Origin: a virus
Reading direction: 5' to 3' (one strand)
IMG/VR virus record: IMGVR_UViG_3300028883_000032
Span: 124,001 to 188,000 of that record
DNA length: 64,000 nucleotides
The notes beneath the pieces are model-generated. The model was not told the DNA's origin and did not search any database. It was given only the letters and a program-made list of their open reading frames with translations. Positions 1-64,000 of this stretch are shown here, piece by piece (position 1 is the first letter of the stretch; each line of letters opens with the position of its first letter). A program made the translations under genes and the position numbers.

Positions 1-28
1 TACTTTGACATAACATTTGAGTTTTAAA

Positions 29-664
29 ATGTATACAATTCCAACAGCACAAGAAGTGGTATTAGCAATTAGAACACGTAAATTTGTCTCATACAATGAG
101 AGTGAACTACCCGATATTTGCTTAGACCTATTAGAGTCCCTTACAGAGGGTAAATTTTACATTATCAAAAATGCAGGAAGTTTCGATGTTCCCGAAATAG
201 AGGACTTGGGGTTTGAAGTTTTCGTGTATCCTGATGGTAACGCTCATATATCGTGTAGAAATCCTCTTCCCGCTAAGAACAGTAATGCTCTTATCACAGC
301 TACCCAACTCCATCTTTATGGTAAGATAATTGGAATACCAAGGGATGTATCAGCCAATCATTCCTATATTTCAGATGATACTAGAGAATATGGGATAAGC
401 GACGAATATTGGCTATATGCCCACGCTTTTTCATCATACATGAGTGAAATTAGAAGTGTGTCAATTCACGGAAGTAAGGAATCTGAGGACATTCTAGAGA
501 ACACAGATCCAGCAAAATTTATATTGGAAGGACAGCGAGGAGAAGAATTCACTGCGGCTGAAACACTAGAAGGGATATTGCCGGGATTGGGTTATACTTA
601 TGAATTTAACAGAAATCCCGCTTATATTACATTATGTATACGATACCATCAAAGACAGAGCTAG
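29..664 (+). CDS. Hypothetical phage protein, MYTIP-start family
   Basis: I do not recognise this protein (211 residues from the ATG at 29; a TTG at 17 is a possible in-frame alternative). The ATG is preferred because the next gene starts with an almost identical peptide, MYTIP, suggesting a shared origin. It is mixed alpha/beta with no membrane segment or signal peptide. The C-terminus ends in a helix-GY-strand arrangement (LGYTYEF...YITLCIRY) similar in shape to the ends of the next two genes. It overlaps the start of the gene at 634, so the two are probably translationally coupled. Confidence 0.6.
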   Translation: MYTIPTAQEVVLAIRTRKFVSYNESELPDICLDLLESLTEGKFYIIKNAGSFDVPEIEDLGFEVFVYPDGNAHISCRNPLPAKNSNALITATQLHLYGKIIGIPRDVSANHSYISDDTREYGISDEYWLYAHAFSSYMSEIRSVSIHGSKESEDILENTDPAKFILEGQRGEEFTAAETLEGILPGLGYTYEFNRNPAYITLCIRYHQRQS

Positions 665-984
665 ATTTAATACACGACATGTGGGATAGAATTGTAGGAA
701 ATAAAGCGGAACATTCCCTTTATAAGCAAAGCATTCGACTTAGAAGCGAAAGAGCCCCAACTCAACAGGAATTAGACGCCGAATACCACCATTTATTAAA
801 TAATATTATTTCCAAGTATTTAAGCACGGATTATGCGGAGGTGTCCGTCGCCCAACATAAAAATCTTAATGCCACACCATTAGGGAGCAGCTTTAATAAG
901 GTAGTGCAGACACTCACTGAATCTGGATTTAAGGTAACCGTTATTGAAGAATCCGACAGAATGCGGATAAAGATTAGGAGATGA
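634..984 (+). CDS. Hypothetical phage protein, MYTIP-start family
   Basis: Unrecognised protein of 116 residues, soluble and rich in charged residues. It starts inside the end of the upstream gene, with the same MYTIP N-terminus. Its last 25 residues (ESGFKVTVIEESDRMRIKI) look like a helix followed by a two-stranded sheet, a layout also seen at the ends of the genes at 986 and 7116. The next gene begins one base after its stop, so this is an operon. No function can be assigned. Confidence 0.65.
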   Translation: MYTIPSKTELDLIHDMWDRIVGNKAEHSLYKQSIRLRSERAPTQQELDAEYHHLLNNIISKYLSTDYAEVSVAQHKNLNATPLGSSFNKVVQTLTESGFKVTVIEESDRMRIKIRR

Positions 985-985
985 C

Positions 986-1414
986 ATGGCAACAAAAAAG
1001 GCAAGTAGTGGTTTAATTCCTACAATGGAAGAGGCTGCCAAAAAGTACGAGATAAACCATCGTATAGTGTTGGAGCAATTTGAAATTTCTTACTTCAACA
1101 GAGTTTACCAAGTAGCCAATGAATTTGTAGAGGAAGTTGTTAAAAAAATAACAGAAGAAATAATGTCTGGAAAATCCACCAGTATTAAAATTACTGCGAG
1201 CGATTTGGGTGAAGCGATAAGGGAAGTCCCGGACGAATATAATAACATCGCCGGTGAGTTAAAAGCAGAAGCCCGAAGAAGAGTTGTTACACCATTTCTT
1301 GAAGCAGGATGGGTTGTAGAACTCGAAGACAGGGATTGGAATCCAGATTTTACTTTAGCCATACTAGAAAAAAGTGCAGAGATACATAAAAGTGGGGACG
1401 AAGGTAGTTCTTAG
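986..1414 (+). CDS. Hypothetical phage protein
   Basis: Unrecognised 142-residue soluble protein, mostly helical and charged. The ATG at 986 has AGGAG (976-980) upstream at good spacing. The C-terminal part (FLEAGWVVELEDRD) resembles the helix-G-aromatic-strand endings of the two genes before it, so the three may be diverged paralogues or share a small fold. The following gene starts 41 bases before this one stops. Confidence 0.65.
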   Translation: MATKKASSGLIPTMEEAAKKYEINHRIVLEQFEISYFNRVYQVANEFVEEVVKKITEEIMSGKSTSIKITASDLGEAIREVPDEYNNIAGELKAEARRRVVTPFLEAGWVVELEDRDWNPDFTLAILEKSAEIHKSGDEGSS

Positions 1415-1643
1415 GTATAAACGGCCCAAGAGTTTACATAAGTTTGAGCCGGGAATTTACACAATAAAAGCTTTCTATACAGCTAGAGGGGATAGAAGGC
1501 GTTGTAAAAATGTCCGTTACCTAAAACTTCAACACCCCGCAACACAAGAAACATTTTGGGCTCCCCATTGGTGTATTTTCATGGGTAGAAATACAGGATT
1601 ATCCATACTCGATGACGCTTTAGCATTTAGGGGGCTGCCTTGA
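1374..1643 (+). CDS. Small basic SH3/KOW-like hypothetical protein
   Basis: A GTG-start ORF of 89 residues overlapping the upstream gene by 41 bases. It is strongly basic (many R and K in residues 5-50) and beta-rich (KVVLRYKR, GIYTIKAFY, VRYLKLQHP), which would fit a small SH3 or KOW-like barrel binding nucleic acid. That is inference from composition only. Its 3' end overlaps by 17 bases the 3' end of a convergent minus-strand gene. Confidence 0.5.
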   Translation: MQRYIKVGTKVVLRYKRPKSLHKFEPGIYTIKAFYTARGDRRRCKNVRYLKLQHPATQETFWAPHWCIFMGRNTGLSILDDALAFRGLP

Positions 1644-2172
1644 GACCAAATGGGGTTGAATTTATAACTCTAGACTCGTCGGCCGGACCAAGGTCGGCGA
1701 GTCCGGAGTTTTGTAATTCACTAAGTCTTTTTAACCCATAATTTGTTTCGTCGGAATACAAGGATGCAAAAGATTCCCCCACATTACCGCAGGATTCCAG
1801 TATCCTATAAAATTGTTTTTGTTTCTTATTTAATTTAATGTCTTTCCATAGTTTAAACCTCGCGTCCCATACTCCTTTTATATCTTTAAACTTGTTTCTC
1901 GTACATAGTATTATTTTCATGTACCTATTTTCCAAACCATGTTTAATAGCAAAAGTAATTTTTATACTACTACCATGCTTTGTAGTATAGAATGGGCCGC
2001 GTATTCCAAAGGAAAGCTTGAACAACAATTTTCCTGCCAGATAATTTACATTCTTACCAACATCATATGGAATGACTACGGTAAGTCCCGCTTCTCCGGA
2101 TTTATATCCGTCAAGACTTGCCAAGCCGCAAGTATAAACTTTCTTAACTTCTAAAACGTCTGTAATCTTCAT
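1627..2172 (-). CDS. Hypothetical protein, isolated minus-strand gene
   Basis: A 181-residue unrecognised protein and the only clear minus-strand gene in the first 29 kb. The N-terminal two thirds is beta-rich with several short hydrophobic strands; residues ~110-150 are basic and helical. No catalytic motif is visible. It has its own promoter (minus strand, 2178-2206), whose -10 box lies only 5 bases from the ATG, so the mRNA could be nearly leaderless. The C-terminal coding region contains a GC-rich hairpin around 1670-1702. Confidence 0.55.
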   Translation of the reverse strand: MKITDVLEVKKVYTCGLASLDGYKSGEAGLTVVIPYDVGKNVNYLAGKLLFKLSFGIRGPFYTTKHGSSIKITFAIKHGLENRYMKIILCTRNKFKDIKGVWDARFKLWKDIKLNKKQKQFYRILESCGNVGESFASLYSDETNYGLKRLSELQNSGLADLGPADESRVINSTPFGLKAAP

Positions 2173-2177
2173 ACCTA

Positions 2178-2206
2178 AATATACACATTTTAAGGCATAA
2201 GATCAA
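2178..2206 (-). promoter_or_regulatory. Promoter for the 1627-2172 gene
   Basis: On the minus strand TTGATC (2201-2206) is followed after exactly 17 bases by TATATT (2178-2183), preceded by TGTG. The same TTGNNN-17-(TGTG)TATATT layout occurs before FmdB, tmRNA, the gene at 36163, the glycosyltransferase and the PAS gene. The ATG starts 5 bases after the -10 box. Confidence 0.65.
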
Positions 2207-2233
2207 GACTAGCGTATTTACGAGGACATCAAA

Positions 2234-2767
2234 ATGCTACTTAGTGAATTTAATGATTTTTGTAAATTGGGATCAACAGTATACATGGACCCCAACAGCC
2301 GATATTGCCCTTCACAAGCTGCAGCACACGAACAAGGACGGGTCTTAAATATCAGAAGTAAGGATGAAATAACCGTTAAATGGCTTGGACATAGCGACAA
2401 TGGCACACACTATTATAGTCATAAGGATTTACTTATTAGTCCTGACGCCGAAGAACTTCTTGTACCATACTTATCTCATGATGAATTCAGGCGACTAAAA
2501 CCGAGAGACAGGGTAGCAATGCACCCTAATAGTAGATATGCCGGTACACAAGCAGCTGCTTTTGAGGAAGGTACAGTAATTAATCACGCCAAGGGTAGTG
2601 CAATTGCAAGCATTAAATGGGACAATGGACATAAAAACGCATACAGTCGGGACGACCTAACTTCTACTACTACCAATACAATATCCACTAACAAGCGTAT
2701 AGAAGAAATTTCTGGGAATTTTCAAAACGCTCTTCAATTTATGGGAGAAATACTATGCCGTATTTAA
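2234..2767 (+). CDS. Two-repeat beta-barrel (SH3/KOW-like) hypothetical protein
   Basis: This 177-residue protein contains an internal duplication: residues ~12-68 and ~92-142 both follow the pattern MxPNSRY..(T/S)QAAA.E.G.V.......I.VKW..G....YS..DL. Each copy looks like a small five-stranded barrel that could bind nucleic acid or protein. The last ~35 residues form a helix. A Shine-Dalgarno-like ACGAGGA lies just upstream of the ATG. It overlaps the next start by 13 bases. The family is not recognised; the duplication is seen directly. Confidence 0.65.
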   Translation: MLLSEFNDFCKLGSTVYMDPNSRYCPSQAAAHEQGRVLNIRSKDEITVKWLGHSDNGTHYYSHKDLLISPDAEELLVPYLSHDEFRRLKPRDRVAMHPNSRYAGTQAAAFEEGTVINHAKGSAIASIKWDNGHKNAYSRDDLTSTTTNTISTNKRIEEISGNFQNALQFMGEILCRI

Positions 2768-3165
2768 AGATAGAAACAATGGATTGTGTTACTCATTCTG
2801 GGTTTGACACTCCCTCTGTGTCTCTTACTGATAAAATGGCTGTTATTTCAACAGCGCACCATTTAAGTGTAACCAGAGATGTTAATCCACACATACCTCG
2901 CAGCATAATATTTCCTCTAACGAAGTTTGTGGATACACATGGGACGGAGGTCGGTCCCCCTGATTCGCCAACACATCGTGAAGGCAATAAAATCTTTATT
3001 GCCCATCAAGACGCATATACAAAAATTTGGTACATGATTTGTGAAAATGGGTCATTTTTCATCGATTCATATGTTCCAGAGAAATTACAAATGTTTACTC
3101 CTGATGAAACAACACAGATGTTTAAAATATGTGAGGAAATCATCGATGCTATTACAATTTCTTGA
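2755..3165 (+). CDS. Hypothetical phage protein
   Basis: Unrecognised soluble protein of 136 residues, start overlapping the previous gene. The middle part looks like beta strands (KIFIAHQDAYTKIWYMICENGSFFIDSY) followed by a C-terminal amphipathic helix. The next gene, a small membrane protein, starts 20 bases before this stop. Confidence 0.6.
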   Translation: MPYLKIETMDCVTHSGFDTPSVSLTDKMAVISTAHHLSVTRDVNPHIPRSIIFPLTKFVDTHGTEVGPPDSPTHREGNKIFIAHQDAYTKIWYMICENGSFFIDSYVPEKLQMFTPDETTQMFKICEEIIDAITIS

Positions 3166-3340
3166 TTGGCTTAAACCACATTTAAAAGATCTGTGGTGGA
3201 AACTATTAGTGGTTATAGCAACATGTCTTGCTATGTTCTTGAGTGTATTGCTTGGATATTGGTCAGTCGCAACCTTCGGATTCGGGGCTATAATAGTTTG
3301 GGTGCTTGTGGTGGTTTGGTTTATTATAATAGTGGACTAA
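3146..3340 (+). CDS. Small two-TM membrane protein
   Basis: The ATG at 3146 gives a 64-residue protein; the longer in-frame extension would overlap the upstream gene almost entirely and is unlikely. Two hydrophobic segments are visible, roughly residues 18-37 and 41-62 (the latter VWVLVVVWFIIIV). A basic/aromatic stretch (WLKPHLKDLWWK) precedes the first. It begins a run of tiny membrane proteins. Function unknown. Confidence 0.5.
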   Translation: MLLQFLDWLKPHLKDLWWKLLVVIATCLAMFLSVLLGYWSVATFGFGAIIVWVLVVVWFIIIVD

Positions 3341-3341
3341 C

Positions 3342-3518
3342 ATGAAAATAATAATTGATACCATAGAGAGTAAACTCGCAAATTGGTCAGCTTGTCTACT
3401 AATAACTGTTTTTATTACAACAGTTGCAATTAGCGCCGTATGTAGTGGGATTCTTCTCTGGATATATATAGTTACCGTGGCTTGTTTAACAGTAATCTTT
3501 ATAGTGATCCGCCAATGA
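3342..3518 (+). CDS. Small two-TM protein with MKIIIDTIE N-terminus
   Basis: This 58-residue ORF starts immediately after the previous stop and begins MKIIIDTIES, then carries two hydrophobic segments (about residues 17-35 and 38-56). The first 27 bases are repeated almost exactly at the starts of the next ORF (3515) and, less exactly, the one at 3613. Stop and next start overlap as ATGA. Probably a tandem duplication of a tiny membrane gene; function unknown. Confidence 0.5.
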   Translation: MKIIIDTIESKLANWSACLLITVFITTVAISAVCSGILLWIYIVTVACLTVIFIVIRQ

Positions 3519-3616
3519 AAATAATAATTGACACCATAGAGCGTGACTTCCAACTATACATATTCGCGGCTGCAATGGGGCTTTTTATAATGCTATTTAA
3601 TAACGATGGCTTATGA
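3515..3616 (+). CDS. Tiny one-TM protein, second MKIIID repeat
   Basis: A 33-residue ORF starting MKIIIDTIERD and containing one hydrophobic segment (AAAMGLFIMLF). Its first 27 bases differ from those of the 3342 ORF at one position. Start overlaps the previous stop (ATGA) and its own stop overlaps the next start, as expected for coupled translation. Confidence 0.4.
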   Translation: MKIIIDTIERDFQLYIFAAAMGLFIMLFNNDGL

Positions 3617-3657
3617 AAATAATCATTGACAGCCAAGAATTCATAAACATACTTTAA
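3613..3657 (+). CDS. Very short third MKIIID repeat ORF
   Basis: Fourteen codons beginning MKIIIDSQE and then a stop. It is either a decayed third copy of the tandem repeat or only a coupling peptide ahead of the nicotinamidase gene, whose ATG follows 6 bases later behind a GGAGTGTGGAG ribosome site. Low confidence that a product accumulates. Confidence 0.25.
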   Translation: MKIIIDSQEFINIL

Positions 3658-3663
3658 AGGAGT

Positions 3664-4542
3664 GTGGAGATGCTTTACGAGCAAGGACCGATAACGGAAC
3701 CAGTTCCCATTAACTTTGGAGCTATGTGGGAAGAATTAAAGCGTAAACCAAAAGTATTAAACCCGAAAGAGTCTACAATTCTTTTGGTAATTGACGCTCA
3801 AAATGGGTTTTGTTTGCCCAAACCTTGGGGACAGTTATACGTTCCGGGAGCGGAAAAAGACTGTGATCGCATTGCCAAGCTTATCCACACCAATGTGGAA
3901 AAGTTTAGCCAAATTGTGGCATCGATGGACAGGCATCTTATTATGGCGGCTTATCACCCGTCATTATGGGAAGATAATCCCGGGTTAAAATTCATACCTA
4001 AAGATAAGATTTTAGAACAAGCACGTAGGGACATACACACTGACCTACCAAGATCGTTGCCAACTCTTTTGGGGACACAGATTGGCATAGAGGGTGGAGT
4101 CATGGTATGGCCGTTTCATTGTTTGGGTATGGATACAAGTTCAGCACTACACCCCGCAGTTTTAGAGGCTATCACTTATTTTGCAATGGCCAAACGTGAA
4201 GAACCAATGTGGATAGAAAAAGGTACAGGTGCCTTTGCTCACCCATATTCCCCATTTCATCCAATTGTTGCTATGAGTAACATTGTTTACGGCCGTATCC
4301 AAGACACAGTTCTAAAAGCAAAGAGAATTGTGGTTGTAGGGGAAGCATCTACCCACTGTGTTCACGATACAATAGCTGACCTAGTTCCGCAACTGGAAGA
4401 AAGCACAGAGCTCATTGTATTAGAAGACTGCATGAGTCCCATACCCGGTTTCGAACAACAATGGGAGGATTTGAAAAATGAAATTTCCGGAAAAACAAGA
4501 GCCAAGGTCATCTTCACCACATCGTCCGTATTGGTTCTTTAA
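3664..4542 (+). CDS. pncA: Nicotinamidase-like cysteine hydrolase
   Basis: A 292-residue isochorismatase-fold hydrolase predicted to convert nicotinamide to nicotinate, the first step of Preiss-Handler NAD+ salvage. The triad is visible: D42 in VIDAQNGF, K184 in WIEKGTG and C230 in GEASTHCVHDT. Candidate metal ligands are D87, H89 and H96, and the nicotinamidase-type WPFHC (147-151) followed by HP (161-162) is present. It is longer than many bacterial PncA proteins (about 200), with an N-terminal extension of ~35 residues. The other three enzymes of the pathway are encoded at 14.1-16.7 kb. Substrate is inferred from the motifs; a related amidohydrolase cannot be excluded. Confidence 0.85.
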   Translation: MEMLYEQGPITEPVPINFGAMWEELKRKPKVLNPKESTILLVIDAQNGFCLPKPWGQLYVPGAEKDCDRIAKLIHTNVEKFSQIVASMDRHLIMAAYHPSLWEDNPGLKFIPKDKILEQARRDIHTDLPRSLPTLLGTQIGIEGGVMVWPFHCLGMDTSSALHPAVLEAITYFAMAKREEPMWIEKGTGAFAHPYSPFHPIVAMSNIVYGRIQDTVLKAKRIVVVGEASTHCVHDTIADLVPQLEESTELIVLEDCMSPIPGFEQQWEDLKNEISGKTRAKVIFTTSSVLVL

Positions 4543-4987
4543 ACCAATATATTCCATCATTCTTGTACTACTAGTAATTTTTTCACTAGTAGTATTTATG
4601 GTAGGAACGCGTTCCCTCAAAGACAAAACAATCGATGGAGTAGTTGTAATACCACACCATCAACCGGAAGGTCAGTATCATTATTCGGTAAGGTATGACA
4701 CACTAATAGCTTTTACTGCCCACGATGACAGTGTAAAAATTGTTTTTGCTACAACATGGCCAGCTGACCTTGATTCCATTTCCCTTAACTCACTCCACCG
4801 ACAGGCAATTATGTCTCTACTGGCGGAGTGTACCCAACACACTAAATATTGGTTTAAAAGCGGAAAAATTTATAAATGTAGTCGGATAGAGCAAGCAACC
4901 AATAGAAGGTTAAAGAAGTTTTGCAAGACACAACACTCTCCTCCTATAATTATTACAGTATTGCGGGCCTATTCTTTAAGCCCATAA
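4478..4987 (+). CDS. Single-pass membrane protein
   Basis: A 169-residue protein with a basic N-terminus, one strong TM segment (about residues 24-44, IYSIILVLLVIFSLVVFMVG) and a ~120-residue soluble domain, probably outside the cytoplasm. The start lies within the end of pncA (overlap 65 bases). The stop is inside a rho-independent terminator stem, so transcription should end here. Not recognised. Confidence 0.55.
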   Translation: MKFPEKQEPRSSSPHRPYWFFKPIYSIILVLLVIFSLVVFMVGTRSLKDKTIDGVVVIPHHQPEGQYHYSVRYDTLIAFTAHDDSVKIVFATTWPADLDSISLNSLHRQAIMSLLAECTQHTKYWFKSGKIYKCSRIEQATNRRLKKFCKTQHSPPIIITVLRAYSLSP

Positions 4988-5002
4988 TCGTGGGCTTTTT
5001 TT
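4978..5002 (+). terminator. Rho-independent terminator
   Basis: Perfect 7-bp stem AAGCCCA/TGGGCTT with loop TAATCG followed by a run of T. It overlaps the last codons of the upstream gene and is followed at 5014 by the recurring GGAATAAGA motif. Confidence 0.85.
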
Positions 5003-5013
5003 ACCTTAAATAC

Positions 5014-5022
5014 GGAATAAGA
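5014..5022 (+). promoter_or_regulatory. GGNATAAGA motif, candidate phage promoter
   Basis: GGAATAAGA directly downstream of a terminator and 34 bases ahead of the PgpA-like gene start. One of eleven exact copies in the window. Confidence 0.45.
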
Positions 5023-5055
5023 AATTATGGTACAAAAAACCGGGAGGTGGGTGTG

Positions 5056-5547
5056 GTGACCGAAATAAAGCCGTGGAAAGTGTGGCTTGTACGTGTAGTA
5101 GGCACTGGTTTTGGTATTGGGTATTTAAGGGGCGCAGGGACAATAGGGAGTGCTGTTGTTTCAGTGGTTTGGTGCCTATTATACCCATTACTTACGGTGT
5201 ATACTCAAATCACCGTATTAGCCTGGTTGGTACTACTAACTGTATTCACGGGGGACACAGCCGAGGAATTATGGGGAGCATGGAATACAAGCCGGGTCAA
5301 CCTTGGTAAATGGACGGGCATGTGGATTGTATTGATGTGCATACCTTATAACATATTCATCTACCTGTTTGCCTTTGCGGTTTTTCGTTGTTTCGACATG
5401 CTAAGAACCCTTCCCCCAACCAAATGGATGAACACCCACCTATCAGCCGGTTTGGGAATACTCTTAACTGATATACTAGCGGCAATATATACTATTATTA
5501 GCGTCAGGGTAAGCATAGCCATTGGCTTTCTTATAATGGGTGGCTAG
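5056..5547 (+). CDS. Phosphatidylglycerophosphatase A-like membrane protein
   Basis: The GTG at 5056 gives 163 residues, near the usual ~165 of PgpA, with GGGAGG (5042-5047) at good spacing; earlier in-frame starts would run through a terminator. PgpA dephosphorylates phosphatidylglycerophosphate in the inner membrane. Family features seen: an N-terminal G-x-G-..GAGTIGS segment, several hydrophobic helices, FRCFDMLRTLPPTKWM and GLGILLTDILAAIY. However, where the family has an acidic pair before VG(M/Q)W, this protein reads NLGKWTGMW, so conserved acidic residues appear lost. It may be inactive or altered. Assignment rests on motif memory. Confidence 0.65.
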   Translation: MTEIKPWKVWLVRVVGTGFGIGYLRGAGTIGSAVVSVVWCLLYPLLTVYTQITVLAWLVLLTVFTGDTAEELWGAWNTSRVNLGKWTGMWIVLMCIPYNIFIYLFAFAVFRCFDMLRTLPPTKWMNTHLSAGLGILLTDILAAIYTIISVRVSIAIGFLIMGG

Positions 5548-5568
5548 TAACCATACTCGGGAGACGTT

Positions 5569-5706
5569 ATGGATAATAATGTTGACGTTGAGAAAGAAGC
5601 AATCCTTTCTCAATTTCAGAATGGTGGGTTAGACCCACTCACGTTTGAAGCGCAGATGGCTCGCCTCGAAGCCAAGCATCGACCATTAGACGAAGATGGT
5701 GAGTAG
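5569..5706 (+). CDS. Small acidic hypothetical protein
   Basis: Forty-five residues from ATG 5569, starting behind GGGAGACGTT. The product is acidic and helical (VEKEAILSQFQ, FEAQMARLEAKHR). No homologue recognised. It is followed directly by a terminator. Confidence 0.5.
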   Translation: MDNNVDVEKEAILSQFQNGGLDPLTFEAQMARLEAKHRPLDEDGE

Positions 5707-5711
5707 CAAAT

Positions 5712-5739
5712 ATCGCCCTTAATCGGGGCGGTATTTTTT
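5712..5739 (+). terminator. Rho-independent terminator
   Basis: Stem ATCGCCC/GGGCGGT (5712-5718 with 5726-5732, one G-T pair) followed by ATTTTTTT. A one-mismatch copy of the GGNATAAGA motif (GGAATATGA) follows immediately at 5741. Confidence 0.75.
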
Positions 5740-5779
5740 TGGAATATGAATATAATAAACAAACTTTAAGGGAATAAAA

Positions 5780-6088
5780 ATGCAAGAAGGCTCACAGTTA
5801 CGTAATAGTGACATGGATACTCCCGACTGTGATATCTCAGAAGATTGGAATCCAACGCCCGTCATTAGTTCTTTTCAGTTTACTTTTACTCAAGACGGCA
5901 ATACACTAGGAACTACTAAAGAATTTGAAACTATCACAATAAAAACTGAGTATCAGATCCCCGGTGAATATCCGTTTTTTGTAATTGAAACAGAGGGATG
6001 GAGTGTAGATTCGGTAAAAGACTTGGAGACCCTGTTTAAAAATTTCCTGCATGTGGTAAAACATGCGATGGGGGAAGATAAAATCTAA
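5780..6088 (+). CDS. Hypothetical phage protein
   Basis: Unrecognised 102-residue acidic soluble protein starting with ATG behind AAGGGAATAAAA. It is beta-rich in the middle (ISSFQFTFTQDG, FETITIKTEYQI), with a C-terminal helix. The adjacent gene follows after 18 bases. Confidence 0.6.
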   Translation: MQEGSQLRNSDMDTPDCDISEDWNPTPVISSFQFTFTQDGNTLGTTKEFETITIKTEYQIPGEYPFFVIETEGWSVDSVKDLETLFKNFLHVVKHAMGEDKI

Positions 6089-6106
6089 AGAGACTTGGAG
6101 GAAATC

Positions 6107-6565
6107 ATGGTAATAATTCTCATATTAATCATCTTAATTTTAGTGGTCTTACTAATTATATCATTAATAGCACATTCAAATACCAAGGAACAGGCAGAGA
6201 TAAACGAACTGAAAAAAGAACAGATAATACAAAACTTGCATGACTTAACAGATAGATATACCAACCTTAAAGTTCCCGACAATCAGGCTTCTCTACTCGG
6301 AAAAAAAATCTTGGTTACGGCCACAGTAATTGGTGAATATGGTGATCCAACAGCAAGGGAGCTCGTCGTTAAAATCAACGGACCTAAAGGGTATAAAGAG
6401 ATAAAACTTAATCAATATGTATTAAGGTATAGGCCAACCATGTATTGTTGTGGTAGTCGGTATCCGGATAAAAGCAACCCAATGGTGTTTGAATATATAG
6501 CATCTGAAAAAATAAGGCCCATCAAAAGCAGTGGGAGCTTTCAACAGGCCCTGGAGGAGGGTTAA
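6107..6565 (+). CDS. Membrane-anchored protein with coiled coil
   Basis: ATG 6107 is chosen because GGAGG (6097-6101) lies 5 bases upstream; a TTG at 6095 is the longer alternative. The 152-residue product has an N-terminal TM segment (residues 2-22, almost all I, L and V), a short coiled coil (~29-52, EQAEINELKKEQIIQNL) and a ~95-residue beta-rich soluble domain with a CC pair. The anchor suggests an envelope role. Family not recognised. Confidence 0.55.
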   Translation: MVIILILIILILVVLLIISLIAHSNTKEQAEINELKKEQIIQNLHDLTDRYTNLKVPDNQASLLGKKILVTATVIGEYGDPTARELVVKINGPKGYKEIKLNQYVLRYRPTMYCCGSRYPDKSNPMVFEYIASEKIRPIKSSGSFQQALEEG

Positions 6566-6584
6566 TTAAGTATACATCAAATAC

Positions 6585-6615
6585 TTGAAAAAATCAAGTA
6601 GGTTGTGTATATTTG
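6585..6615 (+). promoter_or_regulatory. Promoter for the FmdB-like gene
   Basis: TTGAAA (6585-6590), 17-base spacer ending in TGTG, TATATT (6608-6613) then TG, giving TATATTTG. It matches the TTGNNN-17-TATATT layout of five other promoters here. The -35 also lies in a small hairpin ACTTGA/TCAAGT. Confidence 0.65.
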
Positions 6616-6641
6616 TTTATCAACAAGAGGCGCGGTATATA

Positions 6642-6902
6642 ATGCCAACTTATACTTATAAATGTGAAGTTTGTGGGATTGAATCTGACCATTTTCATTC
6701 CATGAATTCAGAACCAGTAAATGTTTGTCCTGTCTGTAAGTCTGAAGGTAAGATGGAGAAATTAATAGGGCATAGCGTTTCTTTCATCTTTAAAGGGCAC
6801 GGTACCCACGACTCGGACAAAAGAATACGAATGCTTCAAGAGGAGGCTGCAAAAGGAAATGATGATCCTGAAAAGGGGTACAATATGACATTTGGAGCTT
6901 AA
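6642..6902 (+). CDS. FmdB-type zinc ribbon protein
   Basis: ATG 6642 gives 86 residues starting MPTYTYKCEVCG, the characteristic beginning of FmdB-family putative regulatory proteins. Two CxxC knuckles (CEVC at residues 8-11 and CPVC at ~33-36) form the zinc ribbon, followed by GKMEKLIG and a Gly/His-rich linker. The function of FmdB proteins in phages is unknown; nucleic acid or protein binding is likely. It has its own promoter at 6585. Confidence 0.75.
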   Translation: MPTYTYKCEVCGIESDHFHSMNSEPVNVCPVCKSEGKMEKLIGHSVSFIFKGHGTHDSDKRIRMLQEEAAKGNDDPEKGYNMTFGA

Positions 6903-6903
6903 T

Positions 6904-7125
6904 ATGCCGTATGTAAATCCAAAATATCCTGAAACCTTCGTCAAACCAAGCAGAGTGCGGAGGTGGAAGCACAGTAGTAAGTTCAGGTTTTGTGAATCTG
7001 AGCCTTACAGACGAAGGGGAGATTTTGATGGAAGAAGTGTCAAATCCTCAGTTACAAGGCAAAAGTGGCCTATGTTATCAAAACCAAAAAGAAACCTGAT
7101 ACCAGAAATAGACAAATGGAATTAA
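6904..7125 (+). CDS. Small basic hypothetical protein
   Basis: ATG 6904 directly follows the FmdB stop and gives 73 residues, very rich in R, K, S and P (VKPSRVRRWKHSSKFRF), with little predicted structure. It could bind nucleic acid. The last codons overlap the next start. Confidence 0.45.
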   Translation: MPYVNPKYPETFVKPSRVRRWKHSSKFRFCESEPYRRRGDFDGRSVKSSVTRQKWPMLSKPKRNLIPEIDKWN

Positions 7126-7406
7126 ACGAAAATCTAAATTTTCCCCTGTTTGAAAATGAGAAAGCTATGTTGGCTAATGGGAGAATAGGGGAAGAACAAA
7201 GACAGTATAATCATATTATGAAATCATGCATACAGGGGTATGATAGAGATATAAGACTAAAAAGCCAGACTATGACGTATGTCCCTATTCCTGATGATTA
7301 TTTTGAAGATGTAGTTTTGAAAGTAAGAGACCATATACGCAAGCAAGGGTGGCACTGTGAGTTGGAATCTGAGCTAGGGGCTGGTCTTATTATTCAAATA
7401 CCATAA
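7116..7406 (+). CDS. Hypothetical phage protein with helix-GW-strand C-terminus
   Basis: ATG 7116 (96 residues) overlaps the previous stop; a GTG at 7065 is an alternative. The C-terminus (VLKVRDHIRKQGWHCELES..GAGLIIQIP) has the same helix, G-aromatic, two-strand layout as the ends of genes 634 and 986. Soluble, function unknown. Confidence 0.55.
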   Translation: MELNENLNFPLFENEKAMLANGRIGEEQRQYNHIMKSCIQGYDRDIRLKSQTMTYVPIPDDYFEDVVLKVRDHIRKQGWHCELESELGAGLIIQIP

Positions 7407-7443
7407 CAAAAATACACACTTAAGTAGCTACCATTGGTTATAT

Positions 7444-7514
7444 TGGGGTGTAGCCAAGTGGTACGGCATCGGACTTTGAATCCGATATTCGTGGGTTCGA
7501 ATCCCACCACCCCA
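7444..7514 (+). tRNA. tRNA-Gln (TTG)
   Basis: Complete cloverleaf: acceptor TGGGGTG/CACCCCA, D arm, anticodon loop CTTTGAA giving TTG, T arm GTGGG-TTCGAAT-CCCAC. No CCA is encoded (next bases TCA), so it needs a CCA-adding enzyme, which this phage encodes at 11754. Confidence 0.95.
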
Positions 7515-7535
7515 TCACGCACTTTTGAGGAGAAA

Positions 7536-7928
7536 ATGGCAAAACAAAGTTTTATTATGCAGGCTTTTTGCAGCGACGAAATTGATGTATGGGATATGGA
7601 AAAAAGTGTTCTAGCCCAATGTTGTGAGGAAACCTGCGATAGTTGGGATACTATTCCTTCTGTTATGCAAACCCTTCTTATGGAAGGTAGTGAAGTAATG
7701 GAGCTTGGAAAGAGAAAGCTAGTAAGATTCTCGACTGACCCGCTTACACTCGTTTTACATAGACTACGCAACAACATTTGGATGTTTGAGCTACTTGATG
7801 CCGAAGATTACTCTACTGGAGAGACATACTTCTTCAAGGTGGAACAGTTGGAAGTAGCAAATGAAGTAGCATATAAATTACTGGTAGAGTACGAAGTTTT
7901 GGACGAGCTAAAAACTGAAGAAGACTGA
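7536..7928 (+). CDS. Hypothetical acidic phage protein
   Basis: ATG 7536 lies behind GAGGAG just after tRNA-Gln; longer in-frame versions would run through the tRNA. The 130-residue product is acidic, with a Cys cluster near the N-terminus (AQCCEETC) and a helical C-terminus. No family recognised. An eight-codon ATG ORF (7934) and an A/T-rich gap follow. Confidence 0.6.
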   Translation: MAKQSFIMQAFCSDEIDVWDMEKSVLAQCCEETCDSWDTIPSVMQTLLMEGSEVMELGKRKLVRFSTDPLTLVLHRLRNNIWMFELLDAEDYSTGETYFFKVEQLEVANEVAYKLLVEYEVLDELKTEED

Positions 7929-7983
7929 TTTTTATGGCAAAAGAAGATGACTTGAAATAATCTACTTAAAACGGAGTTTATTT

Positions 7984-8271
7984 ATGGCAGAGAAAAAAAC
8001 AAGGCATCAAGCTAAGAATGCGAGAAGATTGGCATACAAGTCTTCAGGTCAGGATGAAAAGAATAAAGAAAGACGAATTGTAAATTCAGTGTATTCTTTA
8101 GCTTTGGCTTTTGCTAAGAAAAATTGTTACGCTAATCATAAAGACTCCGAAGCTCGCAAAAAGCTAAAAAATAAAATACGTGCTTTGGTTTCTAAAACAC
8201 GTATCAGTCATCCCGAGCAATCGGTGTGGGTAAAAGATAACAGAGACTCAATATGTGAGCCTCTAAGATAG
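7984..8271 (+). CDS. Small basic hypothetical protein
   Basis: Ninety-five residues, highly basic and helical (KKTRHQAKNARRLAYK, ARKKLKNKIRALVSKTR), with properties of a nucleic-acid-binding protein. The next gene's Shine-Dalgarno AGGAGGGG overlaps its stop. Confidence 0.6.
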   Translation: MAEKKTRHQAKNARRLAYKSSGQDEKNKERRIVNSVYSLALAFAKKNCYANHKDSEARKKLKNKIRALVSKTRISHPEQSVWVKDNRDSICEPLR

Positions 8272-8279
8272 GAGGGGAT

Positions 8280-8498
8280 ATGCTAATGTCAGGATTGATT
8301 GATCCGGACGAAACCGTCCCATGTAAAAATCCAAAAAGAGGCAAGCCTCCCGTGTTTTACTCACTCGAAAAATTACAAGAATTATCTGAACATGGGCGCA
8401 CTATCATATATCACCCATCAAATCCGTGCGAACCAATCCCGCAAGACGAAAGGGATCATTATTTTCCCAATTGTCTTCCATCAGACTTGATGGGTTAG
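8280..8498 (+). CDS. Small hypothetical protein
   Basis: Seventy-two residues from ATG 8280 behind a strong AGGAGGGG. Proline-rich with two segments of polar residues (PKRGKPPVFYSLEKLQEL, SNPCEPIPQDERDHYFPNC). Not recognised. Confidence 0.5.
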   Translation: MLMSGLIDPDETVPCKNPKRGKPPVFYSLEKLQELSEHGRTIIYHPSNPCEPIPQDERDHYFPNCLPSDLMG

Positions 8499-8516
8499 AA
8501 CAAATCGAGAGACGAC

Positions 8517-8603
8517 ATGTCACCCTCTGAAGAGAATGTAGTGCGCATAGATTCTCTTCAGGGGACTCTCATTTTCGGAGCACAATTATGGCAACCAATT
8601 TAG
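8517..8603 (+). CDS. Possible 28-residue peptide overlapping a hairpin
   Basis: ATG 8517 behind GAGAGACGAC starts a 28-codon ORF that ends 16 bases inside the next gene. It contains a long inverted repeat (8523-8564), so the conserved item could be the RNA structure instead of the peptide. Possible leader peptide or coupling ORF. Confidence 0.3.
   Translation: MSPSEENVVRIDSLQGTLIFGAQLWQPI
8523..8564 (+). promoter_or_regulatory. Strong RNA hairpin ahead of gene 8588
   Basis: CTGAAGAGAAT (8527-8537) pairs perfectly with ATTCTCTTCAG (8551-8561), extended by CCC/GGG across one bulged T, with a 13-base loop. No T run follows, so it is not a classic terminator. It sits 24 bases before the ATG at 8588 and may control its translation or mRNA stability. 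Confidence 0.55.
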
Positions 8604-8941
8604 GGCAACTACTAAGAATTAATGAAGTCGATGATCTGACGGACTGGATCAATGGTACAAACGAGTTGGAATTAAATGATGTAGAGTGGCCAGCCCCGCT
8701 AATGGTTTTAATTTTAGATGGCGCGACCGTTTTAGACTCAATACCTGTGGAAGAGCTGCCAGAGGGGTTTAAACAATCTGGAAGAATAGTAATTTACAGG
8801 TTGCGTGATGGGTCTGTACTCGAAATGAGTGAGGGTAACTCTGAATTTAGCCCAGAAGTATATTATTATTCTGCGGCTGAATGGCGGGCCATCGAGGAGC
8901 ATGCCGCCGAATTATTAAATGCGGCTTCCGAGGCCTCATAG
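8588..8941 (+). CDS. Hypothetical acidic phage protein
   Basis: A 117-residue acidic protein (many E and D) starting just downstream of a strong hairpin with CGGAGC as ribosome site. Contains a beta-rich middle (MVLILDGATVLDSIP, IVIYRLRDGSVLEM) and an Ala/Glu-rich C-terminal helix. Not recognised. Confidence 0.6.
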   Translation: MATNLGQLLRINEVDDLTDWINGTNELELNDVEWPAPLMVLILDGATVLDSIPVEELPEGFKQSGRIVIYRLRDGSVLEMSEGNSEFSPEVYYYSAAEWRAIEEHAAELLNAASEAS

Positions 8942-8949
8942 GAGGCAAA

Positions 8950-9093
8950 ATGTACTACGAACTTACGGATATGTTAATGTCGGTGTTTTTACACTACCCC
9001 GCATTAATATTGCAATACATGTATGAAGTATATAAAATGAATAGAATTAACATTGAAAGGCTTAAGCGACAATGGTTAGTGAAGGAGCAGTAG
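8950..9093 (+). CDS. Small hypothetical protein
   Basis: ATG 8950 behind AGGAGGCAAA gives 47 residues, with a moderately hydrophobic, aromatic first half (MSVFLHYPALILQYMY) and a basic C-terminus. Could be peripheral to the membrane. Overlaps the next gene's start by 22 bases. Confidence 0.45.
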   Translation: MYYELTDMLMSVFLHYPALILQYMYEVYKMNRINIERLKRQWLVKEQ

Positions 9094-10241
9094 TAACTGA
9101 CAGAGTAGATCACTATGAAGTGATCAATTCTAATACAGTGTCAAGAACCTTGGATTTAAAAAGTCTGTCTACCGGAAAAATCCGCAGAAATCAACCAATT
9201 GGAAACTTCCAAGTTTTGGTTAGCGGGCGCAGGGAGACAGCAGCGGTTATCCGCCCAGAGGTAAGGTCATTTGGCACAGAACCAACATACCCGTTACACT
9301 ATGGTAGAGAACGGGCTACACAGAATGAAACTACGAAACGAGGAAAAGAAGGAATGTTCGGAAGATCTTTTGAAAATCTCTTTAATTTGAATTTTGGTCC
9401 CGTGCACGGCGACCAGTTCAAAATCGCAATGACCCCGCAGGGTCCAAGAGTTGCAATTAAGAATAATGAAGGCGATTATCTCACGTTCGACGCGGAAAAT
9501 GAATCGCTGTTCAACGTTCTCAACTTTGCATTTGGTGGAAGGGATATGTTCTACATGGTCCCGGTAACGGAAGAAGGTATCAACCCCGGCGACGTCGTAC
9601 TCGTCAAGGGAAAGCCTGTTTTCCTCCATCACGTAATGGAAAATGGTAACTGGCGTGTAATTAACCCCGCTTCCAGCGCGGTTCATACACACATCAATCC
9701 GCAGAATATTCTCGGATTCCGCATCTTTACCAAGATTGTTTCAATCTCTGAGGTATTTGGTGCAGTTAACCCAGCCGAGGGCATGGATCTCGCTGGCAAT
9801 CCGCTGTTGGCCATGGCAATGATTGGAGAAGGCGGCATCGGTGAAAGCAACATGCTCAACATGCTTCTCTTAACCGGCCAGCTTAATCAGGGCGGTGACC
9901 AGAACGGTCTCATCAACTTGTTACTCATGAGCCAGCTTGTCGGGCGTGATAACGGGCGTGGTTTTGACCCGAAGATGCTGCTCTTAATGGGCGGAAATCT
10001 TGGCAACATCAATCCGATGATGCTTCTCGCCATGAGCGAAGGTGAATTTGGAATGAAAGACATGTTGCTGTTCAATGCACTGGGCGGACAAAAGGGTGAA
10101 GGAGCAGGAAACCTTTTCGGAAACTTTAAGTTCCCGTCATTCGCTGCCCCGGCACCGGCAGAAACTGATGCCAAACCGGCACCTGCCAAGAAAGCACCTG
10201 CCAAGAAAGCACCTGCCAAGAAAGCACCTGCCAAGAAGTAA
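9072..10241 (+). CDS. Gly/Met/Leu-rich protein with C-terminal APAKK repeats
   Basis: A 389-residue protein not recognised by family. Residues 1-90 are a charged N-terminal region, 90-240 a beta-rich domain, 240-350 a low-complexity Leu/Met/Gly/Asn-rich region with repeats such as MLLLMGGNLGNINPMMLL, and the tail is four tandem APAKK units built from a 15-bp exact repeat. Codon use is visibly more GC-rich (CTC, GGC, CCG) than in the neighbours, suggesting high expression or separate origin. The lysine-rich tail resembles histone H1-like tails and could bind nucleic acid. A strong terminator follows. Confidence 0.65.
   Translation: MVSEGAVVTDRVDHYEVINSNTVSRTLDLKSLSTGKIRRNQPIGNFQVLVSGRRETAAVIRPEVRSFGTEPTYPLHYGRERATQNETTKRGKEGMFGRSFENLFNLNFGPVHGDQFKIAMTPQGPRVAIKNNEGDYLTFDAENESLFNVLNFAFGGRDMFYMVPVTEEGINPGDVVLVKGKPVFLHHVMENGNWRVINPASSAVHTHINPQNILGFRIFTKIVSISEVFGAVNPAEGMDLAGNPLLAMAMIGEGGIGESNMLNMLLLTGQLNQGGDQNGLINLLLMSQLVGRDNGRGFDPKMLLLMGGNLGNINPMMLLAMSEGEFGMKDMLLFNALGGQKGEGAGNLFGNFKFPSFAAPAPAETDAKPAPAKKAPAKKAPAKKAPAKK
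10179..10238 (+). repeat. Four tandem 15-bp repeats encoding APAKK
   Basis: Four consecutive copies of GCACCTGCCAAGAAA (last copy ends AAG) at the end of the gene at 9072. Nearly identical units suggest recent slippage expansion and possible length variation among relatives. Confidence 0.9.
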
Positions 10242-10262
10242 TTTGGCAAATAACGATGTATA

Positions 10263-10292
10263 GAGTGGCCCCTTCGGGGGCCACTTATTTTT
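10263..10292 (+). terminator. Strong rho-independent terminator
   Basis: AGTGGCCCC/GGGGCCACT nine-bp stem with a TTCG-type loop followed by TATTTTTTT. It ends the 9072 gene and precedes tRNA-Arg. Confidence 0.9.
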
Positions 10293-10302
10293 TTAATTGG
10301 TT

Positions 10303-10375
10303 GCCCCTGTAGCTCAATGGATAGAGCGGGGGCCTTCTAAGCCTCAGGTTGTAGGTTCGAGCCCTACCAGGGGTA
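10303..10375 (+). tRNA. tRNA-Arg (TCT)
   Basis: Acceptor GCCCCTG/CAGGGGT, D arm GCTC..GAGC, anticodon loop CTTCTAA giving TCT, T arm GTAGG-TTCGAGC-CCTAC, discriminator A. CCA is not encoded (next bases CTG). The TCT tRNA reads AGA/AGG codons, common in this AT-rich genome. Confidence 0.95.
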
Positions 10376-10386
10376 CTGGAGGAGAT

Positions 10387-10851
10387 ATGTGGTTGGTAGT
10401 CTGTCTAATTGTAGGATATCTCGGCCTTTGGGGCCTGTGGGTATCAATGAAAAAAGACTCGGAAACTCTTTTCGCAGTGTCATTAATTATCTTAGTCGCT
10501 TTCACAATACTGTTAATAGTAGGAGTGGTACAAATTTTTGATATAGTACCCAGCACCGATGTTAAGTATTCGTCGGAACCTTCAGTACGTTCTGAATTAC
10601 TGGATGCACTGCCATCAGGAACTCAAACCGAAACATTTGACAATGGTATGTTAATGGTTACTATCGACCCTGATAGTGCATCACACTCTGAATATTTGAG
10701 GTTCGATAATAAGTATGAGTATTGGGTAGAGGACTTTTACACCCCGCTTAACAAAGCCTACTCTAGATCGGTAAGTGGCTGGTATGGTGTTTTTATAAAG
10801 GATAGGCCGAAAATAAATTATATTGAAGTTGTAACAAAAGGTTGGAAATAA
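10387..10851 (+). CDS. Membrane protein with two TM segments
   Basis: ATG 10387 behind GGAGGAG gives 154 residues; longer readings pass through tRNA-Arg. Two TM segments (about residues 1-20 and 28-52) are followed by a ~100-residue soluble domain, probably periplasmic. Not recognised. Confidence 0.55.
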   Translation: MWLVVCLIVGYLGLWGLWVSMKKDSETLFAVSLIILVAFTILLIVGVVQIFDIVPSTDVKYSSEPSVRSELLDALPSGTQTETFDNGMLMVTIDPDSASHSEYLRFDNKYEYWVEDFYTPLNKAYSRSVSGWYGVFIKDRPKINYIEVVTKGWK

Positions 10852-10856
10852 TACAT

Positions 10857-11186
10857 ATGAATAAAACAATTAATTTAAACATGTATGTGCATGTAATTCG
10901 GCATCTTCGAACTCTAAACGGGGATCCGTATGCTACGTTTGTGGCAATTTACCACCCAGCACATAATAAAATTACCTATGGTTGGGCTATTTCCCATGCC
11001 GAATTAGACACATTCTCTTCGAAGGATGGAGTTCAAATAGCTTTAGGAAGAGCCATTGCCAATAGACACGATCTTCTTGACAAAAAACATTTCATCCCGC
11101 CCGACTTGAGAACCTCTCTTCCAGATGCATGGAAAGATTTTCAAGAATATGCGTATGAACGTATCAATAAAGCAAGAACCAAGTAA
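10857..11186 (+). CDS. Hypothetical phage protein
   Basis: ATG 10857 gives 109 residues. N-terminal strands (YVHVIRHLRTLNGDPYATFVAIYHP) are followed by helices; the sequence has a YGWAISHAELDTFSSKDGV stretch and reads like a small soluble regulator, but no family is recognised. Starts 5 bases after the previous stop. Confidence 0.6.
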   Translation: MNKTINLNMYVHVIRHLRTLNGDPYATFVAIYHPAHNKITYGWAISHAELDTFSSKDGVQIALGRAIANRHDLLDKKHFIPPDLRTSLPDAWKDFQEYAYERINKARTK

Positions 11187-11198
11187 GGAAAATATCCT

Positions 11199-11456
11199 AT
11201 GGAGTTCTTAAAAAAGCTTTGGGTTGCGATTTCACACTCTTTAATTTTTGAAGTGTGGATAACTTTCAAAAAAATAACACAACTTGGCATTGAAGACCTG
11301 TTTATACTTATATTATTTGCCATAATAGGGGCAATTCTGTTATGGTTGGCCTTCTTCATTCTGAAGATTTTTATTCCCATTATAGGTGCCATTTTAGGTC
11401 TCTACTTTGGGATTAAGTTTCTTCTTGAATACAACGAAAAAGTAAAGAAGGAATAG
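11199..11456 (+). CDS. Small two-TM membrane protein
   Basis: Eighty-five residues behind AAGGAAAATATCCT. After an amphipathic N-terminus there are two adjacent hydrophobic segments (about 34-54 and 56-72) and a basic/charged tail. Unknown function; one of many small membrane proteins in the early region. Confidence 0.55.
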   Translation: MEFLKKLWVAISHSLIFEVWITFKKITQLGIEDLFILILFAIIGAILLWLAFFILKIFIPIIGAILGLYFGIKFLLEYNEKVKKE

Positions 11457-11656
11457 TTTACCTCCCGAGGGTCCCGTCCCGCTAGACTATGGGCCTCATG
11501 CATTCGTATCATCGTTAGGACAACCTTTAATTTCCACCTAATTCAGGAGGGTATCATGGAATACCCATCAGGTTTTGGTTAGTTAAAAAAAATACTACTA
11601 ACAAGAAAAAATTAAAGGTAAAACATCGATCTTTTTAATCTCGTGTAGAAGTACGA
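11457..11656 (+). ncRNA. Structured noncoding region upstream of cca
   Basis: About 200 bases without a credible gene. An 11-bp stem ACCTTTAATTT (11523-11533) with AAATTAAAGGT (11609-11619) encloses a GGGTAT/ATACCC hairpin (11549-11566) and a GTTAGT/ACTAAC pairing. Inside is an 8-codon ORF (11556-11582, MEYPSGFG) with a perfect AGGAGGG that is partly inside the hairpin. This resembles a leader-peptide or small-RNA arrangement. The segment 11460-11500 has tRNA-like words on the minus strand but no complete cloverleaf. Confidence 0.4.
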
Positions 11657-11703
11657 TTTTCCCATGTGCATGGAATGTATCCGTGGCATGGGAAAATTTT
11701 TTT
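11657..11703 (+). terminator. Rho-independent terminator
   Basis: Ten-bp stem TTTTCCCATG/CATGGGAAAA with a 20-base loop, followed by TTTTTTT. Ends the upstream structured RNA; GGAATAAGA follows at 11716. Confidence 0.8.
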
Positions 11704-11715
11704 ATCCTAAAACAT

Positions 11716-11724
11716 GGAATAAGA
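11716..11724 (+). promoter_or_regulatory. GGNATAAGA motif, candidate phage promoter
   Basis: Exact GGAATAAGA just after a terminator and 30 bases before the cca ATG. Confidence 0.45.
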
Positions 11725-11753
11725 CCTAAACTAACAGTTTACGGGAGATTGCA

Positions 11754-13415
11754 ATGTCTAAAAGAACACAAGCCCTTGTTCGAGCCATCAGTGCGGCAGG
11801 CGGACACGCGTTTTACACCGGTGGTTGGGTTAGGGATAAGGCTATGGGTATTCCGACCTCTGGAGATCTGGACATAGAGGTATATGGGCTTTCGAAAGAA
11901 GAATTGGAGGAAGTGCTGAAGCCATGGAATCCCGATCATGTGGGTAAGAGCTTTGGAGTTTTTAAGCTGAATGGTCTGCATGGCATTGATGTCTCCCTAC
12001 CCCGCAAGGATACTCAAGTAGACCCAAAAGATCATAAAGCTGTAATAGTCACTTATGATTCCAAGATGTCTACAAAAGAAGCATGCTTCCGTCGTGATTT
12101 TACGATGAATTCCATGTTGTTTGATCCTCTCCAAGAGAAAATTATTGATCATTGGGGAGGCCTCGTTGATATAAAGCGAGGTCAGATAAGAATGGTTTCT
12201 GAGCATTTCGGGGACGACCCATTGCGTGCATTAAGGGCTATAAAGTTTATGACCCGCACAGGATTTTCTTTGGAACCAAAAACAGCAGAAACTGTTCGAA
12301 AAATGAATACCTCTAAATTGCCCGCCGAAAGAATTTGGGGAGAGCTTTCGGACATGCTGGCAAAAGGAATATATTGGATAGATGCCTTAAACACATTAGT
12401 ATCCAGTGTCACAGGCAAATTCTGGTTTCCAGAACTTGTCGCATTGCACGGCTTGGAACAAGACCCAAGTTGGCACCCAGAGGGAGACGTGCTTACTCAT
12501 ACCGCGTTGGTGGTACAAGCAGCCTCTCAAATGAAAATTCCCAAAGACAAGAAGGTAAAATTTATGTTGGCAGCATTACTTCATGACTTGGGAAAAGCAA
12601 AAACAACGATACACAAAGATGGGCATATTAAAAGCCCTCTTCATGACCGCGTGTCCGCTGAGTTGGCCGAAGTACTTATGACCAGGTTACACGTGTCAAA
12701 AGAAATACAGAAATATGTGGTACCGATGGTGAGAAACCACATGTGGGCAGTTAGCTCCATGCCACATGGAAAGGAAGCCAAAGTTAGTGATGGTAAAATA
12801 CGCAAACTTTCTACTAAGGTTCCCAGCATCGACGATCTTATGGATTTGGCGGTGGCAGATAAAATGGGAACGACTGATGCTAGACTTAAGACCGAAACTT
12901 TGGATCATATCGAGTCAATTAGACAACGTGCTCGAAAGCTTAAGGTCCTTCATGCGGCTCCTAAGCCCATTATACAAGGTAGGCATCTTATTGATTTTGT
13001 TACTCCTGGTCCTCAGATGGGCGAGATACTCGCATGGTGTTACGAACAGCACCTGAATGGTAAAGTAACAAGCCCAGAACAGGGAATTGCCTTGTGGTGT
13101 AAACATCATAACCAAAAATTTGTAAAAGTCGGGTTCATACCGGGAGACGTACGCGGATTAATGTTGTCGTCAGATGCAACTGTGGCGCAGGTTATTTCGG
13201 CGGGACTAGTACCCACTGTCTATAACGAAGTACTGGTGCATCCAAGGCATGTAAAAATATCAAGTATCGGAGAGGATACCTACAAAAGCTGTAGTTTGTC
13301 CGATGTCCCTCGCCACATGGATAGAATATTGATTTTGGGAGTGCCTACAACTCCAAGCATGAAGTGGCAAGAAGGATTAAAAGAGCTCCTTGGGAGCCTT
13401 AAAACCACCGACTGA
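11754..13415 (+). CDS. cca: CCA-adding tRNA nucleotidyltransferase with HD domain
   Basis: A 553-residue class II (bacterial type) tRNA nucleotidyltransferase that adds CCA to tRNA 3' ends. The catalytic head is clear: YTGGWVRDKAMG near residue 22 and the SGDLDIEVYG metal-binding aspartates near 37, then RRDFTMNSMLFD and the DDPLRALRAIKF motif. An HD phosphohydrolase-type domain follows (HPEGDVLTHT, LLHDLGKAKT). ATG 11754 lies behind CGGGAG. The phage tRNA-Gln, tRNA-Arg and tmRNA lack encoded CCA, so the enzyme could mature them or repair host tRNAs cut by defence nucleases. Confidence 0.92.
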   Translation: MSKRTQALVRAISAAGGHAFYTGGWVRDKAMGIPTSGDLDIEVYGLSKEELEEVLKPWNPDHVGKSFGVFKLNGLHGIDVSLPRKDTQVDPKDHKAVIVTYDSKMSTKEACFRRDFTMNSMLFDPLQEKIIDHWGGLVDIKRGQIRMVSEHFGDDPLRALRAIKFMTRTGFSLEPKTAETVRKMNTSKLPAERIWGELSDMLAKGIYWIDALNTLVSSVTGKFWFPELVALHGLEQDPSWHPEGDVLTHTALVVQAASQMKIPKDKKVKFMLAALLHDLGKAKTTIHKDGHIKSPLHDRVSAELAEVLMTRLHVSKEIQKYVVPMVRNHMWAVSSMPHGKEAKVSDGKIRKLSTKVPSIDDLMDLAVADKMGTTDARLKTETLDHIESIRQRARKLKVLHAAPKPIIQGRHLIDFVTPGPQMGEILAWCYEQHLNGKVTSPEQGIALWCKHHNQKFVKVGFIPGDVRGLMLSSDATVAQVISAGLVPTVYNEVLVHPRHVKISSIGEDTYKSCSLSDVPRHMDRILILGVPTTPSMKWQEGLKELLGSLKTTD

Positions 13416-13432
13416 CAATCTGAAGCGGTGCT

Positions 13433-13480
13433 GCCTGGTACGCCGGGGACATGTTAACCTCTGTCCCCGGTAAGTCAGGC
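13433..13480 (+). terminator. Nested hairpin, probable terminator
   Basis: CCGGGGACA/TGTCCCCGG nine-bp stem inside an outer GCCTG/CAGGC stem, followed by TTTAATTT. The T run is weak, so it may instead protect the mRNA 3' end. Confidence 0.55.
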
Positions 13481-13514
13481 TTTAATTTAACACTTAATTT
13501 AAGGGAGTGTAAAG

Positions 13515-13778
13515 ATGGAAAAATTACGAAATTATTGGTATTCGTATTGTGAAGCTATTCAAGATGCCGAAAGAACAGAGGGTAAAATTATTTCCACATC
13601 CTTGGTAATTATTACTCTTTTTATGATAGCTCTTGGTCTCATAGTAGTTTGGGAATTCCCCGGAACAGTAATAACAATTGCTGTAATAGTTATAGTTGTG
13701 GCAAAATTTAATGCATACATTTTGCAACAAGAGAGGCCTCGAGATGGAGATCGAAGTAAGGAAACATTACAAATTTAA
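13515..13778 (+). CDS. Small two-TM membrane protein
   Basis: Eighty-seven residues with AGGGAG upstream. Two hydrophobic segments (about residues 28-46 and 50-68) are separated by FPG. Short charged tails on both sides. Not recognised. Confidence 0.6.
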   Translation: MEKLRNYWYSYCEAIQDAERTEGKIISTSLVIITLFMIALGLIVVWEFPGTVITIAVIVIVVAKFNAYILQQERPRDGDRSKETLQI

Positions 13779-14103
13779 ACAAACTTGCCCGTCATGTGGC
13801 GCTCGTTTGAGATCTTTTGTTCAGGAGCAGCAACACACCAATGGGTATTGGAACCAAATAGCCACCTATGAATGCGGGTATAAACTCCACTTTATACCCA
13901 ATTTCATGGGTGTACGGGTAGAATGCCGGTGTGAAAAATCCCCTGAAACTCTAGAAATCATAGAAAAGCGTAAAGAGGTGTTGGGTAGAGTCATTAACTA
14001 CGTGAGGAAGTTAAGGCTGGACGATCAGTACGCAGCCAAGATACTTCATGAGCTTGAACGTTTAGGTGAACCTCACAACATAACTCAAGGTATAAAGGTT
14101 TAA
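13744..14103 (+). CDS. Zinc-ribbon hypothetical protein
   Basis: ATG 13744 gives 119 residues overlapping the previous gene by 35 bases. A CPSC pair (residues ~15-18) and later C..CRC Cys residues suggest zinc binding; the second half is helical and basic. It lies directly before pncB. Role unknown. Confidence 0.6.
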   Translation: MEIEVRKHYKFKQTCPSCGARLRSFVQEQQHTNGYWNQIATYECGYKLHFIPNFMGVRVECRCEKSPETLEIIEKRKEVLGRVINYVRKLRLDDQYAAKILHELERLGEPHNITQGIKV

Positions 14104-14125
14104 CAACCGATAGCGGAGATACATT

Positions 14126-15310
14126 ATGTGCAATGTAGTGACAGAACCAATCATAAAGTCAATTCTTGATAACGACTTATACAAGCTAAACATGCAACAG
14201 GCTGTTTGCCAGTTATACCCAAGGGCAGAAGCCGAATATAGGCTAATATTTCGTAGACCTGCAAAATTTACATATAAAATGATGCAGGAAATCTCTCAAG
14301 AAATACAGAACTTGTCAAAACTACAGCTAACAAGTGACGAAGAGTTGTTTCTTTCCACAACTTGCTACTATTTAACTCCGGTATATATTGAGTTTTTACG
14401 TGGGTTCAGATATGATCCTCGCCAAGTATCACTAAAATGGAATGAGGACAAGATAGATTTAAAAATCCATGGGCCTTGGTACCAATCGATAATGTGGGAA
14501 GTTGTACTTATGTCAATCATTTCTGAAGTTTATTTCAGACATGACACTACAAAAATCTATTCCCCCGAAGCAAGACGTGCAAATAATATTGAGAAGATTT
14601 CCAGACTTAAACAGCACGATATTCCCTTTGCAGAATTTGGAACCCGCCGTCGCCATTCTTATGCAATTCAAGAAGAATTCCTCAACCATGCCAGAGAATA
14701 TGGACCACCGCAATTTGTAGGAACTTCTAATGTACATTTTGCCCACAAATTAGACACAGTTCCAATAGGAACTACTGCCCATGAATGGTATATGTTCCAT
14801 GCAGCAAAATATGGCTATAAACTTGCCAATGTCATGGCTCTTAAGGCTTGGTCAAAAGTTTATAGAGGCCACATGGGGATTGCCCTTTCCGATACTTTTA
14901 CTACTAAAGCGTTTTTAGACGTATACGATACATACTGGGGAAAACTGTTTGATGGTGTAAGACAGGATTCCGGCGATCCTCTAAAATACTCTGATGATGT
15001 AATATCTCACTGGAGACATACTCGAGTAGACCCTGTCACCAAATCCATTGTATTTTCGGATGCTTTGAATATCGATAAGGCCATAGAGCTAAAGAGGTAT
15101 ATCGCCGATAGGTGTAGAATGTCTACCGGAATAGGTACCCATTTTACTAACGATGTTGGGGTAACTCCTCTTAACATGGTCATAAAGATGTCCAGAGCAA
15201 AACCTGAAAATATGCCATGGCAGAATACGGTTAAGCTCTCTGACAACATTGAAAAAGCCACTGGAGACGCCAGTGAGATTTCTTTTGCAAGGAGGGTATT
15301 GGGCGTATGA
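14126..15310 (+). CDS. pncB: Nicotinate phosphoribosyltransferase
   Basis: A 394-residue enzyme matching PncB in length, which converts nicotinate and PRPP to nicotinate mononucleotide with ATP hydrolysis. Family landmarks: the N-terminal LDNDLYKLNMQQA, FGTRRRHSYAIQ, GTTAHEW with the probable catalytic histidine, VRQDSGDP and IGTHFTNDVG near the C-terminus. It uses the nicotinate made by the phage PncA. Its stop overlaps the NadD start (ATGA), so it is in an operon with nadD and nadE. Confidence 0.92.
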   Translation: MCNVVTEPIIKSILDNDLYKLNMQQAVCQLYPRAEAEYRLIFRRPAKFTYKMMQEISQEIQNLSKLQLTSDEELFLSTTCYYLTPVYIEFLRGFRYDPRQVSLKWNEDKIDLKIHGPWYQSIMWEVVLMSIISEVYFRHDTTKIYSPEARRANNIEKISRLKQHDIPFAEFGTRRRHSYAIQEEFLNHAREYGPPQFVGTSNVHFAHKLDTVPIGTTAHEWYMFHAAKYGYKLANVMALKAWSKVYRGHMGIALSDTFTTKAFLDVYDTYWGKLFDGVRQDSGDPLKYSDDVISHWRHTRVDPVTKSIVFSDALNIDKAIELKRYIADRCRMSTGIGTHFTNDVGVTPLNMVIKMSRAKPENMPWQNTVKLSDNIEKATGDASEISFARRVLGV

Positions 15311-15903
15311 ATAGTCGGATAGGAGTGTTTGGGGGATCTTTTGATCCCCCCGACAACGCTCACGGATACATAGCAGAGTATGTTCGCCAAGAGCTTAACT
15401 TTGATCGCATTATCTGGGTGCCAACACGTCAGAATCCCCAGAAACAGAAGGTAAAATCAACAATATTTGAGCGAATTCGAATGATCAGAATGGTCATAGA
15501 ATCGCTGGGATTAACAGAGTTTCATGGTTTAGACCAAAGGCAGTTATACAAAGATTTCCCCCACACTACTTACGGATTAATATCTTCCTTACAAAACGAC
15601 TTTTCACAGGACGAGTTGTTTCCAATCATTGGTTCTGATTGTGTAGAAAACTTTCCTAACTGGTCCGACTTTAACAAACTTGTGGGTATCTGTAAATTGG
15701 TTATTGTATGGAGACAACGAGAGAAACCCTCAGAGTTGGAATGTGAGGAGCTAAAAAAGTTTGGGGAATTAGTTATACCCGCTTGTAGCTTCGACATATC
15801 CTCTTCATGCATACGCAACATGGTAAAACATGCAAAGCCGATTAACGGATTGGTGCCCGATTCGGTAAGACGTTACATAAGAACAAGGAGGCTTTACAAG
15901 TGA
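15307..15903 (+). CDS. nadD: Nicotinate-nucleotide adenylyltransferase
   Basis: A 198-residue NadD that adenylates nicotinate mononucleotide to deamido-NAD+. Residues 9-19 are GGSFDPPDNAH, the nucleotide-binding (T/H)xxH-type signature, and near the C-terminus ISSSCIR matches the conserved ISST.IR motif. Start overlaps the pncB stop and stop overlaps the nadE start (GTGA). Length is typical. Confidence 0.93.
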   Translation: MNSRIGVFGGSFDPPDNAHGYIAEYVRQELNFDRIIWVPTRQNPQKQKVKSTIFERIRMIRMVIESLGLTEFHGLDQRQLYKDFPHTTYGLISSLQNDFSQDELFPIIGSDCVENFPNWSDFNKLVGICKLVIVWRQREKPSELECEELKKFGELVIPACSFDISSSCIRNMVKHAKPINGLVPDSVRRYIRTRRLYK

Positions 15904-16673
15904 ACAGCATTGAGATAAAGGGGCTTGAAATAATTGAACGCATTGGAGAATTTGTTGGAGACAAGCCCGTAGTAATTGGCTTGTCAGGTGGGGTAGACTC
16001 GGCATTAGTAGCCACAATGCTTTGTGATGCCCTGCCCTCCATCGACCACATTATTCCCGTATGCATGCCAAGCGACCAGTCACCTAGCCTCGATCAACAG
16101 TGTGTAGATGCTTTAGTAAAAGAATTGGGACTTAATGAGCCATTCACAATTCCCATTGGGGAATTGAATTCCGAATTCATTAAGCTCATTCTACGCACAA
16201 CGACTTATGACAAACCCACTGCCTTGGATCGCGGAAACCTGTCTGCACGACTACGGATGTCCATACTTTACTGGATTGCTGGCCACGTGAATGGCCTAGT
16301 GGCCGGTACAGGTAATCGTACCGAACATGAAATTGGTTATTTCACAAAATGGGGAGATGGTGCAAATGATTTTGAGCCCATTGCCAGCTTATGGAAATGT
16401 GAAGTTTATAGGTTAGCAAGGGCTTTGGGAGTTCCAGATATAATTCTCGATCGTCCTCCTTCAGCTTGTCTTTGGGAAGGTCAGACCGATGAAGAAGAAT
16501 TTGGGATGTCTTACGAGCAACTCGATCTACACCTTGATTGGCTGTCTGGAGACTACCATCCTTATACATGGTACCTTTCCAACAAGACAAAAATCAGTGT
16601 TGATACATTAAAACAGGTGATTCTCTTAAGGAATGGGTCTAGCCATAAAAAGCACATGCCACCAACGCTGTAA
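15900..16673 (+). CDS. nadE: Ammonia-dependent NAD+ synthetase
   Basis: A 257-residue NadE that amidates deamido-NAD+ to NAD+ with ATP and ammonia. The PP-loop SGGVDS (29-34) and downstream NLSARLRM, GTGNRTEHEIGYFTKWGDG and SACLWEGQTDE segments are diagnostic. No glutaminase domain is present, so free ammonia is the donor. GTG start overlaps the nadD stop; a strong terminator ends the operon. Confidence 0.94.
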   Translation: MNSIEIKGLEIIERIGEFVGDKPVVIGLSGGVDSALVATMLCDALPSIDHIIPVCMPSDQSPSLDQQCVDALVKELGLNEPFTIPIGELNSEFIKLILRTTTYDKPTALDRGNLSARLRMSILYWIAGHVNGLVAGTGNRTEHEIGYFTKWGDGANDFEPIASLWKCEVYRLARALGVPDIILDRPPSACLWEGQTDEEEFGMSYEQLDLHLDWLSGDYHPYTWYLSNKTKISVDTLKQVILLRNGSSHKKHMPPTL

Positions 16674-16692
16674 GAGAAAAACCATGAACAGT

Positions 16693-16720
16693 AAAGGGGG
16701 AACTTCGGTTCCCCCTTTTT
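16693..16720 (+). terminator. Terminator of the pncB-nadD-nadE operon
   Basis: AAAGGGGGAAC-TTCG-GTTCCCCCTTTTT, an 11-bp stem with a UUCG tetraloop and T run. Confidence 0.95.
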
Positions 16721-16743
16721 AATTTTAATTTAGGAAAATAAAA

Positions 16744-17010
16744 ATGTCAATACGAGTTACTGGTAAAATAATAATTCCAGTAGAATGGGAATGGGATGAG
16801 GAGACATTTGAAGACGTCCATGCTGACGCGTATTGTTTTTCAGAAGACATAGTAAGTGACGCAAAAAGCAAGATACTGAAGCAGGTGACAGAAGTAATAA
16901 ACCCCGATTTGATTGGTCCTCTACAGTTTGAGGTTTTGTCAACAACAACGGACGAAGAATCAAGACTATATAAAGCAACTCTTACACCACTTCCACAAAA
17001 ACCCAAGTAA
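16744..17010 (+). CDS. Small hypothetical protein
   Basis: Eighty-eight residues behind TTTAGGAAAATAAA. Acidic, with alternating strand-like segments (IRVTGKIIIPVEWEWDEETF, LQFEVLSTTTDEES) and a central helix. Unrecognised; ends just upstream of tRNA-Ser. Confidence 0.6.
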   Translation: MSIRVTGKIIIPVEWEWDEETFEDVHADAYCFSEDIVSDAKSKILKQVTEVINPDLIGPLQFEVLSTTTDEESRLYKATLTPLPQKPK

Positions 17011-17016
17011 TTAATA

Positions 17017-17106
17017 GGAGGGTTGCTCGAGTGGTAAGAGGCCTGATTGCTAATCAGAGACCGGCCCGCAAGGACCGCGAGGGTTCAAATCCCTCACCCT
17101 CCTCCA
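17017..17106 (+). tRNA. tRNA-Ser (GCT)
   Basis: Long-variable-arm tRNA: acceptor GGAGGGT/ACCCTCC, anticodon loop TTGCTAA giving GCT, long variable arm at 17060-17079, T arm GAGGG-TTCAAAT-CCCTC. Unlike the other tRNAs here, CCA is encoded (17104-17106), with T as discriminator where serine tRNAs usually have G. Confidence 0.92.
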
Positions 17107-17130
17107 CATAACCGACAAAACGAGAAGATA

Positions 17131-17874
17131 GTGAAAATACAAAAACCGTACTACGGCCATAAGACTAAAATACAAGAAAGACTAGCAGGGGTTAATAGAG
17201 AAAAAACAGTATTAGACAAAGATTGGGATGACATGCATATAAAACATAATGAAGTAATCCCAGTACAAGACGAGTATTGTTTAAACGCAATAGAAAAATA
17301 TAAGTTAACTCGCCCCATTGTTGAATTAACACTAACAGGCCCAACCTCTATTAGACCAGTTAGAACTTTTGCTGATAAAATGCATGTAATTGAGTACCAC
17401 GATAAAGTTGCTAACAAGTTTTTAGAGCAGTTATCAGAGTTACCACAAAAATACAAAAATAAAGTTGAAACTATTACCATTGGAGAATTCTGCCAATTAA
17501 TAAAACACCACAAACCATTTCACGAGGCTGGAATAAACTTTGTTGATTATGACGGTATGAGCTGCGGGGATTATAAAGCAATATCTGAAGTGTATAATGC
17601 CGTTATCAGTTTGTTCGATAAATCCCAAGTAGATTGGATGATACTTAGAACTACGTTTGTGGCAGCTAGATATACAACTTACTTGGATTGTGCGTATAAT
17701 CTGGACTTTTTATTTCACGATGCGACAAGGATAGGCCCACACATAAAATACAAAAATTATGTCAGTGCCGCGGTCCCCATGCTTACATCTCAATATTTGA
17801 TTAGAAGAACGGACCAAATAACGCCATTTCCAAAGTATCTAACAAAACCCCCAATACAAGGAATAATGCCATGA
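17131..17874 (+). CDS. Hypothetical phage protein
   Basis: GTG 17131 behind GAGAAG gives 247 residues; longer readings run through tRNA-Ser. Mixed alpha/beta, basic N-terminus, no membrane segment. A stretch INFVDYDGMSCGDYKAI and an aromatic-rich region (RTTFVAARYTTYLDCAYNLDF, split over ~25 residues) stand out, but I do not recognise the family. Stop overlaps the next start. Confidence 0.6.
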   Translation: MKIQKPYYGHKTKIQERLAGVNREKTVLDKDWDDMHIKHNEVIPVQDEYCLNAIEKYKLTRPIVELTLTGPTSIRPVRTFADKMHVIEYHDKVANKFLEQLSELPQKYKNKVETITIGEFCQLIKHHKPFHEAGINFVDYDGMSCGDYKAISEVYNAVISLFDKSQVDWMILRTTFVAARYTTYLDCAYNLDFLFHDATRIGPHIKYKNYVSAAVPMLTSQYLIRRTDQITPFPKYLTKPPIQGIMP

Positions 17875-18128
17875 TAAAAAAGTTAGAAGGGGGCATGAAA
17901 TGGACAAAGGACAAACCACAGGTTGATGGGTGGTACTGGGTAACGAAGAACAATTTTTATAACATGGGGGTATTATTCATTAGAACGGACCCTGACGGGC
18001 GCGTTGCTATTTATTTTCCCACAGAAGACTGTAGCTACATAATTAGTGTAGTTGACACTAGTTTATATGAATTTGCCGGCCCAATTGAAATTCCTGATAC
18101 ATGGGAAACCAACTTATGCAACAAATGA
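17871..18128 (+). CDS. DUF551-like small protein
   Basis: Eighty-five residues, start coupled to the previous stop; an ATG at 17895 is an alternative. The pattern KWTKDKPQVDGWYWV...YEFAGPIEIP resembles the phage DUF551 type (W.....P.DG.YWV...AGPI..P). Function unknown in that family. Confidence 0.6.
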   Translation: MIKKLEGGMKWTKDKPQVDGWYWVTKNNFYNMGVLFIRTDPDGRVAIYFPTEDCSYIISVVDTSLYEFAGPIEIPDTWETNLCNK

Positions 18129-18155
18129 CGGGTAATAGACAGATTGGAGCACTAA

Positions 18156-18497
18156 ATGACTAGAGGACATAAAATAGTACTTACAGTGTGCTTACTAATT
18201 ATAACGATCTTTTCTATTTACAATTTTTTGTGTGCAGTAAATAAAGTCCCATACGTTATTCAATTTAATAAATTTGACAAGCAATACTATGACGAAGAAT
18301 ATGTAGGACACGGAATAATTGTAGGCAAAGCATTGGAAGTAGATTCTAAACGAAATATAACATACCTTTATCTTTTGAGATACTCTACTAATCCCAGAAT
18401 AGAATATTGGTATGGGTGCACAGAAGACTTTTGGAATGCCATAACAGTACCAGAAGACGCTACTTGCACCCGGGGTCTTATTAAAATTGGAAAATAA
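18156..18497 (+). CDS. Membrane-anchored or exported small protein
   Basis: A 113-residue protein with a basic start and hydrophobic segment (residues ~7-28, IVLTVCLLIITIFSIYNFLC), either a signal anchor or a lipoprotein-like leader, then a soluble domain with a C...C pair. Not recognised. Confidence 0.6.
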   Translation: MTRGHKIVLTVCLLIITIFSIYNFLCAVNKVPYVIQFNKFDKQYYDEEYVGHGIIVGKALEVDSKRNITYLYLLRYSTNPRIEYWYGCTEDFWNAITVPEDATCTRGLIKIGK

Positions 18498-18500
18498 ACC

Positions 18501-18971
18501 ATGATAGAACGTCTTACTAGGTGCACCCATTGTGGAGATGTATACAGCTATCAAGCTTCCGGTGATGGGTGTAACAGAAATGAAAATGATCCGCATTATT
18601 GCCCAGTGTGTAAAACTACCATCAACGACGCACTATCCCAAATACCTCCAAAACGAGTTCCTAGAGACGTATTTACCAATGAGGTAACTCTTGAAACTCT
18701 CCAAATGTGGGAAAAGAATAAAACCCGTTCCAAAGGGTTTCCAGCTTTTCATAGAATAATTCCAGGAGGGATTCGCCAAATAAAAGATGGTAGTTTTGAG
18801 TATGAAACCGTACAAGAAGTTGTGGGTCAAGAAGATAAAAAGGGAAGGATATACAAATATCGTTATTGGAAAGATAAAGACGGTAAAAGAATATCTGAAC
18901 CCAAAATAACGGTACGTATGGAAATACATAAACCCACAGGAACAACAACAGGATATTGGAAAAAATACTAA
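18501..18971 (+). CDS. Zinc-ribbon hypothetical protein
   Basis: A 156-residue protein beginning with a zinc ribbon, CTHC (8-11) and CPVC (~34-37), followed by a long basic/aromatic domain rich in K, Y and G (GRIYKYRYWKDKDGKRIS). Likely binds nucleic acid; family unknown. Starts 3 bases after the previous stop. Confidence 0.6.
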   Translation: MIERLTRCTHCGDVYSYQASGDGCNRNENDPHYCPVCKTTINDALSQIPPKRVPRDVFTNEVTLETLQMWEKNKTRSKGFPAFHRIIPGGIRQIKDGSFEYETVQEVVGQEDKKGRIYKYRYWKDKDGKRISEPKITVRMEIHKPTGTTTGYWKKY

Positions 18972-19216
18972 TGGAAAACAAATATATAAGTTTGGACATA
19001 TGTTTAAATACTGGTTTTGAGGGAATGTATAATGGGGTTTATATATTCCCAAATAACAAGAAGGAAGACAACGCCAGGATCACTCCGGGAAAACTGCTTG
19101 GCCCAATACGCTCAACAAGGATATTAACCGTAGATGAGCGAGGAGCAAAAAATTTTATAAATGTTGCAGTTGAAGTTTTTGGAAAGGAAATATTGCATGG
19201 AAGTAGTAATAAATAG
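18971..19216 (+). CDS. Small hypothetical protein
   Basis: ATG 18971 overlaps the previous stop (TAATG) and gives 81 residues, basic and strand-rich. Unrecognised. The next gene starts inside its end. Confidence 0.5.
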   Translation: MENKYISLDICLNTGFEGMYNGVYIFPNNKKEDNARITPGKLLGPIRSTRILTVDERGAKNFINVAVEVFGKEILHGSSNK

Positions 19217-19619
19217 ATGCTACGGTGGGTTTGGTCTTTCCCCAGAAGGTGAAAAATATTTTCTTAAGTTAAAAGGTAATGGATGCTATTTTTATAAAAG
19301 AGATTATACATCCAAAGAACCTAAATATGATCGTGTGGATAATGTAGAGAAAGATTTAACATTCACGCTTCTTGTCACATCCACAGCAGATCTTGGAAAT
19401 ACAACAAGAGACATACCACAAAACTTCTATTTTTGTTCTTATCTACTGGAAAGGGATGACCCAGATTTAGTAAAAACTGTAAGAGAGCTTGGATCAGAAA
19501 GAGCCAGCTCAAGTTTAGCAAAATTAAAAATTGTAGAAATACCAGATGGAATTTCATATGATATACAAGATTACGACGGTATTGAATGGGTAGCGGAGTC
19601 CCATCGAACTTGGAACTAA
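19197..19619 (+). CDS. Conserved phage protein of the CYGGFGLS family
   Basis: ATG 19197 gives 140 residues with the pattern MEVVINRCYGGFGLSPEG at the start, a central RDDPDLVKTVRELG and the ending IEDYDGIEWV.E.HRTW (here QDYDGIEWVAESHRTW). I recognise this as a widely distributed phage and bacterial hypothetical family of unknown function. Overlaps the previous gene by 20 bases. Confidence 0.75.
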   Translation: MEVVINRCYGGFGLSPEGEKYFLKLKGNGCYFYKRDYTSKEPKYDRVDNVEKDLTFTLLVTSTADLGNTTRDIPQNFYFCSYLLERDDPDLVKTVRELGSERASSSLAKLKIVEIPDGISYDIQDYDGIEWVAESHRTWN

Positions 19620-19631
19620 CCAATTAATAAA

Positions 19632-19853
19632 ATGTATACAGAATTTGACGAGGTGAAAACGTCCGAAGTAAAAGTATACCCTGTGAAAGTAAGAGCATAT
19701 TGTCCTGAATGTGGTGACGAGCTTGATTTTACGGGATACAGCCATGTAAGGCAGTACACATCACATCAACATCGGTGCCATAAGTGTGAAAAATTGTACT
19801 CCCTGCGGCATCGGTACCCAATAATAGCTCACAGGGAAATAGACCAAATTTAA
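19632..19853 (+). CDS. Zinc-ribbon small protein
   Basis: Seventy-three residues with CPEC (24-27) and CHKC (~49-52) plus neighbouring His residues, a compact zinc ribbon. Probably binds nucleic acid or a protein partner. Ends two bases before the MazG-like gene. Confidence 0.6.
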   Translation: MYTEFDEVKTSEVKVYPVKVRAYCPECGDELDFTGYSHVRQYTSHQHRCHKCEKLYSLRHRYPIIAHREIDQI

Positions 19854-19855
19854 AC

Positions 19856-20185
19856 ATGAATTTTAATGAGTATCAATTTATGGCAACCGACTTAGCCGTA
19901 TACCCTGATGCGGGGTCTAACTTATATTATCCCGCATTGGGGCTTGCAGGAGAATCGGGAGAAGTTTGTGAACGAGTAAAAAAACTTATTCGTAATAAAG
20001 ATGGAGTTATGGATGAGTTTTTCAAAAACGGAATTAAGTTGGAACTTGGTGATGTTTTGTGGTACATTGCAAACATGGCCAGAGAAATAGGTGTTACCCT
20101 TGAAGATGTTGCACAATCAAATATTAACAAGTTAGTTGATCGCAGAAATCGCGGTGTATTAAAGGGTGAAGGTGAGAATCGATGA
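19856..20185 (+). CDS. MazG-like nucleotide pyrophosphohydrolase
   Basis: A 109-residue all-alpha NTP pyrophosphohydrolase. The metal-binding helices are recognisable: GLAGESGEVCE (ExxE) and ELGDVLWY (ExxD), followed by the typical LVDRRNRGVLKGEG ending. MazG-like enzymes hydrolyse nucleoside triphosphates or related nucleotides to monophosphates; in phages roles in nucleotide pools or alarmone control are proposed. Overlaps the next gene by four bases (ATGA). Confidence 0.85.
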   Translation: MNFNEYQFMATDLAVYPDAGSNLYYPALGLAGESGEVCERVKKLIRNKDGVMDEFFKNGIKLELGDVLWYIANMAREIGVTLEDVAQSNINKLVDRRNRGVLKGEGENR

Positions 20186-20445
20186 CGCAGAACGAAAGCG
20201 TTCAAAAAGCTCTTGATATAGCAAAAGACGCACTGCGAAAAGCTATGACTGGATATATTGGACAGTACACCGAAGAAGAAACACGGGAATTCCTTAAGCT
20301 GCTGTCTGAAAAAATTAAAGAAACTTCGGAAGAGTTAATAAACAACTTGGAAGTATTTGGTTCAGTCGAAGTAGAGGCTGATTACGATAAAGAACAGGTA
20401 GTCATTACTTACCACATAAAGCTACTAGATGACTTTAAGGAATAA
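20182..20445 (+). CDS. Small hypothetical protein
   Basis: Eighty-seven residues: a long helical N-terminal part (EETREFLKLLSEKIKETSEELI) then two strands. Soluble and acidic. Coupled to the MazG-like gene; no family recognised. Confidence 0.6.
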   Translation: MTQNESVQKALDIAKDALRKAMTGYIGQYTEEETREFLKLLSEKIKETSEELINNLEVFGSVEVEADYDKEQVVITYHIKLLDDFKE

Positions 20446-20449
20446 ACAC

Positions 20450-20839
20450 ATGAAAATTGCTGTGGATTTACATGGGACAATTACTCGCTATCCTGAAAAG
20501 TTTATGTGGATGATGTCTAGTTGGATAACCGCGGGTGACGAAGTTTTTGTTTTGTCAGGACCACCAAAAGACGAAGTTCTGGCCGAATTGGAGTCCTTGG
20601 GATTTATAAGAGGTATCCACTTCAATCATGTGGTATCCATAGTAGACTACCTCATGAACGGTAAAAAAGTTCGCATGTGGCAAGATGAGAAGAATAGTTG
20701 GTGGTCTGAACCGGAACATTGGTGGTCTGCCAAAGCGGATTTGTGTGAAGAGTTTGGTGCAGATGTTCTCATCGACGATACCGCGAAATACGCTGAAAAG
20801 CTAGACACCAATAGAACCATGTTTTGGTTGGTTATTTAA
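20450..20839 (+). CDS. HAD-superfamily phosphatase-like protein
   Basis: A 129-residue HAD fold protein. Motif I is KIAVDLHGTIT (D6), with H at the position often occupied by the second Asp, motif II is VLSGPP, and the C-terminal acidic motif is VLIDDTAKYA. Size fits small phage HAD phosphatases. Substrate unknown; the position next to MazG, NADAR, Nudix and RNA ligase genes suggests nucleotide or nucleic-acid end metabolism. Confidence 0.75.
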   Translation: MKIAVDLHGTITRYPEKFMWMMSSWITAGDEVFVLSGPPKDEVLAELESLGFIRGIHFNHVVSIVDYLMNGKKVRMWQDEKNSWWSEPEHWWSAKADLCEEFGADVLIDDTAKYAEKLDTNRTMFWLVI

Positions 20840-20851
20840 CCATATAATTTA

Positions 20852-21289
20852 GTGGAAAAAATAAATATCATTTTTGAGGACAATCTCACCGGGAATGAAT
20901 ATAAGTGCATTGCTTCAGAGTGCAACATTAGCCGCACTAAAGAAATATTTACAGACCACTTCGGAGAACACGAAGTATGTGTGCCAGGAAGGACGCTTAT
21001 ATCTGGCAAGATAACAGGTCTTACCAATTTACCAATGGACGGAGTTTTAAACAAATCATTTACATGTAATATAAACAACATTGTCCTCCACGACTTATCA
21101 ATTGTTGAAGTACGTGATGAGACGCGTCTTTATCCTTATGGGTATTCAAGGAACATTGAATTTGTTGCGTGTTCTATGGAAACTGTGGACCCAAAACCAG
21201 ACTCCAAACAAAAAATAAGTATAGATGCGCTCGTAGACCTGTTTAAAACCATAGGAGTATTTTACCATGATTCGGCAATTCCGGGGTAA
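20852..21289 (+). CDS. Hypothetical phage protein
   Basis: A GTG-start ORF of 145 residues, beta-rich throughout (INIIFEDNLTGNEYKCIA, RTLISGKITGLTN), with a short C-terminal helix. No family recognised. The end overlaps the NADAR start by 23 bases. Confidence 0.6.
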   Translation: MEKINIIFEDNLTGNEYKCIASECNISRTKEIFTDHFGEHEVCVPGRTLISGKITGLTNLPMDGVLNKSFTCNINNIVLHDLSIVEVRDETRLYPYGYSRNIEFVACSMETVDPKPDSKQKISIDALVDLFKTIGVFYHDSAIPG

Positions 21290-21698
21290 ATACAGCCCCT
21301 TTTCAAACTTTTCGTTTCATACTGTTGCTCTTGAAAACATTGTTTTTCCTACAGGTGAACATGCTTTTCAATGTTATAAGGCAAAAACGGAAGATGGTTT
21401 TGATGCTGTGTTGGAGGCACCAACCCCAAGTAATGCAAAGCGCATAGCTCGCCAAATTGATATGCGTGACGACTGGGAAGAGGTAAAAGATGAAGTCATG
21501 TACAACGTCATTAAGGCAAAGGTAGAACAGCACCGAGATGTTAAGGAACTGTTACTTTCCACGGGAGACGAAGAAATACAAGAAGGAAATACTTGGGGAG
21601 ACGAATATTGGGGAGTCTCCTTACCGTCTGGCAGGGGCCGAAACCAACTTGGAAAAACGTGGATGCGGGTAAGAAGGGAGTTACAAAATGCCCAATAA
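21267..21698 (+). CDS. NADAR/YbiA-family ADP-ribose-linked hydrolase
   Basis: A 143-residue NADAR (YbiA/DUF1768) protein. Landmarks: FRGKYSPFSNF at the N-terminus, PTGEHAFQCYKA, R.....W...K..VM in the middle, LLSTGDEEIQEGN, WGDEYWGVSLPSGRGRNQLGKTWMRVR at the end (two adjacent conserved blocks). Known members act on N-glycosidic bonds of riboflavin-pathway intermediates or remove ADP-ribose from guanine. In this NAD-rich gene set a de-ADP-ribosylation or NAD-related role is plausible. Overlaps the Nudix gene. Confidence 0.85.
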   Translation: MIRQFRGKYSPFSNFSFHTVALENIVFPTGEHAFQCYKAKTEDGFDAVLEAPTPSNAKRIARQIDMRDDWEEVKDEVMYNVIKAKVEQHRDVKELLLSTGDEEIQEGNTWGDEYWGVSLPSGRGRNQLGKTWMRVRRELQNAQ

Positions 21699-22170
21699 AA
21701 TAACTTGCGCTACCTTCATAATACATGATGGTTCAGTGGGAAAAGAGGTGCTTCTTGTACAACCTACAGAAAAACCATTTTGGGAACCACCGAAGGGGAT
21801 TAAGGATGTTGGAGAAAATATAAATGATGCAGCCATGAGAGAAGTTTTTGAGGAAACCGGTATCCAACTTCAGCATGACGCATTAATCCATTTAGGAAGA
21901 TACCCGTATTTAGTGGGAAAGGATATAGCGTTTTTTATGGCTTGTGGCTATAACGAGCTATTAAGGGCGCAGGAAAGGGTATGTAGAAGCTACTTCTATA
22001 AATTTGGAGAAGGGTTCATACCGGAAATCCAAAATTCTGCATGGTTTCAACTTTCCCAAGTAAAGCATCTTGTCACGGCAAACATGTTAAAAGCCATGAA
22101 GTTAATGGCGGAAAGTGTAAAACATCAAAATGAGAAAATTAGTAAGTATACAGAGAGTTTGGTCAGTTGA
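21688..22170 (+). CDS. Nudix hydrolase
   Basis: A 160-residue Nudix protein with a complete Nudix box GIKDVGENINDAAMREVFEE (followed by TGI), matching Gx5Ex7REUxEExGU. Nudix enzymes cleave nucleoside diphosphates linked to another moiety, such as ADP-ribose, NAD(H) or capped RNA; the substrate cannot be read. It overlaps NADAR and the first exon of the RNA ligase gene. Confidence 0.88.
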   Translation: MPNKITCATFIIHDGSVGKEVLLVQPTEKPFWEPPKGIKDVGENINDAAMREVFEETGIQLQHDALIHLGRYPYLVGKDIAFFMACGYNELLRAQERVCRSYFYKFGEGFIPEIQNSAWFQLSQVKHLVTANMLKAMKLMAESVKHQNEKISKYTESLVS

Positions 22171-22231
22171 ACCGATTGAGGGCTCTGACTTTATTGAAAA
22201 AATAAAAGTCCTTGGGTGGACTTTAGTGGCT
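22130..22231 (+). CDS. RNA ligase, 5' exon
   Basis: Thirty-four codons from ATG 22130 (start within the Nudix gene) encode the N-terminus of a DRB0094-type RNA ligase: MRKLVSIQRV, EPIEGSDFIE, LGWTLVA. The frame stops in the intron three bases after the splice site. Joining at 22231|24590 gives LGWTLVA-RKGEFKKGDL, which matches family spacing (GW....KKGEF) without insertion. The other part is at 24590-25570. Confidence 0.8.
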
Positions 22232-22388
22232 TAATTCTGGGTCACTTTAAACTCGCTCAATTGCTGGAAAGCTAAACCGCAGCAAACACCGTGGTAGGCC
22301 GATCAGCAGCCAGAGGTTATGGCGACATAGTCAAATGGTTCAGAGACTTATCAAAGTACTTGGCAGAGGAAATGGTAGAATTGATAGA

Positions 22389-22664
22389 ATGAAAATGAAA
22401 ACTTATAAACTAAAAGTACAGATTTTTGATAGTAAAAATCGCCCAAAATCAGATTTAAAGACAATTGCAAAATTTGATTCTAAATATGTATTAGCAAAAT
22501 ATATTGACACTTATAGTAAAGTAAAAAGGCTGACTGTAAATACTGTTCACACCGCAGATGGTAGCAAAATAATAAAAGGCCCAAAGCTTTTATACTTTGA
22601 CGAAAATGATAATATACATGAGCTATCTATCGAAGTTCAGGAAGATGGTGGTTGTGATGTATAG
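22389..22664 (+). CDS. Intron ORF 1, small basic hypothetical protein
   Basis: ATG 22389 gives 91 residues, lysine-rich and beta-rich (YKLKVQIFDSKNRPKS, KVKRLTVNTVHTADGSK). It starts 40 bases after the R element of the group I intron. No LAGLIDADG, GIY-YIG or HNH motif is visible. Unrecognised. Confidence 0.45.
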   Translation: MKMKTYKLKVQIFDSKNRPKSDLKTIAKFDSKYVLAKYIDTYSKVKRLTVNTVHTADGSKIIKGPKLLYFDENDNIHELSIEVQEDGGCDV

Positions 22665-22893
22665 TAAATTCATAGTTGTCTTGTTTAAAACAGAATATAG
22701 TTTTACTGTGCATGTTAACAAAGACTTTTTTACAGTTAGTTTTGAATGGGAATCTAAATATATTGATTGCTTCAAAGGGTATGACAATATTGTAGGGGTT
22801 GAATTAAATTTTAAGAACAGGTATTTCTCCGCATATTGTCATATAAAAAACAAAATTTATAGCTTCACTTTTCCCCAAAATAATGAGGAATAA
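22657..22893 (+). CDS. Intron ORF 2, small hypothetical protein
   Basis: ATG 22657, overlapping the previous ORF, gives 78 residues that are mainly beta strands with many aromatic residues (KTEYSFTVHVNKDFFTVSF, NRYFSAYCHIKNKIYSFTF). Unrecognised. Confidence 0.45.
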   Translation: MYSKFIVVLFKTEYSFTVHVNKDFFTVSFEWESKYIDCFKGYDNIVGVELNFKNRYFSAYCHIKNKIYSFTFPQNNEE

Positions 22894-22925
22894 GATAGTA
22901 ACCATAAAACTAACTGGGGTAAAAC

Positions 22926-23354
22926 ATGGCAGAGGAACAGGTGTTTTCTAACATTGGTAGAAAATGTTTGTTGGTGATCATGGTAATACTGTGCGGTGTT
23001 CAATTCGTGTATTCCCAGGATGCCATTAAAGTATCCGAAGATCGCGGCATAACCGCAGTGCAGTGCCTGTTGGCGTATCATGGGTATTTTACGTTCGCAG
23101 AATATGCAACTGGCAAATACAACAAAGTCACCGATTTGGCACTTAAACTCCACCTAATAAAAAATGGCATTGATCCCCATGACGAGGTTATATGCCGGAG
23201 ATTTATATACCAATCTGTCATGAAATACAAAGAATTTGTTGATTCGTCGCTAGTATCGACAGCTTTTAAGAAAAGAGTTAACGAAAGTCTGCGAGGGGTT
23301 ACTCCTTTCAACATCATAAGTGAAGAGTCTATTTGGGTTCTTGAGGAGGATTAA
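22926..23354 (+). CDS. Intron ORF 3, exported or anchored hypothetical protein
   Basis: A 142-residue protein with a hydrophobic N-terminal segment (residues ~14-29, LLVIMVILCGVQFVYS) that could be a signal peptide cleaved near S-Q-D, then a helical domain (TAVQCLLAYHGYFTFAEYA, ALKLHLIKNGIDPHDE) reminiscent of small peptidoglycan-binding or lysozyme-like folds, which is inference only. Located inside the group I intron. Confidence 0.5.
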   Translation: MAEEQVFSNIGRKCLLVIMVILCGVQFVYSQDAIKVSEDRGITAVQCLLAYHGYFTFAEYATGKYNKVTDLALKLHLIKNGIDPHDEVICRRFIYQSVMKYKEFVDSSLVSTAFKKRVNESLRGVTPFNIISEESIWVLEED

Positions 23355-23355
23355 A

Positions 23356-23535
23356 GTGACTCTGGAAGAAAAGTTAAAGTCAGAGACTACGGGGATGCTT
23401 CAACAAATACTGTCTTCCATTAAATTCTGCATTCGAAACAACTTGTACTCTTGGATTTCTCCAGGGCCTTACGGGTGTCCCACCATGGAGGACTGGTACT
23501 TGGAAGTCGAAGCAGAAGTTAATCAGAGGGCCTAG
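23356..23535 (+). CDS. Intron ORF 4, small hypothetical protein
   Basis: GTG 23356 behind GAGGAGG gives 59 acidic residues with a G-P-Y-G-C-P turn; it starts one base after the previous stop. Inside the intron. Unrecognised. Confidence 0.4.
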   Translation: MTLEEKLKSETTGMLQQILSSIKFCIRNNLYSWISPGPYGCPTMEDWYLEVEAEVNQRA

Positions 23536-23557
23536 CCCTCTTTTAACCAAAAAAATC

Positions 23558-23854
23558 ATGAAAGTAAAGCACGAAACAATAATACCTATAGGTTCCCCAT
23601 TAGTGATGACAGGTTTGCATGAAATCACCGGAGGTCCTTGGGAATGCACAGAAGAAACATTTAACTCCGTTGCCCTGCAAATTATAAACAGACAACGCGA
23701 GAACTGCGGACTTGAATGTATTGACAAGCTTCCGGTATTAAGGGAAGTTGAAGATATTCAAAAGGCTATTATTCCTCATGTGGATAAAAGGTTATTATAT
23801 GAAGCTGACGGGTTAGTTGTCAGGTTTGATTTTGACTTGGGAAATTGGGAGTAG
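23558..23854 (+). CDS. Intron ORF 5, hypothetical protein
   Basis: Ninety-eight acidic residues with two Cys-containing helices and a C-terminal strand pair (EADGLVVRFDFDLGNWE). Inside the group I intron. Unrecognised. Confidence 0.45.
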   Translation: MKVKHETIIPIGSPLVMTGLHEITGGPWECTEETFNSVALQIINRQRENCGLECIDKLPVLREVEDIQKAIIPHVDKRLLYEADGLVVRFDFDLGNWE

Positions 23855-23886
23855 TTTCACTCATTTTTATTTAACCAAAAAAAGAA

Positions 23887-24267
23887 ATGGCAAAAAAAAT
23901 AAATACCGAGCCTAGAACCATAACCGTAAAATTAAAAGAAAGTGGAGAAACAGTCCACCATATTTTAGAGTGTGGCAGTATTGATGAGTCTATTGACTTT
24001 TTACAAGATATTAAAAATAAATATCCTGAAATGTTCAATATAAGAATAGAAATTGAAAGCGAACCTGATTATTATGACAATGTTTATCAATATGTTAATT
24101 TTTATGGATCTAGGCTAGAAACAGCAGACGAAGTTGCTAAAAGAATTGGAATTGAAGAAGAGGCTGCTCGAAAGATAAGAGACCAAAGAAAAGCTAAAAA
24201 GAAAAAAACTGAAGAAGAGCAGCGGGCACTGTATGAAAAACTAAAAGAAAAGTTTGGGGATAAATAA
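23887..24267 (+). CDS. Intron ORF 6, charged helical protein
   Basis: A 126-residue protein: an N-terminal beta/alpha domain of ~70 residues and a highly charged C-terminal helix (KIRDQRKAKKKKTEEEQRAL). Stop overlaps the next start (TAATG). Inside the intron; unrecognised. Confidence 0.5.
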   Translation: MAKKINTEPRTITVKLKESGETVHHILECGSIDESIDFLQDIKNKYPEMFNIRIEIESEPDYYDNVYQYVNFYGSRLETADEVAKRIGIEEEAARKIRDQRKAKKKKTEEEQRALYEKLKEKFGDK

Positions 24268-24458
24268 TGTCAATAGAAATAAGTGATATTGCATTAGATA
24301 TGATTATAGATAAGAAATTTGTTGGAAAAACATTAAAAGAAGTATTAAAAAGTACACCAAAATATGAACACGAACACTTCTTAAAACATCTTGAGTACGC
24401 AGAAGAAACAGTTAATAATTGGCCTGAGTGGAAAAAAATGCATATGATGCTACAGTAG
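24267..24458 (+). CDS. Intron ORF 7, small helical protein
   Basis: Sixty-three mainly helical residues coupled to the preceding ORF. It ends about 50 bases before the 3' ribozyme core resumes at 24509. Unrecognised. Confidence 0.45.
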   Translation: MSIEISDIALDMIIDKKFVGKTLKEVLKSTPKYEHEHFLKHLEYAEETVNNWPEWKKMHMMLQ

Positions 24459-24589
24459 AAGAAAAAATATTTACGAAGAATAAATAATGGAAATTATCAA
24501 TTAACACGGCGAGCTCTCGGTAGGTGCTGCCACACTGGTGACCGAGATGAAGGTATAGTCCACGCCTGCATGAAAATGTAGGGTTAGTG

Positions 24590-25570
24590 AGGAAAGGGGA
24601 ATTCAAAAAAGGTGATTTGTGTGTCTATTGCGAAATAGATTCCATCTTACCAGAACGCGAAGAATTTGAATTCCTACGCAGCAAAAAGTTTAGAATAAAA
24701 ACACAGAAGATTCGTGGGATATTGAGTCAGGGAATAGCTTTTCCCATTTCAGTGTTGAATAAAGGAAAAAGCGAAGTAATCGTGGAACTGGTATCCAGTG
24801 ATGATTCCAAAGATCCAGACCCATATATACACGTAGATGACGATTCAGGCCATGGGTCGGGCTCCACTTTCTTCTTGGGTGACGACGTAACTGCGTATTT
24901 AGGGGTAAAAAAGTATGAAGTCCCTATACAGTTTAAACAAGGCCAGTCCGCGGGGAACTTCCCAGCTTTTATACATAAAACAGATGAGACCCGCATACAG
25001 ACCTGTATAGAATGCTTGGAGGAGCTACATGGTAAGCCGTATTACATAACCACAAAAGTAGATGGAACTTCAGGAACATTTTATAGGAAAGACGACCACT
25101 TTGGGGTATGCTCGAGGAATTTCGAGAAAAAAGAAGGACAAAGCGTGTATTGGGAAGTCGCAAAAAAATACGACCTCAAATCCAAGTTGGAGAACTACGG
25201 CAAGGACGTTGCTATACAAGGAGAACTTGCGGGGCCGGGAATTCAAAAGAACAGGCTTGGGTTGGAAAGCACATCATTGTTTGTATTCAACATACAGGAT
25301 ATTTCGAAAGGTTGCTTTTTATCCTTCAACGAGGTCAAAGACCTTTGTAATGCCCTAGGTATCAACATGGTTCCCATTCTAGAAGAAGGTGAACACTTCA
25401 ATTATACTTTTGAGCAACTTTTGGAATTAGCAGAACACAAGTACCTCAATGGGAGTCATGCCGAAGGTATTGTGATAAGACCACAAGTGGAAGAATATTC
25501 TCGTACCTTACACGGTAGGCTATCATTTAAAGTTATCAACAATAAGTTTCTGTTAAAAGGCGGGGATTAA
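24590..25570 (+). CDS. RNA ligase, 3' exon (DRB0094-type)
   Basis: Encodes 326 residues; with the 5' exon the ligase is 360 residues. The exon begins RKGEFKKGDLCVYCEIDSILPE and contains the nucleotidyltransferase motif I KVDGTSGTFY with the adenylated lysine, then CSRN (motif III region), IQGELAGPGIQKNR (motif IV) and EGIVIRP.....SFKVIN (motif V). This ATP-dependent family seals RNA nicks. Likely use: repair of tRNAs cut by host anticodon nucleases, together with the phage CCA enzyme. A read-through start at GTG 24587 could give a truncated form without splicing. Confidence 0.88.
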   Translation, partial: RKGEFKKGDLCVYCEIDSILPEREEFEFLRSKKFRIKTQKIRGILSQGIAFPISVLNKGKSEVIVELVSSDDSKDPDPYIHVDDDSGHGSGSTFFLGDDVTAYLGVKKYEVPIQFKQGQSAGNFPAFIHKTDETRIQTCIECLEELHGKPYYITTKVDGTSGTFYRKDDHFGVCSRNFEKKEGQSVYWEVAKKYDLKSKLENYGKDVAIQGELAGPGIQKNRLGLESTSLFVFNIQDISKGCFLSFNEVKDLCNALGINMVPILEEGEHFNYTFEQLLELAEHKYLNGSHAEGIVIRPQVEEYSRTLHGRLSFKVINNKFLLKGGD

Positions 25571-25572
25571 TT

Positions 25573-25681
25573 GGAATAAGAACACATCCGGGAAGTTTAC
25601 CGCGTAGCTTTGTGTCCGGGGGTTGCGGAAACTTCCTACTCACTGATATTCTGCCGTGCGGACAGCGGCAGATGTTTTTTT
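25573..25681 (+). ncRNA. Candidate small structured RNA with terminator
   Basis: A ~110-base gap that starts with GGAATAAGA (25573-25581), contains the stem GGAAGTTT/AAACTTCC (25591-25598, 25629-25636) around TCCGGG repeats, and ends with the terminator TCTGCCG/CGGCAGA plus TTTTTTT (25650-25681). It could be a small RNA or a 5' leader with attenuation ahead of the next gene. No known class recognised. Confidence 0.45.
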
Positions 25682-25700
25682 GTAGTAACCAAAATTTGCC

Positions 25701-26048
25701 ATGTCGCAATATGTATATTTTATAGAAGCGACAGGACTTAATCGAGTTAAAATAGGCTATGCTACAAATCCAACAAAACGAATAAAGGACCTTGATACCG
25801 GAAGTGCGGTAAATTTGGAGTTGTTGGGAGTTGTTCCCGGCTCTTTGGCCAAGGAGCGCCAACTTCACCAAAAGTTCGCGCAGTATCGCATTAAAGGAGA
25901 ATGGTTCAATTATAGCGACGAAATAAAGGATTACGTAAAAGAGAATACTTCGTTAGAGTTGCAACAGCCTAAAAAACCGCAGACATTTAATAAAGCTAAT
26001 GCTGACATGTTTAAGGCGCTTGTAGCCTTGAGGATTCTCTCATCGTAG
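25701..26048 (+). CDS. T5orf172/Mug113 GIY-YIG-like nuclease domain protein
   Basis: A 115-residue protein with the Mug113/T5orf172 pattern: YVYFIEATGLNRVKIGYA, NP..RI..LDTGS, LLGVVPG...KERQLHQKF and R.KGEWF. This is a compact GIY-YIG-related fold; some members are nucleases, others are unproven. It lies directly downstream of the intron-containing ligase gene, where a homing nuclease acting in trans would be expected, but this is speculation. Confidence 0.75.
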   Translation: MSQYVYFIEATGLNRVKIGYATNPTKRIKDLDTGSAVNLELLGVVPGSLAKERQLHQKFAQYRIKGEWFNYSDEIKDYVKENTSLELQQPKKPQTFNKANADMFKALVALRILSS

Positions 26049-26098
26049 ATCTTTGATCTACCGACGAAACGACTAATTTTTTAAACCAATTAGTTGTT

Positions 26099-26701
26099 TT
26101 GAGAAAACTACTTATTAAAGGCAATTCAAAGATGGGTAAGCAGGTTTTGATTTTTAACTTACCTCCAGGGCCACCTAAAATAGGTGGAACTTGTACCCCA
26201 TCAAGATTTTGTAATGCTGAGTGTTATGCAAGAAAAGGACAACATAATTTACCAAGCGTAATAGAGGCGAACAAATGGAGGTTAGATGAATCAAAAAAGC
26301 CGACATTTGCAGATAGTGTTATTAATGAACTTAAAGCTTCCACTAAGCCTTACGTACGCATTCATGCCTCTGGAGATTTCTATAATGTTAAGTATGTTAA
26401 TAGTTGGATAAAGATTGCAAAGGCCTGCCCAGAAAAGAAATTTAGGTTTTTTACTAAAAGAAGGAAAGGTAAAATAAAGGAGGCAATTAAAGAATTGGCC
26501 TCTTTAGACAACGTGGTTGGAAGCGAAAGTTTAGATCCGTCTAGACCTAACCCGGAACCTGATTTTCTTGACAGAACGGCAATGGTGGTCCCAGTTGGGT
26601 TTACCTCAAATATTGAAAAAGTATGTCCTGGAGGGTGTGATGACTGTGGTTATTATTGCTGGAACCAGCCTCCAGGGAATTTGAATTTGCCTTGGCATTA
26701 A
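26099..26701 (+). CDS. GP88-like cysteine-rich protein
   Basis: A 200-residue protein from TTG 26099 (ATG 26132 is an alternative). It has GNSKMGKQVLIFNLPP, a Cys cluster C.P...C....CYARKG, VRIHASGDFYNVKYVNSW and a C-terminal C..GCDDCGYYCW cluster. I recognise this as the phage gene product 88 type, of unknown function; the cysteines probably bind metal or an Fe-S cluster. Transcribed toward the tmRNA. Confidence 0.65.
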   Translation: MRKLLIKGNSKMGKQVLIFNLPPGPPKIGGTCTPSRFCNAECYARKGQHNLPSVIEANKWRLDESKKPTFADSVINELKASTKPYVRIHASGDFYNVKYVNSWIKIAKACPEKKFRFFTKRRKGKIKEAIKELASLDNVVGSESLDPSRPNPEPDFLDRTAMVVPVGFTSNIEKVCPGGCDDCGYYCWNQPPGNLNLPWH

Positions 26702-26702
26702 T

Positions 26703-26733
26703 TTGACAATTCTTATTCTATGTTGTATATTTG
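26703..26733 (+). promoter_or_regulatory. tmRNA promoter
   Basis: TTGACA (26703-26708), 17 bases, TATATTTG (26726-26733). It is both a perfect -35 and a Bacteroidota-like TAnnTTTG -7 box. The GGAATAAGA motif overlaps its end (26733). Confidence 0.8.
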
Positions 26734-26803
26734 GAATAAGAATGTGACTAGGTGGTACAGGACCTACCTACCACCGATATCATTTTTGTAGCCACTCCAG
26801 TCT

Positions 26804-27168
26804 GGGCTCGACTGGAATCGACGGGTGGATATTGAGAATTGGTTGCGTTACTAGTCCTGTCAAGGACGATAATCCATGACAATCGATAACTGGCGAAACT
26901 CCAGTCCTTAAGGCTGCCTAATCCTTCGGGATTATGCACATAAAAGCCACGTTGACCGAATCCGATTCCCGTTAGGGTTCGAATCAACGTCGAAAATACG
27001 GGATGCTGTCTTACAGGCCTCGCTATAAGACATAAGATTTAGAGGATGGGTAGGGGTGATGAAAGTCTGGTGCCTGATCCCCGCCGAGATGAAATATCCA
27101 GACTAGGTAACGTAGACGCTAATTCTTGAGCCTCTCCGGACCCGGGTTCGAATCCCGGCGAGTCCACT
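26804..27168 (+). ncRNA. ssrA: tmRNA (transfer-messenger RNA), tag GETPVLKAA
   Basis: Rescues stalled ribosomes by trans-translation. The 5' end GGGCTCG (26804-26810) pairs with CGAGTCC (27159-27165) as the acceptor stem; the T arm CCGGG-TTCGAAT-CCCGG and a GACTGGAATCGACGGG 5' segment are typical. The tag reading frame GGC GAA ACT ... GCC TAA (26893-26922) encodes GETPVLKAA and ends in the degradation signal AA. Tags starting GE are typical of Bacteroidota hosts. No CCA is encoded (ACTA). The downstream terminator is intact. Encoded in a phage, it may replace or supplement host tmRNA. Confidence 0.9.
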
Positions 27169-27198
27169 AAGCCACTATTATTAGTGGCTTTTTTTTGT
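27169..27198 (+). terminator. tmRNA terminator
   Basis: AAGCCACTA/TAGTGGCTT nine-bp stem with TTAT loop and eight T. Confidence 0.92.
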
Positions 27199-27238
27199 AC
27201 TATTAACAAACCCTTAAAATAGATTAGGAGTCACAAAC

Positions 27239-28459
27239 GTGAATAACTACTTCGTATTTCGCACGCTTAACCAAATAGCTCCGGGATTACGGGAGAATGT
27301 TCAAAAGGGCAACCCTGTTATAATATCGGGAACCATGCCACCAGCGGGGGCAACGTGGTTACAAGACAATTCCGATGAATGGCATCAAATAACACGAACC
27401 TGTCTTGATGAATCGTTGGAATTGTGCCCCTCGTTATTTGTATCCTTTAAAATAAAAAATGTAAGCGGTATATATTTTCAGCACCTCGAATATTATGATG
27501 AGAGAGAAATCTATACTATATTGTTTGGGGCTTCTGACGCCGAATATCGTGAAGTTATAAACAAAATTCTAGACGAAGAGCACCAAACCGAGGTTGAAGA
27601 AGCAAAAGAAGCAGGGGATACGAGAGAGTGGGATAACACTATTCTTGATGAAGGCACCAAGGAAGAAATTGATACAAAATTTAAAATATTTTTAGATTCG
27701 AAAGACATGTATGCAGATGAATTACGAGTTCCTTGGAAAATGGGAATGGTTTTTATAGGCCCCCCAGGCAACGGAAAAACCCGATCAATTCGTGCGATAT
27801 GTAAAAAGTATGGTTTAAGACTATCTTCCATATCTGAATATATTACCCCCAATGGGTTAAATCTCCCAAAGGCCATAGACGAGGGCAGTTCCACCGGCTT
27901 AATACCCATCATTGAAATAAATATTTGGGCAAAGTTATATGATGCCAAATATCCTGAATCTCCCAAACCTACTGTAATTGCCGCCGAGGATCTCGACAAA
28001 ACATTATACGGTTCTGGAAGAGATGCCGCAACAATAAGACTTTCTGATTTTCTAAATCAGGTGGATGGAATAAGCTCCACCCATGGAATAATACTAATTG
28101 CTACTACAAACCATCCAGGTGACTTGCCTGAAGCAATTTTCGGGAGACCGGGACGTTTTGACCATGTATGGGAATTTAATAAGCCCGGTAAAGAACAGTT
28201 ACAAAAATACTTTGAATCCCGTAATTTCACGGTAAAAGGTGAGACAGATTTGGCTGAAGTCGTAAGTGAAAACGAGATGTCAATGGCTTTTGCAGAAGCC
28301 CTAATCATTTCAGCAAAAACTACTTACAAGAAAAATGAGTTCACTGATGAGGAAATACTTCCTCTTATTCAGAGGTTAAAAGACCATCAGGAACTTGCTA
28401 AAAAGTATTGCGCTGATATAGAAAAAAGACAAAAGGATGGATTTGGTTTTTCTAATTAA
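27239..28459 (+). CDS. AAA ATPase
   Basis: A 406-residue protein with an N-terminal domain of ~160 residues and one AAA module. Walker A is GPPGNGKT (174-181), Walker B VIAAEDLD, sensor 1 ATTNHPGDLP and the arginine-finger segment GRPGRFDHVW. The module resembles classical AAA unfoldases and BCS1-like or FtsH-like ATPases, but there is no protease motif. GTG start behind TTAGGAG. Possible roles are remodelling of a nucleoprotein or protein complex; no specific partner is evident. Confidence 0.85.
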   Translation: MNNYFVFRTLNQIAPGLRENVQKGNPVIISGTMPPAGATWLQDNSDEWHQITRTCLDESLELCPSLFVSFKIKNVSGIYFQHLEYYDEREIYTILFGASDAEYREVINKILDEEHQTEVEEAKEAGDTREWDNTILDEGTKEEIDTKFKIFLDSKDMYADELRVPWKMGMVFIGPPGNGKTRSIRAICKKYGLRLSSISEYITPNGLNLPKAIDEGSSTGLIPIIEINIWAKLYDAKYPESPKPTVIAAEDLDKTLYGSGRDAATIRLSDFLNQVDGISSTHGIILIATTNHPGDLPEAIFGRPGRFDHVWEFNKPGKEQLQKYFESRNFTVKGETDLAEVVSENEMSMAFAEALIISAKTTYKKNEFTDEEILPLIQRLKDHQELAKKYCADIEKRQKDGFGFSN

Positions 28460-28464
28460 TTATT

Positions 28465-28743
28465 ATGGTAAATAAACAAACAAAAAATAAAACAGAATCT
28501 GAACCATCTGAAGGGAAAATATACTTTCAAGTATCTGAGGATACAGATAATCCTGATAAAATAAATGTTTACATTAACCCCGACGACCCAGGACCCCCAG
28601 ATATAATGGCTCAGATTTTAGGTAATGCCTCAAATTTTTACTTTGCGGCGTTTCACAAACAAAATAAAAATAAGATCATACCAGCCACTCCGGCTGATAT
28701 GGCAAAAATAAAATTACCACCTGTAAATCCGGGATTAAATTAG
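28465..28743 (+). CDS. Small acidic hypothetical protein
   Basis: Ninety-two residues following the AAA gene by five bases, acidic and proline-rich (NPDDPGPPDIMAQIL). Possibly an adaptor or partner of the ATPase, which is inference from adjacency only. A terminator overlaps the stop. Confidence 0.55.
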   Translation: MVNKQTKNKTESEPSEGKIYFQVSEDTDNPDKINVYINPDDPGPPDIMAQILGNASNFYFAAFHKQNKNKIIPATPADMAKIKLPPVNPGLN

Positions 28744-28756
28744 CCCGGATTTTTTT
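28726..28756 (+). terminator. Rho-independent terminator
   Basis: AATCCGGG/CCCGGATT eight-bp stem followed by TTTTTT. GGAATAAGA follows at 28769. Confidence 0.9.
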
Positions 28757-28768
28757 ATCCCTAATTTT

Positions 28769-28777
28769 GGAATAAGA
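28769..28777 (+). promoter_or_regulatory. GGNATAAGA motif upstream of the cold-shock gene
   Basis: Exact GGAATAAGA after the terminator. The 75-base leader between it and the ATG contains GTTGTTGG, which can pair with CCAACACCAAC, a possible structured 5' UTR as in cold-shock mRNAs. Confidence 0.45.
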
Positions 28778-28851
28778 AAATAATAAGTTGTTGGTAAAAA
28801 GCTTGGCATCGGAAGGCCAACACCAACGATAAGTTTTCACGAGGAGGTGTA

Positions 28852-29070
28852 ATGAAGGGGACAGTTGCGTGGTTTCGAGAGGACCACGGGTATGGTTTTA
28901 TCCAACCCGATGGCACAACTGAAAAGGAAAACCAGATCTTCGTACATTACTCCTCCATCAAGAGTAAAAAGAAGTTCAAAGTGTTGGTCATGGGTCAGAG
29001 GGTCGAGTTTACCAAGGAAGTGTCTCCGAAGGGGGCATCGGCAGCTCATGTAGTTGTTATTGATCAGTAG
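28852..29070 (+). CDS. Cold-shock domain protein
   Basis: A 72-residue CspA-like protein that binds single-stranded nucleic acid and can act as an RNA chaperone. MKGTVAWF, the RNP1-like HGYGFIQP and RNP2-like IFVHYSSI are present, and the C-terminus has the usual GQRVEF.....KG..A..V. GAGGAGGTG precedes the ATG. The basic KSKKKFK loop is longer than in host CspA. Confidence 0.92.
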   Translation: MKGTVAWFREDHGYGFIQPDGTTEKENQIFVHYSSIKSKKKFKVLVMGQRVEFTKEVSPKGASAAHVVVIDQ

Positions 29071-29080
29071 TATATTTGTG

Positions 29081-29614
29081 ATGTTTTGGAAAATAAGGTT
29101 AAAGGGCAACAATAGAAAAACCCCCGTACATATTTTCGTTGACTGGGAAAACGTAAAAGGCGTTGTTCCTCCTCACGGGCGCTTTTCCGCAGATTTTTGG
29201 TACGAAAGGCTTTCCTCTATTGTTGGCAGTGATACCTATCCTGACATGCGTGTTTCCATATATATGCCGAAATATACCAGACATTTTCCTGTGTGGGAAA
29301 AACAGAAAAAGTTTTTGACAGAAATACGAAACCACAAAAACATGAGAGCTGTTCTAGGATACCAACTTTACGACCATTACAGGTTGAGGGAGAAACTAGT
29401 TGACACAACTCTTGTGAGAGATGTTGTTGAACTAGCCATTACCTCAAAAACAAAACTTGTTGTAATTATAGTATCCGGGGATGGTGATATGTACCCAGCT
29501 GTGGAAACTGCAAAAAAATATGGACACCGTGTAATAACGGCGTCCTCATCTTACTCCACAAGCAATTTAGTAAAAAAAGAAAGTGATTTACATGTCAGAC
29601 TTGAGCTACCTTAA
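29081..29614 (+). CDS. NYN-domain (PIN-like) ribonuclease
   Basis: A 177-residue NYN/LabA-type protein (DUF88). Acidic catalytic positions are visible: VHIFVDWENVKG near the N-terminus, KLVDTTLVRDVVELA in the middle and VIIVSGDGDMYPAV before the C-terminal helix. These PIN-like proteins are usually metal-dependent RNases. It follows the cold-shock gene and meets the RNAP gene tail to tail. Confidence 0.85.
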   Translation: MFWKIRLKGNNRKTPVHIFVDWENVKGVVPPHGRFSADFWYERLSSIVGSDTYPDMRVSIYMPKYTRHFPVWEKQKKFLTEIRNHKNMRAVLGYQLYDHYRLREKLVDTTLVRDVVELAITSKTKLVVIIVSGDGDMYPAVETAKKYGHRVITASSSYSTSNLVKKESDLHVRLELP

Positions 29615-29631
29615 CAGGTAGCTTTTTTTAC
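29604..29631. terminator. Terminator between NYN gene and RNAP gene
   Basis: AGCTACC/GGTAGCT seven-bp stem with T run on the plus strand (29623-29629), overlapping the ends of two convergent genes. Confidence 0.75.
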
Positions 29632-32600
29632 CAGAATACTCCCTTTTCAGGATCAAACTGTGTAGCAAACTCGTTTGCATATAAGTATGCTGGCATGGGG
29701 TCATAGCCGTGTATATTTGTTTTGCTTGCTTTTGCTGCAGAGTCTTGAATAACCATTTTGATGTTATTACTAGTAACACGGCTTAACCAGTCGTCCCGTT
29801 CATGTGGTAAAACATTTATACTCTTGAAATAAGGTTTATATTCTATTTGTGGAAGCCCTTCTGCTTTTCTCTCTTTATTTTCCTTATCAACTACAGTTTT
29901 AAAAACTGTATCCCCCTTTATAAACCTTGAGTTATCTGGAGCATTTGTAATATAAGCGTTATCGCTTATACCCCTGATTATAGTTTCGAATGTACGCTTG
30001 TGGAATTTTCCGTCGTAAACGTTATCCATCCTATCCACAAGAGATTTTTGAGCAGTAATGAAGTCTGTTAATTCCGCTAATTCTTGCGGTTTTTTTGTAC
30101 CAGTACTTATAGGTTCTCCACGAGTAACTATATCGTCTATTTTAACCAGCAAGTCTCTTCCTGGTTTTACGTGGTGAAGTTTTGGACTATTACCATCTCC
30201 CATAATGGCAACTTCCCAACCTCCCGCCATTCCGGGTTTTATATTTATTACCCTACCTTCTATTTGTGCAAGTTCCGCTTTTCCTGGTAAAATTGCCGGG
30301 ACCTTTACAGTACGCTCTAATTCTGGGAATCCCGCTGTCACTCCTCCACCGGCTAGAGCGCTTCCCCCAGAGTGGAAAGTTTGCATGGTCAATTGTGTTG
30401 CTCTTTCAGATACAGCCTGTCCGTCTAAAACTCCAGCATTATAACCAATTTGTGGCAATTTTCCTTCAGGGGTTAGCCCATAACAAAAAGCACACATACC
30501 TCGTTCTGTTTCACAAGTTAGAGGGCTTCTAACCTTTATTAAACTGTTACCCAGTTTTTTAACCAAGTCAGGGTGGATTAAAGCCGTAATAGTATCCCCT
30601 ACTTCTACCACTCCCGGCACTCTTTGCTGGCTTATACGCCCTATAACGTTTTTGTCACTAGCAGATAACTCTATTCCATTTGTTGTACCACAATCTTGTT
30701 CGGTTATAAGCACGTCCTTCAGATTAGTTAAAAGCGCCTTATTTAAGGCACCAGTATCTTGTGTGTTTACGGCGCGATCAACGGTGCCTTTTCTTGCAGA
30801 ATACATGTGGTTCCAGAATGAAAAGTCGTCTACTCCCTCTGCCCAGGATTTTTCAACAGGAGTGGGGATTGGGCGCCCCTTAACATCCAAAAGAACCCCA
30901 GGCATGGTTAGTACTTGCCTAATACTGTCTGGTTTTCCCTGTGATCCAGAATCAAGCATGTGGAAAAACCTATTATCGCTTTTACGCGCATTTTCATATA
31001 ATTCTTTTTGAACTTTCTTGGAAGCTTCGTTATATATTTCAGCACGTTCCAGTGGAGTTTGGACACGGTTTGCTTTTTTGTGAGCAATTTCCATAATAGG
31101 ACCACGAGCACTACGGTCCATATCCAAGTCCGTTATACTCAAAGTTATAGGTTTACGATAAGAGTATTCTTTTCCAAGCTCTTTAAAGTGGTTCATCACC
31201 TCAGCAAACTTTTTAGGATGCCTATCGCTTATTTCCTTCATTATACGCTTAACCGTGTCAGCATCAAATACTAATGTTCTGTCTTTTAAGTCCTCCGGAA
31301 GCTTTTCTAAAACAAGCTCCTTACCGTAAGTTGTACGCCCTACTCCTGTTAATTCAACTTCCTCCGCTTCGTCAAGTTTGCCGTCTCTAACATCATCAGC
31401 CATTTTTTTGAATGTGCTATATTTTTTGCCATCATATTTTCTATCCACTTTTGTAAGATACCAAAGACCTTGTTGAAATATTTGACTAAATGAGCCAATG
31501 ATGGGCATAACAGGATCATCAAAATGGGGCCCATGTTGATAAATGTTTTTAGAAGGAATCATGCCAAACGCTTCACGAACGGCATCAGTGGATACAGGCA
31601 CATTAACTGACATGGCGTCACCGTCAAAGTCCGCATTAAAACCCTTAACAATAAGAGGATTTAATTTAATAGCTTGGCCATCAATGCGCTTTGGTATTGC
31701 AGCTTGTACACTATGTTTATGTAACGATGGAGCACGATTAAGTAGTACTGGTCTGTTCTCCATGGCCAAGTCTATTCCACGCAGGCCAAGTTCTGTTTCT
31801 TCTTGAATTTCCTTACGTGCAGTCAGGGGACTGTGACCACGTTTGGTCAGCTCCTGTACGGCAAATGGAAGATAAATTTCTTTTGCCATTCCTGTGGGAA
31901 TTCCTACCTCGTCTACTCCCAAGTTTGGATCAAGTGTAATGGTGCTGCGAGCAGAAAGATCCTGTCGTTTGCTCCAGACATTACTTTGTATAAAACCTTC
32001 TTTAGGTTCGGACCCAGATAGTGTGCGTAAGGCCCCCTCGTATTTTTCTTTCCCAAAGTGGGTTAGTTCTGTTAATCCCTGTAACTCCTTAAAATGATCG
32101 TAAAGCGACTTACGCACTTCATCAACTTTTATTTTCTCTGTGCCAATTTCCTTATCGCTAGCTAGGCCATCGTTAAGTTTCGATATGTCCCTATAATGAT
32201 AATTAATTGGACTTACCATTAAATCACCGGAAGGTAATGGGTAAACTGGCCTAAATACTGGAGGCATGACTGGAATTTTATTTGTGGTATAGGCTTCTTC
32301 CGCTGTCATTCCTAGTTTATCTAGAGCTTCTAAGTATCGTACGCGCTTATTAAGTTTATTTACGCGTGACTCCGGTGCGGTTTTTAATTCATTTTTTGAT
32401 TCCTGTAATTCTTTTTTTACATCTATAGCACGTAGGTCAGTAATTATTTTATCTATTCCACCCTCTTCCCCTTTAAGGCGCGCCTCATACTGAGGGCGGG
32501 TAATACCAAGCAATGATTGGATTGCTTTTTCATACATTGGAGAAGGCATGGTATCAGTTAATTCTATGTGGCTCCATTTTGTACCTCCATGTCCTCCGGT

Positions 32601-35600
32601 AATTTTTGAGTCAAACAACCCGCCTTTTAAAGTTGCTAAATTTTTACCCATTAGCATTTGTCCGGCATCGTCTAATTTACCGGCACTAATTTCAGATATT
32701 TTTTTATCCGTCAAAGGCATTAACTGAATTTCATTACCCTTTTTTTCACTATCAACCCCGGCGGCCTTCATGTAGGCTACCATTTTATCAAATACAAAAG
32801 ATTTTTGGGGAGTTGGTAGTGGCAAACCTAATTGTATTGCTCTCCACAGCTCATCATTCTTTTGTGATTTTATAGCAGTGAAATCTCTTAAATTGTGTTT
32901 TGCACCATGCGCTAGGAGAACATATGTTTGCATAGGATCGACGGATTGTCCCCCAGACTCTCCTCTACCGGGAGCCTCATTTACATTGTAGGAACCATAA
33001 CTACGGCTTTTTTCTTTATGTTCAACCACATGCATTAGTTTTAGTATGTACTGAGGACCAGTAAATACTTTCGATTTAAGAGGCTTACCGTCTTTGCCAT
33101 CTAATACCACCTCGTCAGGTTCAATTCCTTGTTTTTTAAGTTCGTTAAGGAGTATGTTTAATTTGTCCTTACCATCGAAATTACGAATGACGTAAGGTTT
33201 ACCTGTTTTTTCAGCAATTTTAGCCGCTGCTGTTTCTAACAATTGTGAGGGATTCATTCTAGAAGGTATTCCAAACGGAGACATTATCATGTCTACACGC
33301 TTACCACTAGCGGTATGTGGAGCCTCCTCGTCAGGTATGATCTTAACAACAATCCCTTTACCACCGTATCTGTTGGCTAGTTTGTCTCCCTCCACTAATG
33401 GGTGACTTACTTTCACACGAACTACAATTTTACGGCCCATTTTAGAAACATACATTACTTCCCCGGGCTCATCAAAATCATATACAACACTCCGGTCGTC
33501 ATATAATTTAGACACCTTACGGTTCATATTCTTTAGTATTCTCTGTTCGTCGGTCATTTCTCTTGGTTCAAGGTGTGCTATGAGTACATCACCCTTTTTA
33601 ACTCTTTCACCTTCTTTTATAATTCCTTCCGAATCAAGTTTATTATAACTTCCAGTATTTATAAAGGCACCTGGATATTCAGCGGCAAGCTTATCCTTAT
33701 TAAAAATACCATTAGTGGTTCTATGCGAAGTATAATTGTGCAGACTAGAATGTGTAAACTTTTTAGCAAACGAATCTGTTACCACCAACCCGTCTTCAAA
33801 TGAATAGCCCTTGTAAGGCATATAAGCTACTTGGACATTTGCGCCAAGACCTAATGTCTTTTTTCCACCAAAAGGTGGCTCAGCTTCAAAGTTATTTTTT
33901 GCTAATTCTTGTTTGGCCTTAACTACATCACCCGGTTTAACAGTAGGAGTACTGTGCAAGAACGACTCTTGGTTCATTGGAAAATAGTTATACAGCCCTA
34001 TTTTAAGGCTTTTTGACTCCCCTTCAGGTTTTATATGAATGTAGTCAGGTGTTACTTTAGTTACAACACCTGATTTAATGTCGTCGGGAACATATGGATT
34101 AAGATAGTCACCAATCGACTCATCAAAACTTTTATCGATTAATGGCCGACCAACTTGTACTAGAGGAGCTTCCCCATTATCAATGGTAAAAGCTTGTGAA
34201 GTGTTTTTAGCAGCCATTAGTGCCCTGTTTCCTTGGGTATGTTCTAAAAATGGCGTTAAGTTTGTTGGCCACCCAAACAGAGATTGAGGTTTAATGATGT
34301 AGCCATCAACATCTTTATGGGCAAAAACTTCTGCTTTTCCCTTATTATATCCCCGTATTACCCTTTTTGTAAAGTCCCCGTCATGTGGTATTGGTTTTCC
34401 ATTTTTTAAGACATACTGCTCACCAAAACCAACTCTCATGTTCCACAACTCATGCGGAGAGACGTACTTAATATCACCGTCTTTCATAATTACGGGAGTT
34501 GTCATCTGTCCTTTACTGTTTTTTTCAACAAACAGACTCAAAGGAAGAGAAATCCCCACTTTGGAACTATCCGGAGTTTGTACAGGATCAAGAAATCCAA
34601 TATGAGACGGATGGACGTTACGGGTTTCCATGGTTACCTCATGCATGGAAGGTATTCCTCCCGTACCTAATACTGAAGTTTTTCTCCATTCTGATAATAT
34701 TGAGACTGGGTTCGTTTGAGGAGGTGTCGCACTAAGGTCACTTGTAGTAAAGAAACTTTTTATGGGCTTACTATAAGTATCTGGACTTATAATATCCCTA
34801 ATCTGATCCTTTCTGTCCGTACGGAAACGTAAATTACCTGTAATTTGTTTGTCCTTTTTTTCAAGAAAGAACCCGAGTAGATCATCCACAGTCATGAGGG
34901 ACTTAAATACTAGCGAGTCACGCTCATCAGGATCTGCATCACCGCGTTGGACAGCCAGTAACTTTTTACTAACATCCATTAACGTATCTTTATTAACTTT
35001 TTTGTGTGATGCACCCAAAGTTATCAGTGTTGTATCTGGGTCGACTGCGGTTGTCTCAAAGTACTCATATAACATCTTTTTTGCTTCTTGTGGGGTTTTT
35101 GGTTTTTGATGTAAAACCTTTTCCACAAGGTTGACCCACATATCGGGCTCTTCTCCTTTATCGCTATTTTTGGCATAAAGGTCCTTGCCCCACAACTCAA
35201 GCATTTCTTGGTCTGTTACACCCAACGCCTTAAGAATGTTGTACAGTCTATAATTTTGATTCCCAGCACGCAATAGAAAAATTCCTTTTGTCGGGTCTAA
35301 AGTAAGTTTAAAATTAAAACCCTTTGCAAGATTAAATTGGGATTCAAAGTCACCATTATCTTTCATGCGTGTATATATACCAGACTTAAGGCGCAACTGA
35401 TTTGTTGTTTGGTATTCATTGCCGTCAATAATAGCACTAAATCTTTGTGTTTGTTTAGGTATATTGGCTATTTTTATTTTAGGTTTTTCATCAACAATGT
35501 CCCCTGTTTTTTTGTCGACAAGTCTTAAATGTCCGTAAACTGGAACAGACCAAGTACTACCACTAACTTTGGCTTTCTTTTGGGCTGGAAGATCGTTTGT

Positions 35601-35768
35601 GGGGGCGTCCTCGTCCCCTATGTCCAAACTAATCAATTCCAATTTTTTATTTTGTGCATCAATGGGGTATTGATTGGATATAAAATTACCAATTACATCA
35701 TAAATTTTAGAATTTTGAACATTAGGATTTAATGAGTCTTTTAATTCTCTGTCTGCATTCCTCATCAT
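29628..35768 (-). CDS. Fused RNA polymerase beta-beta prime (single 2046-residue chain)
   Basis: A multisubunit-type RNA polymerase core in one polypeptide. Beta part (residues ~1-1040): ANIPKQTQRFSAIIDG, GYSFEDGLVVTDSF, GGKGIVVKI (~797), SPFGIPSRMNPSQLLE and GGQSVDPMQ. Beta prime part (~1050 to end): WSHIELTD, IPVMPPVFRPV, LLNRAPSLHKHSVQA, the catalytic NADFDGD (~1378-1384), the zinc-type LTCETERGMCAFCYG and the trigger loop LTMQTFHSGG (~1790). It is much shorter than bacterial beta plus beta prime, so lineage insertions are absent. No alpha or omega is seen in the window. Likely partner: the sigma-like protein at 60106. Confidence 0.92.
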   Translation of the reverse strand: MMRNADRELKDSLNPNVQNSKIYDVIGNFISNQYPIDAQNKKLELISLDIGDEDAPTNDLPAQKKAKVSGSTWSVPVYGHLRLVDKKTGDIVDEKPKIKIANIPKQTQRFSAIIDGNEYQTTNQLRLKSGIYTRMKDNGDFESQFNLAKGFNFKLTLDPTKGIFLLRAGNQNYRLYNILKALGVTDQEMLELWGKDLYAKNSDKGEEPDMWVNLVEKVLHQKPKTPQEAKKMLYEYFETTAVDPDTTLITLGASHKKVNKDTLMDVSKKLLAVQRGDADPDERDSLVFKSLMTVDDLLGFFLEKKDKQITGNLRFRTDRKDQIRDIISPDTYSKPIKSFFTTSDLSATPPQTNPVSILSEWRKTSVLGTGGIPSMHEVTMETRNVHPSHIGFLDPVQTPDSSKVGISLPLSLFVEKNSKGQMTTPVIMKDGDIKYVSPHELWNMRVGFGEQYVLKNGKPIPHDGDFTKRVIRGYNKGKAEVFAHKDVDGYIIKPQSLFGWPTNLTPFLEHTQGNRALMAAKNTSQAFTIDNGEAPLVQVGRPLIDKSFDESIGDYLNPYVPDDIKSGVVTKVTPDYIHIKPEGESKSLKIGLYNYFPMNQESFLHSTPTVKPGDVVKAKQELAKNNFEAEPPFGGKKTLGLGANVQVAYMPYKGYSFEDGLVVTDSFAKKFTHSSLHNYTSHRTTNGIFNKDKLAAEYPGAFINTGSYNKLDSEGIIKEGERVKKGDVLIAHLEPREMTDEQRILKNMNRKVSKLYDDRSVVYDFDEPGEVMYVSKMGRKIVVRVKVSHPLVEGDKLANRYGGKGIVVKIIPDEEAPHTASGKRVDMIMSPFGIPSRMNPSQLLETAAAKIAEKTGKPYVIRNFDGKDKLNILLNELKKQGIEPDEVVLDGKDGKPLKSKVFTGPQYILKLMHVVEHKEKSRSYGSYNVNEAPGRGESGGQSVDPMQTYVLLAHGAKHNLRDFTAIKSQKNDELWRAIQLGLPLPTPQKSFVFDKMVAYMKAAGVDSEKKGNEIQLMPLTDKKISEISAGKLDDAGQMLMGKNLATLKGGLFDSKITGGHGGTKWSHIELTDTMPSPMYEKAIQSLLGITRPQYEARLKGEEGGIDKIITDLRAIDVKKELQESKNELKTAPESRVNKLNKRVRYLEALDKLGMTAEEAYTTNKIPVMPPVFRPVYPLPSGDLMVSPINYHYRDISKLNDGLASDKEIGTEKIKVDEVRKSLYDHFKELQGLTELTHFGKEKYEGALRTLSGSEPKEGFIQSNVWSKRQDLSARSTITLDPNLGVDEVGIPTGMAKEIYLPFAVQELTKRGHSPLTARKEIQEETELGLRGIDLAMENRPVLLNRAPSLHKHSVQAAIPKRIDGQAIKLNPLIVKGFNADFDGDAMSVNVPVSTDAVREAFGMIPSKNIYQHGPHFDDPVMPIIGSFSQIFQQGLWYLTKVDRKYDGKKYSTFKKMADDVRDGKLDEAEEVELTGVGRTTYGKELVLEKLPEDLKDRTLVFDADTVKRIMKEISDRHPKKFAEVMNHFKELGKEYSYRKPITLSITDLDMDRSARGPIMEIAHKKANRVQTPLERAEIYNEASKKVQKELYENARKSDNRFFHMLDSGSQGKPDSIRQVLTMPGVLLDVKGRPIPTPVEKSWAEGVDDFSFWNHMYSARKGTVDRAVNTQDTGALNKALLTNLKDVLITEQDCGTTNGIELSASDKNVIGRISQQRVPGVVEVGDTITALIHPDLVKKLGNSLIKVRSPLTCETERGMCAFCYGLTPEGKLPQIGYNAGVLDGQAVSERATQLTMQTFHSGGSALAGGGVTAGFPELERTVKVPAILPGKAELAQIEGRVINIKPGMAGGWEVAIMGDGNSPKLHHVKPGRDLLVKIDDIVTRGEPISTGTKKPQELAELTDFITAQKSLVDRMDNVYDGKFHKRTFETIIRGISDNAYITNAPDNSRFIKGDTVFKTVVDKENKERKAEGLPQIEYKPYFKSINVLPHERDDWLSRVTSNNIKMVIQDSAAKASKTNIHGYDPMPAYLYANEFATQFDPEKGVFW

Positions 35769-35783
35769 TTCTCCCGGATTTTT

Positions 35784-35792
35784 GGAATAAGA
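35784..35792 (+). promoter_or_regulatory. GGNATAAGA motif upstream of gene 35883
   Basis: Exact GGAATAAGA in the divergent region between the RNAP gene and the small plus-strand gene at 35883. The ~90-base leader has a GAGGG/CCCTC hairpin before the ribosome site. Confidence 0.45.
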
Positions 35793-35882
35793 ATATACAT
35801 AAGGCTTTCAAATTCGAGCATTGGAAGCCCGCTTTGGGAGGGGGTATTGCCCTCTTCATAATATACAACACAGGAGGGGTTA

Positions 35883-36044
35883 ATGCAAGTTCTAGCAGGC
35901 ATTTCTTCAAGAGTACGGCGTGAACACAACAGGACACGTGTTGATTCCCCAGGAAGGCTACGAAGAACATCAAGTTCCCGTGGGCCGAGAGTGAGAATTA
36001 ACGTTCCTGAAAACGTACACGCAATGTGCTTCCTGCTACAGTAA
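35883..36044 (+). CDS. Small arginine-rich protein
   Basis: Fifty-three residues from ATG 35883 with a very strong CAGGAGGGG ribosome site. Eleven Arg in the first 40 residues (VRREHNRTRV, GRLRRTSSSRG), so nucleic-acid binding or an RNAP-associated role is possible. Divergent from the RNAP gene. Not recognised. Confidence 0.5.
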   Translation: MQVLAGISSRVRREHNRTRVDSPGRLRRTSSSRGPRVRINVPENVHAMCFLLQ

Positions 36045-36085
36045 GAACTTCATTACCACGGCTATTATATTATATTAAATTACTG

Positions 36086-36120
36086 GTGTGGAAAACATGT
36101 TTTCCACACTTGCTTTTTTA
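36086..36120 (+). terminator. Palindromic terminator
   Basis: Perfect 24-base palindrome (36086-36109) GTGTGGAAAACATGTTTTCC then ACAC, followed by TTGCTTTTTTA. Ends the gene at 35883. Confidence 0.75.
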
Positions 36121-36140
36121 CCTCAAAATGAGTATATTTG
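36110..36140 (+). promoter_or_regulatory. Promoter for gene 36163
   Basis: TTGCTT (36110-36115), 17 bases, TATATTTG (36133-36140). Confidence 0.6.
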
Positions 36141-36162
36141 GGTAGGAAACCAAGTGTAAATT

Positions 36163-36501
36163 ATGGTAGACACAAAAAAAGAATTAGTAACTATAACAGA
36201 AACAGAGCTTTTACGTGAAGCATCGAAACTCATTCCTACTTCGCGGGTGGGAGATATCGCTGATAAAAGGCCCACTTATATAACAGTATTTTCTGATTCG
36301 GATGCGGAATGCTTTTTAAAATTTTGCATACCAGAAACCATACCAGAAGCCAAAAGAATTGAAATACAGGAAGTCATGACAATATATTTTGAAAACATGA
36401 TTAGCTTTCTAACATTTGGTAAATATAATAATAACTCTCTTTTAAGAGCTAAAAGGTATGTAGAAAGATCGGCCGACAACGGTAATGCCGTTCCAGAATA
36501 G
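36163..36501 (+). CDS. Hypothetical phage protein
   Basis: A 112-residue soluble protein with an N-terminal acidic helix, a central FLKFCIPETIPEAKRIE segment and helical C-terminus. Unrecognised. It ends inside a terminator and lies just upstream of the large structured RNA. Confidence 0.6.
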   Translation: MVDTKKELVTITETELLREASKLIPTSRVGDIADKRPTYITVFSDSDAECFLKFCIPETIPEAKRIEIQEVMTIYFENMISFLTFGKYNNNSLLRAKRYVERSADNGNAVPE

Positions 36502-36523
36502 TCGCTTAACAGCGACTATTTTT
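36497..36523 (+). terminator. Rho-independent terminator
   Basis: AATAGTCGCT/AGCGACTATT perfect ten-bp stem with TAAC loop and TTT. GGTATAAGA follows at 36526. Confidence 0.88.
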
Positions 36524-36525
36524 AT

Positions 36526-37357
36526 GGTATAAGATTTTAAGCTGTTAGAGCTCGCCCCTTATCCTCTAAGGGAACCATAGTGATTCGCTATGGTAATGTA
36601 CATTCAAACATAATTCAACACGGGCCTTTCGGCCCTATAACATGGTTATGTCCTCAAATTAGGATAGGATGATTTATAACGCCATCAAAGATGGCTATAA
36701 TGCGATCCTAAAAATTCTGATCGCCTCCTTCCCCGCGCCCTTCCGGCGATGTAACAGCTTGTTCTAACCTGTCAATCTAACAGTTGACTACTGGTTTATA
36801 GATTATGGAGAGGGGCTACCTCTAGTTTTTATACACTAGAAAGATAAGTGTTACGCTTATCTTGTCCTTTGTTCATTCCATAGCAGCATAATTCCACTTC
36901 TCATCCCCTCGACTTCGGCCGCGTTGGCCTCGTCTCAAGGATTCGAATTGGAAGCATTTACAATTTTATGCTGTTATGAATGAACTCGAGTTTTGCCCAC
37001 CAGCACCCAGTTATTTTCTGGGATCACAATTGCACACGCAGGCCGACGGCCATGGTCCCTGGGCCGGCTGCCTAACTGCAGGTATAATTCAACGTTTTGA
37101 AACGGCGCCAAAATTTAAACAAATTAAAAAGTGGCTAACGCACAATCGATGAGGATCCTCCGGATCCTTAAGGATCTAGCGCTAATGCATGCCTCTTTTA
37201 CTAAAAAAAGCGCTCGCCCTCTCCAATAGAGTAACCTATGAACCGTCAGTTACAGAACCATTTGTGTATATTTCCCAATACACAACTGGGTGTTTCGCCC
37301 AGAAAGTGAAAAGAGTACTGATTATGTGTAACTGAACCAACTTTGGTTGGTTTTTTT
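36526..37357 (+). ncRNA. Very large structured noncoding RNA upstream of retron RT
   Basis: About 830 bases with no credible gene but dense base pairing. It starts with GGTATAAGA (36526), and ends with the terminator AACCAAC/GTTGGTT plus T run (37335-37357). Domain 1 (36539-36760) is closed by AAGCTGTTA/TAACAGCTT. Domain 2 (36807-37224) is closed by GGAGAGGG/CCCTCTCC and holds a ~20-bp helix (36871-36891 with 36966-36985, one bulge, one G-U), AAGATAAG/CTTATCTT, CCCAG/CTGGG, GCAGGCCG/CGGCTGC and AGCGCT/AGCGCT. Domain 3 (37247-37334) is closed by CAGTTACA/TGTAACTG with two hairpins. It lies 20 bases before the RT gene. Either a giant retron RNA or a retron RNA joined to an ornate large RNA like GOLLD or ROOL. 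Confidence 0.8.
36539..36760 (+). ncRNA. Candidate retron msr-msd region
   Basis: Nine-bp inverted repeats AAGCTGTTA (36539-36547) and TAACAGCTT (36752-36760) would be a1 and a2. A G (36548) follows a1 in TTAGAGC, the position of the branching guanosine in retrons such as Ec86 (TTAGC). Inside are hairpins CCCTTA/TAAGGG (36556-36572), CCATAG/CTATGG (36575-36593), GGGCC/GGCCC (36622-36635), a long one TAGGAT/ATCCTA with inner GCCATC/GATGGC (36665-36710), and ATCGCC/GGCGAT (36720-36750). The first hairpins would be msr, the last two msd. Limits are inferred. Confidence 0.55.
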
Positions 37358-37376
37358 AGTTAACCAATTTTAACAA

Positions 37377-38306
37377 ATGACTAAACAATCTATAAGCATA
37401 TATAGTGTCCTTGATAAATCTCAAGAATATATAGAAGATATTATCTCTAACAAAGAAAAGCATTATATTACTTTTAGAATACCAAAACGTAATGGGCGTT
37501 TTCGTAAAATAGAGGCTCCTGACGACGCCTTAAAAGAGTTACAAACCACAATAAACGAAAAAGTATTTTCTATTTATAAACCCCATCGTATAGCGCACGG
37601 ATTTATTTCTAATAGATCGCCGAAAACAAATGCGGAAGCGCATGTGGGGGCAAAAATAATCGTGGAAGTGGATATAAAGGATTTTTTCCCATCCATTAAA
37701 AAAGACAGGGTTATTAAAGTACTTGAGTACTTATTTGTTCAAAAAGCTGGAATGTTTAAATCTTCCGCCCATAAGCAGGAAGCAATAAAAGTCATATCAG
37801 AATTAATTACTCACCATGATAGGCTACCCCAAGGAGCCCCAACTAGTCCACCGTTTAGTAATCTATCGGTGCTAGGAATGGATAAAGACTTATTAAAATT
37901 AGAAGAGCCTTATGGTGCAACCGTAACTAGATACGCAGATGATATCACAATGTCATCAGAATACAATGTACAATTGCCACAAGTTATCCCGGAATTACGT
38001 AAAATAGTGACCAAATATGGGTTTAAATTAAACAACGTTAAGACTCGAGTTATTCGACAAAATCGTAGGATGTTGGTAACTGGAGTAGTAGTTAACGAAA
38101 AACCGAACATTAGAAAGGATGTTCGACGTAGTTTAAGAGCTAAATTACATAATTACAATAGGGATCACACCCCTATCACCCAAGAAGAATACCAACGTAT
38201 TCAGGGGCAAATTGCTTGGATTAAGTATTTAAACCCTCTCCATGGAGATAGGCTCGGAGAACAATTGGACCGCGTTCAACGAGAAGAACCCACAGTAGTC
38301 TTATAG
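37377..38306 (+). CDS. Retron-type reverse transcriptase
   Basis: A 309-residue reverse transcriptase of retron size. Retron-specific signatures are present: NAEAH (85-89, the NAxxH motif) and VTG (234-236). Catalytic parts: VDIKDFFPSI (98-107), LPQGAPTSP (150-158) and RYADDITMS with the YADD box (186-189). There is no maturase or endonuclease domain, so it is not a group II intron protein, and no template/variable repeat pair suggests a diversity-generating element. It lies 20 bases after a structured RNA and should use it as primer and template to make msDNA. Confidence 0.92.
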   Translation: MTKQSISIYSVLDKSQEYIEDIISNKEKHYITFRIPKRNGRFRKIEAPDDALKELQTTINEKVFSIYKPHRIAHGFISNRSPKTNAEAHVGAKIIVEVDIKDFFPSIKKDRVIKVLEYLFVQKAGMFKSSAHKQEAIKVISELITHHDRLPQGAPTSPPFSNLSVLGMDKDLLKLEEPYGATVTRYADDITMSSEYNVQLPQVIPELRKIVTKYGFKLNNVKTRVIRQNRRMLVTGVVVNEKPNIRKDVRRSLRAKLHNYNRDHTPITQEEYQRIQGQIAWIKYLNPLHGDRLGEQLDRVQREEPTVVL

Positions 38307-38394
38307 GCTATGAAAAAACATAAGTTCTGGTGGATGTACAAATTCACTAACAGCATATTGCTGATGGTCCAGTATTTATTTTATAGAAGAGAGG

Positions 38395-38640
38395 GTGGTA
38401 TTGTTGCCTCATTTCAAAGCATTATTAACAATTGGGTTAAAAGAAACAGACCCGGACAACACGAGAAGAAAAAGAATTAATTATACGAAGGGTAGGGATA
38501 TTATAAAATGGTATCGTGCCCCTAGTATATCCGATGCAATGGGTATATCTCGTAAAACGAGATACTCAAGGATTAAATATATCACTGAAATAAGTCACGA
38601 TGATTATGTCAAAGGTGTAGCGCGCCACCACGAATATTAA
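38395..38640 (+). CDS. Small basic protein downstream of retron RT
   Basis: GTG 38395 (TTG 38401 is alternative) behind AGAGAGG gives up to 81 residues, basic with an N-terminal hydrophobic patch. An overlapping ORF in another frame, 38310-38480 (56 residues, MKKHKFWWMYKF start), also exists and one of the two is probably not used. Position right after the RT makes it a candidate retron accessory or effector, but no known retron effector domain is visible. Confidence 0.4.
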   Translation: MVLLPHFKALLTIGLKETDPDNTRRKRINYTKGRDIIKWYRAPSISDAMGISRKTRYSRIKYITEISHDDYVKGVARHHEY

Positions 38641-38644
38641 AATT

Positions 38645-38653
38645 GGCATAAGA
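38645..38653 (+). promoter_or_regulatory. GGNATAAGA motif upstream of the tRNA-like RNA
   Basis: GGCATAAGA starting 5 bases after the stop of the small gene at 38395. A short hairpin CCAGAAAC/GTTTCTGG (38677-38697) follows. Confidence 0.4.
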
Positions 38654-38657
38654 ATAT

Positions 38658-38771
38658 GTGGCGAGGGCGGTGCCCACCAGAAACCTCGTGTTTCTGGCCC
38701 TAAAATATGTGGGACATAAAAAACATTTAGAAACTATTGAAGAAGTATTTAGTGCATTTAGAGAATATTAG
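38658..38771 (+). CDS. Possible 37-residue small protein
   Basis: A GTG-start ORF with plausible composition (LALKYVGHKKHLETIEEVF) but no ribosome site, overlapping a hairpin. It may be only a remnant. Confidence 0.25.
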   Translation: MARAVPTRNLVFLALKYVGHKKHLETIEEVFSAFREY

Positions 38772-38777
38772 ATAAGT

Positions 38778-38849
38778 GTTACTGTAGCTCAATTAGTAGA
38801 GCGCCCCGCGATAAAACGGGGAGGTGTTGGAGCAAGGCCAACCAGTAAT
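38778..38849 (+). tRNA. tRNA-like structure, aberrant T loop
   Basis: A 72-base cloverleaf: acceptor GTTACTG/CAGTAAT, D arm GCTC/GAGC with AATTAGTA, anticodon stem CCCCG/CGGGG with an eight-base loop CGATAAAA, and T arm GTTGG/CCAAC. The T loop is AGCAAGG instead of TTCRANY and no T33 is placed correctly, so the anticodon cannot be called. It may be a decayed tRNA or a tRNA mimic. Confidence 0.45.
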
Positions 38850-38938
38850 AGAGAGATTGTCCGCCGGGTCTAGCAAATAGATATTCGTAAAGGCAAGCTA
38901 GTACTTCCCCGCTGGGGTGGTCTCTCATTTTTTAGCCT
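38850..38938 (+). ncRNA. Structured RNA with terminator after the tRNA-like element
   Basis: AGAGAGATTGTCC (38850-38862) pairs with GGGTGGTCTCTC (38915-38927) through G-U pairs, enclosing CTAGC/GCTAG (38870, 38896), and is followed by ATTTTTTAG. It either terminates the tRNA-like transcript or forms one folded RNA with it. No class recognised. Confidence 0.45.
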
Positions 38939-38939
38939 A

Positions 38940-38968
38940 TTGATTTTTACTACGGAAATGTGTATATT
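38940..38968 (+). promoter_or_regulatory. Promoter for the glycosyltransferase gene
   Basis: TTGATT (38940-38945), 17 bases ending TGTG, TATATT (38963-38968); ATG follows 26 bases later. Confidence 0.65.
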
Positions 38969-38993
38969 AATATACAACAACCAAGTATTATAT

Positions 38994-40340
38994 ATGGCTA
39001 GAAAACCTAGAATTTTAGCATGGTGTGATACTCCCACAGTAACTACCGGTTTTGGAAATGTGGCAAAAAATTTGCTTAGAGATGCCCATAAAGAGTTCGA
39101 TATTGATATAGTAGGTATTAATTACTGGGGGACTAAAAAATATGATACAGACAAGTGGTTCATTTATTCTACTGGACACAATATGGATCAGATGGGATAC
39201 AAAGTTCTTCCACTAGCCATGGAAAGCAGTAAACCCGATCTTGTTTTTTTATTCCAAGACTTGTTTGCTATCGATTTAGCATACCCATTAATACGCAAAG
39301 TAGATAAAGATACTCCTGTTGTCATATATTTTCCGATAGATGGTGGACCATTCAGTCGTACATGGGGAAATGTTTTAGAAGACAAAGGCATAAAGAAAAT
39401 ATTCACCTATTCTGAATTTGCAAACAGAGAAATACTTAAAGTAGTTCCAGATCTAAATAAAGAGTTAGAAATAATGTATCATGGAGTTGATGTGGATACA
39501 TTTAAACTTCTTCCCAAAGAGGAGGTGGACGAATTTAACCGTAGTAGGGGCTGGGATGGTAGGTTTGTAATGATGAATCTTAATAAATTTCAGCCTCGAA
39601 AAAATATCATGAACACAGTACTGGTGGGGTCACTGTTGGTTCATGGGTACAAGAAATGCAGATGCGGGCACTATTATTTATCAAAATATGATACTTGCGA
39701 TTTAAACGGTTGTGGTCAAGAGGACGTAATAGAAGAAGTTAAACCAAAACGTGATATAACTTTATATATGCACATGAACATAATGGAGCGTATAATGGGA
39801 CCATTAAGATCATGTGGGTTGTCTGCCATTGCATTAAATACAGGATGGACCGATGCCGATATAGACAAATATGGTACTTTGGCCCTTCTTGATCCTGAAA
39901 GGAATTTAGTATCAAACCCCTTCAGTGAAGAAGAATTAAATATGTTATATAACGCAATAAGCGTAAATATAACAACAACTTTGGGAGAAGGGTGTGGTTT
40001 ATCACTGTTAGAAAGTGCCGCCACAGGCACAACTAGTATAGCACCCAACCATAGTGCAATTCCAGAACAAATAGGTGACACCGGGCACCTTGTAAAAAAT
40101 GCAGCATACTTCTCTATGCACAATGATAATTCTCACATGCGTCCAATAGTGAGTGTTCCCGCGATGGTTGATGCGGTTGAAATTGAATATAAGAAATGGC
40201 TAGACAATGGCAGGGAAAAAATAATAAATTATGCTGCAATAGAACGGGTTCATGAGAAGTTTTTATGGGACGATAAACGTGAACAATTAATGTCTGCTTT
40301 TAGAGAATTAACCAAAGATGTAAACAATGAAAAAGAGTGA
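38994..40340 (+). CDS. GT-B glycosyltransferase
   Basis: ATG 38994 gives 448 residues with a GT4-like two-Rossmann layout: N-terminal TTGFGNVAKNL donor/acceptor region, YHGVDVDTF, NKFQPRKN, and the C-terminal donor motif TLGEGCGLSLLESAATGTTSIAPNHSAIPE. An inserted Cys knuckle (CRCGHYY..., CDLNGCG) in the middle is unusual. It may glucosylate phage DNA or modify envelope sugars; the target is unknown. The gene has its own promoter and couples to the next gene. Confidence 0.85.
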   Translation: MARKPRILAWCDTPTVTTGFGNVAKNLLRDAHKEFDIDIVGINYWGTKKYDTDKWFIYSTGHNMDQMGYKVLPLAMESSKPDLVFLFQDLFAIDLAYPLIRKVDKDTPVVIYFPIDGGPFSRTWGNVLEDKGIKKIFTYSEFANREILKVVPDLNKELEIMYHGVDVDTFKLLPKEEVDEFNRSRGWDGRFVMMNLNKFQPRKNIMNTVLVGSLLVHGYKKCRCGHYYLSKYDTCDLNGCGQEDVIEEVKPKRDITLYMHMNIMERIMGPLRSCGLSAIALNTGWTDADIDKYGTLALLDPERNLVSNPFSEEELNMLYNAISVNITTTLGEGCGLSLLESAATGTTSIAPNHSAIPEQIGDTGHLVKNAAYFSMHNDNSHMRPIVSVPAMVDAVEIEYKKWLDNGREKIINYAAIERVHEKFLWDDKREQLMSAFRELTKDVNNEKE

Positions 40341-40899
40341 ATTGTTAATTTATATACTGGGTAGAGCTAATAAGATAGTAAACATTACATATGACAAAAA
40401 TGTCGGCATAGAATATTTAGCACTCCAAGCCGCCATTGAATTATTTAATAGTTCTGATATAGGTCATAAATATAAAGCATCATATCTGGTAATGAATCCT
40501 AGTGATATTGCTGAACTAAAAAATAAAATGGGGCATGTGGAAGAAAGTTCAATAGAAGATGAGGCATATCCAATATTATTTGGTATGAAGATTATTGAAA
40601 CAAATGAAGTGTCTCCAGGATGTGTGATAGCTTCCGCATCAGAAGAATATTTGACCGAGTTTCCCAATACTGTTGCAAAAGCAGTAAAAGTTGATAAAAA
40701 CAAAATTAGTAAGTTTTACACTAACGCCACTGCCGATGAGCATGATGGGGAGGAAACTGACTTAATGGAAGTGCGTAATGTAATTTATTATCGTAAATTA
40801 GTTCCGCACAAGCCGGGATGGCGTGAAGTGATGATAGAAGGAAACCCTCCAAAGGAATTGAATGGCTGGCCTTATCGAGTTTTTAAAAAACCAGAGTAA
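40327..40899 (+). CDS. Hypothetical phage protein
   Basis: A 190-residue soluble protein overlapping the glycosyltransferase by 14 bases. The segments ASYLVMNPSDIAEL and PILFGMKIIETNEVSPGCVI recall surface strands of capsid-like or T4-type accessory folds, but the protein is short and no family is confidently recognised. Confidence 0.6.
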   Translation: MKKSELLIYILGRANKIVNITYDKNVGIEYLALQAAIELFNSSDIGHKYKASYLVMNPSDIAELKNKMGHVEESSIEDEAYPILFGMKIIETNEVSPGCVIASASEEYLTEFPNTVAKAVKVDKNKISKFYTNATADEHDGEETDLMEVRNVIYYRKLVPHKPGWREVMIEGNPPKELNGWPYRVFKKPE

Positions 40900-40905
40900 C
40901 CAATT

Positions 40906-41199
40906 ATGCCTTTACCTTGTTGTGCACTATGTTATGAAAAATACTTAACTATTGATGACGTAGATATGGAGAAGTATGGTTCAGAAGGATCATTACCTTT
41001 AGAAAAGCGTAGGGATTGGTATTTTAAGGAGCACTTAAAAAAAGATGGTGAAGACTTAACTTTTCACCAAGACCAGTTCGATGAAGCTTTAGCTAGATAT
41101 CAGGAAAAATATGGCGATAGATACTGGGTCATGCACAAGGGCAAGAACGGGGTTTGTGACTGTGACTGTCATGTTCATGGGCTTAATTTACGGCATTAA
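40906..41199 (+). CDS. Small cysteine-rich hypothetical protein
   Basis: Ninety-seven residues: N-terminal CCALC, C-terminal VCDCDCHVHG, which together could bind metal, and a helical acidic middle. Unrecognised. A terminator follows 22 bases after the stop, with GGTATAAGA (41205) in between. Confidence 0.55.
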   Translation: MPLPCCALCYEKYLTIDDVDMEKYGSEGSLPLEKRRDWYFKEHLKKDGEDLTFHQDQFDEALARYQEKYGDRYWVMHKGKNGVCDCDCHVHGLNLRH

Positions 41200-41221
41200 T
41201 TTAAGGTATAAGAATTTGTGT

Positions 41222-41247
41222 AACCCCACTAATTGGTGGGGTTTTTT
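41222..41247 (+). terminator. Rho-independent terminator
   Basis: AACCCCAC/GTGGGGTT eight-bp stem with TAATTG-type loop and T run. A motif copy lies on each side (41205 and 41249). Confidence 0.9.
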
Positions 41248-41248
41248 C

Positions 41249-41270
41249 GGTATAAGATTGTATCTTATAC
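41249..41270 (+). promoter_or_regulatory. GGTATAAGA motif inside a perfect palindrome
   Basis: GTATAAGAT-TGT-ATCTTATAC (41250-41270) is a perfect inverted repeat that includes the GGNATAAGA motif at 41249. It could be a symmetrical protein-binding site as well as a promoter. Confidence 0.45.
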
Positions 41271-41290
41271 ATTTACTTCTTGGAGGTCAG

Positions 41291-41476
41291 ATGTCAAAGT
41301 TTCAACCACTGCCAGCTCGTTGCCCCAATAAGAAATGTAAGGGGCGAAAACGCAAGAAATCTACGCTCGTTTGGCATGGAATCGGCATGAAATACGATGG
41401 ACACTGTACGTCGTGTGGTCATAACTTCAATATAACTCTAACCCATTCCCACCAGCAACGTTTAACAATGTGTTGA
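41291..41476 (+). CDS. Zinc-ribbon small protein
   Basis: ATG 41291 behind TTGGAGG gives 61 residues. CPNKKC (11-16) and CTSC (39-42) form a zinc ribbon with a lysine-rich loop (KGRKRKKS) between. Probably binds nucleic acid. Confidence 0.6.
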   Translation: MSKFQPLPARCPNKKCKGRKRKKSTLVWHGIGMKYDGHCTSCGHNFNITLTHSHQQRLTMC

Positions 41477-41504
41477 GATTGGGTGAAAAAGAAAGTGAGG
41501 TCTC

Positions 41505-41846
41505 ATGGCGTCCAAAAAAAGGTGGTTGGAGGCTAGTGAAAAGATCGCTGTCCTCTGTGATAGAGAAAGTCAGCCGCGCATCTGCCCTTTTTGTTACCTT
41601 GCAAGGTACTCGAAAAATAGCTTTATTTGCGAGATGTGCGTCTATCAGTACATCTCTGAAGGGCTCGAAATAAACGAGAAGCCTGGGGTTAGCTCTCTTA
41701 ACGGCTACCACCACATCTGCCTTCATGTCGGACCCGCACTATACACCATACCGCGGGGGATATGGCACCGTACCGTTGTGCAAGAGAGGATCAAGGCCAT
41801 GCCTGACGAGCATCCGCTCTTCAAGGTGGGGAATGAAGAAACATGA
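41505..41846 (+). CDS. Cysteine-rich hypothetical protein
   Basis: A 113-residue protein with CPFC (27-30) and CEMC (42-45), a zinc-binding pair, then a His-rich stretch (YHHICLHVG). Start behind AGGTCTC. An overlapping alternative frame exists but lacks these motifs. Unrecognised. Confidence 0.5.
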   Translation: MASKKRWLEASEKIAVLCDRESQPRICPFCYLARYSKNSFICEMCVYQYISEGLEINEKPGVSSLNGYHHICLHVGPALYTIPRGIWHRTVVQERIKAMPDEHPLFKVGNEET

Positions 41847-42018
41847 AGTTTTCGTAAGTAACCCGAAAGGGGAGAAAGGGGCCATAGGCTTAAAGCACAG
41901 TGTTTTATGCTTGGGATAAACGTCCGCCGGTAACCCCGCTGGGGCGCCCGAGAAAAATTGATCTGCGCTTCCCTACGGCATAAGGGGAAGCCTAAGACCA
42001 AATCTTGCCTACCTTACG
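41847..42018 (+). ncRNA. Noncoding gap with several hairpins
   Basis: About 170 bases without a credible gene. Hairpins CCCC-GCT-GGGG (around 41935-41946) and GCTTCCC/GGGAAGC (around 41968-41992) are visible and the segment is GC-richer than its surroundings. A convergent terminator follows. It may be a small RNA; no class recognised. Confidence 0.35.
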
Positions 42019-42049
42019 AAAAAGGCTCTCATATTTGAGAGCCTTTTTT
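42019..42049. terminator. Bidirectional terminator
   Basis: AAAAAGGCTCTCA-TATT-TGAGAGCCTTTTTT; works on both strands between the plus-strand genes and the minus-strand virion operon. Confidence 0.92.
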
Positions 42050-42233
42050 AGTCTAAGTCTTCTTTAGCCCATTCCAAAAGAACATAGGCTTTTGGGTTGG
42101 TTCCTTGAGACATAAATATCCTTTTATCTAGAATAATAACTTCCGGATCGTTTATTAATGATTCTAACATTTGTTTTTGGTCGTCGATATCTATACAAAA
42201 TTTATCTACGAAATGGACTAAATTATCATCCAT
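42048..42233 (-). CDS. Small acidic hypothetical protein
   Basis: Sixty-one acidic residues at the end of the virion operon. Unrecognised; predicted alpha/beta. Confidence 0.55.
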   Translation of the reverse strand: MDDNLVHFVDKFCIDIDDQKQMLESLINDPEVIILDKRIFMSQGTNPKAYVLLEWAKEDLD

Positions 42234-42235
42234 TT

Positions 42236-42397
42236 TTACTCTCCTTCGCGGACAGCTTCGGCGAGTTTAGTTTCCTCTTGGGTGTCAGGTTTCCATTCAC
42301 CGGTTTTTTCTAGCTTTTTTTTCTCGGATGTAGAGACTTCTTTTTTTTCTCCTGTTTTGTCATTAACCATGACATTAACATCACCATATTTTTCCAT
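42236..42397 (-). CDS. Small charged hypothetical protein
   Basis: Fifty-three residues, highly charged (KTGEKKEVSTSEKKKLEKTGEW), probably disordered. Lies between the portal gene and the last gene of the operon with two-base spacing to the next start. Unrecognised. Confidence 0.45.
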   Translation of the reverse strand: MEKYGDVNVMVNDKTGEKKEVSTSEKKKLEKTGEWKPDTQEETKLAEAVREGE

Positions 42398-42409
42398 TGT
42401 TACTCCTGG

Positions 42410-44293
42410 TTACGGATTACCTTTTTTAGGGGCCGTATGTTTTTCTTGTTTAGCTTTAGCCACTTGTGCGTTAGCTTTTTGTTGATCTATGTCTTGCTTA
42501 CGGGACTGCTGTTCAGCTTCTATCATTTCTGGCATTGCGGCCATCATTGCATTTTGTATCATTTGTGCACGCTTCATAACAGCAGATGCAAAGTAAGGAG
42601 CACTTTTCTGCATATTTACAACAACTTGCTGTTGTTGTTTTGGTGGCATCGCGATTAATTGCAAAGCATATTTATGTATAATTTCACTAGTATCCTCGCT
42701 TGTATTTCCGGTTTCAATTTTTGTCATTTCTTCTGCCAGCTCTTCATCTATCATCTTTTCGTCGATTCTTGCTTTCTCATCAAGATACGCCCACTCTGCT
42801 CCAGCTTGTGCCCTCCCTTGTTCAATGAAGCCAATTGAAGCTGCGGCAGCATCGCCCTCCGCCACTTTTGATTTTAGCTTATTTTCAAATTCAATGTCTT
42901 TTTCTTTTCTATCTCTATCTTTATCAGGATCAATACCAAATTCTTGTAGAAGAGCAGTATTGGATATTTTCCCGGCCTCGTTAAGTTCAAAATGAAGTCT
43001 CTTCGATTCAGAATCATCGTTCATTTTAAATTTTGTCATTCTTAAACTAATTTTATTGTAGCTGAGAATCGCAGCTAGTCTTGGAATGAGAAATTGATTT
43101 ATGAAATCATGTAAATCTTCACGGTAGGCAATAAAGTCGTTTTCAACAATACGCAAGGATATACTAGACCCTGTCCATGAAGCTCCCCCTTTAACAAATT
43201 CAATAGGAACACCAAAGGAGTTAATAACAGTTTCCTCCAAAAATTTCATTTCAGGGGTGGTCATTAAAGCTCTGGCATCTCCTCCAAGAGACTGATATCC
43301 AATTGGTATTGGGAAAATTCCTATATGGTTAGGGTCCCTTTTCCATTTCTTTATCTGCTCTTCAATTTGACTTCTCCACTCACCAAGGTTCATTCCTATA
43401 ATTGGGTTATCTGAACCATTGCTGGCTGGGAATAGAGCTCGTAAAGGAACAACGTGTTCCATAGCTATCGCTTCATTACCGCGACGCAAAGTTTGCATGT
43501 AGTAAATAAGTCCAAGAGCGGGGAGAATCATTGGTTTCCCCCACGCCTCGTCGTCTTCGCTTAGTGTTGGTTGCTTGAAATGGTAAATATTTTTTGGGTC
43601 TAGTTGTATTTTCTTATTAGCCTCTATTGCCTTGATGAATAACCAAGGGGTTTTATCTACTATTGGTATGGTTCCTTTTTTTACGTCTGCCTTTAATTCC
43701 GGTTTAACATTATAAAAATAGTCGGCTTCTCCTGTAAACTCATCATAATCAATTTCAATTCTTTCTGGCGCCAAAGCGACAACTTTTACAGAATCTGCTG
43801 TTTTTTGTGGAACATCATCCACACCAAACTCGTTAATCTGGGCTTTACATTTAGGGCAAGTCCCCGAATACTTAAATTGCCTAAATTTACGATCCTTTAT
43901 TGAATGGAGTTGGTGCTTTTCTCCGCACGATGAGCATGTTAACCATCGTTTAAATTTAAGGTTAAGGAGTACAATACAGTTTCCAAACACCATAAAATCC
44001 AATCCAATTTTTTTCAATAGGGATTTTAGTTTGATTTCAAATTTTAAAAGATTCTCCCAATTCTCTTTTTCTTCTTGATCTGCGTATTTTTCTATTATTG
44101 GTTGTGTAATTGGATAACTTACCATTTTTCCTATTACACTTCTTAAAAATTCATTCCTATAAAAGAAAATTCTACAATGTTTAAAGAGAGTTTTAATATT
44201 CTTTGGCATATATGTTCGAGACATATCAAAGAATGGGCTAGGATATTTGTTACTGCTGTTTGATGATTTATCTATAAAATAACTAGTTGACAT
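42410..44293 (-). CDS. Portal protein
   Basis: A 627-residue portal protein, the dodecameric vertex ring through which DNA enters the head. The middle has the portal-type pattern YFYNVKPELKAD, KNIYHFKQPTLSEDDEAWGKP, LGLIYYMQTLRRGNEAIA and PEMKFLEETVINSFGVPIEFVKGGASWTGSS. An inserted zinc knuckle (CSSCGEKH at ~127 and CPKC at ~153) sits in the N-terminal wing, which is unusual. The Gln-rich C-terminal helices suit the barrel. Start overlaps the stop of the next gene upstream. Confidence 0.8.
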   Translation of the reverse strand: MSTSYFIDKSSNSSNKYPSPFFDMSRTYMPKNIKTLFKHCRIFFYRNEFLRSVIGKMVSYPITQPIIEKYADQEEKENWENLLKFEIKLKSLLKKIGLDFMVFGNCIVLLNLKFKRWLTCSSCGEKHQLHSIKDRKFRQFKYSGTCPKCKAQINEFGVDDVPQKTADSVKVVALAPERIEIDYDEFTGEADYFYNVKPELKADVKKGTIPIVDKTPWLFIKAIEANKKIQLDPKNIYHFKQPTLSEDDEAWGKPMILPALGLIYYMQTLRRGNEAIAMEHVVPLRALFPASNGSDNPIIGMNLGEWRSQIEEQIKKWKRDPNHIGIFPIPIGYQSLGGDARALMTTPEMKFLEETVINSFGVPIEFVKGGASWTGSSISLRIVENDFIAYREDLHDFINQFLIPRLAAILSYNKISLRMTKFKMNDDSESKRLHFELNEAGKISNTALLQEFGIDPDKDRDRKEKDIEFENKLKSKVAEGDAAAASIGFIEQGRAQAGAEWAYLDEKARIDEKMIDEELAEEMTKIETGNTSEDTSEIIHKYALQLIAMPPKQQQQVVVNMQKSAPYFASAVMKRAQMIQNAMMAAMPEMIEAEQQSRKQDIDQQKANAQVAKAKQEKHTAPKKGNP

Positions 44294-44817
44294 TATTTAA
44301 GCTCCTCAAGCTGCATCATGCGGGTATATAGCAAAAGTTCCGCTAATCTTTGTGCTTGAGTCATGGTTGGAGTATCCGCGTCTACGGGTGTTTCTGGGTC
44401 CATTATAATTTTAGCTTTTTCGTAAATAGTTGAATCTGCATCAGGTAGCCTATCACAACCGTAGGGGTAAAAAGAATGTATCGCCCCAGAATTAAAAACA
44501 TGTTTAATATAAGATTGAACTTCCCACGAAAACTCAAAATTTGTTTTTAGTAATCTACGCGCAAAGTCTATTGCATACCATATATGTTTTGGAGAAACCT
44601 CTTGAATTTCTGTGAAATCAACGGAAAGCCTGTTTATAGCTCTCACAATATTTTCAAATTGGTACATGTCCTCAAAAAAATATTGGGATTGCATAAGGGC
44701 CCTAGCAGCCATTACCCAAGCAAAATCTAGTTCATCTATATCAGGTGGAAGATTTATACGAATAGTTTCGGGCTCAAGTTCCTCTGAAGTTTCAATAAGA
44801 TCTCGAATAGTCATCAT
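44293..44817 (-). CDS. Hypothetical virion-operon protein
   Basis: A 174-residue mostly helical acidic protein directly upstream of the portal gene, sharing one base with it. Its position suggests a head-assembly or portal-associated role. Family not recognised. Confidence 0.6.
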   Translation of the reverse strand: MMTIRDLIETSEELEPETIRINLPPDIDELDFAWVMAARALMQSQYFFEDMYQFENIVRAINRLSVDFTEIQEVSPKHIWYAIDFARRLLKTNFEFSWEVQSYIKHVFNSGAIHSFYPYGCDRLPDADSTIYEKAKIIMDPETPVDADTPTMTQAQRLAELLLYTRMMQLEELK

Positions 44818-44819
44818 TA

Positions 44820-45143
44820 TTATTGGTTTTTACGTTCTACTAGCTTGTTAGATAACAAATTAAATAGAGCAAATGACGCGGCAGTTGCCGGAACATTTTT
44901 AATTACTTTGGGTATAACACCTTGATACATAACTTTTGTTTTACCAAAAGCGCCGTTTGCTTTGCGAAGTTTCTTCTGAATAATATGCCAATTACCAGTT
45001 TGCTTCGCAGTAGCATAGGTATCTATTGGGTGAGATACAAGTGTGGCTCCAGCTCCAGCTAATCCACCAATTACAGCATTCTCGGTATCAGTTAGTTCCT
45101 TCTTTTTGGTACCAACCTTGTTAAAACCTAAATTCCTAAGCAT
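44820..45143 (-). CDS. One-repeat mitochondrial-carrier-like membrane protein
   Basis: A 107-residue protein that looks like one repeat of the mitochondrial carrier (SLC25) family: a first helix IGGLAGAGATLVSHPIDTY with the P-x-D signature (39-41), a loop, then YQGVIPKVIKNVPATAASF, matching the Y.G..P...R..P pattern before the even-numbered helix. Full carriers have three such repeats, so a trimer would be needed. The usual basic residue after PxD is replaced by A44. It lies between structural genes, sharing a base with the gene upstream. Its role is unknown; a pore in the virion or host envelope is possible. Confidence 0.6.
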   Translation of the reverse strand: MLRNLGFNKVGTKKKELTDTENAVIGGLAGAGATLVSHPIDTYATAKQTGNWHIIQKKLRKANGAFGKTKVMYQGVIPKVIKNVPATAASFALFNLLSNKLVERKNQ

Positions 45144-46264
45144 TATAGCTCCGAAAGCAATCCACTGCGTGTCGGCAAAGGTAAGGATTTTAACACATCT
45201 AGTCCTTCCGGCCCTGACAAGTCCTCAGCTGTATCTTTATCTACATAAGCACTAATATCTTTTTCAGATAGCTTCTGTAAATCTGCGGAAGTTACTAATT
45301 GCCCGTCCACGATAGCCTCGGCAATTTTTTCTGTCTTGAGAGTAGCAATTAACGGATCTTCAATTCTGGTATTATAAAACTTTCTCCCGCCCCACTCTTC
45401 ATCAAGTCTTTCTAAAAGTGCTGCTATTTTTATAGGACCAAATTCAGCCTTTTTCTCAATTAGTTTGTCATAGAGCCCCTGCACTTCGTGTTCTACTGGT
45501 GCGTATGACTTCCTTATATTGATGTGTTTACCAAAATTTTCGTTAAACTCATCAGCTATAAGATCGGAGTATTTATTAAATAAGCCTGCAATTTTGACGC
45601 CGTCTTCTTTAACTTCCTGCGCATCGACAGCCTTTGCCAAATTCATTGCAAATTCTAGCCTGTCTCCCAATTCTAATTCTATATAGTTATTATCAAAATA
45701 AGAATTGGCTGTTTTTACATATTCCGGGGAATCGAGTCTCCATCTTTTTTCTTTCGGTAATGCAAAGTCACTGCTGGCCTCCAAACCCGCATTTTTTTGC
45801 ATTAGCGAATTATTACGACGCTTCTTAGCCCAAGCAACTTTGTCTATTTCATCAGTATTTACAATGTTGCCATTATTGGGAATCTCCCCGACATACTGTT
45901 CAAGATCTTCAGGGAAGTCGAATCCCCAGCGTTTCGATGCCTTCTTTAAATAATAAGAAGCTGTTTTACATATCTCGTCTGGAAGACTATCGGCTTTTGC
46001 AGCTAAAAGTTTAGCATTTAATTCAGATAAATCTTTAGAAATATGTGCGAATTTATTAAAACTCCCAACCCCCGGAATTCGTAGGACAAGAGCCACGTCA
46101 TGTTTACCTAGCTCTTGTTGTTCTTCATCTGTAGGAACGTGTGCTTCTTTAATGGAATCATCCATGGAGTCCATTACTCCGATAATAAGAGTGGTGTCCC
46201 CACTAGACAGTTCATCCACTACATCGTACCTAAGCGTTGCCAGTTTGTTCATTTGATTCTCCAA
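45143..46264 (-). CDS. Hypothetical virion-operon protein
   Basis: A 373-residue acidic, largely helical protein with several Lys/Ala-rich stretches and no hydrophobic segment. It lies between the endolysin and the carrier-like gene. It could be a scaffold, protease-substrate or internal head protein, but no motif supports a choice. Confidence 0.6.
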   Translation of the reverse strand: MENQMNKLATLRYDVVDELSSGDTTLIIGVMDSMDDSIKEAHVPTDEEQQELGKHDVALVLRIPGVGSFNKFAHISKDLSELNAKLLAAKADSLPDEICKTASYYLKKASKRWGFDFPEDLEQYVGEIPNNGNIVNTDEIDKVAWAKKRRNNSLMQKNAGLEASSDFALPKEKRWRLDSPEYVKTANSYFDNNYIELELGDRLEFAMNLAKAVDAQEVKEDGVKIAGLFNKYSDLIADEFNENFGKHINIRKSYAPVEHEVQGLYDKLIEKKAEFGPIKIAALLERLDEEWGGRKFYNTRIEDPLIATLKTEKIAEAIVDGQLVTSADLQKLSEKDISAYVDKDTAEDLSGPEGLDVLKSLPLPTRSGLLSEL

Positions 46265-46929
46265 CTGATAAGTTCATTCATAATTATGTTTCCGGGACAA
46301 TCTGGTTTCTGGTCTTGTGCTTCACAATGCCCCTTCACATTAAGTTTACTAATAGAATATCGATTTGTCAATAGGTCCAATAGGCGTTTTAGACTTCTTA
46401 ATTGGGGAGGAGTAGGAACTTCTTTTCCTTTATAGCTAGGACCAGCAAAATCTCCTAACACTAGAACGCCTATCGCCGTGGAATTTTTACCTTTAGTGTG
46501 CCATACCAAGTCACTAACTTTGTTAGCTTGGTACAGCCTACCACTTTTACCAATAACAAAATGGTAGCAAATATGTGGACAACCATCCGGACTTATATGG
46601 TTTCTCTCCCAAGCAGCTATTGTACCATCATGGTCTCTATCGTGTGTTGGAGTAATGTGGTACTTATTAATAGCTTCTATTGTCCCTGTGGAGGCTGCTT
46701 GATGAACAATAATTGAATCTATGTTTGATACAGTCCTCTTACTCCACTTTCTTCCTTCTGGGTATTTTTCATTCCCGGAATGCCACGGCAATACATTTAT
46801 AACATTATAAATGGTTGGTTCTAGATCCCTCTTTACTTTTGGTAAAGATGGTAGTTCTTGCATGGTCTGTTCATCTTCTTTCTTATTAAATAAAACTGAC
46901 CACGGTCCTAACAAATTTCGTAAACTCAT
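46249..46929 (-). CDS. N-acetylmuramoyl-L-alanine amidase (endolysin)
   Basis: A 226-residue amidase_2/PGRP-type endolysin cleaving peptidoglycan. Zinc ligands: SIIVHQAA (first His), DLVWHTKGKNSTAIGV (second) and KGHCEAQDQKPDCPG (third ligand region, His and Cys). The N-terminal ~40 residues are an extension without a clear signal peptide, so release would need the neighbouring holin-like protein. It overlaps the previous gene by 16 bases. Confidence 0.88.
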   Translation of the reverse strand: MSLRNLLGPWSVLFNKKEDEQTMQELPSLPKVKRDLEPTIYNVINVLPWHSGNEKYPEGRKWSKRTVSNIDSIIVHQAASTGTIEAINKYHITPTHDRDHDGTIAAWERNHISPDGCPHICYHFVIGKSGRLYQANKVSDLVWHTKGKNSTAIGVLVLGDFAGPSYKGKEVPTPPQLRSLKRLLDLLTNRYSISKLNVKGHCEAQDQKPDCPGNIIMNELISWRIK

Positions 46930-46941
46930 AACTCCCTTTGG

Positions 46942-47193
46942 TTAGTCGATAATGGTGTTTTGTTCAAAAACATCCATCTTGCGGTTGGCTAGTTTGGCAG
47001 TATCGTTTCTAGATTTATCAAGGAAAGAGTAACCTAAAAGGCTTGAAAAAATAAATACTAACGAGGTGTCTATAGCAATAGCTGGTAGAAAGGCTATGAT
47101 TATCGATGAGATAAATACAGCCCACAGCATTACTCTAGCCAAACTCCATTTTTCTCCGTCTAATGTTAATAAATCTTTTATTAGTTTCTTCAC
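46942..47193 (-). CDS. Holin-like small membrane protein
   Basis: Eighty-three residues with two TM segments (about residues 20-38 and 40-57) and charged ends, next to the amidase; the size, layout and position fit a class II holin. No family name can be given. Confidence 0.65.
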   Translation of the reverse strand: MKKLIKDLLTLDGEKWSLARVMLWAVFISSIIIAFLPAIAIDTSLVFIFSSLLGYSFLDKSRNDTAKLANRKMDVFEQNTIID

Positions 47194-47205
47194 TGCTTAC
47201 TCCTA

Positions 47206-47979
47206 TTATCTAAATATTGGATATGTATACTCTAGTTCAACTAAAGCCTGCTTATTAGTATTTAGTTCTAACATTAATTTGGCCCTCTGAAATTCGATAC
47301 CACCTAGAGCACCGGCACCCCATATTTTGCCTTTATCCATCACCCACCCAAAATTTCCGCGGGCCCCAACAAAAAACCCCAATTGTTCCCGCCAAGACGG
47401 TTTATATGGGTTAACGGATATGTTTGTTTGTTCGAAACTTACTCCCGGTAAGTTACTTTCTATATAACCTGTCCAAGTTTTATTCCTATTTTCACTCAAG
47501 GTGAAGGAGATAGGAATACGAGCGGAAATATCCTTCAAATATACTCCATATGGGTCTTCTATTTGAAAGGCCCCTCTTATACGATACACATTTTCGTGAG
47601 CAATGTCAAATGCCCTTATCGGAATAGTATCTGATAAAGTTTCGTATGTGGTGTCGGAGGAATCGATTGGTTGGGACGAAAACCAAGAATTTATGGTTTG
47701 CTTCATCTCTGCCATTGTTTGGGCTTGAGCTCTTATAGTTCCACCATTTTTAGCAATATCATCCTTTGCTTCCTTTGTAAGAGCCTCGATATTACCAGCT
47801 TGAATTGCTAGTTTACTAATAACACCATCAGCGAGTTCTTGCTGTTCTTTTATTTGAGCAAGTTGGTTATATAACCCAATACGTTCACTATCTGCTTTTT
47901 TATTTTGGTAATACCCAATACCACCTTGAACTAATACTAGGCCTACCAATACAAGCATTATTATATATTGTAATTTCAT
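47206..47979 (-). CDS. Spanin-like membrane protein with beta-rich C-terminus
   Basis: A 257-residue protein with an N-terminal TM (residues 4-22), a long coiled coil (~27-95, QLAQIKEQQELADGVISKL), a beta-rich domain and a C-terminal stretch resembling outer-membrane strands (GAGALGGIEFQRAKLMLELN...VELEYTYPIF). An inner-membrane anchor, a periplasm-spanning coil and an outer-membrane-type end next to holin and endolysin suggest a single-gene spanin that fuses both membranes. This is inference from architecture. Confidence 0.5.
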   Translation of the reverse strand: MKLQYIIMLVLVGLVLVQGGIGYYQNKKADSERIGLYNQLAQIKEQQELADGVISKLAIQAGNIEALTKEAKDDIAKNGGTIRAQAQTMAEMKQTINSWFSSQPIDSSDTTYETLSDTIPIRAFDIAHENVYRIRGAFQIEDPYGVYLKDISARIPISFTLSENRNKTWTGYIESNLPGVSFEQTNISVNPYKPSWREQLGFFVGARGNFGWVMDKGKIWGAGALGGIEFQRAKLMLELNTNKQALVELEYTYPIFR

Positions 47980-47982
47980 ATT

Positions 47983-48486
47983 TTATGGATGGTTTACATA
48001 CAACGTATCGTTATCATCTATGTAGAAAAACGCATTTTTATTTGAGTCATAATGATAGCTTTTGCTATTATGCATCTCTTCTTTTAAGCCGTGCTTGCTT
48101 ATTTTATAGTCTATAAGATTAAAGAGGTTTAACCCCAATGAAACAAGTAATACGATTAATACTGACCAAAATTGACTATTAGCGCGTTTTTGGGCTTCTA
48201 TTAATTGCGTACTTTCTGTTTTCCACAATGTATTATCTTTCCCAATCCCATCAAGTTTTACCTCAAGCGGAGAGTTAGCAACACTTAAATCGATTCCGGC
48301 ATTTTTTAATGCTTCAGTTTGTGCTATCACAATAGCTTCTAACTTTGGCAAAACCGTTATCGCATTTTTAAGTTCATGCTGATTTTCAGTAATTTGTGCA
48401 ATTAATCGAGCAACTCGATTACTAACTTCTATTGATTGCACAAGGTTTTGAGGATCTATTAATATGTGATTACTAGCATCCGCCAT
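47983..48486 (-). CDS. Membrane protein with long helical N-terminus
   Basis: A 167-residue protein: ~105 residues of helix with heptad-like spacing, one TM (about 107-126, WSVLIVLLVSLGLNLF) and a ~40-residue tail. It lies between the PAS gene and the spanin-like gene, overlapping the PAS gene by 14 bases. Possibly lysis or entry related. Confidence 0.55.
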   Translation of the reverse strand: MADASNHILIDPQNLVQSIEVSNRVARLIAQITENQHELKNAITVLPKLEAIVIAQTEALKNAGIDLSVANSPLEVKLDGIGKDNTLWKTESTQLIEAQKRANSQFWSVLIVLLVSLGLNLFNLIDYKISKHGLKEEMHNSKSYHYDSNKNAFFYIDDNDTLYVNHP

Positions 48487-49294
48487 ATTTTAAAGATCCC
48501 TGTATTTGGTTATCCATATAAGCAATTAGCGACGACATCTCTTGAGATAATTTTGTTGGCGTATTATAAATACGTCTTCCAGAGATAGCTACGCCCCCGT
48601 TGTATTTATAGATCAGAAAATTGTAGTATCTCATTTTTTCTCCTTCTGCCGATTCCTTTAAACTTATAGGGAAGTTTGTTAACTCCCTTGATTTCCCCGT
48701 TAATAAAACTTGGGGTAAAAATTCAAGTAGGTTTTCTATTAAACTGTGCGTACATAGCGAATTTACTACATTCCATTCTCTGTTTTTAACGGAAACACGT
48801 GGCTTATCATCTACAAACTCTATAACCCCAAAAAGGTCTTCCATGTTTTCTACTATGCTGTGTAATTTTTTGTTAGCATTTATTAATTCTTGTTCAGTTA
48901 ATTTCTGTTCTGTTATGTCTTTAGAAATTACTACAAATAGACGCTCACCTCTTAAAACAGTAGGATACGCCGACATATTAAATACCTTATCACCATTTTT
49001 ACTATGATACTTATACTCTAAATTTTTAATTGGTTGACCTGTCTTTGACAGATTTTTTAAAGCTTGTTTTACTTTTGGGACGTCTTCCTCAAATACATGA
49101 TCAAACGGGTTGATGTCATCGGAGTACCCTAGAATATTATGCAACGCTGGGTTACCCCATATGGTTTCCCCATTATTGTTACAAAAACTAACCAAGTCCG
49201 TAGAGTGTTCAAACAATATTTTAAAGTTATTGTTTATCTCTTCTGCAACATCTTCAAATTTTCTTACTTGTTGGGTTTCAAGCTCTTCTGCCAT
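48473..49294 (-). CDS. PAS-domain protein
   Basis: The ATG at 49294 gives 273 residues. Residues ~24-130 form a PAS/PAC sensor domain (FEHSTDLVSFCNNNGETIWGNPA, split with LHNILGYS; Y....KNGDKVFNMSAYP; RLFVVISKDITEQ), followed by a coiled coil and a ~100-residue domain with no kinase, cyclase or HTH motif. PAS domains bind ligands or chromophores and mediate sensing or dimerisation. This is an unexpected domain in a phage late operon. A promoter lies upstream at 49323-49351. Confidence 0.75.
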   Translation of the reverse strand: MAEELETQQVRKFEDVAEEINNNFKILFEHSTDLVSFCNNNGETIWGNPALHNILGYSDDINPFDHVFEEDVPKVKQALKNLSKTGQPIKNLEYKYHSKNGDKVFNMSAYPTVLRGERLFVVISKDITEQKLTEQELINANKKLHSIVENMEDLFGVIEFVDDKPRVSVKNREWNVVNSLCTHSLIENLLEFLPQVLLTGKSRELTNFPISLKESAEGEKMRYYNFLIYKYNGGVAISGRRIYNTPTKLSQEMSSLIAYMDNQIQGSLKYGGC

Positions 49295-49322
49295 CTTAAA
49301 ATTCTCGCACTGTTTATAATAT

Positions 49323-49351
49323 ATAATACACAATTTTAGTGTAAAAATCAA
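49323..49351 (-). promoter_or_regulatory. Promoter for the PAS/lysis gene group
   Basis: Minus strand TTGATT (49346-49351), 17 bases ending TTGTG, TATTAT (49323-49328). It would drive the PAS, lysis, carrier-like and portal genes independently of the fibre genes. Confidence 0.6.
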
Positions 49352-49354
49352 ATA

Positions 49355-51337
49355 TTATTTTGCTAAATACGCTATATACTGTGTCCCACTTCCTCGACCA
49401 TGTGTTATCCACATCCTGTCTCCATCAAATGACATAGGTACCGTGTATCCTGGGGCAACTGTTCCAGCATACTTTGGGATATCGTAGCTATCTGCACATT
49501 CCAGAGTCCTAGGATTCACCACAAAAATTTTGTAAGCATCATACGTTGTTGGCCCACCAACTGCATGCGCATAAACCCACAGATTTATACCGTCAAATCC
49601 TATATTTAACGGTTCGTAGGGAGTTGAGAGGCTCCCCAAATCTATGTATGAGTTAGAGAGTTTTTCTGCCACAGCCCCACCCACTAAATTACCTACAAAT
49701 CTTCTTATATAATAACACGTTCCGGCCGCAGAGTCTTCGGTTATGCTCCAAATATACTGTCCATCAAACACACACGGCGGAGGAATTAAAAATACCTCTG
49801 TTAAGTATGGCCCAACAAATGTTCCTGTAGACGTTTTTAAATGAAAAACTGATTTACCGGCTCCCTCCGCAACTAACACCCATACAATTTGATTTCCAAC
49901 ATAAACTAGTTTTGTTATACTTGTAACAAGGGCATCAAAAGCGCTTGCAACTATACTACCGTCAGTAATGTCAAACGTAGTGACTTCTCGCCTAGTTTGA
50001 TCGTCGTTGTGCCATATTACGTACACATATTGGTCTTCCATATTAAATTGGATCAACCTACCACCACCTACAGAGGCCCCCCCGCCCAAATCTATAGCTG
50101 AAAAATCGTCCCCACCGTATGTAGTGTCAAACTCCTGATTAAATGTGAGAGAACCATCTGTGATATCAAAATCTTTAATACTGTCCATATCCAATACATA
50201 CAAATGCTTTGTATTATCGGAAGTATTTATTCCATAACACAAGGAGTGAGGCCCGTTTAAAGCCCCTGCTCCATCTGGAGTGTAGTCGGTTTCAGATATT
50301 TCTCCAGTGACCCCATTTCTAGAAAATCTAACTATTTGGTCTGTATCAAAGGCTACTCCCCAAATATACCCGTTACCATATCGTATTTCTTTTACCTCGT
50401 CACTTGCGGTTATAGCTGTGTAATCAGTTCCAAGTCCCAATCTTGATGTGGATCCGTATAACTCTACTGCCATTTCTGGAACTAATATAGACTTGTCGTC
50501 TCTGTTTTCTATTAATTTGCCGTATCTATTGAATATTTGTGAAGACGTATCTTCGTCTAATAAAACAGTTGATTTGACCCCTGTTCTGCTTCCAAGAGAA
50601 CCTACTCCAATAGTTGTCATGTCTGTTTTTAACGAGTCCAAGTCCAAGAAATCGTCTTCATGGGGATTTGTTTGTGTAGTTAATGTTAAAACAGTCGAAG
50701 CCCCCCGATTAGAACCATCAGGAGCAATACCTACTAGTCTAAAATCGTATTCTGTGTCAAATTCAACAGGAGTTACCAATGTGTTGGTCTGTAATTTATC
50801 GTATATAGTTTCAAAAGTTGACCACGTTTCAGATGTTTTAAGTTTATATTGCACTCTTACAATTGTAACGTCTCCAGTTGGACTGGGAGACCAGGTAATT
50901 CTCACAGCAGGAGTTTCACCGTCTAACTCATCCTCCACACTTAACAATCTTGGCGGCGAGGGACGCAAATATTGAGAAACAACATTAAACAAATCAGGAT
51001 TACCAATACTTATATTATACTGGTTGTTTCCTACCCACTTAATGTTTTTATAAATAACAGAATAAATGCTATCCCTTAATCCTGTTACTGCGTATTGACC
51101 ATTTTCCCCAACTGTGAAGGACCTGACGACTTGGCCAGACGCCTTTCCCGTAATACGGTTATAAACTCGCCTTAAATTGTCAACAAGAGAGGCTTGAGCA
51201 CCAGGAACTAACCCAGTAAACACATGTGAGTGAGTTTGAACTGGGTTAGTTGGGTTTAGTTTATTCGCAGCATCTGCCTGTACAACATGGTGGTCAGACC
51301 CCATTAAGGGATCTATTCCGCTAGGTGTAGTTGCCAT
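49355..51337 (-). CDS. Tail fibre with fibronectin III domain and propeller-like repeats
   Basis: A 660-residue structural protein. Residues ~125-225 form a fibronectin type III domain (PPRLLSVEDE, RITWSPSPTGDVTIVRVQYK, FDTEYDFRLVGIAPDG). The C-terminal ~400 residues contain repeated IWGVAFDTDQIVRF-like units with W-G and Y-V-L-D elements, like a beta-propeller that could bind receptor. Probably a receptor-binding tail fibre; coupled closely with the preceding fibre gene. Confidence 0.7.
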   Translation of the reverse strand: MATTPSGIDPLMGSDHHVVQADAANKLNPTNPVQTHSHVFTGLVPGAQASLVDNLRRVYNRITGKASGQVVRSFTVGENGQYAVTGLRDSIYSVIYKNIKWVGNNQYNISIGNPDLFNVVSQYLRPSPPRLLSVEDELDGETPAVRITWSPSPTGDVTIVRVQYKLKTSETWSTFETIYDKLQTNTLVTPVEFDTEYDFRLVGIAPDGSNRGASTVLTLTTQTNPHEDDFLDLDSLKTDMTTIGVGSLGSRTGVKSTVLLDEDTSSQIFNRYGKLIENRDDKSILVPEMAVELYGSTSRLGLGTDYTAITASDEVKEIRYGNGYIWGVAFDTDQIVRFSRNGVTGEISETDYTPDGAGALNGPHSLCYGINTSDNTKHLYVLDMDSIKDFDITDGSLTFNQEFDTTYGGDDFSAIDLGGGASVGGGRLIQFNMEDQYVYVIWHNDDQTRREVTTFDITDGSIVASAFDALVTSITKLVYVGNQIVWVLVAEGAGKSVFHLKTSTGTFVGPYLTEVFLIPPPCVFDGQYIWSITEDSAAGTCYYIRRFVGNLVGGAVAEKLSNSYIDLGSLSTPYEPLNIGFDGINLWVYAHAVGGPTTYDAYKIFVVNPRTLECADSYDIPKYAGTVAPGYTVPMSFDGDRMWITHGRGSGTQYIAYLAK

Positions 51338-51340
51338 AAT

Positions 51341-53473
51341 TTATAATGATGTGATTGCATCGTTAAGTGAACGAATATTATCAACAGTTGGTAGAGATGC
51401 AATTTGTTGTGATACATCCGATACTGCTTTGCTGACTTCTGTTTTCAAAGCTGTTAATTCTGCTACTTTTGCAGTTCGTAAAACAACGGCTTCGGCATCT
51501 TTTAGATTTCTTAGCGTATTACCAGAAACATTATCAACAAGCGTGTTTGTAACTATTTTAAACCCATTACTCCAAGGGCCCGCTACTCCAAGTTCGGATA
51601 TGGCTTGGACAAAAACGATATAAACTTGATCTATATTTACATCTATCCACTGTGTTGTAGAACTTGTTGTACTTTGAAGCTCGGTGCGGTAGATAATAAT
51701 TGTATCACCGGTCTGTATATCCGATACTGACATAACCAATTCTAAAGTAGTAGAATCAACCACACTGGCTACAATATTTTTTTGAATTAGAGTGCCCGAT
51801 CTATCAACTTGGACGTAATCCCCCACTCTGGCAATGGAACTAATTACAGTATCCACTACTAAATATTTTGTTGAAGCCGTAACCGAGCTAACAGTGATGG
51901 TGGTTCCTTCATGCTGAAGCACCTTCTTTTTTTGAGCCTTTTCTGTTGTAAAGTTATCAGTACGCAATACTGTACTGACCTCGTCATCTAAAAATGTAGC
52001 TGGCTCCTTTGTGCTTGGATCCACCTCTGTGGCTGAACCAACTAATTTACAAATTTTTACATTATAATATTCAATTTTCTCATTATCTATTAAAGTGGGT
52101 TGTCCCCAAGTAATTTTTACCCTGTATCGGGGTTTAGCGAGGTCGGGTTGTTCTTGTAAAAGTTCACTATTAGCAGTTATATCCGCAGCAAGTGCATCAA
52201 GGTCACTTCTTGCATTACTGGCTTCAGTTACTTTACTGTCCGCTTGTGTATCAACGTGAGTAATAATGTCCTCTATACTATCTTCGAGCATGTATAACCC
52301 ACAAGCCTCCGCAGTAGCCCAACCCGCATCCACAATAGTTTGTGCAAATCCAGAAATTGATAACTGGTCAGGCCCATATAAACTTGTCTGATCAGTCCAT
52401 AGCTGATAACCACTAACTGATCCAGTATTTGCTGATCTCCAAGCTAATTGGTAGTTTCTTAGTCTGCGTAATTGTGTATTAGCTGTTGTTGCTTTTGTAA
52501 GATCAAATTCTTTGATTCTATGAGACGTAACTTTGTCTTGTAGAGATCTGGTAATTGTATCATCTTGCTGGACTTGATACAAGTGTCCTGAAATAGAGCT
52601 TACTTGGTTTGGCTCAGAGGGTACCTTAGTAGTGGTTATCCATCTATCACCTTCTCCATCAGAATAGTTTAAAATACCATGATTCAAGCAAAGGTTAAGA
52701 GCTGAAGCGGAAGCTTCTACATCTGAAGGATTAAAAGTATCTGTGGAATGGCTGTGTCTGTTGTCGTGTGCAAAGACCAGTCCTGATAAAGAAATATCGT
52801 AATCCGAGTCTAGTTGTCCTGCAAATGTAACAGAGTGGGCTTCTAGGCTATCGTTAATAACCAGCCCATTCATGGTTAAAGTACCGGATACGGTAGTGTC
52901 TCTATCTGTTCTAACCACATCGTCTTCGTAATACAAGGCTTCGTTCCAACGCAATAGATTTGTATCGCGTAAATCAGTAGTAACATCCATGGTGGTGCCA
53001 CTTACTGTAAATTCAGCTAGGGCCAATCCAGATATTCCCGGATCAACAGTAGTAAAATCATAATAGTCTTCTGATCTAATCGGAGTACGAGCAGAGTCTT
53101 CTCCGTACTGTATGCCAGCCACTTTTTCCGTATATTCAGTATATATGGCTCTCGGCTTTATATATAAAGTATATGAGCCATTCGTAGTTAATGTGGCAGT
53201 TTTACCGGGAGCATAAACTGTGAGTTGGTGTCCTGAAGGTGTAATAGCCGATCCGGGGTTAATGAAAAGCTCATTATTCCCATCACCAACCTCTACCTTT
53301 AAAGCAGTCTCTGTGGCCGGAATAGAACCATTTCTATATTCTGCAACTACACCAAATTCCTTGAAAAGTTTTTGGTATAGTCTTTTAAACTCACTATGAA
53401 TATTATCTTGCAGATCAGAAATATTATCTGGCATGTTTTGTTTTGTACCGGTAGCTAAAATTATTCGGTCCAT
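51341..53473 (-). CDS. Large tail fibre/baseplate protein
   Basis: A 710-residue fibre-like protein. The first 60 residues are helical (ISDLQDNIHSEFKRLYQKLFK), then come beta-rich repeated strands (TLTTNGSYTLYIKPRA, TVSGTLTMNGLVIND) typical of fibres, a fibronectin-like section (~480-640, KPRYRVKITWGQPTL, WIDVNIDQVYIVFVQAISE) and a C-terminal coiled coil. Three bases separate it from the next gene. Confidence 0.65.
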   Translation of the reverse strand: MDRIILATGTKQNMPDNISDLQDNIHSEFKRLYQKLFKEFGVVAEYRNGSIPATETALKVEVGDGNNELFINPGSAITPSGHQLTVYAPGKTATLTTNGSYTLYIKPRAIYTEYTEKVAGIQYGEDSARTPIRSEDYYDFTTVDPGISGLALAEFTVSGTTMDVTTDLRDTNLLRWNEALYYEDDVVRTDRDTTVSGTLTMNGLVINDSLEAHSVTFAGQLDSDYDISLSGLVFAHDNRHSHSTDTFNPSDVEASASALNLCLNHGILNYSDGEGDRWITTTKVPSEPNQVSSISGHLYQVQQDDTITRSLQDKVTSHRIKEFDLTKATTANTQLRRLRNYQLAWRSANTGSVSGYQLWTDQTSLYGPDQLSISGFAQTIVDAGWATAEACGLYMLEDSIEDIITHVDTQADSKVTEASNARSDLDALAADITANSELLQEQPDLAKPRYRVKITWGQPTLIDNEKIEYYNVKICKLVGSATEVDPSTKEPATFLDDEVSTVLRTDNFTTEKAQKKKVLQHEGTTITVSSVTASTKYLVVDTVISSIARVGDYVQVDRSGTLIQKNIVASVVDSTTLELVMSVSDIQTGDTIIIYRTELQSTTSSTTQWIDVNIDQVYIVFVQAISELGVAGPWSNGFKIVTNTLVDNVSGNTLRNLKDAEAVVLRTAKVAELTALKTEVSKAVSDVSQQIASLPTVDNIRSLNDAITSL

Positions 53474-53476
53474 TTT

Positions 53477-54613
53477 TTATACCCCTACGGTTTTCATAAA
53501 TAAATGTTTTCCTACAAACCTATCTATTGATTCGTCGTATAAAGTCGAATCATATCCAAACACCCCAGATATGGAAGTGGGTTCTGTAAATACTACGGTG
53601 TTTAATGTGTTCACTCCATATCCGTCGTCGTTTTCGATTATTAATCCACTATTACTAGTGTAATCATGAAGTTGCCAATTGTCAACAATTACTTCATATT
53701 GTTCTATTGTCCCTGAAGAACAGGCCTCCAGTACCCCATTTCCCGATTCAAAATACATAGTTTGGGAGCCGATGGTAATTTGGTCATGTGGCGTACCGGA
53801 CAACTTTGTAAGAGTACCAGAATTATAAGAGAAAGGGTAACCCTTTGCAATACCAATAGCATTTCTCACTGCCTTTAATGTTGGTTTTTGCTTTGACCAG
53901 TAATGTAAAGCCTTTATGATTTCTAGATAATGGTTGGCTCTATCCACATAACCATCGTAACCAGAAGTTGTTGTCCAAGTGTCATAGTTGGCATCTTTAA
54001 ACATTTTTGTTGTCATGCCAACTCTAGCTCCCCACAAGGAAAATAGTACAGGGTTTATTGATTCGGTTTTCCCTATATAGATCTGAGTTCTGTATAGGTT
54101 GGGGTAATCCAAACTTAAAGTAAATGGGTTGGTTGAATTTAAAAATAAAAGCGTATTTAAGTCGTGTATTATGTAATCTACACCTTCCATTAAATCTTCT
54201 TCAACCCATTCATTACTTGCATCTTGCCAATATATATTTTTAACGTCAGTAACTCTTAATATATAAGCATTTAGCGGGAACCCGATAAATCCAGAGCCAT
54301 CTGTAGCGGTGTATCCCGATACAGAAGAGTCATCAACCGTGTTGCAGTTTATCAAACTTCCATACATATCGTCGTCTGTGGTGGCATAGATAACATCATA
54401 AAAGTCGTGCCTTGAATCCCATACAGCTTCTATGTCATTAATAAACATACTATTATGAACTTGATCTAAATTACGACTTAATTCTGTTAAAACAGATTTA
54501 TAACCATCCCACACGGCTTCAATGGCGGCTTTATCGGTAACACTAAAATTACCAAATACCGTTCTGACATTGTTCCAAAGTTCCGAAACATTACTAAATG
54601 GGAAAGAAATCAT
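53477..54613 (-). CDS. Baseplate or tail protein
   Basis: A 378-residue structural protein. Aromatic-rich N-terminus (FPFSNVSELWNNVRTVFGNFS), then alternating strands and helices, a KPTLKAVRNAIGIAKG helix pair and a beta-rich C-terminus. Position between fibre and baseplate-J genes suggests a baseplate linker to fibres. Not recognised as a family. Confidence 0.55.
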   Translation of the reverse strand: MISFPFSNVSELWNNVRTVFGNFSVTDKAAIEAVWDGYKSVLTELSRNLDQVHNSMFINDIEAVWDSRHDFYDVIYATTDDDMYGSLINCNTVDDSSVSGYTATDGSGFIGFPLNAYILRVTDVKNIYWQDASNEWVEEDLMEGVDYIIHDLNTLLFLNSTNPFTLSLDYPNLYRTQIYIGKTESINPVLFSLWGARVGMTTKMFKDANYDTWTTTSGYDGYVDRANHYLEIIKALHYWSKQKPTLKAVRNAIGIAKGYPFSYNSGTLTKLSGTPHDQITIGSQTMYFESGNGVLEACSSGTIEQYEVIVDNWQLHDYTSNSGLIIENDDGYGVNTLNTVVFTEPTSISGVFGYDSTLYDESIDRFVGKHLFMKTVGV

Positions 54614-54615
54614 AA

Positions 54616-56457
54616 TTATCCTACTTTGGTTACACCATATAATTCAGTGGTGTCTGTAAAGAAAGCTTGAAGCCCGCTTAAGCTCACTGTATCAGTAAAA
54701 GCATTGTCCTCTAATAACAAAGTGCCAGTATAGTCATAGGCAGTATATTGTAAATCCAAACTTGTCAGATTTACGTAATCTACCCCATTATTATACAGGT
54801 GGTTAATTAAATCTGAGACTTCAATTGTGTCTTCTTTTGCATTTACCCAATTTTTTATTGCCGTCTTAACTGCCTCCTCGGAAGCAGTGCCCCTATATTC
54901 CAAAGAATTGGCTGTAATAATCAGCGGAGGTCTTATTTTTAATAAGGTGTTAAGGCCGGGGTTACGGTGAGCCCTGTCAGTCAAGAAACTCTGAACTTCC
55001 GTTCCTTGGTCATAATACCTGTAAAGTACTCTAGCGGTCATTGGAGTCCAAGCATCACTAAAGTTTATTTGAAGTGAGGCTTGGGAGCTAAACGCATATT
55101 TCGAATCAGACACACTTACGGTATAATCTGTGCCCCGTGTTAACTCGGCCCCAGTGGCGGCGGAACTAACTGAGATAATGTCCATAACTGGTAATGAAAA
55201 GCCGTTAGCCGAACTAACATTAACTGTACCAGAAGAATTTGGTACATCTATTGTAGCTTGTAATATCCTACTGGGGGCATTAACATATATATCGGACATT
55301 CCACCAATGTGTATTCCGTCCGTTTGTACATTGTCAATTTCAACATAATGGGTGTTAATTGTGCTTGAAGAGGTTGCTTCGGTAGGAACAGCAACCAAAG
55401 TAACATAGTTGTCACCATCAATGTATTCAGTTAGCTCATCGTAAGATGCTGTTATTTCTTGTTGTGAAGATGGGGAAGAAGAGGAAGCGGTATTCGATCC
55501 AACTAATTCCCAATTTCCGTCGGTGTTGTTCCATATAAATAGTTTTGCTCCCGTCCCGGACGTAACCCCATTATCGTAGGTTCCCCATCCGCGCCAATAT
55601 ACATGAAAAGGATCCCCAGCCGTAAACTTCGACGGGTCTGCATCTAGTTTCATTAAGGAAGACGGGTAGTCATTACCTAGTGAAGCCACCACTAAATCAT
55701 TATAATACCAACGACTATTTTTAGTACCTAAAACAGATATTCCAAAGTTTTCTCCTGACGCATTGGGGGAGTACAATGGGTCTGATGAGCTCTTCTTCAA
55801 TACATACCCATATTGATTATCGGGCGATCCCGTAACAGAATCTGCATCATAAGGAAGATCTACAGCTTGTGAGTAATTGGCACTATCGTCAAGTATCCAT
55901 ACCGTTACCTGGTAATTGGTGGTAATTTCTATAATAAATTTATACCAAGTGTTTATTTCTATTATTCTGCGGCCAAATGTTAAATTATTATCACCGCCAA
56001 TATAATTATTGATTCCGCCGTCCGCTAAAATTAAGTTTTCGCTGTTAATGAAAGTATCTGTACTTAAAAAACTATTATCCACAATAGCTAAGTTGTAATT
56101 TAACACGGCAGCTCCCTCTTGACTAGTGGAGCCATTAATGGTAATATCTTCAGACGTATCTACTGCATCATACGAACTTGTCCCGAAAGTACTTTTTCTC
56201 CAAGCAAGTCCAAGCCCTTCTGGTCCAAAAACTTCTGAACTTTGTCTTCCGACCGTAATATAACTCATTACTCCGTTATCTGTACTATCATCCGTGTAAA
56301 ATCTTCCACGTATTTGGATGTTACTCTTTCTTGCGATTGCTCGGTGAAATACAGGATAGTAATTTCCGGCGTTGTCGATATTAATAGTCTGTTGTATAGA
56401 CGATAATAGAGTAGTAACGCTTCGACTATCTGAAGCTGACATAATTGTAGAAGGCAT
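54616..56457 (-). CDS. Large baseplate/fibre protein with LamG-like region
   Basis: A 613-residue beta-rich protein. Residues ~35-230 look like a concanavalin/LamG-like jelly roll (IQIRGRFYTDD, WYKFIIEITTNYQVTVWIL), the middle is beta-sandwich and the C-terminal ~130 residues resemble baseplate J-type alpha/beta (NTLLKIRPPLIITANSLEY, AVKTAIKNWVNAKEDTIEV). May connect the baseplate to a fibre. Confidence 0.6.
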   Translation of the reverse strand: MPSTIMSASDSRSVTTLLSSIQQTINIDNAGNYYPVFHRAIARKSNIQIRGRFYTDDSTDNGVMSYITVGRQSSEVFGPEGLGLAWRKSTFGTSSYDAVDTSEDITINGSTSQEGAAVLNYNLAIVDNSFLSTDTFINSENLILADGGINNYIGGDNNLTFGRRIIEINTWYKFIIEITTNYQVTVWILDDSANYSQAVDLPYDADSVTGSPDNQYGYVLKKSSSDPLYSPNASGENFGISVLGTKNSRWYYNDLVVASLGNDYPSSLMKLDADPSKFTAGDPFHVYWRGWGTYDNGVTSGTGAKLFIWNNTDGNWELVGSNTASSSSPSSQQEITASYDELTEYIDGDNYVTLVAVPTEATSSSTINTHYVEIDNVQTDGIHIGGMSDIYVNAPSRILQATIDVPNSSGTVNVSSANGFSLPVMDIISVSSAATGAELTRGTDYTVSVSDSKYAFSSQASLQINFSDAWTPMTARVLYRYYDQGTEVQSFLTDRAHRNPGLNTLLKIRPPLIITANSLEYRGTASEEAVKTAIKNWVNAKEDTIEVSDLINHLYNNGVDYVNLTSLDLQYTAYDYTGTLLLEDNAFTDTVSLSGLQAFFTDTTELYGVTKVG

Positions 56458-56468
56458 ATTTAATATCC

Positions 56469-57725
56469 TTAAGTTACAGTAGAATTTACTGGTGGCAGAC
56501 CAGCTATTTGGGTAACCATACTCATAATTTGATTAGCGTCTCCTAAAGTAATTATGATTGGCTCGTCCGCTTTAATTATAGCTCCTGTGGAACTTCGCAC
56601 CTGCCTACCTAGGCGAACTTCTCCGTCCAATACCTCAATTTCATTTGGGTGCTTTAGTTCACCGGAATCGGTGTTACTATCACTGTAGCTCCAAATGACA
56701 CTGGTAGATGCTCCTGCAAAACTTTCATTTAACAAGTGCTCGATTCCGACTGTTTGGTAATAGGCATCATTGTTTTTCCAAACGGATCTATACCACGCAT
56801 CACTCCATTCAATACTCCAGCTTGAAGGATCAGGTAAATCCGTAGCGACTAAACCGCTTCCAGTTGGAACTAAAATACTCAATAAACTCCAATAGCCTAT
56901 GCTTCTATTTGCTGGCGGATCTATATACCCAGAAACAGCACCAAAAAAATCAGAAGTAGAAAAAGTTGTTGGTAGCATGTTTAGATTTTCAGAACTACCC
57001 GATACAGTATATGCAACATCTCTTGTCATTTCTTCATCTCCGACCCCCTTCACCACAACATCAGTTAGGGTTGGAAAATTTCGCATTAAAGATGCACGTA
57101 TACCATCTGATGAGGAGATGCTCTCGTTTATACCTGTTGTTAAAATTTTAGATTTAAGCTGGGTATTTGTATCTCTTGTGGTCCCTCCGGTTATACTAAC
57201 TGGATTATCAACCAGAATATAACCAGTTTTTAACCCCTTTACAATTTTTATTGTGCCCGGGTTAGTTTCTCCCGAAGAACCATAAGATTCAGCTGTAATT
57301 GGAATAGATCCAGTAGAATATAAAGGATATCTTTCAATATTCTGACGCATCTGTTCTTCAGTTATACTGAAGGTTCTAGTGGGATGATACTTCTTACCAT
57401 CTTCAGTTTCAAATGTTATATCTGTAGTGAATATTTCGGTTCGCGGAGATTGGTAGTATACATACACGTTACCGGTGGCCTTGCTCCCAACCGTACGATC
57501 AACGTAAAAGTTAGCGGAAAATTTATCCATGGCAGATTCAGATATCGCATTTTCATCTTCCATGGTCATCTCACGCATTTTTTGCTCGTGATCTTCTTCA
57601 TATGGTGCCAGTATTGTGCTTAATGGACTGACTTGAAGATCTATCAGAGGGGATGACTCGGTAACACTTATAGTGCTATCGTGTTCTTTTAGCTTCTTTT
57701 TTACATACTGTACTATATTGTTCAT
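56469..57725 (-). CDS. Baseplate wedge protein, J/gp6-like
   Basis: A 418-residue protein with the baseplate J pattern: N-terminal helix region, KATGNVYVYYQSPR, ETNPGTIKIVKGLKTGY, SITGGTTRDTNTQLKSKI (J-type GG.D.E motif) and MRNFPTLTDVVVKGVGDEEM. This class makes the wedge ring of contractile-tail baseplates, supporting a myovirus morphology. Confidence 0.75.
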   Translation of the reverse strand: MNNIVQYVKKKLKEHDSTISVTESSPLIDLQVSPLSTILAPYEEDHEQKMREMTMEDENAISESAMDKFSANFYVDRTVGSKATGNVYVYYQSPRTEIFTTDITFETEDGKKYHPTRTFSITEEQMRQNIERYPLYSTGSIPITAESYGSSGETNPGTIKIVKGLKTGYILVDNPVSITGGTTRDTNTQLKSKILTTGINESISSSDGIRASLMRNFPTLTDVVVKGVGDEEMTRDVAYTVSGSSENLNMLPTTFSTSDFFGAVSGYIDPPANRSIGYWSLLSILVPTGSGLVATDLPDPSSWSIEWSDAWYRSVWKNNDAYYQTVGIEHLLNESFAGASTSVIWSYSDSNTDSGELKHPNEIEVLDGEVRLGRQVRSSTGAIIKADEPIIITLGDANQIMSMVTQIAGLPPVNSTVT

Positions 57726-58141
57726 AGCTTAATAACCTCAACCTTATTTGCCTCTGTTAAGACAGCTAAAATAACTTCCCAAGCTAAATTATTAGGATCG
57801 TGTCTAATGTTCACTATTTCAATTCTTCTTAATTTTTCTTCGGGATCTATGTTTTGAGTTTTTTGTTCACGCAATATTTGCTCTTCAACTTCGTCTATTG
57901 CTAAAGCTATTTCCACACGAAATATCTCTTCTTGGTCCGGCGTGTACGCTAAACCAACCATATCGCCAACCCTATTGCCGGTGGAAGGGAAATCTTTATT
58001 AGAGCCTTTAGCACTTAATAGGTTTAGATACAATTTTTGTAATAAACTTATTTTATTATTTGACCTTTTTTGACCCTTTTGGTAGTCAAGGGTTACCTTT
58101 TTAGTAACCGGGTCAATGCTGATAATGTCAATATCTTTCAT
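57722..58141 (-). CDS. Baseplate wedge protein, gp25/W-like
   Basis: A 139-residue protein overlapping the J-like gene by four bases. It has a small size and the central LNLLSAKGSNKDFPSTGNRVGDMVG and C-terminal IVNIRHDPNNLAWEVILAVL segments of gp25-like wedge initiators, and sits beside the J-like gene as W/gp25 genes do. Recognition by context and size; moderate certainty. Confidence 0.6.
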   Translation of the reverse strand: MKDIDIISIDPVTKKVTLDYQKGQKRSNNKISLLQKLYLNLLSAKGSNKDFPSTGNRVGDMVGLAYTPDQEEIFRVEIALAIDEVEEQILREQKTQNIDPEEKLRRIEIVNIRHDPNNLAWEVILAVLTEANKVEVIKL

Positions 58142-58144
58142 TAT

Positions 58145-60106
58145 TTACGCCAATTCCGGTGTGTTTGCTAACCAAGGTGATACAGAATCCTCATTACTAT
58201 CTTCAGAAAATTCAAAACCGGCATTTGGGTCTTCATCTGAAGTAAAAGACTCATTAATAGCAGTAGCCCTGTTTGATGCCAACTCATCTTGTTGTGCTAG
58301 CGCAACATTTTCTACTTCTGGAGTATGGTCTGCCATTTGCGATGCCGCTGCCTGACTTTTATTTCTAGAAGATAAATAGCATGTCGCATCAGCGGCAGCT
58401 TCCCCTATACTAACAATTTGGCCAGCTAGAGACATAGAAGCGGACATTACATTTACAGCGGTTCCAATAGCATTTCCCAAATCTCCGCTTGAAATAAATT
58501 TACCAACAGAACCTCCCATGCTTTCTAAAAATGCAATTGCTTCTCGTATTAGGGGGCTGTTTTCATCGAACTTATTCAAATAACTTAAAGTAACCTTATC
58601 TTGATTAATTCCGGCTTCTATAACCCTTCTTAAATCTGACATCCTAACGACAGCATTTATTAGGGCTTGTTTTCCCAGCCCTTCTGTCACATTACCTTTT
58701 ACATTTGATACTACTGTGGATATTAAGTCTATTATTGAACTTAAAAACATTGCTTTAAGAACATGATAATTATTATCAAAATCGTTTTGCGACTGCAAAT
58801 ACTTAATTATTTCTTTAAATTGCGCAGCTTGCTCTTGCACCGCAGCAAGATCGGCTGCCGCTGCACCGATAAACCCACCACTTTGTCCTGTTTGCCATAT
58901 AGCTTCTAAAGCAATAGTCCACCCTGGAATAGCTAAAGCAGCCTCTGTCTTTTTAGGGGGTACAGATTCTGTTTTATCTTCCATCTCTTCTCTAACGTCT
59001 TTTACTGTTCCTCTTTCTCTAATAATGAAGTTAAGTAACAAATTCATTGTTGTGCTTAATCCACTAATTGTGGCATCAAGGTTTTTCATAGAGTTTAATG
59101 TTAAGTTAACAGCTACGCCTTGGGCTTCCAAACTTGGCTCGCGGGTTTCTACTGTAATTTCGTTTAATTTATATTCTCCAGTATCCGTGATTGTCCAACT
59201 TTTGCCACCGCTTGCAAATTGCCATGTACCATCAGAAAAAAACGACTGAACTGACATATCAGGATTTGATGGTCTGTCAACAGTTAGTTTCAATAGGTTA
59301 ATAACGTCTGGAGTGGGAGTAACGCGATATGTTGCTCCTAAAGCTGCCAATCCCATCAATTTTACTGTGTCATTTAGTCTCCTAATATATTGTTTATAGT
59401 GCTCGTCTAGGAATTTTTTAGTATATGCCCAGTTTGTTTTTATATTTGGGTCTCCCTCGTCGTTATCTGTAAATTCATTAAAACCGCTCTTTAGAGTTCC
59501 TTGTATGGTATCTCCGCCCGTTTGTGTGCGTGCCCTACCTGTCCCGCCATTAAGAAAGTCAATGGCTGAACTTACATTATCCATTGCGCTACTGTGCAAA
59601 CTCGAAGCAAAAATACCGGTTGTGCGAGCTCTCTCGTATACGGCCGAAATTGTTTTTTCTGCCGATTTAAGTTTTCTCTCAGCAGCTCTTACGCGATCAA
59701 TAATGTTGGTTGCCCCATCAAAGGTTCCAAGATAGGCTAATTCACTTAATGCCCCTATTAGTGCATTCACCATTACAATTGCATCTTCCGCCGTGCTAAT
59801 TCTTTGTTGTACCTGTTGCTTCGCAACTCGGTTAGCTAGTGCAAATAATGCTAATTTCATTTGTGGTAACAAAGTCATGGCCATAGCAAACATTGCAACC
59901 CCTCCGGATATTATTTGGCCTAATCCGGTTTCTGTTAAAACTGTTTGTATAGCTTGAGATAGTAAAGTAGATGCAGCACTAGAAAGTAGACCCAACAGAG
60001 CTTCAACTCCTAACCACCCATTATCAGCAGCATTCGCTAAAAGGGAAGCTTCTCTATCACTCATGTACTCTGCATATCTCTGATTTAATCTGTCTTGGCA
60101 GGACAT
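58145..60106 (-). CDS. Large helical virion protein with hydrophobic N-terminal region
   Basis: A 653-residue mostly helical protein; residues ~38-90 (LGLLSSAASTLLSQAIQTVL..., MFAMAMTLL) are hydrophobic. Gly/Ala-rich helical segments also occur at ~300-400 and ~550-600. Could be a tail-tip or injected membrane-penetrating protein. Not recognised; shares one base with the sigma gene. Confidence 0.55.
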   Translation of the reverse strand: MSCQDRLNQRYAEYMSDREASLLANAADNGWLGVEALLGLLSSAASTLLSQAIQTVLTETGLGQIISGGVAMFAMAMTLLPQMKLALFALANRVAKQQVQQRISTAEDAIVMVNALIGALSELAYLGTFDGATNIIDRVRAAERKLKSAEKTISAVYERARTTGIFASSLHSSAMDNVSSAIDFLNGGTGRARTQTGGDTIQGTLKSGFNEFTDNDEGDPNIKTNWAYTKKFLDEHYKQYIRRLNDTVKLMGLAALGATYRVTPTPDVINLLKLTVDRPSNPDMSVQSFFSDGTWQFASGGKSWTITDTGEYKLNEITVETREPSLEAQGVAVNLTLNSMKNLDATISGLSTTMNLLLNFIIRERGTVKDVREEMEDKTESVPPKKTEAALAIPGWTIALEAIWQTGQSGGFIGAAAADLAAVQEQAAQFKEIIKYLQSQNDFDNNYHVLKAMFLSSIIDLISTVVSNVKGNVTEGLGKQALINAVVRMSDLRRVIEAGINQDKVTLSYLNKFDENSPLIREAIAFLESMGGSVGKFISSGDLGNAIGTAVNVMSASMSLAGQIVSIGEAAADATCYLSSRNKSQAAASQMADHTPEVENVALAQQDELASNRATAINESFTSDEDPNAGFEFSEDSNEDSVSPWLANTPELA

Positions 60107-60858
60107 TAAAAGTATTCCATATGGTTTTCTACATCAACAGCTATTTGACTTCGTATTTTTCGTACTTGCGATTCAGGCATGTTCAGTCTGTCTGCTATTT
60201 CAGCGGTCGTCAATTGTGGATTACCTCCCCAACCAAAGGTATACTCCATTATTTTCTTTGTTTTATTGGGGGCCGTGTGATAAATAAGTCTAGCTATTTC
60301 CAGAGCTTTATTTTTAGAATGAAATCCTGCATCAAAGAAAGAACTGGTATCTTCTTTTCCGGTTCCTATGCTCAAATCTTGCCTTAATTCGGCATTCATT
60401 CTTTCGACTTCTTTCGGGGACCAAGCCAAGGCGTCAGCTATTTCGTAAGTTGTTGGAGGCCTGTTTAACTCATCTTCTAGATTTGATTTAATGTTCTGAA
60501 ATCTAGAAATTGCAATCCCACGATGTTCAGGTATTTTTCCGACATTTTGATATTGCAAAACGTATCTTTGAAGATGCTTTAAGTGATTAGTTACGTGTGT
60601 ATTTAAAGCTGCACCTTTATTAGGATCGTAGGTATCAAAACTTTTTACTGTAAGTCTTCTCGCCTCTGATTCTAATGCAGGTCTTGGTAATGGCGCACCA
60701 GTAAATTTATTTACATTACTTTGTATAACAGGATCGAGGCTTTTTAATAGATAAGGCACAACGGCTTTATCACCCATATGATACTGCTTCCAGAGATCAA
60801 CTTCGCGTTCTTTGAGCTGGGATCTAGACAGATCCACCGGTATTTGAAAGCTCTTCAT
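60106..60858 (-). CDS. RNA polymerase sigma-like factor
   Basis: About 250 residues (starts at 60858 or 60879). A sigma-70-like layout is visible: DLWKQYHMGDKAVVPYLLKSL (region 2-like entry), FDTYDPNKGAALNTHVTNHLKHLQRY (region 2.3/2.4-like, with the aromatic strand-melting set), a linker with PPTTYEIADALAWSPKEVERM (region 3), and a C-terminal HTH (TTAEIADRLNMPESQVRKIRSQI, region 4). It probably guides the phage fused RNAP, or the host enzyme, to phage promoters. Placement in the virion operon suggests late function or packaging with the RNAP. Confidence 0.8.
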   Translation of the reverse strand: MKSFQIPVDLSRSQLKEREVDLWKQYHMGDKAVVPYLLKSLDPVIQSNVNKFTGAPLPRPALESEARRLTVKSFDTYDPNKGAALNTHVTNHLKHLQRYVLQYQNVGKIPEHRGIAISRFQNIKSNLEDELNRPPTTYEIADALAWSPKEVERMNAELRQDLSIGTGKEDTSSFFDAGFHSKNKALEIARLIYHTAPNKTKKIMEYTFGWGGNPQLTTAEIADRLNMPESQVRKIRSQIAVDVENHMEYF

Positions 60859-61726
60859 AAATTCTATTTCCTTCATCAATGGCCGCAGTTATATCTTCAA
60901 GATATGCTGCTTGTAGGTCTTCATTTTCAAAAATAGTTTCTCCGCCGCTTGTAAACGTGGAGGAAACGACCTGTCTCCAATTAGATGTCAGTTCTGCTGA
61001 CTGTTTTTCTAAATATGTAATCTGCGCATCATACCCTATTATACTATGTATCAATTGGTTTATTAATTGCGCATCCTGTTGTCCTTTACTTTTCTCTTCT
61101 TGCAGCCTATCGTCTTCCTCCGCCCTAGCTTTAATAATATCAGGAAGTAACAAATCCTTTGAGACATCAATACCAAATTGGTACATCATGTATAATTTTT
61201 CATTATGCAGTACTTTATGTTTTGTAACAATCATTTGCATATTGAAAGACGATGTGTGAGGAGAAGCAGCAACCTTGTTAATACTAAAATTAGTTGGGTA
61301 GAAATAAATTAAGTTCTCCCCTACTACTAATATAGCAATTTTTTTCTTTCTTGCAAGTTGTGTTCCACGTAAATGTTTATCCCAAAACTCTCTCCACATG
61401 GATTCCCACCTATATTTATTATGCGGTTTAGCTTCAAGAAGTGTTCCCGACAACCCATAAACTTTTGTTTTCTCATCAAAGAAAGATAATACAGATGTGC
61501 CACTAAATGTTTCCATAACTTGAACCTTCTCTATATGCGTTTCTTGAAATTGCTGCAAAATAAAATGGTCAGTTAGGAGGATTTCAGTAGATGGCATGTC
61601 CTCTGTTACAAAAGCAGGATTTGGTACTACCAGTATCATAGCTGGTTTTTTTATCAAAGATATATTGGATAATGAAGGTTTGGAATCCCACCCATCTTGA
61701 ATTGAACTTAATGGTAGGTTAGACAT
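60824..61726 (-). CDS. Hypothetical tail or baseplate hub-associated protein
   Basis: A 300-residue protein: beta-rich first 200 residues (SGTSVLSFFDEKTKVYGLSG, KIAILVVGENLIYFYPTNF) and a C-terminal coiled coil. Overlaps the sigma gene by ~35-56 bases and the hub-like gene by eight. Tail-tube or hub-adjacent role inferred from the operon. Confidence 0.55.
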   Translation of the reverse strand: MSNLPLSSIQDGWDSKPSLSNISLIKKPAMILVVPNPAFVTEDMPSTEILLTDHFILQQFQETHIEKVQVMETFSGTSVLSFFDEKTKVYGLSGTLLEAKPHNKYRWESMWREFWDKHLRGTQLARKKKIAILVVGENLIYFYPTNFSINKVAASPHTSSFNMQMIVTKHKVLHNEKLYMMYQFGIDVSKDLLLPDIIKARAEEDDRLQEEKSKGQQDAQLINQLIHSIIGYDAQITYLEKQSAELTSNWRQVVSSTFTSGGETIFENEDLQAAYLEDITAAIDEGNRIYEELSNTGGSV

Positions 61727-63746
61727 TATATACGTTTCCTTGTATTATAGCTTGATACACTCGATCCTGTCTTTCCTTAACAAAAGGCTTTCCTTCGGCC
61801 TCGTTTCCCCAGGAGTTATAATCCCCATCATCCACAGGAGAATCGCCAAGAGAGGTGGCCATGTATGTATGTTCTTCTGAATTTAATGGTTTAGTTGGAT
61901 CGGCTAGCACAAAATTCCAAAAATCTGATTCCTTTACCAAACTTCGTTTTAACAATGGTTTTATTGTTCTGTTAATATCTGCTTCAGATACTCCTTGAGT
62001 AATTGTTTTAATATAAGTTACAAAAGCTTGCATAACTTTCGTAGGATCATTTGTTTCTTCTGTTACTTTATCTAAGTAGTCTTTTAAGTTGGAATCCTCT
62101 AATTCTCCAGTAATTTGTGGATAAGTTTCACTGTAAATTTTGGATGCCCCATATTTTGAGTCGTCAAACAAAGCAGGAAATGAGGGTATGTAGTCATTGT
62201 AATATAACCCAACATTTTTAGTTTGTGAAGAGCCTATAACAGCATTCTCGCTTACTAGTTTTGGTGCTCTTATGCTAAGTGTTTGAGTTGCTGTTCCTCC
62301 AGCACTTATTATAGTAGTAATCCCAGCAATGGTGCCATATACAGAAGGGAATATGGGGTCAACTATTAAAGCGGGAAAGCCAACTAGCCTGTGCGGGCTA
62401 TAAACGGTTGTAATATCAAAAGTTCTGTATCTATACCTTTGGTCAAAAAATTTCAAATCAACCATTTTTTGGATAACCCCATCTCCTGCTTTGGAGTCAT
62501 CTTCTCCAGTAAAAATGTCATCAATGATGGTTAAATCATTTATACCTAGTATTGGGCCTTCGGGATCTTCTGTTGGTTCCTGATTGTTTTTCTTTGCAGA
62601 ATATACATCTGCCAAAGTATACGCTAATCCGCTGGATGCCTTTGCCCTTGTGGCATTGATTCCTCTTATCTTTTCTTCGTCGGTCATTTTTCCACTTAGC
62701 TTGTTTTCGGATTCTCTAAAAATTAACTTTGGGCTTACCCACTCATGTAAACCAAAAGCATTTTCTGCCGCTCCAAGCGATATTTGGAGTGGGTCAAGAC
62801 GCATTATGTGACGAGTTGGCTCACTAGCCATATTCCGCGCATAAGACATGCGTACGACTTCGTTTGGTAAGACTACATTGCATAAGGCAGGTAAAAAATA
62901 ATCAGTTCTTGGTTTTATGAACAAGCTTATTGGCGCTTTATTTCCTGTATCATCATCTGTATAACTTGGTGCTGCTACTGCATTGAATTCATAATTAAGA
63001 AACGATGTTAATTCTGTTAATATGGAATTTAATGGCACGTAAACTGGCCATCTAACCACATTATCTTTTAACAATTTATTTAGTGCTGCTTGACTTATAT
63101 TATCATTTCCTATATTATTGTCTAAAGTTATAATTCTATTAGAGATCTTTAGTGATTTATCCAGTAACTTTGGATAAGGGTTGTTCGCTAGAACTAGTGG
63201 TATTAAACCGTTTTCTCCTGTAAAGAATTCTTTTAGTGTTGACCCTTCATTAAGAGCGGTTACTAAAACAGATGTGGCTGTATTAGTAGGCACTTCATCT
63301 GACATCACTAGTTTTTTAGGGGGTCTGGATCTTTTGCCTCCGTCTACTCCCCCGGAATCCATATCCCCATTCATAACAACCATGTGGCCATCAAAGGTAG
63401 CTGGATTTTGAATTGTTCCCTTTTTCAAGTAAGCTCTATTTAACTCATCTACCAAACTAGTAAATGTTGCCTCAATACCCCTGTTGGATCCAGAACGAGA
63501 AAAACTTATACCGGCTAAACTCCCCTCAAAAATCAGGTAGTATTCCGGCTCTCCCCCATCGCTGGTAGCATCGCTATAAAATACATGCGCTAGTGTCTTT
63601 GGTAGCATGTATAAAAACGCATCGCTAAGAGGTAAAGATACAACAGCTGATGGCGGGCCACCAGTGCTCTCCTGAATAGAAATACTGTTAAAGGGTACTT
63701 CCAACCCTTCCAAATATAATTTACATTGTATATAACTTGCTGACAT
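61719..63746 (-). CDS. Large tail/baseplate hub-like protein
   Basis: A 675-residue protein with N-terminal beta domain (YIQCKLYLEGLEVPFNSISIQ..., LIFEGSLAGISFSRSG) reminiscent of phage hub D-like proteins, then mixed domains and a helical C-terminus (DPTKVMQAFVTYIKTITQG). The position next to tail genes fits a baseplate hub. Family not certain. Confidence 0.55.
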   Translation of the reverse strand: MSASYIQCKLYLEGLEVPFNSISIQESTGGPPSAVVSLPLSDAFLYMLPKTLAHVFYSDATSDGGEPEYYLIFEGSLAGISFSRSGSNRGIEATFTSLVDELNRAYLKKGTIQNPATFDGHMVVMNGDMDSGGVDGGKRSRPPKKLVMSDEVPTNTATSVLVTALNEGSTLKEFFTGENGLIPLVLANNPYPKLLDKSLKISNRIITLDNNIGNDNISQAALNKLLKDNVVRWPVYVPLNSILTELTSFLNYEFNAVAAPSYTDDDTGNKAPISLFIKPRTDYFLPALCNVVLPNEVVRMSYARNMASEPTRHIMRLDPLQISLGAAENAFGLHEWVSPKLIFRESENKLSGKMTDEEKIRGINATRAKASSGLAYTLADVYSAKKNNQEPTEDPEGPILGINDLTIIDDIFTGEDDSKAGDGVIQKMVDLKFFDQRYRYRTFDITTVYSPHRLVGFPALIVDPIFPSVYGTIAGITTIISAGGTATQTLSIRAPKLVSENAVIGSSQTKNVGLYYNDYIPSFPALFDDSKYGASKIYSETYPQITGELEDSNLKDYLDKVTEETNDPTKVMQAFVTYIKTITQGVSEADINRTIKPLLKRSLVKESDFWNFVLADPTKPLNSEEHTYMATSLGDSPVDDGDYNSWGNEAEGKPFVKERQDRVYQAIIQGNVYNV

Positions 63747-63747
63747 A

Positions 63748-64000
63748 TTAGTACATACTGCCTTCTGGAGACACGTAATTTTTGGTTGTTTGAGCCCATG
63801 GGGCGCGTTTAAGAATTGATATTAAATCTTCCAATTGCATGCTAAGAGTAAATTGCATTTTACCTGCTGCATCCAAATCTGCATTTTTTAATTGGTCCGC
63901 TAAAGAACCTTTAGCGGCATCTTCTGGAAGAGACTGAACCAAGCTATCAAATCTATTCAAGGATGAAAATACTGTTTCTGCTTGCGAGGTTAGTTTTTCT
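63748..64000 (-). CDS. Partial CDS at window edge, hypothetical tail protein
   Basis: The frame is open from 64000 to the stop at 63748 and no start is forced, so the gene continues to the right. The visible 83 residues are helical and end with PEGSMY. One base separates it from the hub-like gene. Nothing further can be said. Confidence 0.6.
   Translation of the reverse strand, partial: EKLTSQAETVFSSLNRFDSLVQSLPEDAAKGSLADQLKNADLDAAGKMQFTLSMQLEDLISILKRAPWAQTTKNYVSPEGSMY

Follow-up and report, generated by a model that had tools for sequence, protein, structure and literature searches.

Phages have been described to restore NAD+ by two chemistries, from ADP-ribose in NARP1 or by direct phosphoribosylation of nicotinamide through NadV. 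In salvage of the KVP40 type, which we take to be the NARP2 type, phage-encoded NadV (NAMPT) and NadM or NadR rebuild NAD+ from nicotinamide and PRPP. NARP1 is a two-step pathway that restores NAD+ from the products of NADase cleavage, ADP-ribose and nicotinamide (PMC12774641), using the PRPP-synthetase-like Adps and the NAMPT-like Namat. In their survey of phages, Iyer et al. name only NadV, NadM and NadR (PMC9503650). Four enzymes leading from nicotinamide to NAD+ were reported in 2023 for the wastewater huge phage 5-SewaE, in a main text that names no genes and treats the enzymes as auxiliary metabolism (PMC10747093).

Here we analyse a 64,000-nucleotide window of a phage genome in which four ORFs are predicted to encode PncA, PncB, NadD and NadE. 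The features discussed below, in window coordinates, are:

3670..4542, + strand: pncA, predicted nicotinamidase (ORF, motif, fold, context, Shine-Dalgarno)
4478..4987, + strand: small ORF overlapping the 3' end of pncA (ORF list)
4978..4997, + strand: terminator-like hairpin at the end of the pncA unit (stem of 8 pairs followed by a T tract)
14126..15310, + strand: pncB, nicotinate phosphoribosyltransferase (TIGR01514, NF003704, PDB 2im5, viral alignment)
15307..15903, + strand: nadD, nicotinate mononucleotide adenylyltransferase (TIGR00482, PDB 1kam, motif comparison)
15900..16673, + strand: nadE, ammonia-dependent NAD+ synthetase (TIGR00552, PDB 2e18, motifs)
16693..16718, + strand: rho-independent terminator of the pncB-nadD-nadE operon (hairpin of 11 pairs, then a T-rich tail)
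21267..21695, + strand: NADAR-domain protein (PF08719, 99 bits, cut-off 35.1)
21688..22170, + strand: Nudix hydrolase overlapping the NADAR gene (PF00293, 43 bits, cut-off 21.1)

The set has the same four reactions and enzyme families as bacterial Preiss-Handler salvage, in which relatives of this PncA also adjoin pncB, nadD or nadE. It differs in being phage-encoded, in the coupled overlaps of pncB-nadD-nadE, in its divergent PncA and in an unusual NadD motif. Unlike NadV-type salvage, the route passes through nicotinate and NaAD and takes four enzymes, and no NadV was found; unlike NARP1, it involves neither Adps nor Namat, types that were not found in this phage. The pathway of 5-SewaE, as far as its main text describes it, is probably the same. 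A sequence-only reading of this DNA had called the four genes a full nicotinamide-to-NAD+ Preiss-Handler set, chemically distinct from NARP1 and from NadV/NadM salvage, and our analysis bears this out. Its claim of novelty went too far: other phages carry the set, phage NAD+ synthesis had already been described in the open-licence literature, and the four such enzymes of 5-SewaE date from 2023 (PMC10747093), so that the pathway is already known in kind.

The source record fits a large tailed phage

The window covers bases 124001-188000 of a 206,856 bp record of an uncultured phage, classed as a virus in IMG/VR. The portal protein shares ~30% identity with the Salmonella phage Arash portal. Genes for a DNA polymerase, RNA ligases, ThyX and a sigma factor, all among the Pfam families listed (the first 25 of 34 and of 31), lie in other parts of the record. 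These features fit a large tailed phage. Since the window belongs to an IMG/VR virus record with an Arash-like portal, the earlier attribution of these genes to a phage is correct. A nucleotide search of 14 kb against phage records gave zero matches. Relatives sought by the portal reached 40-43% identity only, all on small contigs and none of them close, and a search by the putative terminase gave none. A Bacteroidota host is possible, because a PF18962 secretion sorting domain, which we take to be typical of Bacteroidota, is found (among the families listed) in a protein encoded outside the window, and because the nearest cellular rows in a small PncB tree are Bacteroidota.

Several other genes of the record are of interest in their own right. 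The window contains a tmRNA gene (26804-27169; RF00023, 111.8 bits; ARAGORN), three tRNA genes and a CCA-adding tRNA nucleotidyltransferase (11754-13415; phrog_2244). A reverse transcriptase domain protein was assigned by eye to 37377-38306 (RVT_1 is among the families listed), and a 2,046-aa ORF at 29628-35768 resembles, by eye, fused RNA polymerase beta and beta-prime subunits. Outside the window, a match to the anti-Pycsar Apyc1 family (PF23023) and ThiF and JAB proteins are among the families listed, with genes assigned by eye at G000 41717-42559 and 47712-49294, as is a TOTE-type archaeo-eukaryotic primase-like protein (PF22548; gene by eye, G000 198744-201584).

Three of the enzymes are encoded by one operon

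By their model scores, PncB, NadD and NadE are members of curated equivalog-level families. PncB scores 389.5 bits with TIGR01514 (cut-off 269.55) and 458 with NF003704 (379), and it matches PDB 2im5 across 386 residues (E=1.2e-85). In the viral alignment H219, within GTTAHEW, occupies the usual position of the phospho-histidine, a role that we take from general knowledge of the family. NadD scores 137.3 bits with TIGR00482 (cut-off 112.45) and matches the NadD structure 1kam (E=9e-26). NadE scores 203.7 bits with TIGR00552 (cut-off 63.65), matches PDB 2e18 (E=4e-40) and contains the SGGVDS loop and the FTKWGDGA and LWEGQTDE motifs; it is without a glutaminase domain and groups with ammonia-dependent enzymes. 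All three PDB matches span most of the protein. The genes overlap by four bases each, ATGA between pncB and nadD and GTGA between nadD and nadE, and AGGAGG-like ribosome sites precede nadD and nadE. With the hairpin at 16693-16718, this is the overlapping, terminated operon that had been proposed.

The same proposal held that the catalytic motifs are intact in all four enzymes. This applies to the other active-site residues, and the exception is the (T/H)xGH motif of NadD, which reads D16-N17-A18-H19. The other aligned NadD-like sequences have His or Thr at position 16, apart from a single Asn in a gut phage fragment (L026), and none of them has Asp there. Gly18 is swapped for Ala, Ser or Val in several of them. 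D13, H19, the GSD segment and SSxxIR are all retained. Mutation of the second His of E. coli NadD shows its importance (H19A has 0.62% activity); the same study did not mutate the motif's first position (PMC1249556). Judged from these residues, the phage NadD is likely to be active, though this is not assured. The Asp in place of Thr or His, together with the long PncA branch described below, is what one might expect if at least one of the genes were decaying or were passenger host DNA, with NadD possibly impaired by its altered motif and the pathway not working. We consider this very improbable, as all four reading frames are uninterrupted and have good ribosome sites and coupled overlaps, the remaining active-site residues are conserved, and the same set recurs in varied gene orders in other phages.

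PncA is a divergent nicotinamidase-like protein

The pncA gene lies ~9.6 kb upstream of the operon. Its ORF extends over 3664-4542 from a GTG start; the ATG at 3670 is the likelier start, because AAAGGAG lies seven bases ahead of it. PncA residue numbers are counted from GTG 3664. The small ORF that overlaps the end of pncA probably shares its transcription unit. Since the hairpin at 4978-4997 and a second terminator-like hairpin at 10263-10286 intervene between pncA and pncB, pncA is a separate unit outside the operon.

PncA is a member of a long (~290 aa) clade of the isochorismatase superfamily. It falls under every curated cut-off (Pfam PF00857, 25.6 bits vs. 27; NF008623, 31.2 vs. 174) and carries a long insert relative to classical PncA. 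Its end branch in the tree is 2.79 and its best identity 33%, a divergence so great that a scan queried with the window PncA alone gave zero matches; an alignment of relatives succeeded as the query. The low scores and the insert, the separate transcription unit, and the vWA and kinase genes that adjoin most viral relatives would all be compatible with an amidase for another substrate, in which case the phage would have a nicotinate-to-NAD+ route only (PncB, NadD and NadE). Active site, fold and gene context make this improbable. The catalytic triad (D44, K186 and C232) and the metal site (D89, H91 and H152) are complete and invariant across 30 viral homologues, and the same six positions stay invariant when shorter, classical-size phage nicotinamidase-like proteins are aligned. 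In an alignment to yeast Pnc1 they fall on its catalytic and metal-binding residues, whose roles we take from general knowledge of the family. For the AlphaFold model (mean pLDDT 80.5), the eight best matches in the PDB are all nicotinamidases, from bacteria, archaea, yeast, fly and Leishmania, and biuret, triuret and maleamate hydrolases rank behind them; the TM-scores are moderate because of the inserts. Relatives also adjoin the rest of the pathway. In phage record L003 pncB ends at 11167 and pncA starts at 11171, and in Desulfobacteraceae, Bacteroidota, Pseudomonadota and Bacillota the bacterial members of the family have pncB, nadE or nadD as a neighbor. We regard PncA as nicotinamidase-like by its motif, fold and context, and its substrate we infer, given its divergence and its scores below the curated cut-offs.

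A different gene neighborhood is common in this family. Of 45 viral loci of the PncA family, 38 have a vWA gene beside pncA and 36 have a kinase-like gene (viral pncA neighborhoods L005, L029, L031-L040, L042-L046, L048, L050-L058 and L061-L064). A PP2C phosphatase often joins them, giving an arrangement like the TerY-P triad plus a nicotinamidase. The same arrangement of vWA, kinase and pncA genes is present in Chloroflexota and Lachnospiraceae contigs, and the window phage does not have it.

Other NAD+ routes and neighboring genes

We considered whether PncB might instead be a NAMPT of the NadV type, and rejected this because PncB passes the PncB family cut-offs and the family-model search found no other NAPRT/NAMPT-fold protein, and hence no NadV or Namat, in the phage genome. 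The only adenylyltransferase-fold match is NadD, and a PRPP synthetase (PF13793) is absent by model search. As far as these models detect, NARP1 is excluded (PF13793 is absent and PncB is the sole NAPRT-fold protein), and so is NadV with NadM or NadR, the NARP2 type (no NadV, and the lone adenylyltransferase is NadD). With no PRPP synthetase found, the pathway would rely on host PRPP.

The NADAR and Nudix genes overlap each other and share the strand of nadE, 4.6 kb downstream of which they lie. The NADAR protein is a possible companion in ADP-ribose metabolism; NADAR genes beside NAD+ salvage genes in phages were noted by Iyer et al. (PMC9503650).

The gene set recurs in other phages

PncB is also encoded in 18 of the 39 viral records that bear this PncA family, many of which are fragments, and NadE in 17 of those 18; 12 of 42 records had an adenylyltransferase-fold match over the cut-off. 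Some sets are contiguous. A human gut phage record (MT835470) has the order pncA-pncB-nadE-AAA ATPase-nadD-Nudix, and the phage genome G042 has pncB, a glutamine-dependent nadE, pncA and nadD (one ORF between), then a gene for a Nudix protein whose winged-helix domain is of the NrtR type (PF21906). The NrtR-like Nudix regulator listed at L156:6799-7545 (PF21906) immediately follows a phage cluster of this order, pncB-nadE-pncA-nadD. In L002, three genes overlap end to end: pncB, a Nudix gene nearest to ADP-compound hydrolase models, and a pncA of classical size.

Two cultured jumbo phages, Sinorhizobium phage Phosso and Agrobacterium phage Atu_ph07, have candidate sets consisting of nadE, pncB, Nudix, an adenylyltransferase and an unnamed nicotinamidase-like protein with conserved active-site residues. 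They differ from the window phage in being cultured, in the short form of their PncA and in gene order. The best scores of the Phosso adenylyltransferase, though weak, are with NMN-type models, and the Phosso route may therefore be mixed. Xanthomonas phage X1 has been listed with pncB, nadD and nadE (PMC13384950); it gives no clear support, since in the region that we read the annotated enzymes are NAD synthase, nicotinamide-nucleotide adenylyltransferase and a nicotinamide phosphoribosyltransferase, which makes it a NadV-type phage. Acinetobacter phage MD-2021a (pncB, nadE and ydjB annotated) was left out, as its assemblies are multi-contig and may hold host DNA. The trees suggest that PncA and PncB were exchanged several times between phages and bacteria, rather than descending in one phage lineage. 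The four-gene set looks like a real, recurrent phage pathway.

Proposed pathway and role

We think it likely that the phage encodes a complete Preiss-Handler salvage route that recycles nicotinamide into NAD+, for which we infer the activities, expression, flux and biological role. PncA would deamidate nicotinamide to nicotinate, PncB would convert nicotinate and host PRPP to NaMN, NadD would form NaAD from NaMN and ATP, and NadE would make NAD+ from NaAD, ammonia and ATP. PncB, NadD and NadE would be co-produced from the translationally coupled operon, with pncA expressed apart. During infection, nicotinamide released by NADases, sirtuins and ADP-ribosyltransferases would be recycled to NAD+ as the host supply falls.

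A nicotinamidase fits recycling after cleavage, because cleavage of NAD+ by NADase defences, sirtuins and ADP-ribosyltransferases yields nicotinamide. The likeliest selective reason, at about even odds in our view, is that the genes keep up NAD+ in the infected cell, including after a NADase defence fires, and counter-defence against NADase immunity is plausible. The hints are circumstantial: the NADAR and Nudix genes downstream, and the NrtR-like gene beside the pathway of G042. NrtR responds to ADP-ribose, according to the name of the family model, a hint that NAD+ breakdown may turn on the set of G042, a relative rather than the window phage. Against a defence role, or the pathway itself, the route needs host PRPP and ATP, at an ATP cost above that of NARP1. 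Since NadD and NadE are already present in most bacteria, what the phage gains may be dosage and not a new capacity.

A serious rival, which we hold to be quite possible, is that the genes supply a large phage with cofactor for its replication and metabolism, the role proposed for the KVP40 salvage, without a link to NADase immunity. NAD genes are abundant in large and jumbo phages (Iyer 2022, PMC9503650; PMC13282480), this genome also carries ThyX, dUTPase and other metabolism genes (among the Pfam families listed), and the genes identified next to the operon include neither a NADase inhibitor nor a signal sponge. Cofactor supply alone accounts less readily for a nicotinamidase, which is most useful where NAD+ cleavage frees nicotinamide, or for the NADAR and Nudix genes and the NrtR-like gene that adjoins the G042 set.

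More speculatively, and in our view doubtful as a whole, a Preiss-Handler module would have been put together more than once by large phages, as a third counter-defence that restores NAD+, in which the nicotinamide from NADases would pass through PncA, PncB, NadD and NadE, the ADP-ribose would be handled by a neighboring Nudix enzyme, and some sets would be under an ADP-ribose-sensing regulator of the NrtR type.

Phage nicotinamidases tend to escape annotation pipelines, because their scores fall below the family cut-offs. If the pathway operates as proposed, a deamidating route in divergent huge phages, probably including Phosso and Atu_ph07, would be a chemically different solution to the restoration of NAD+.
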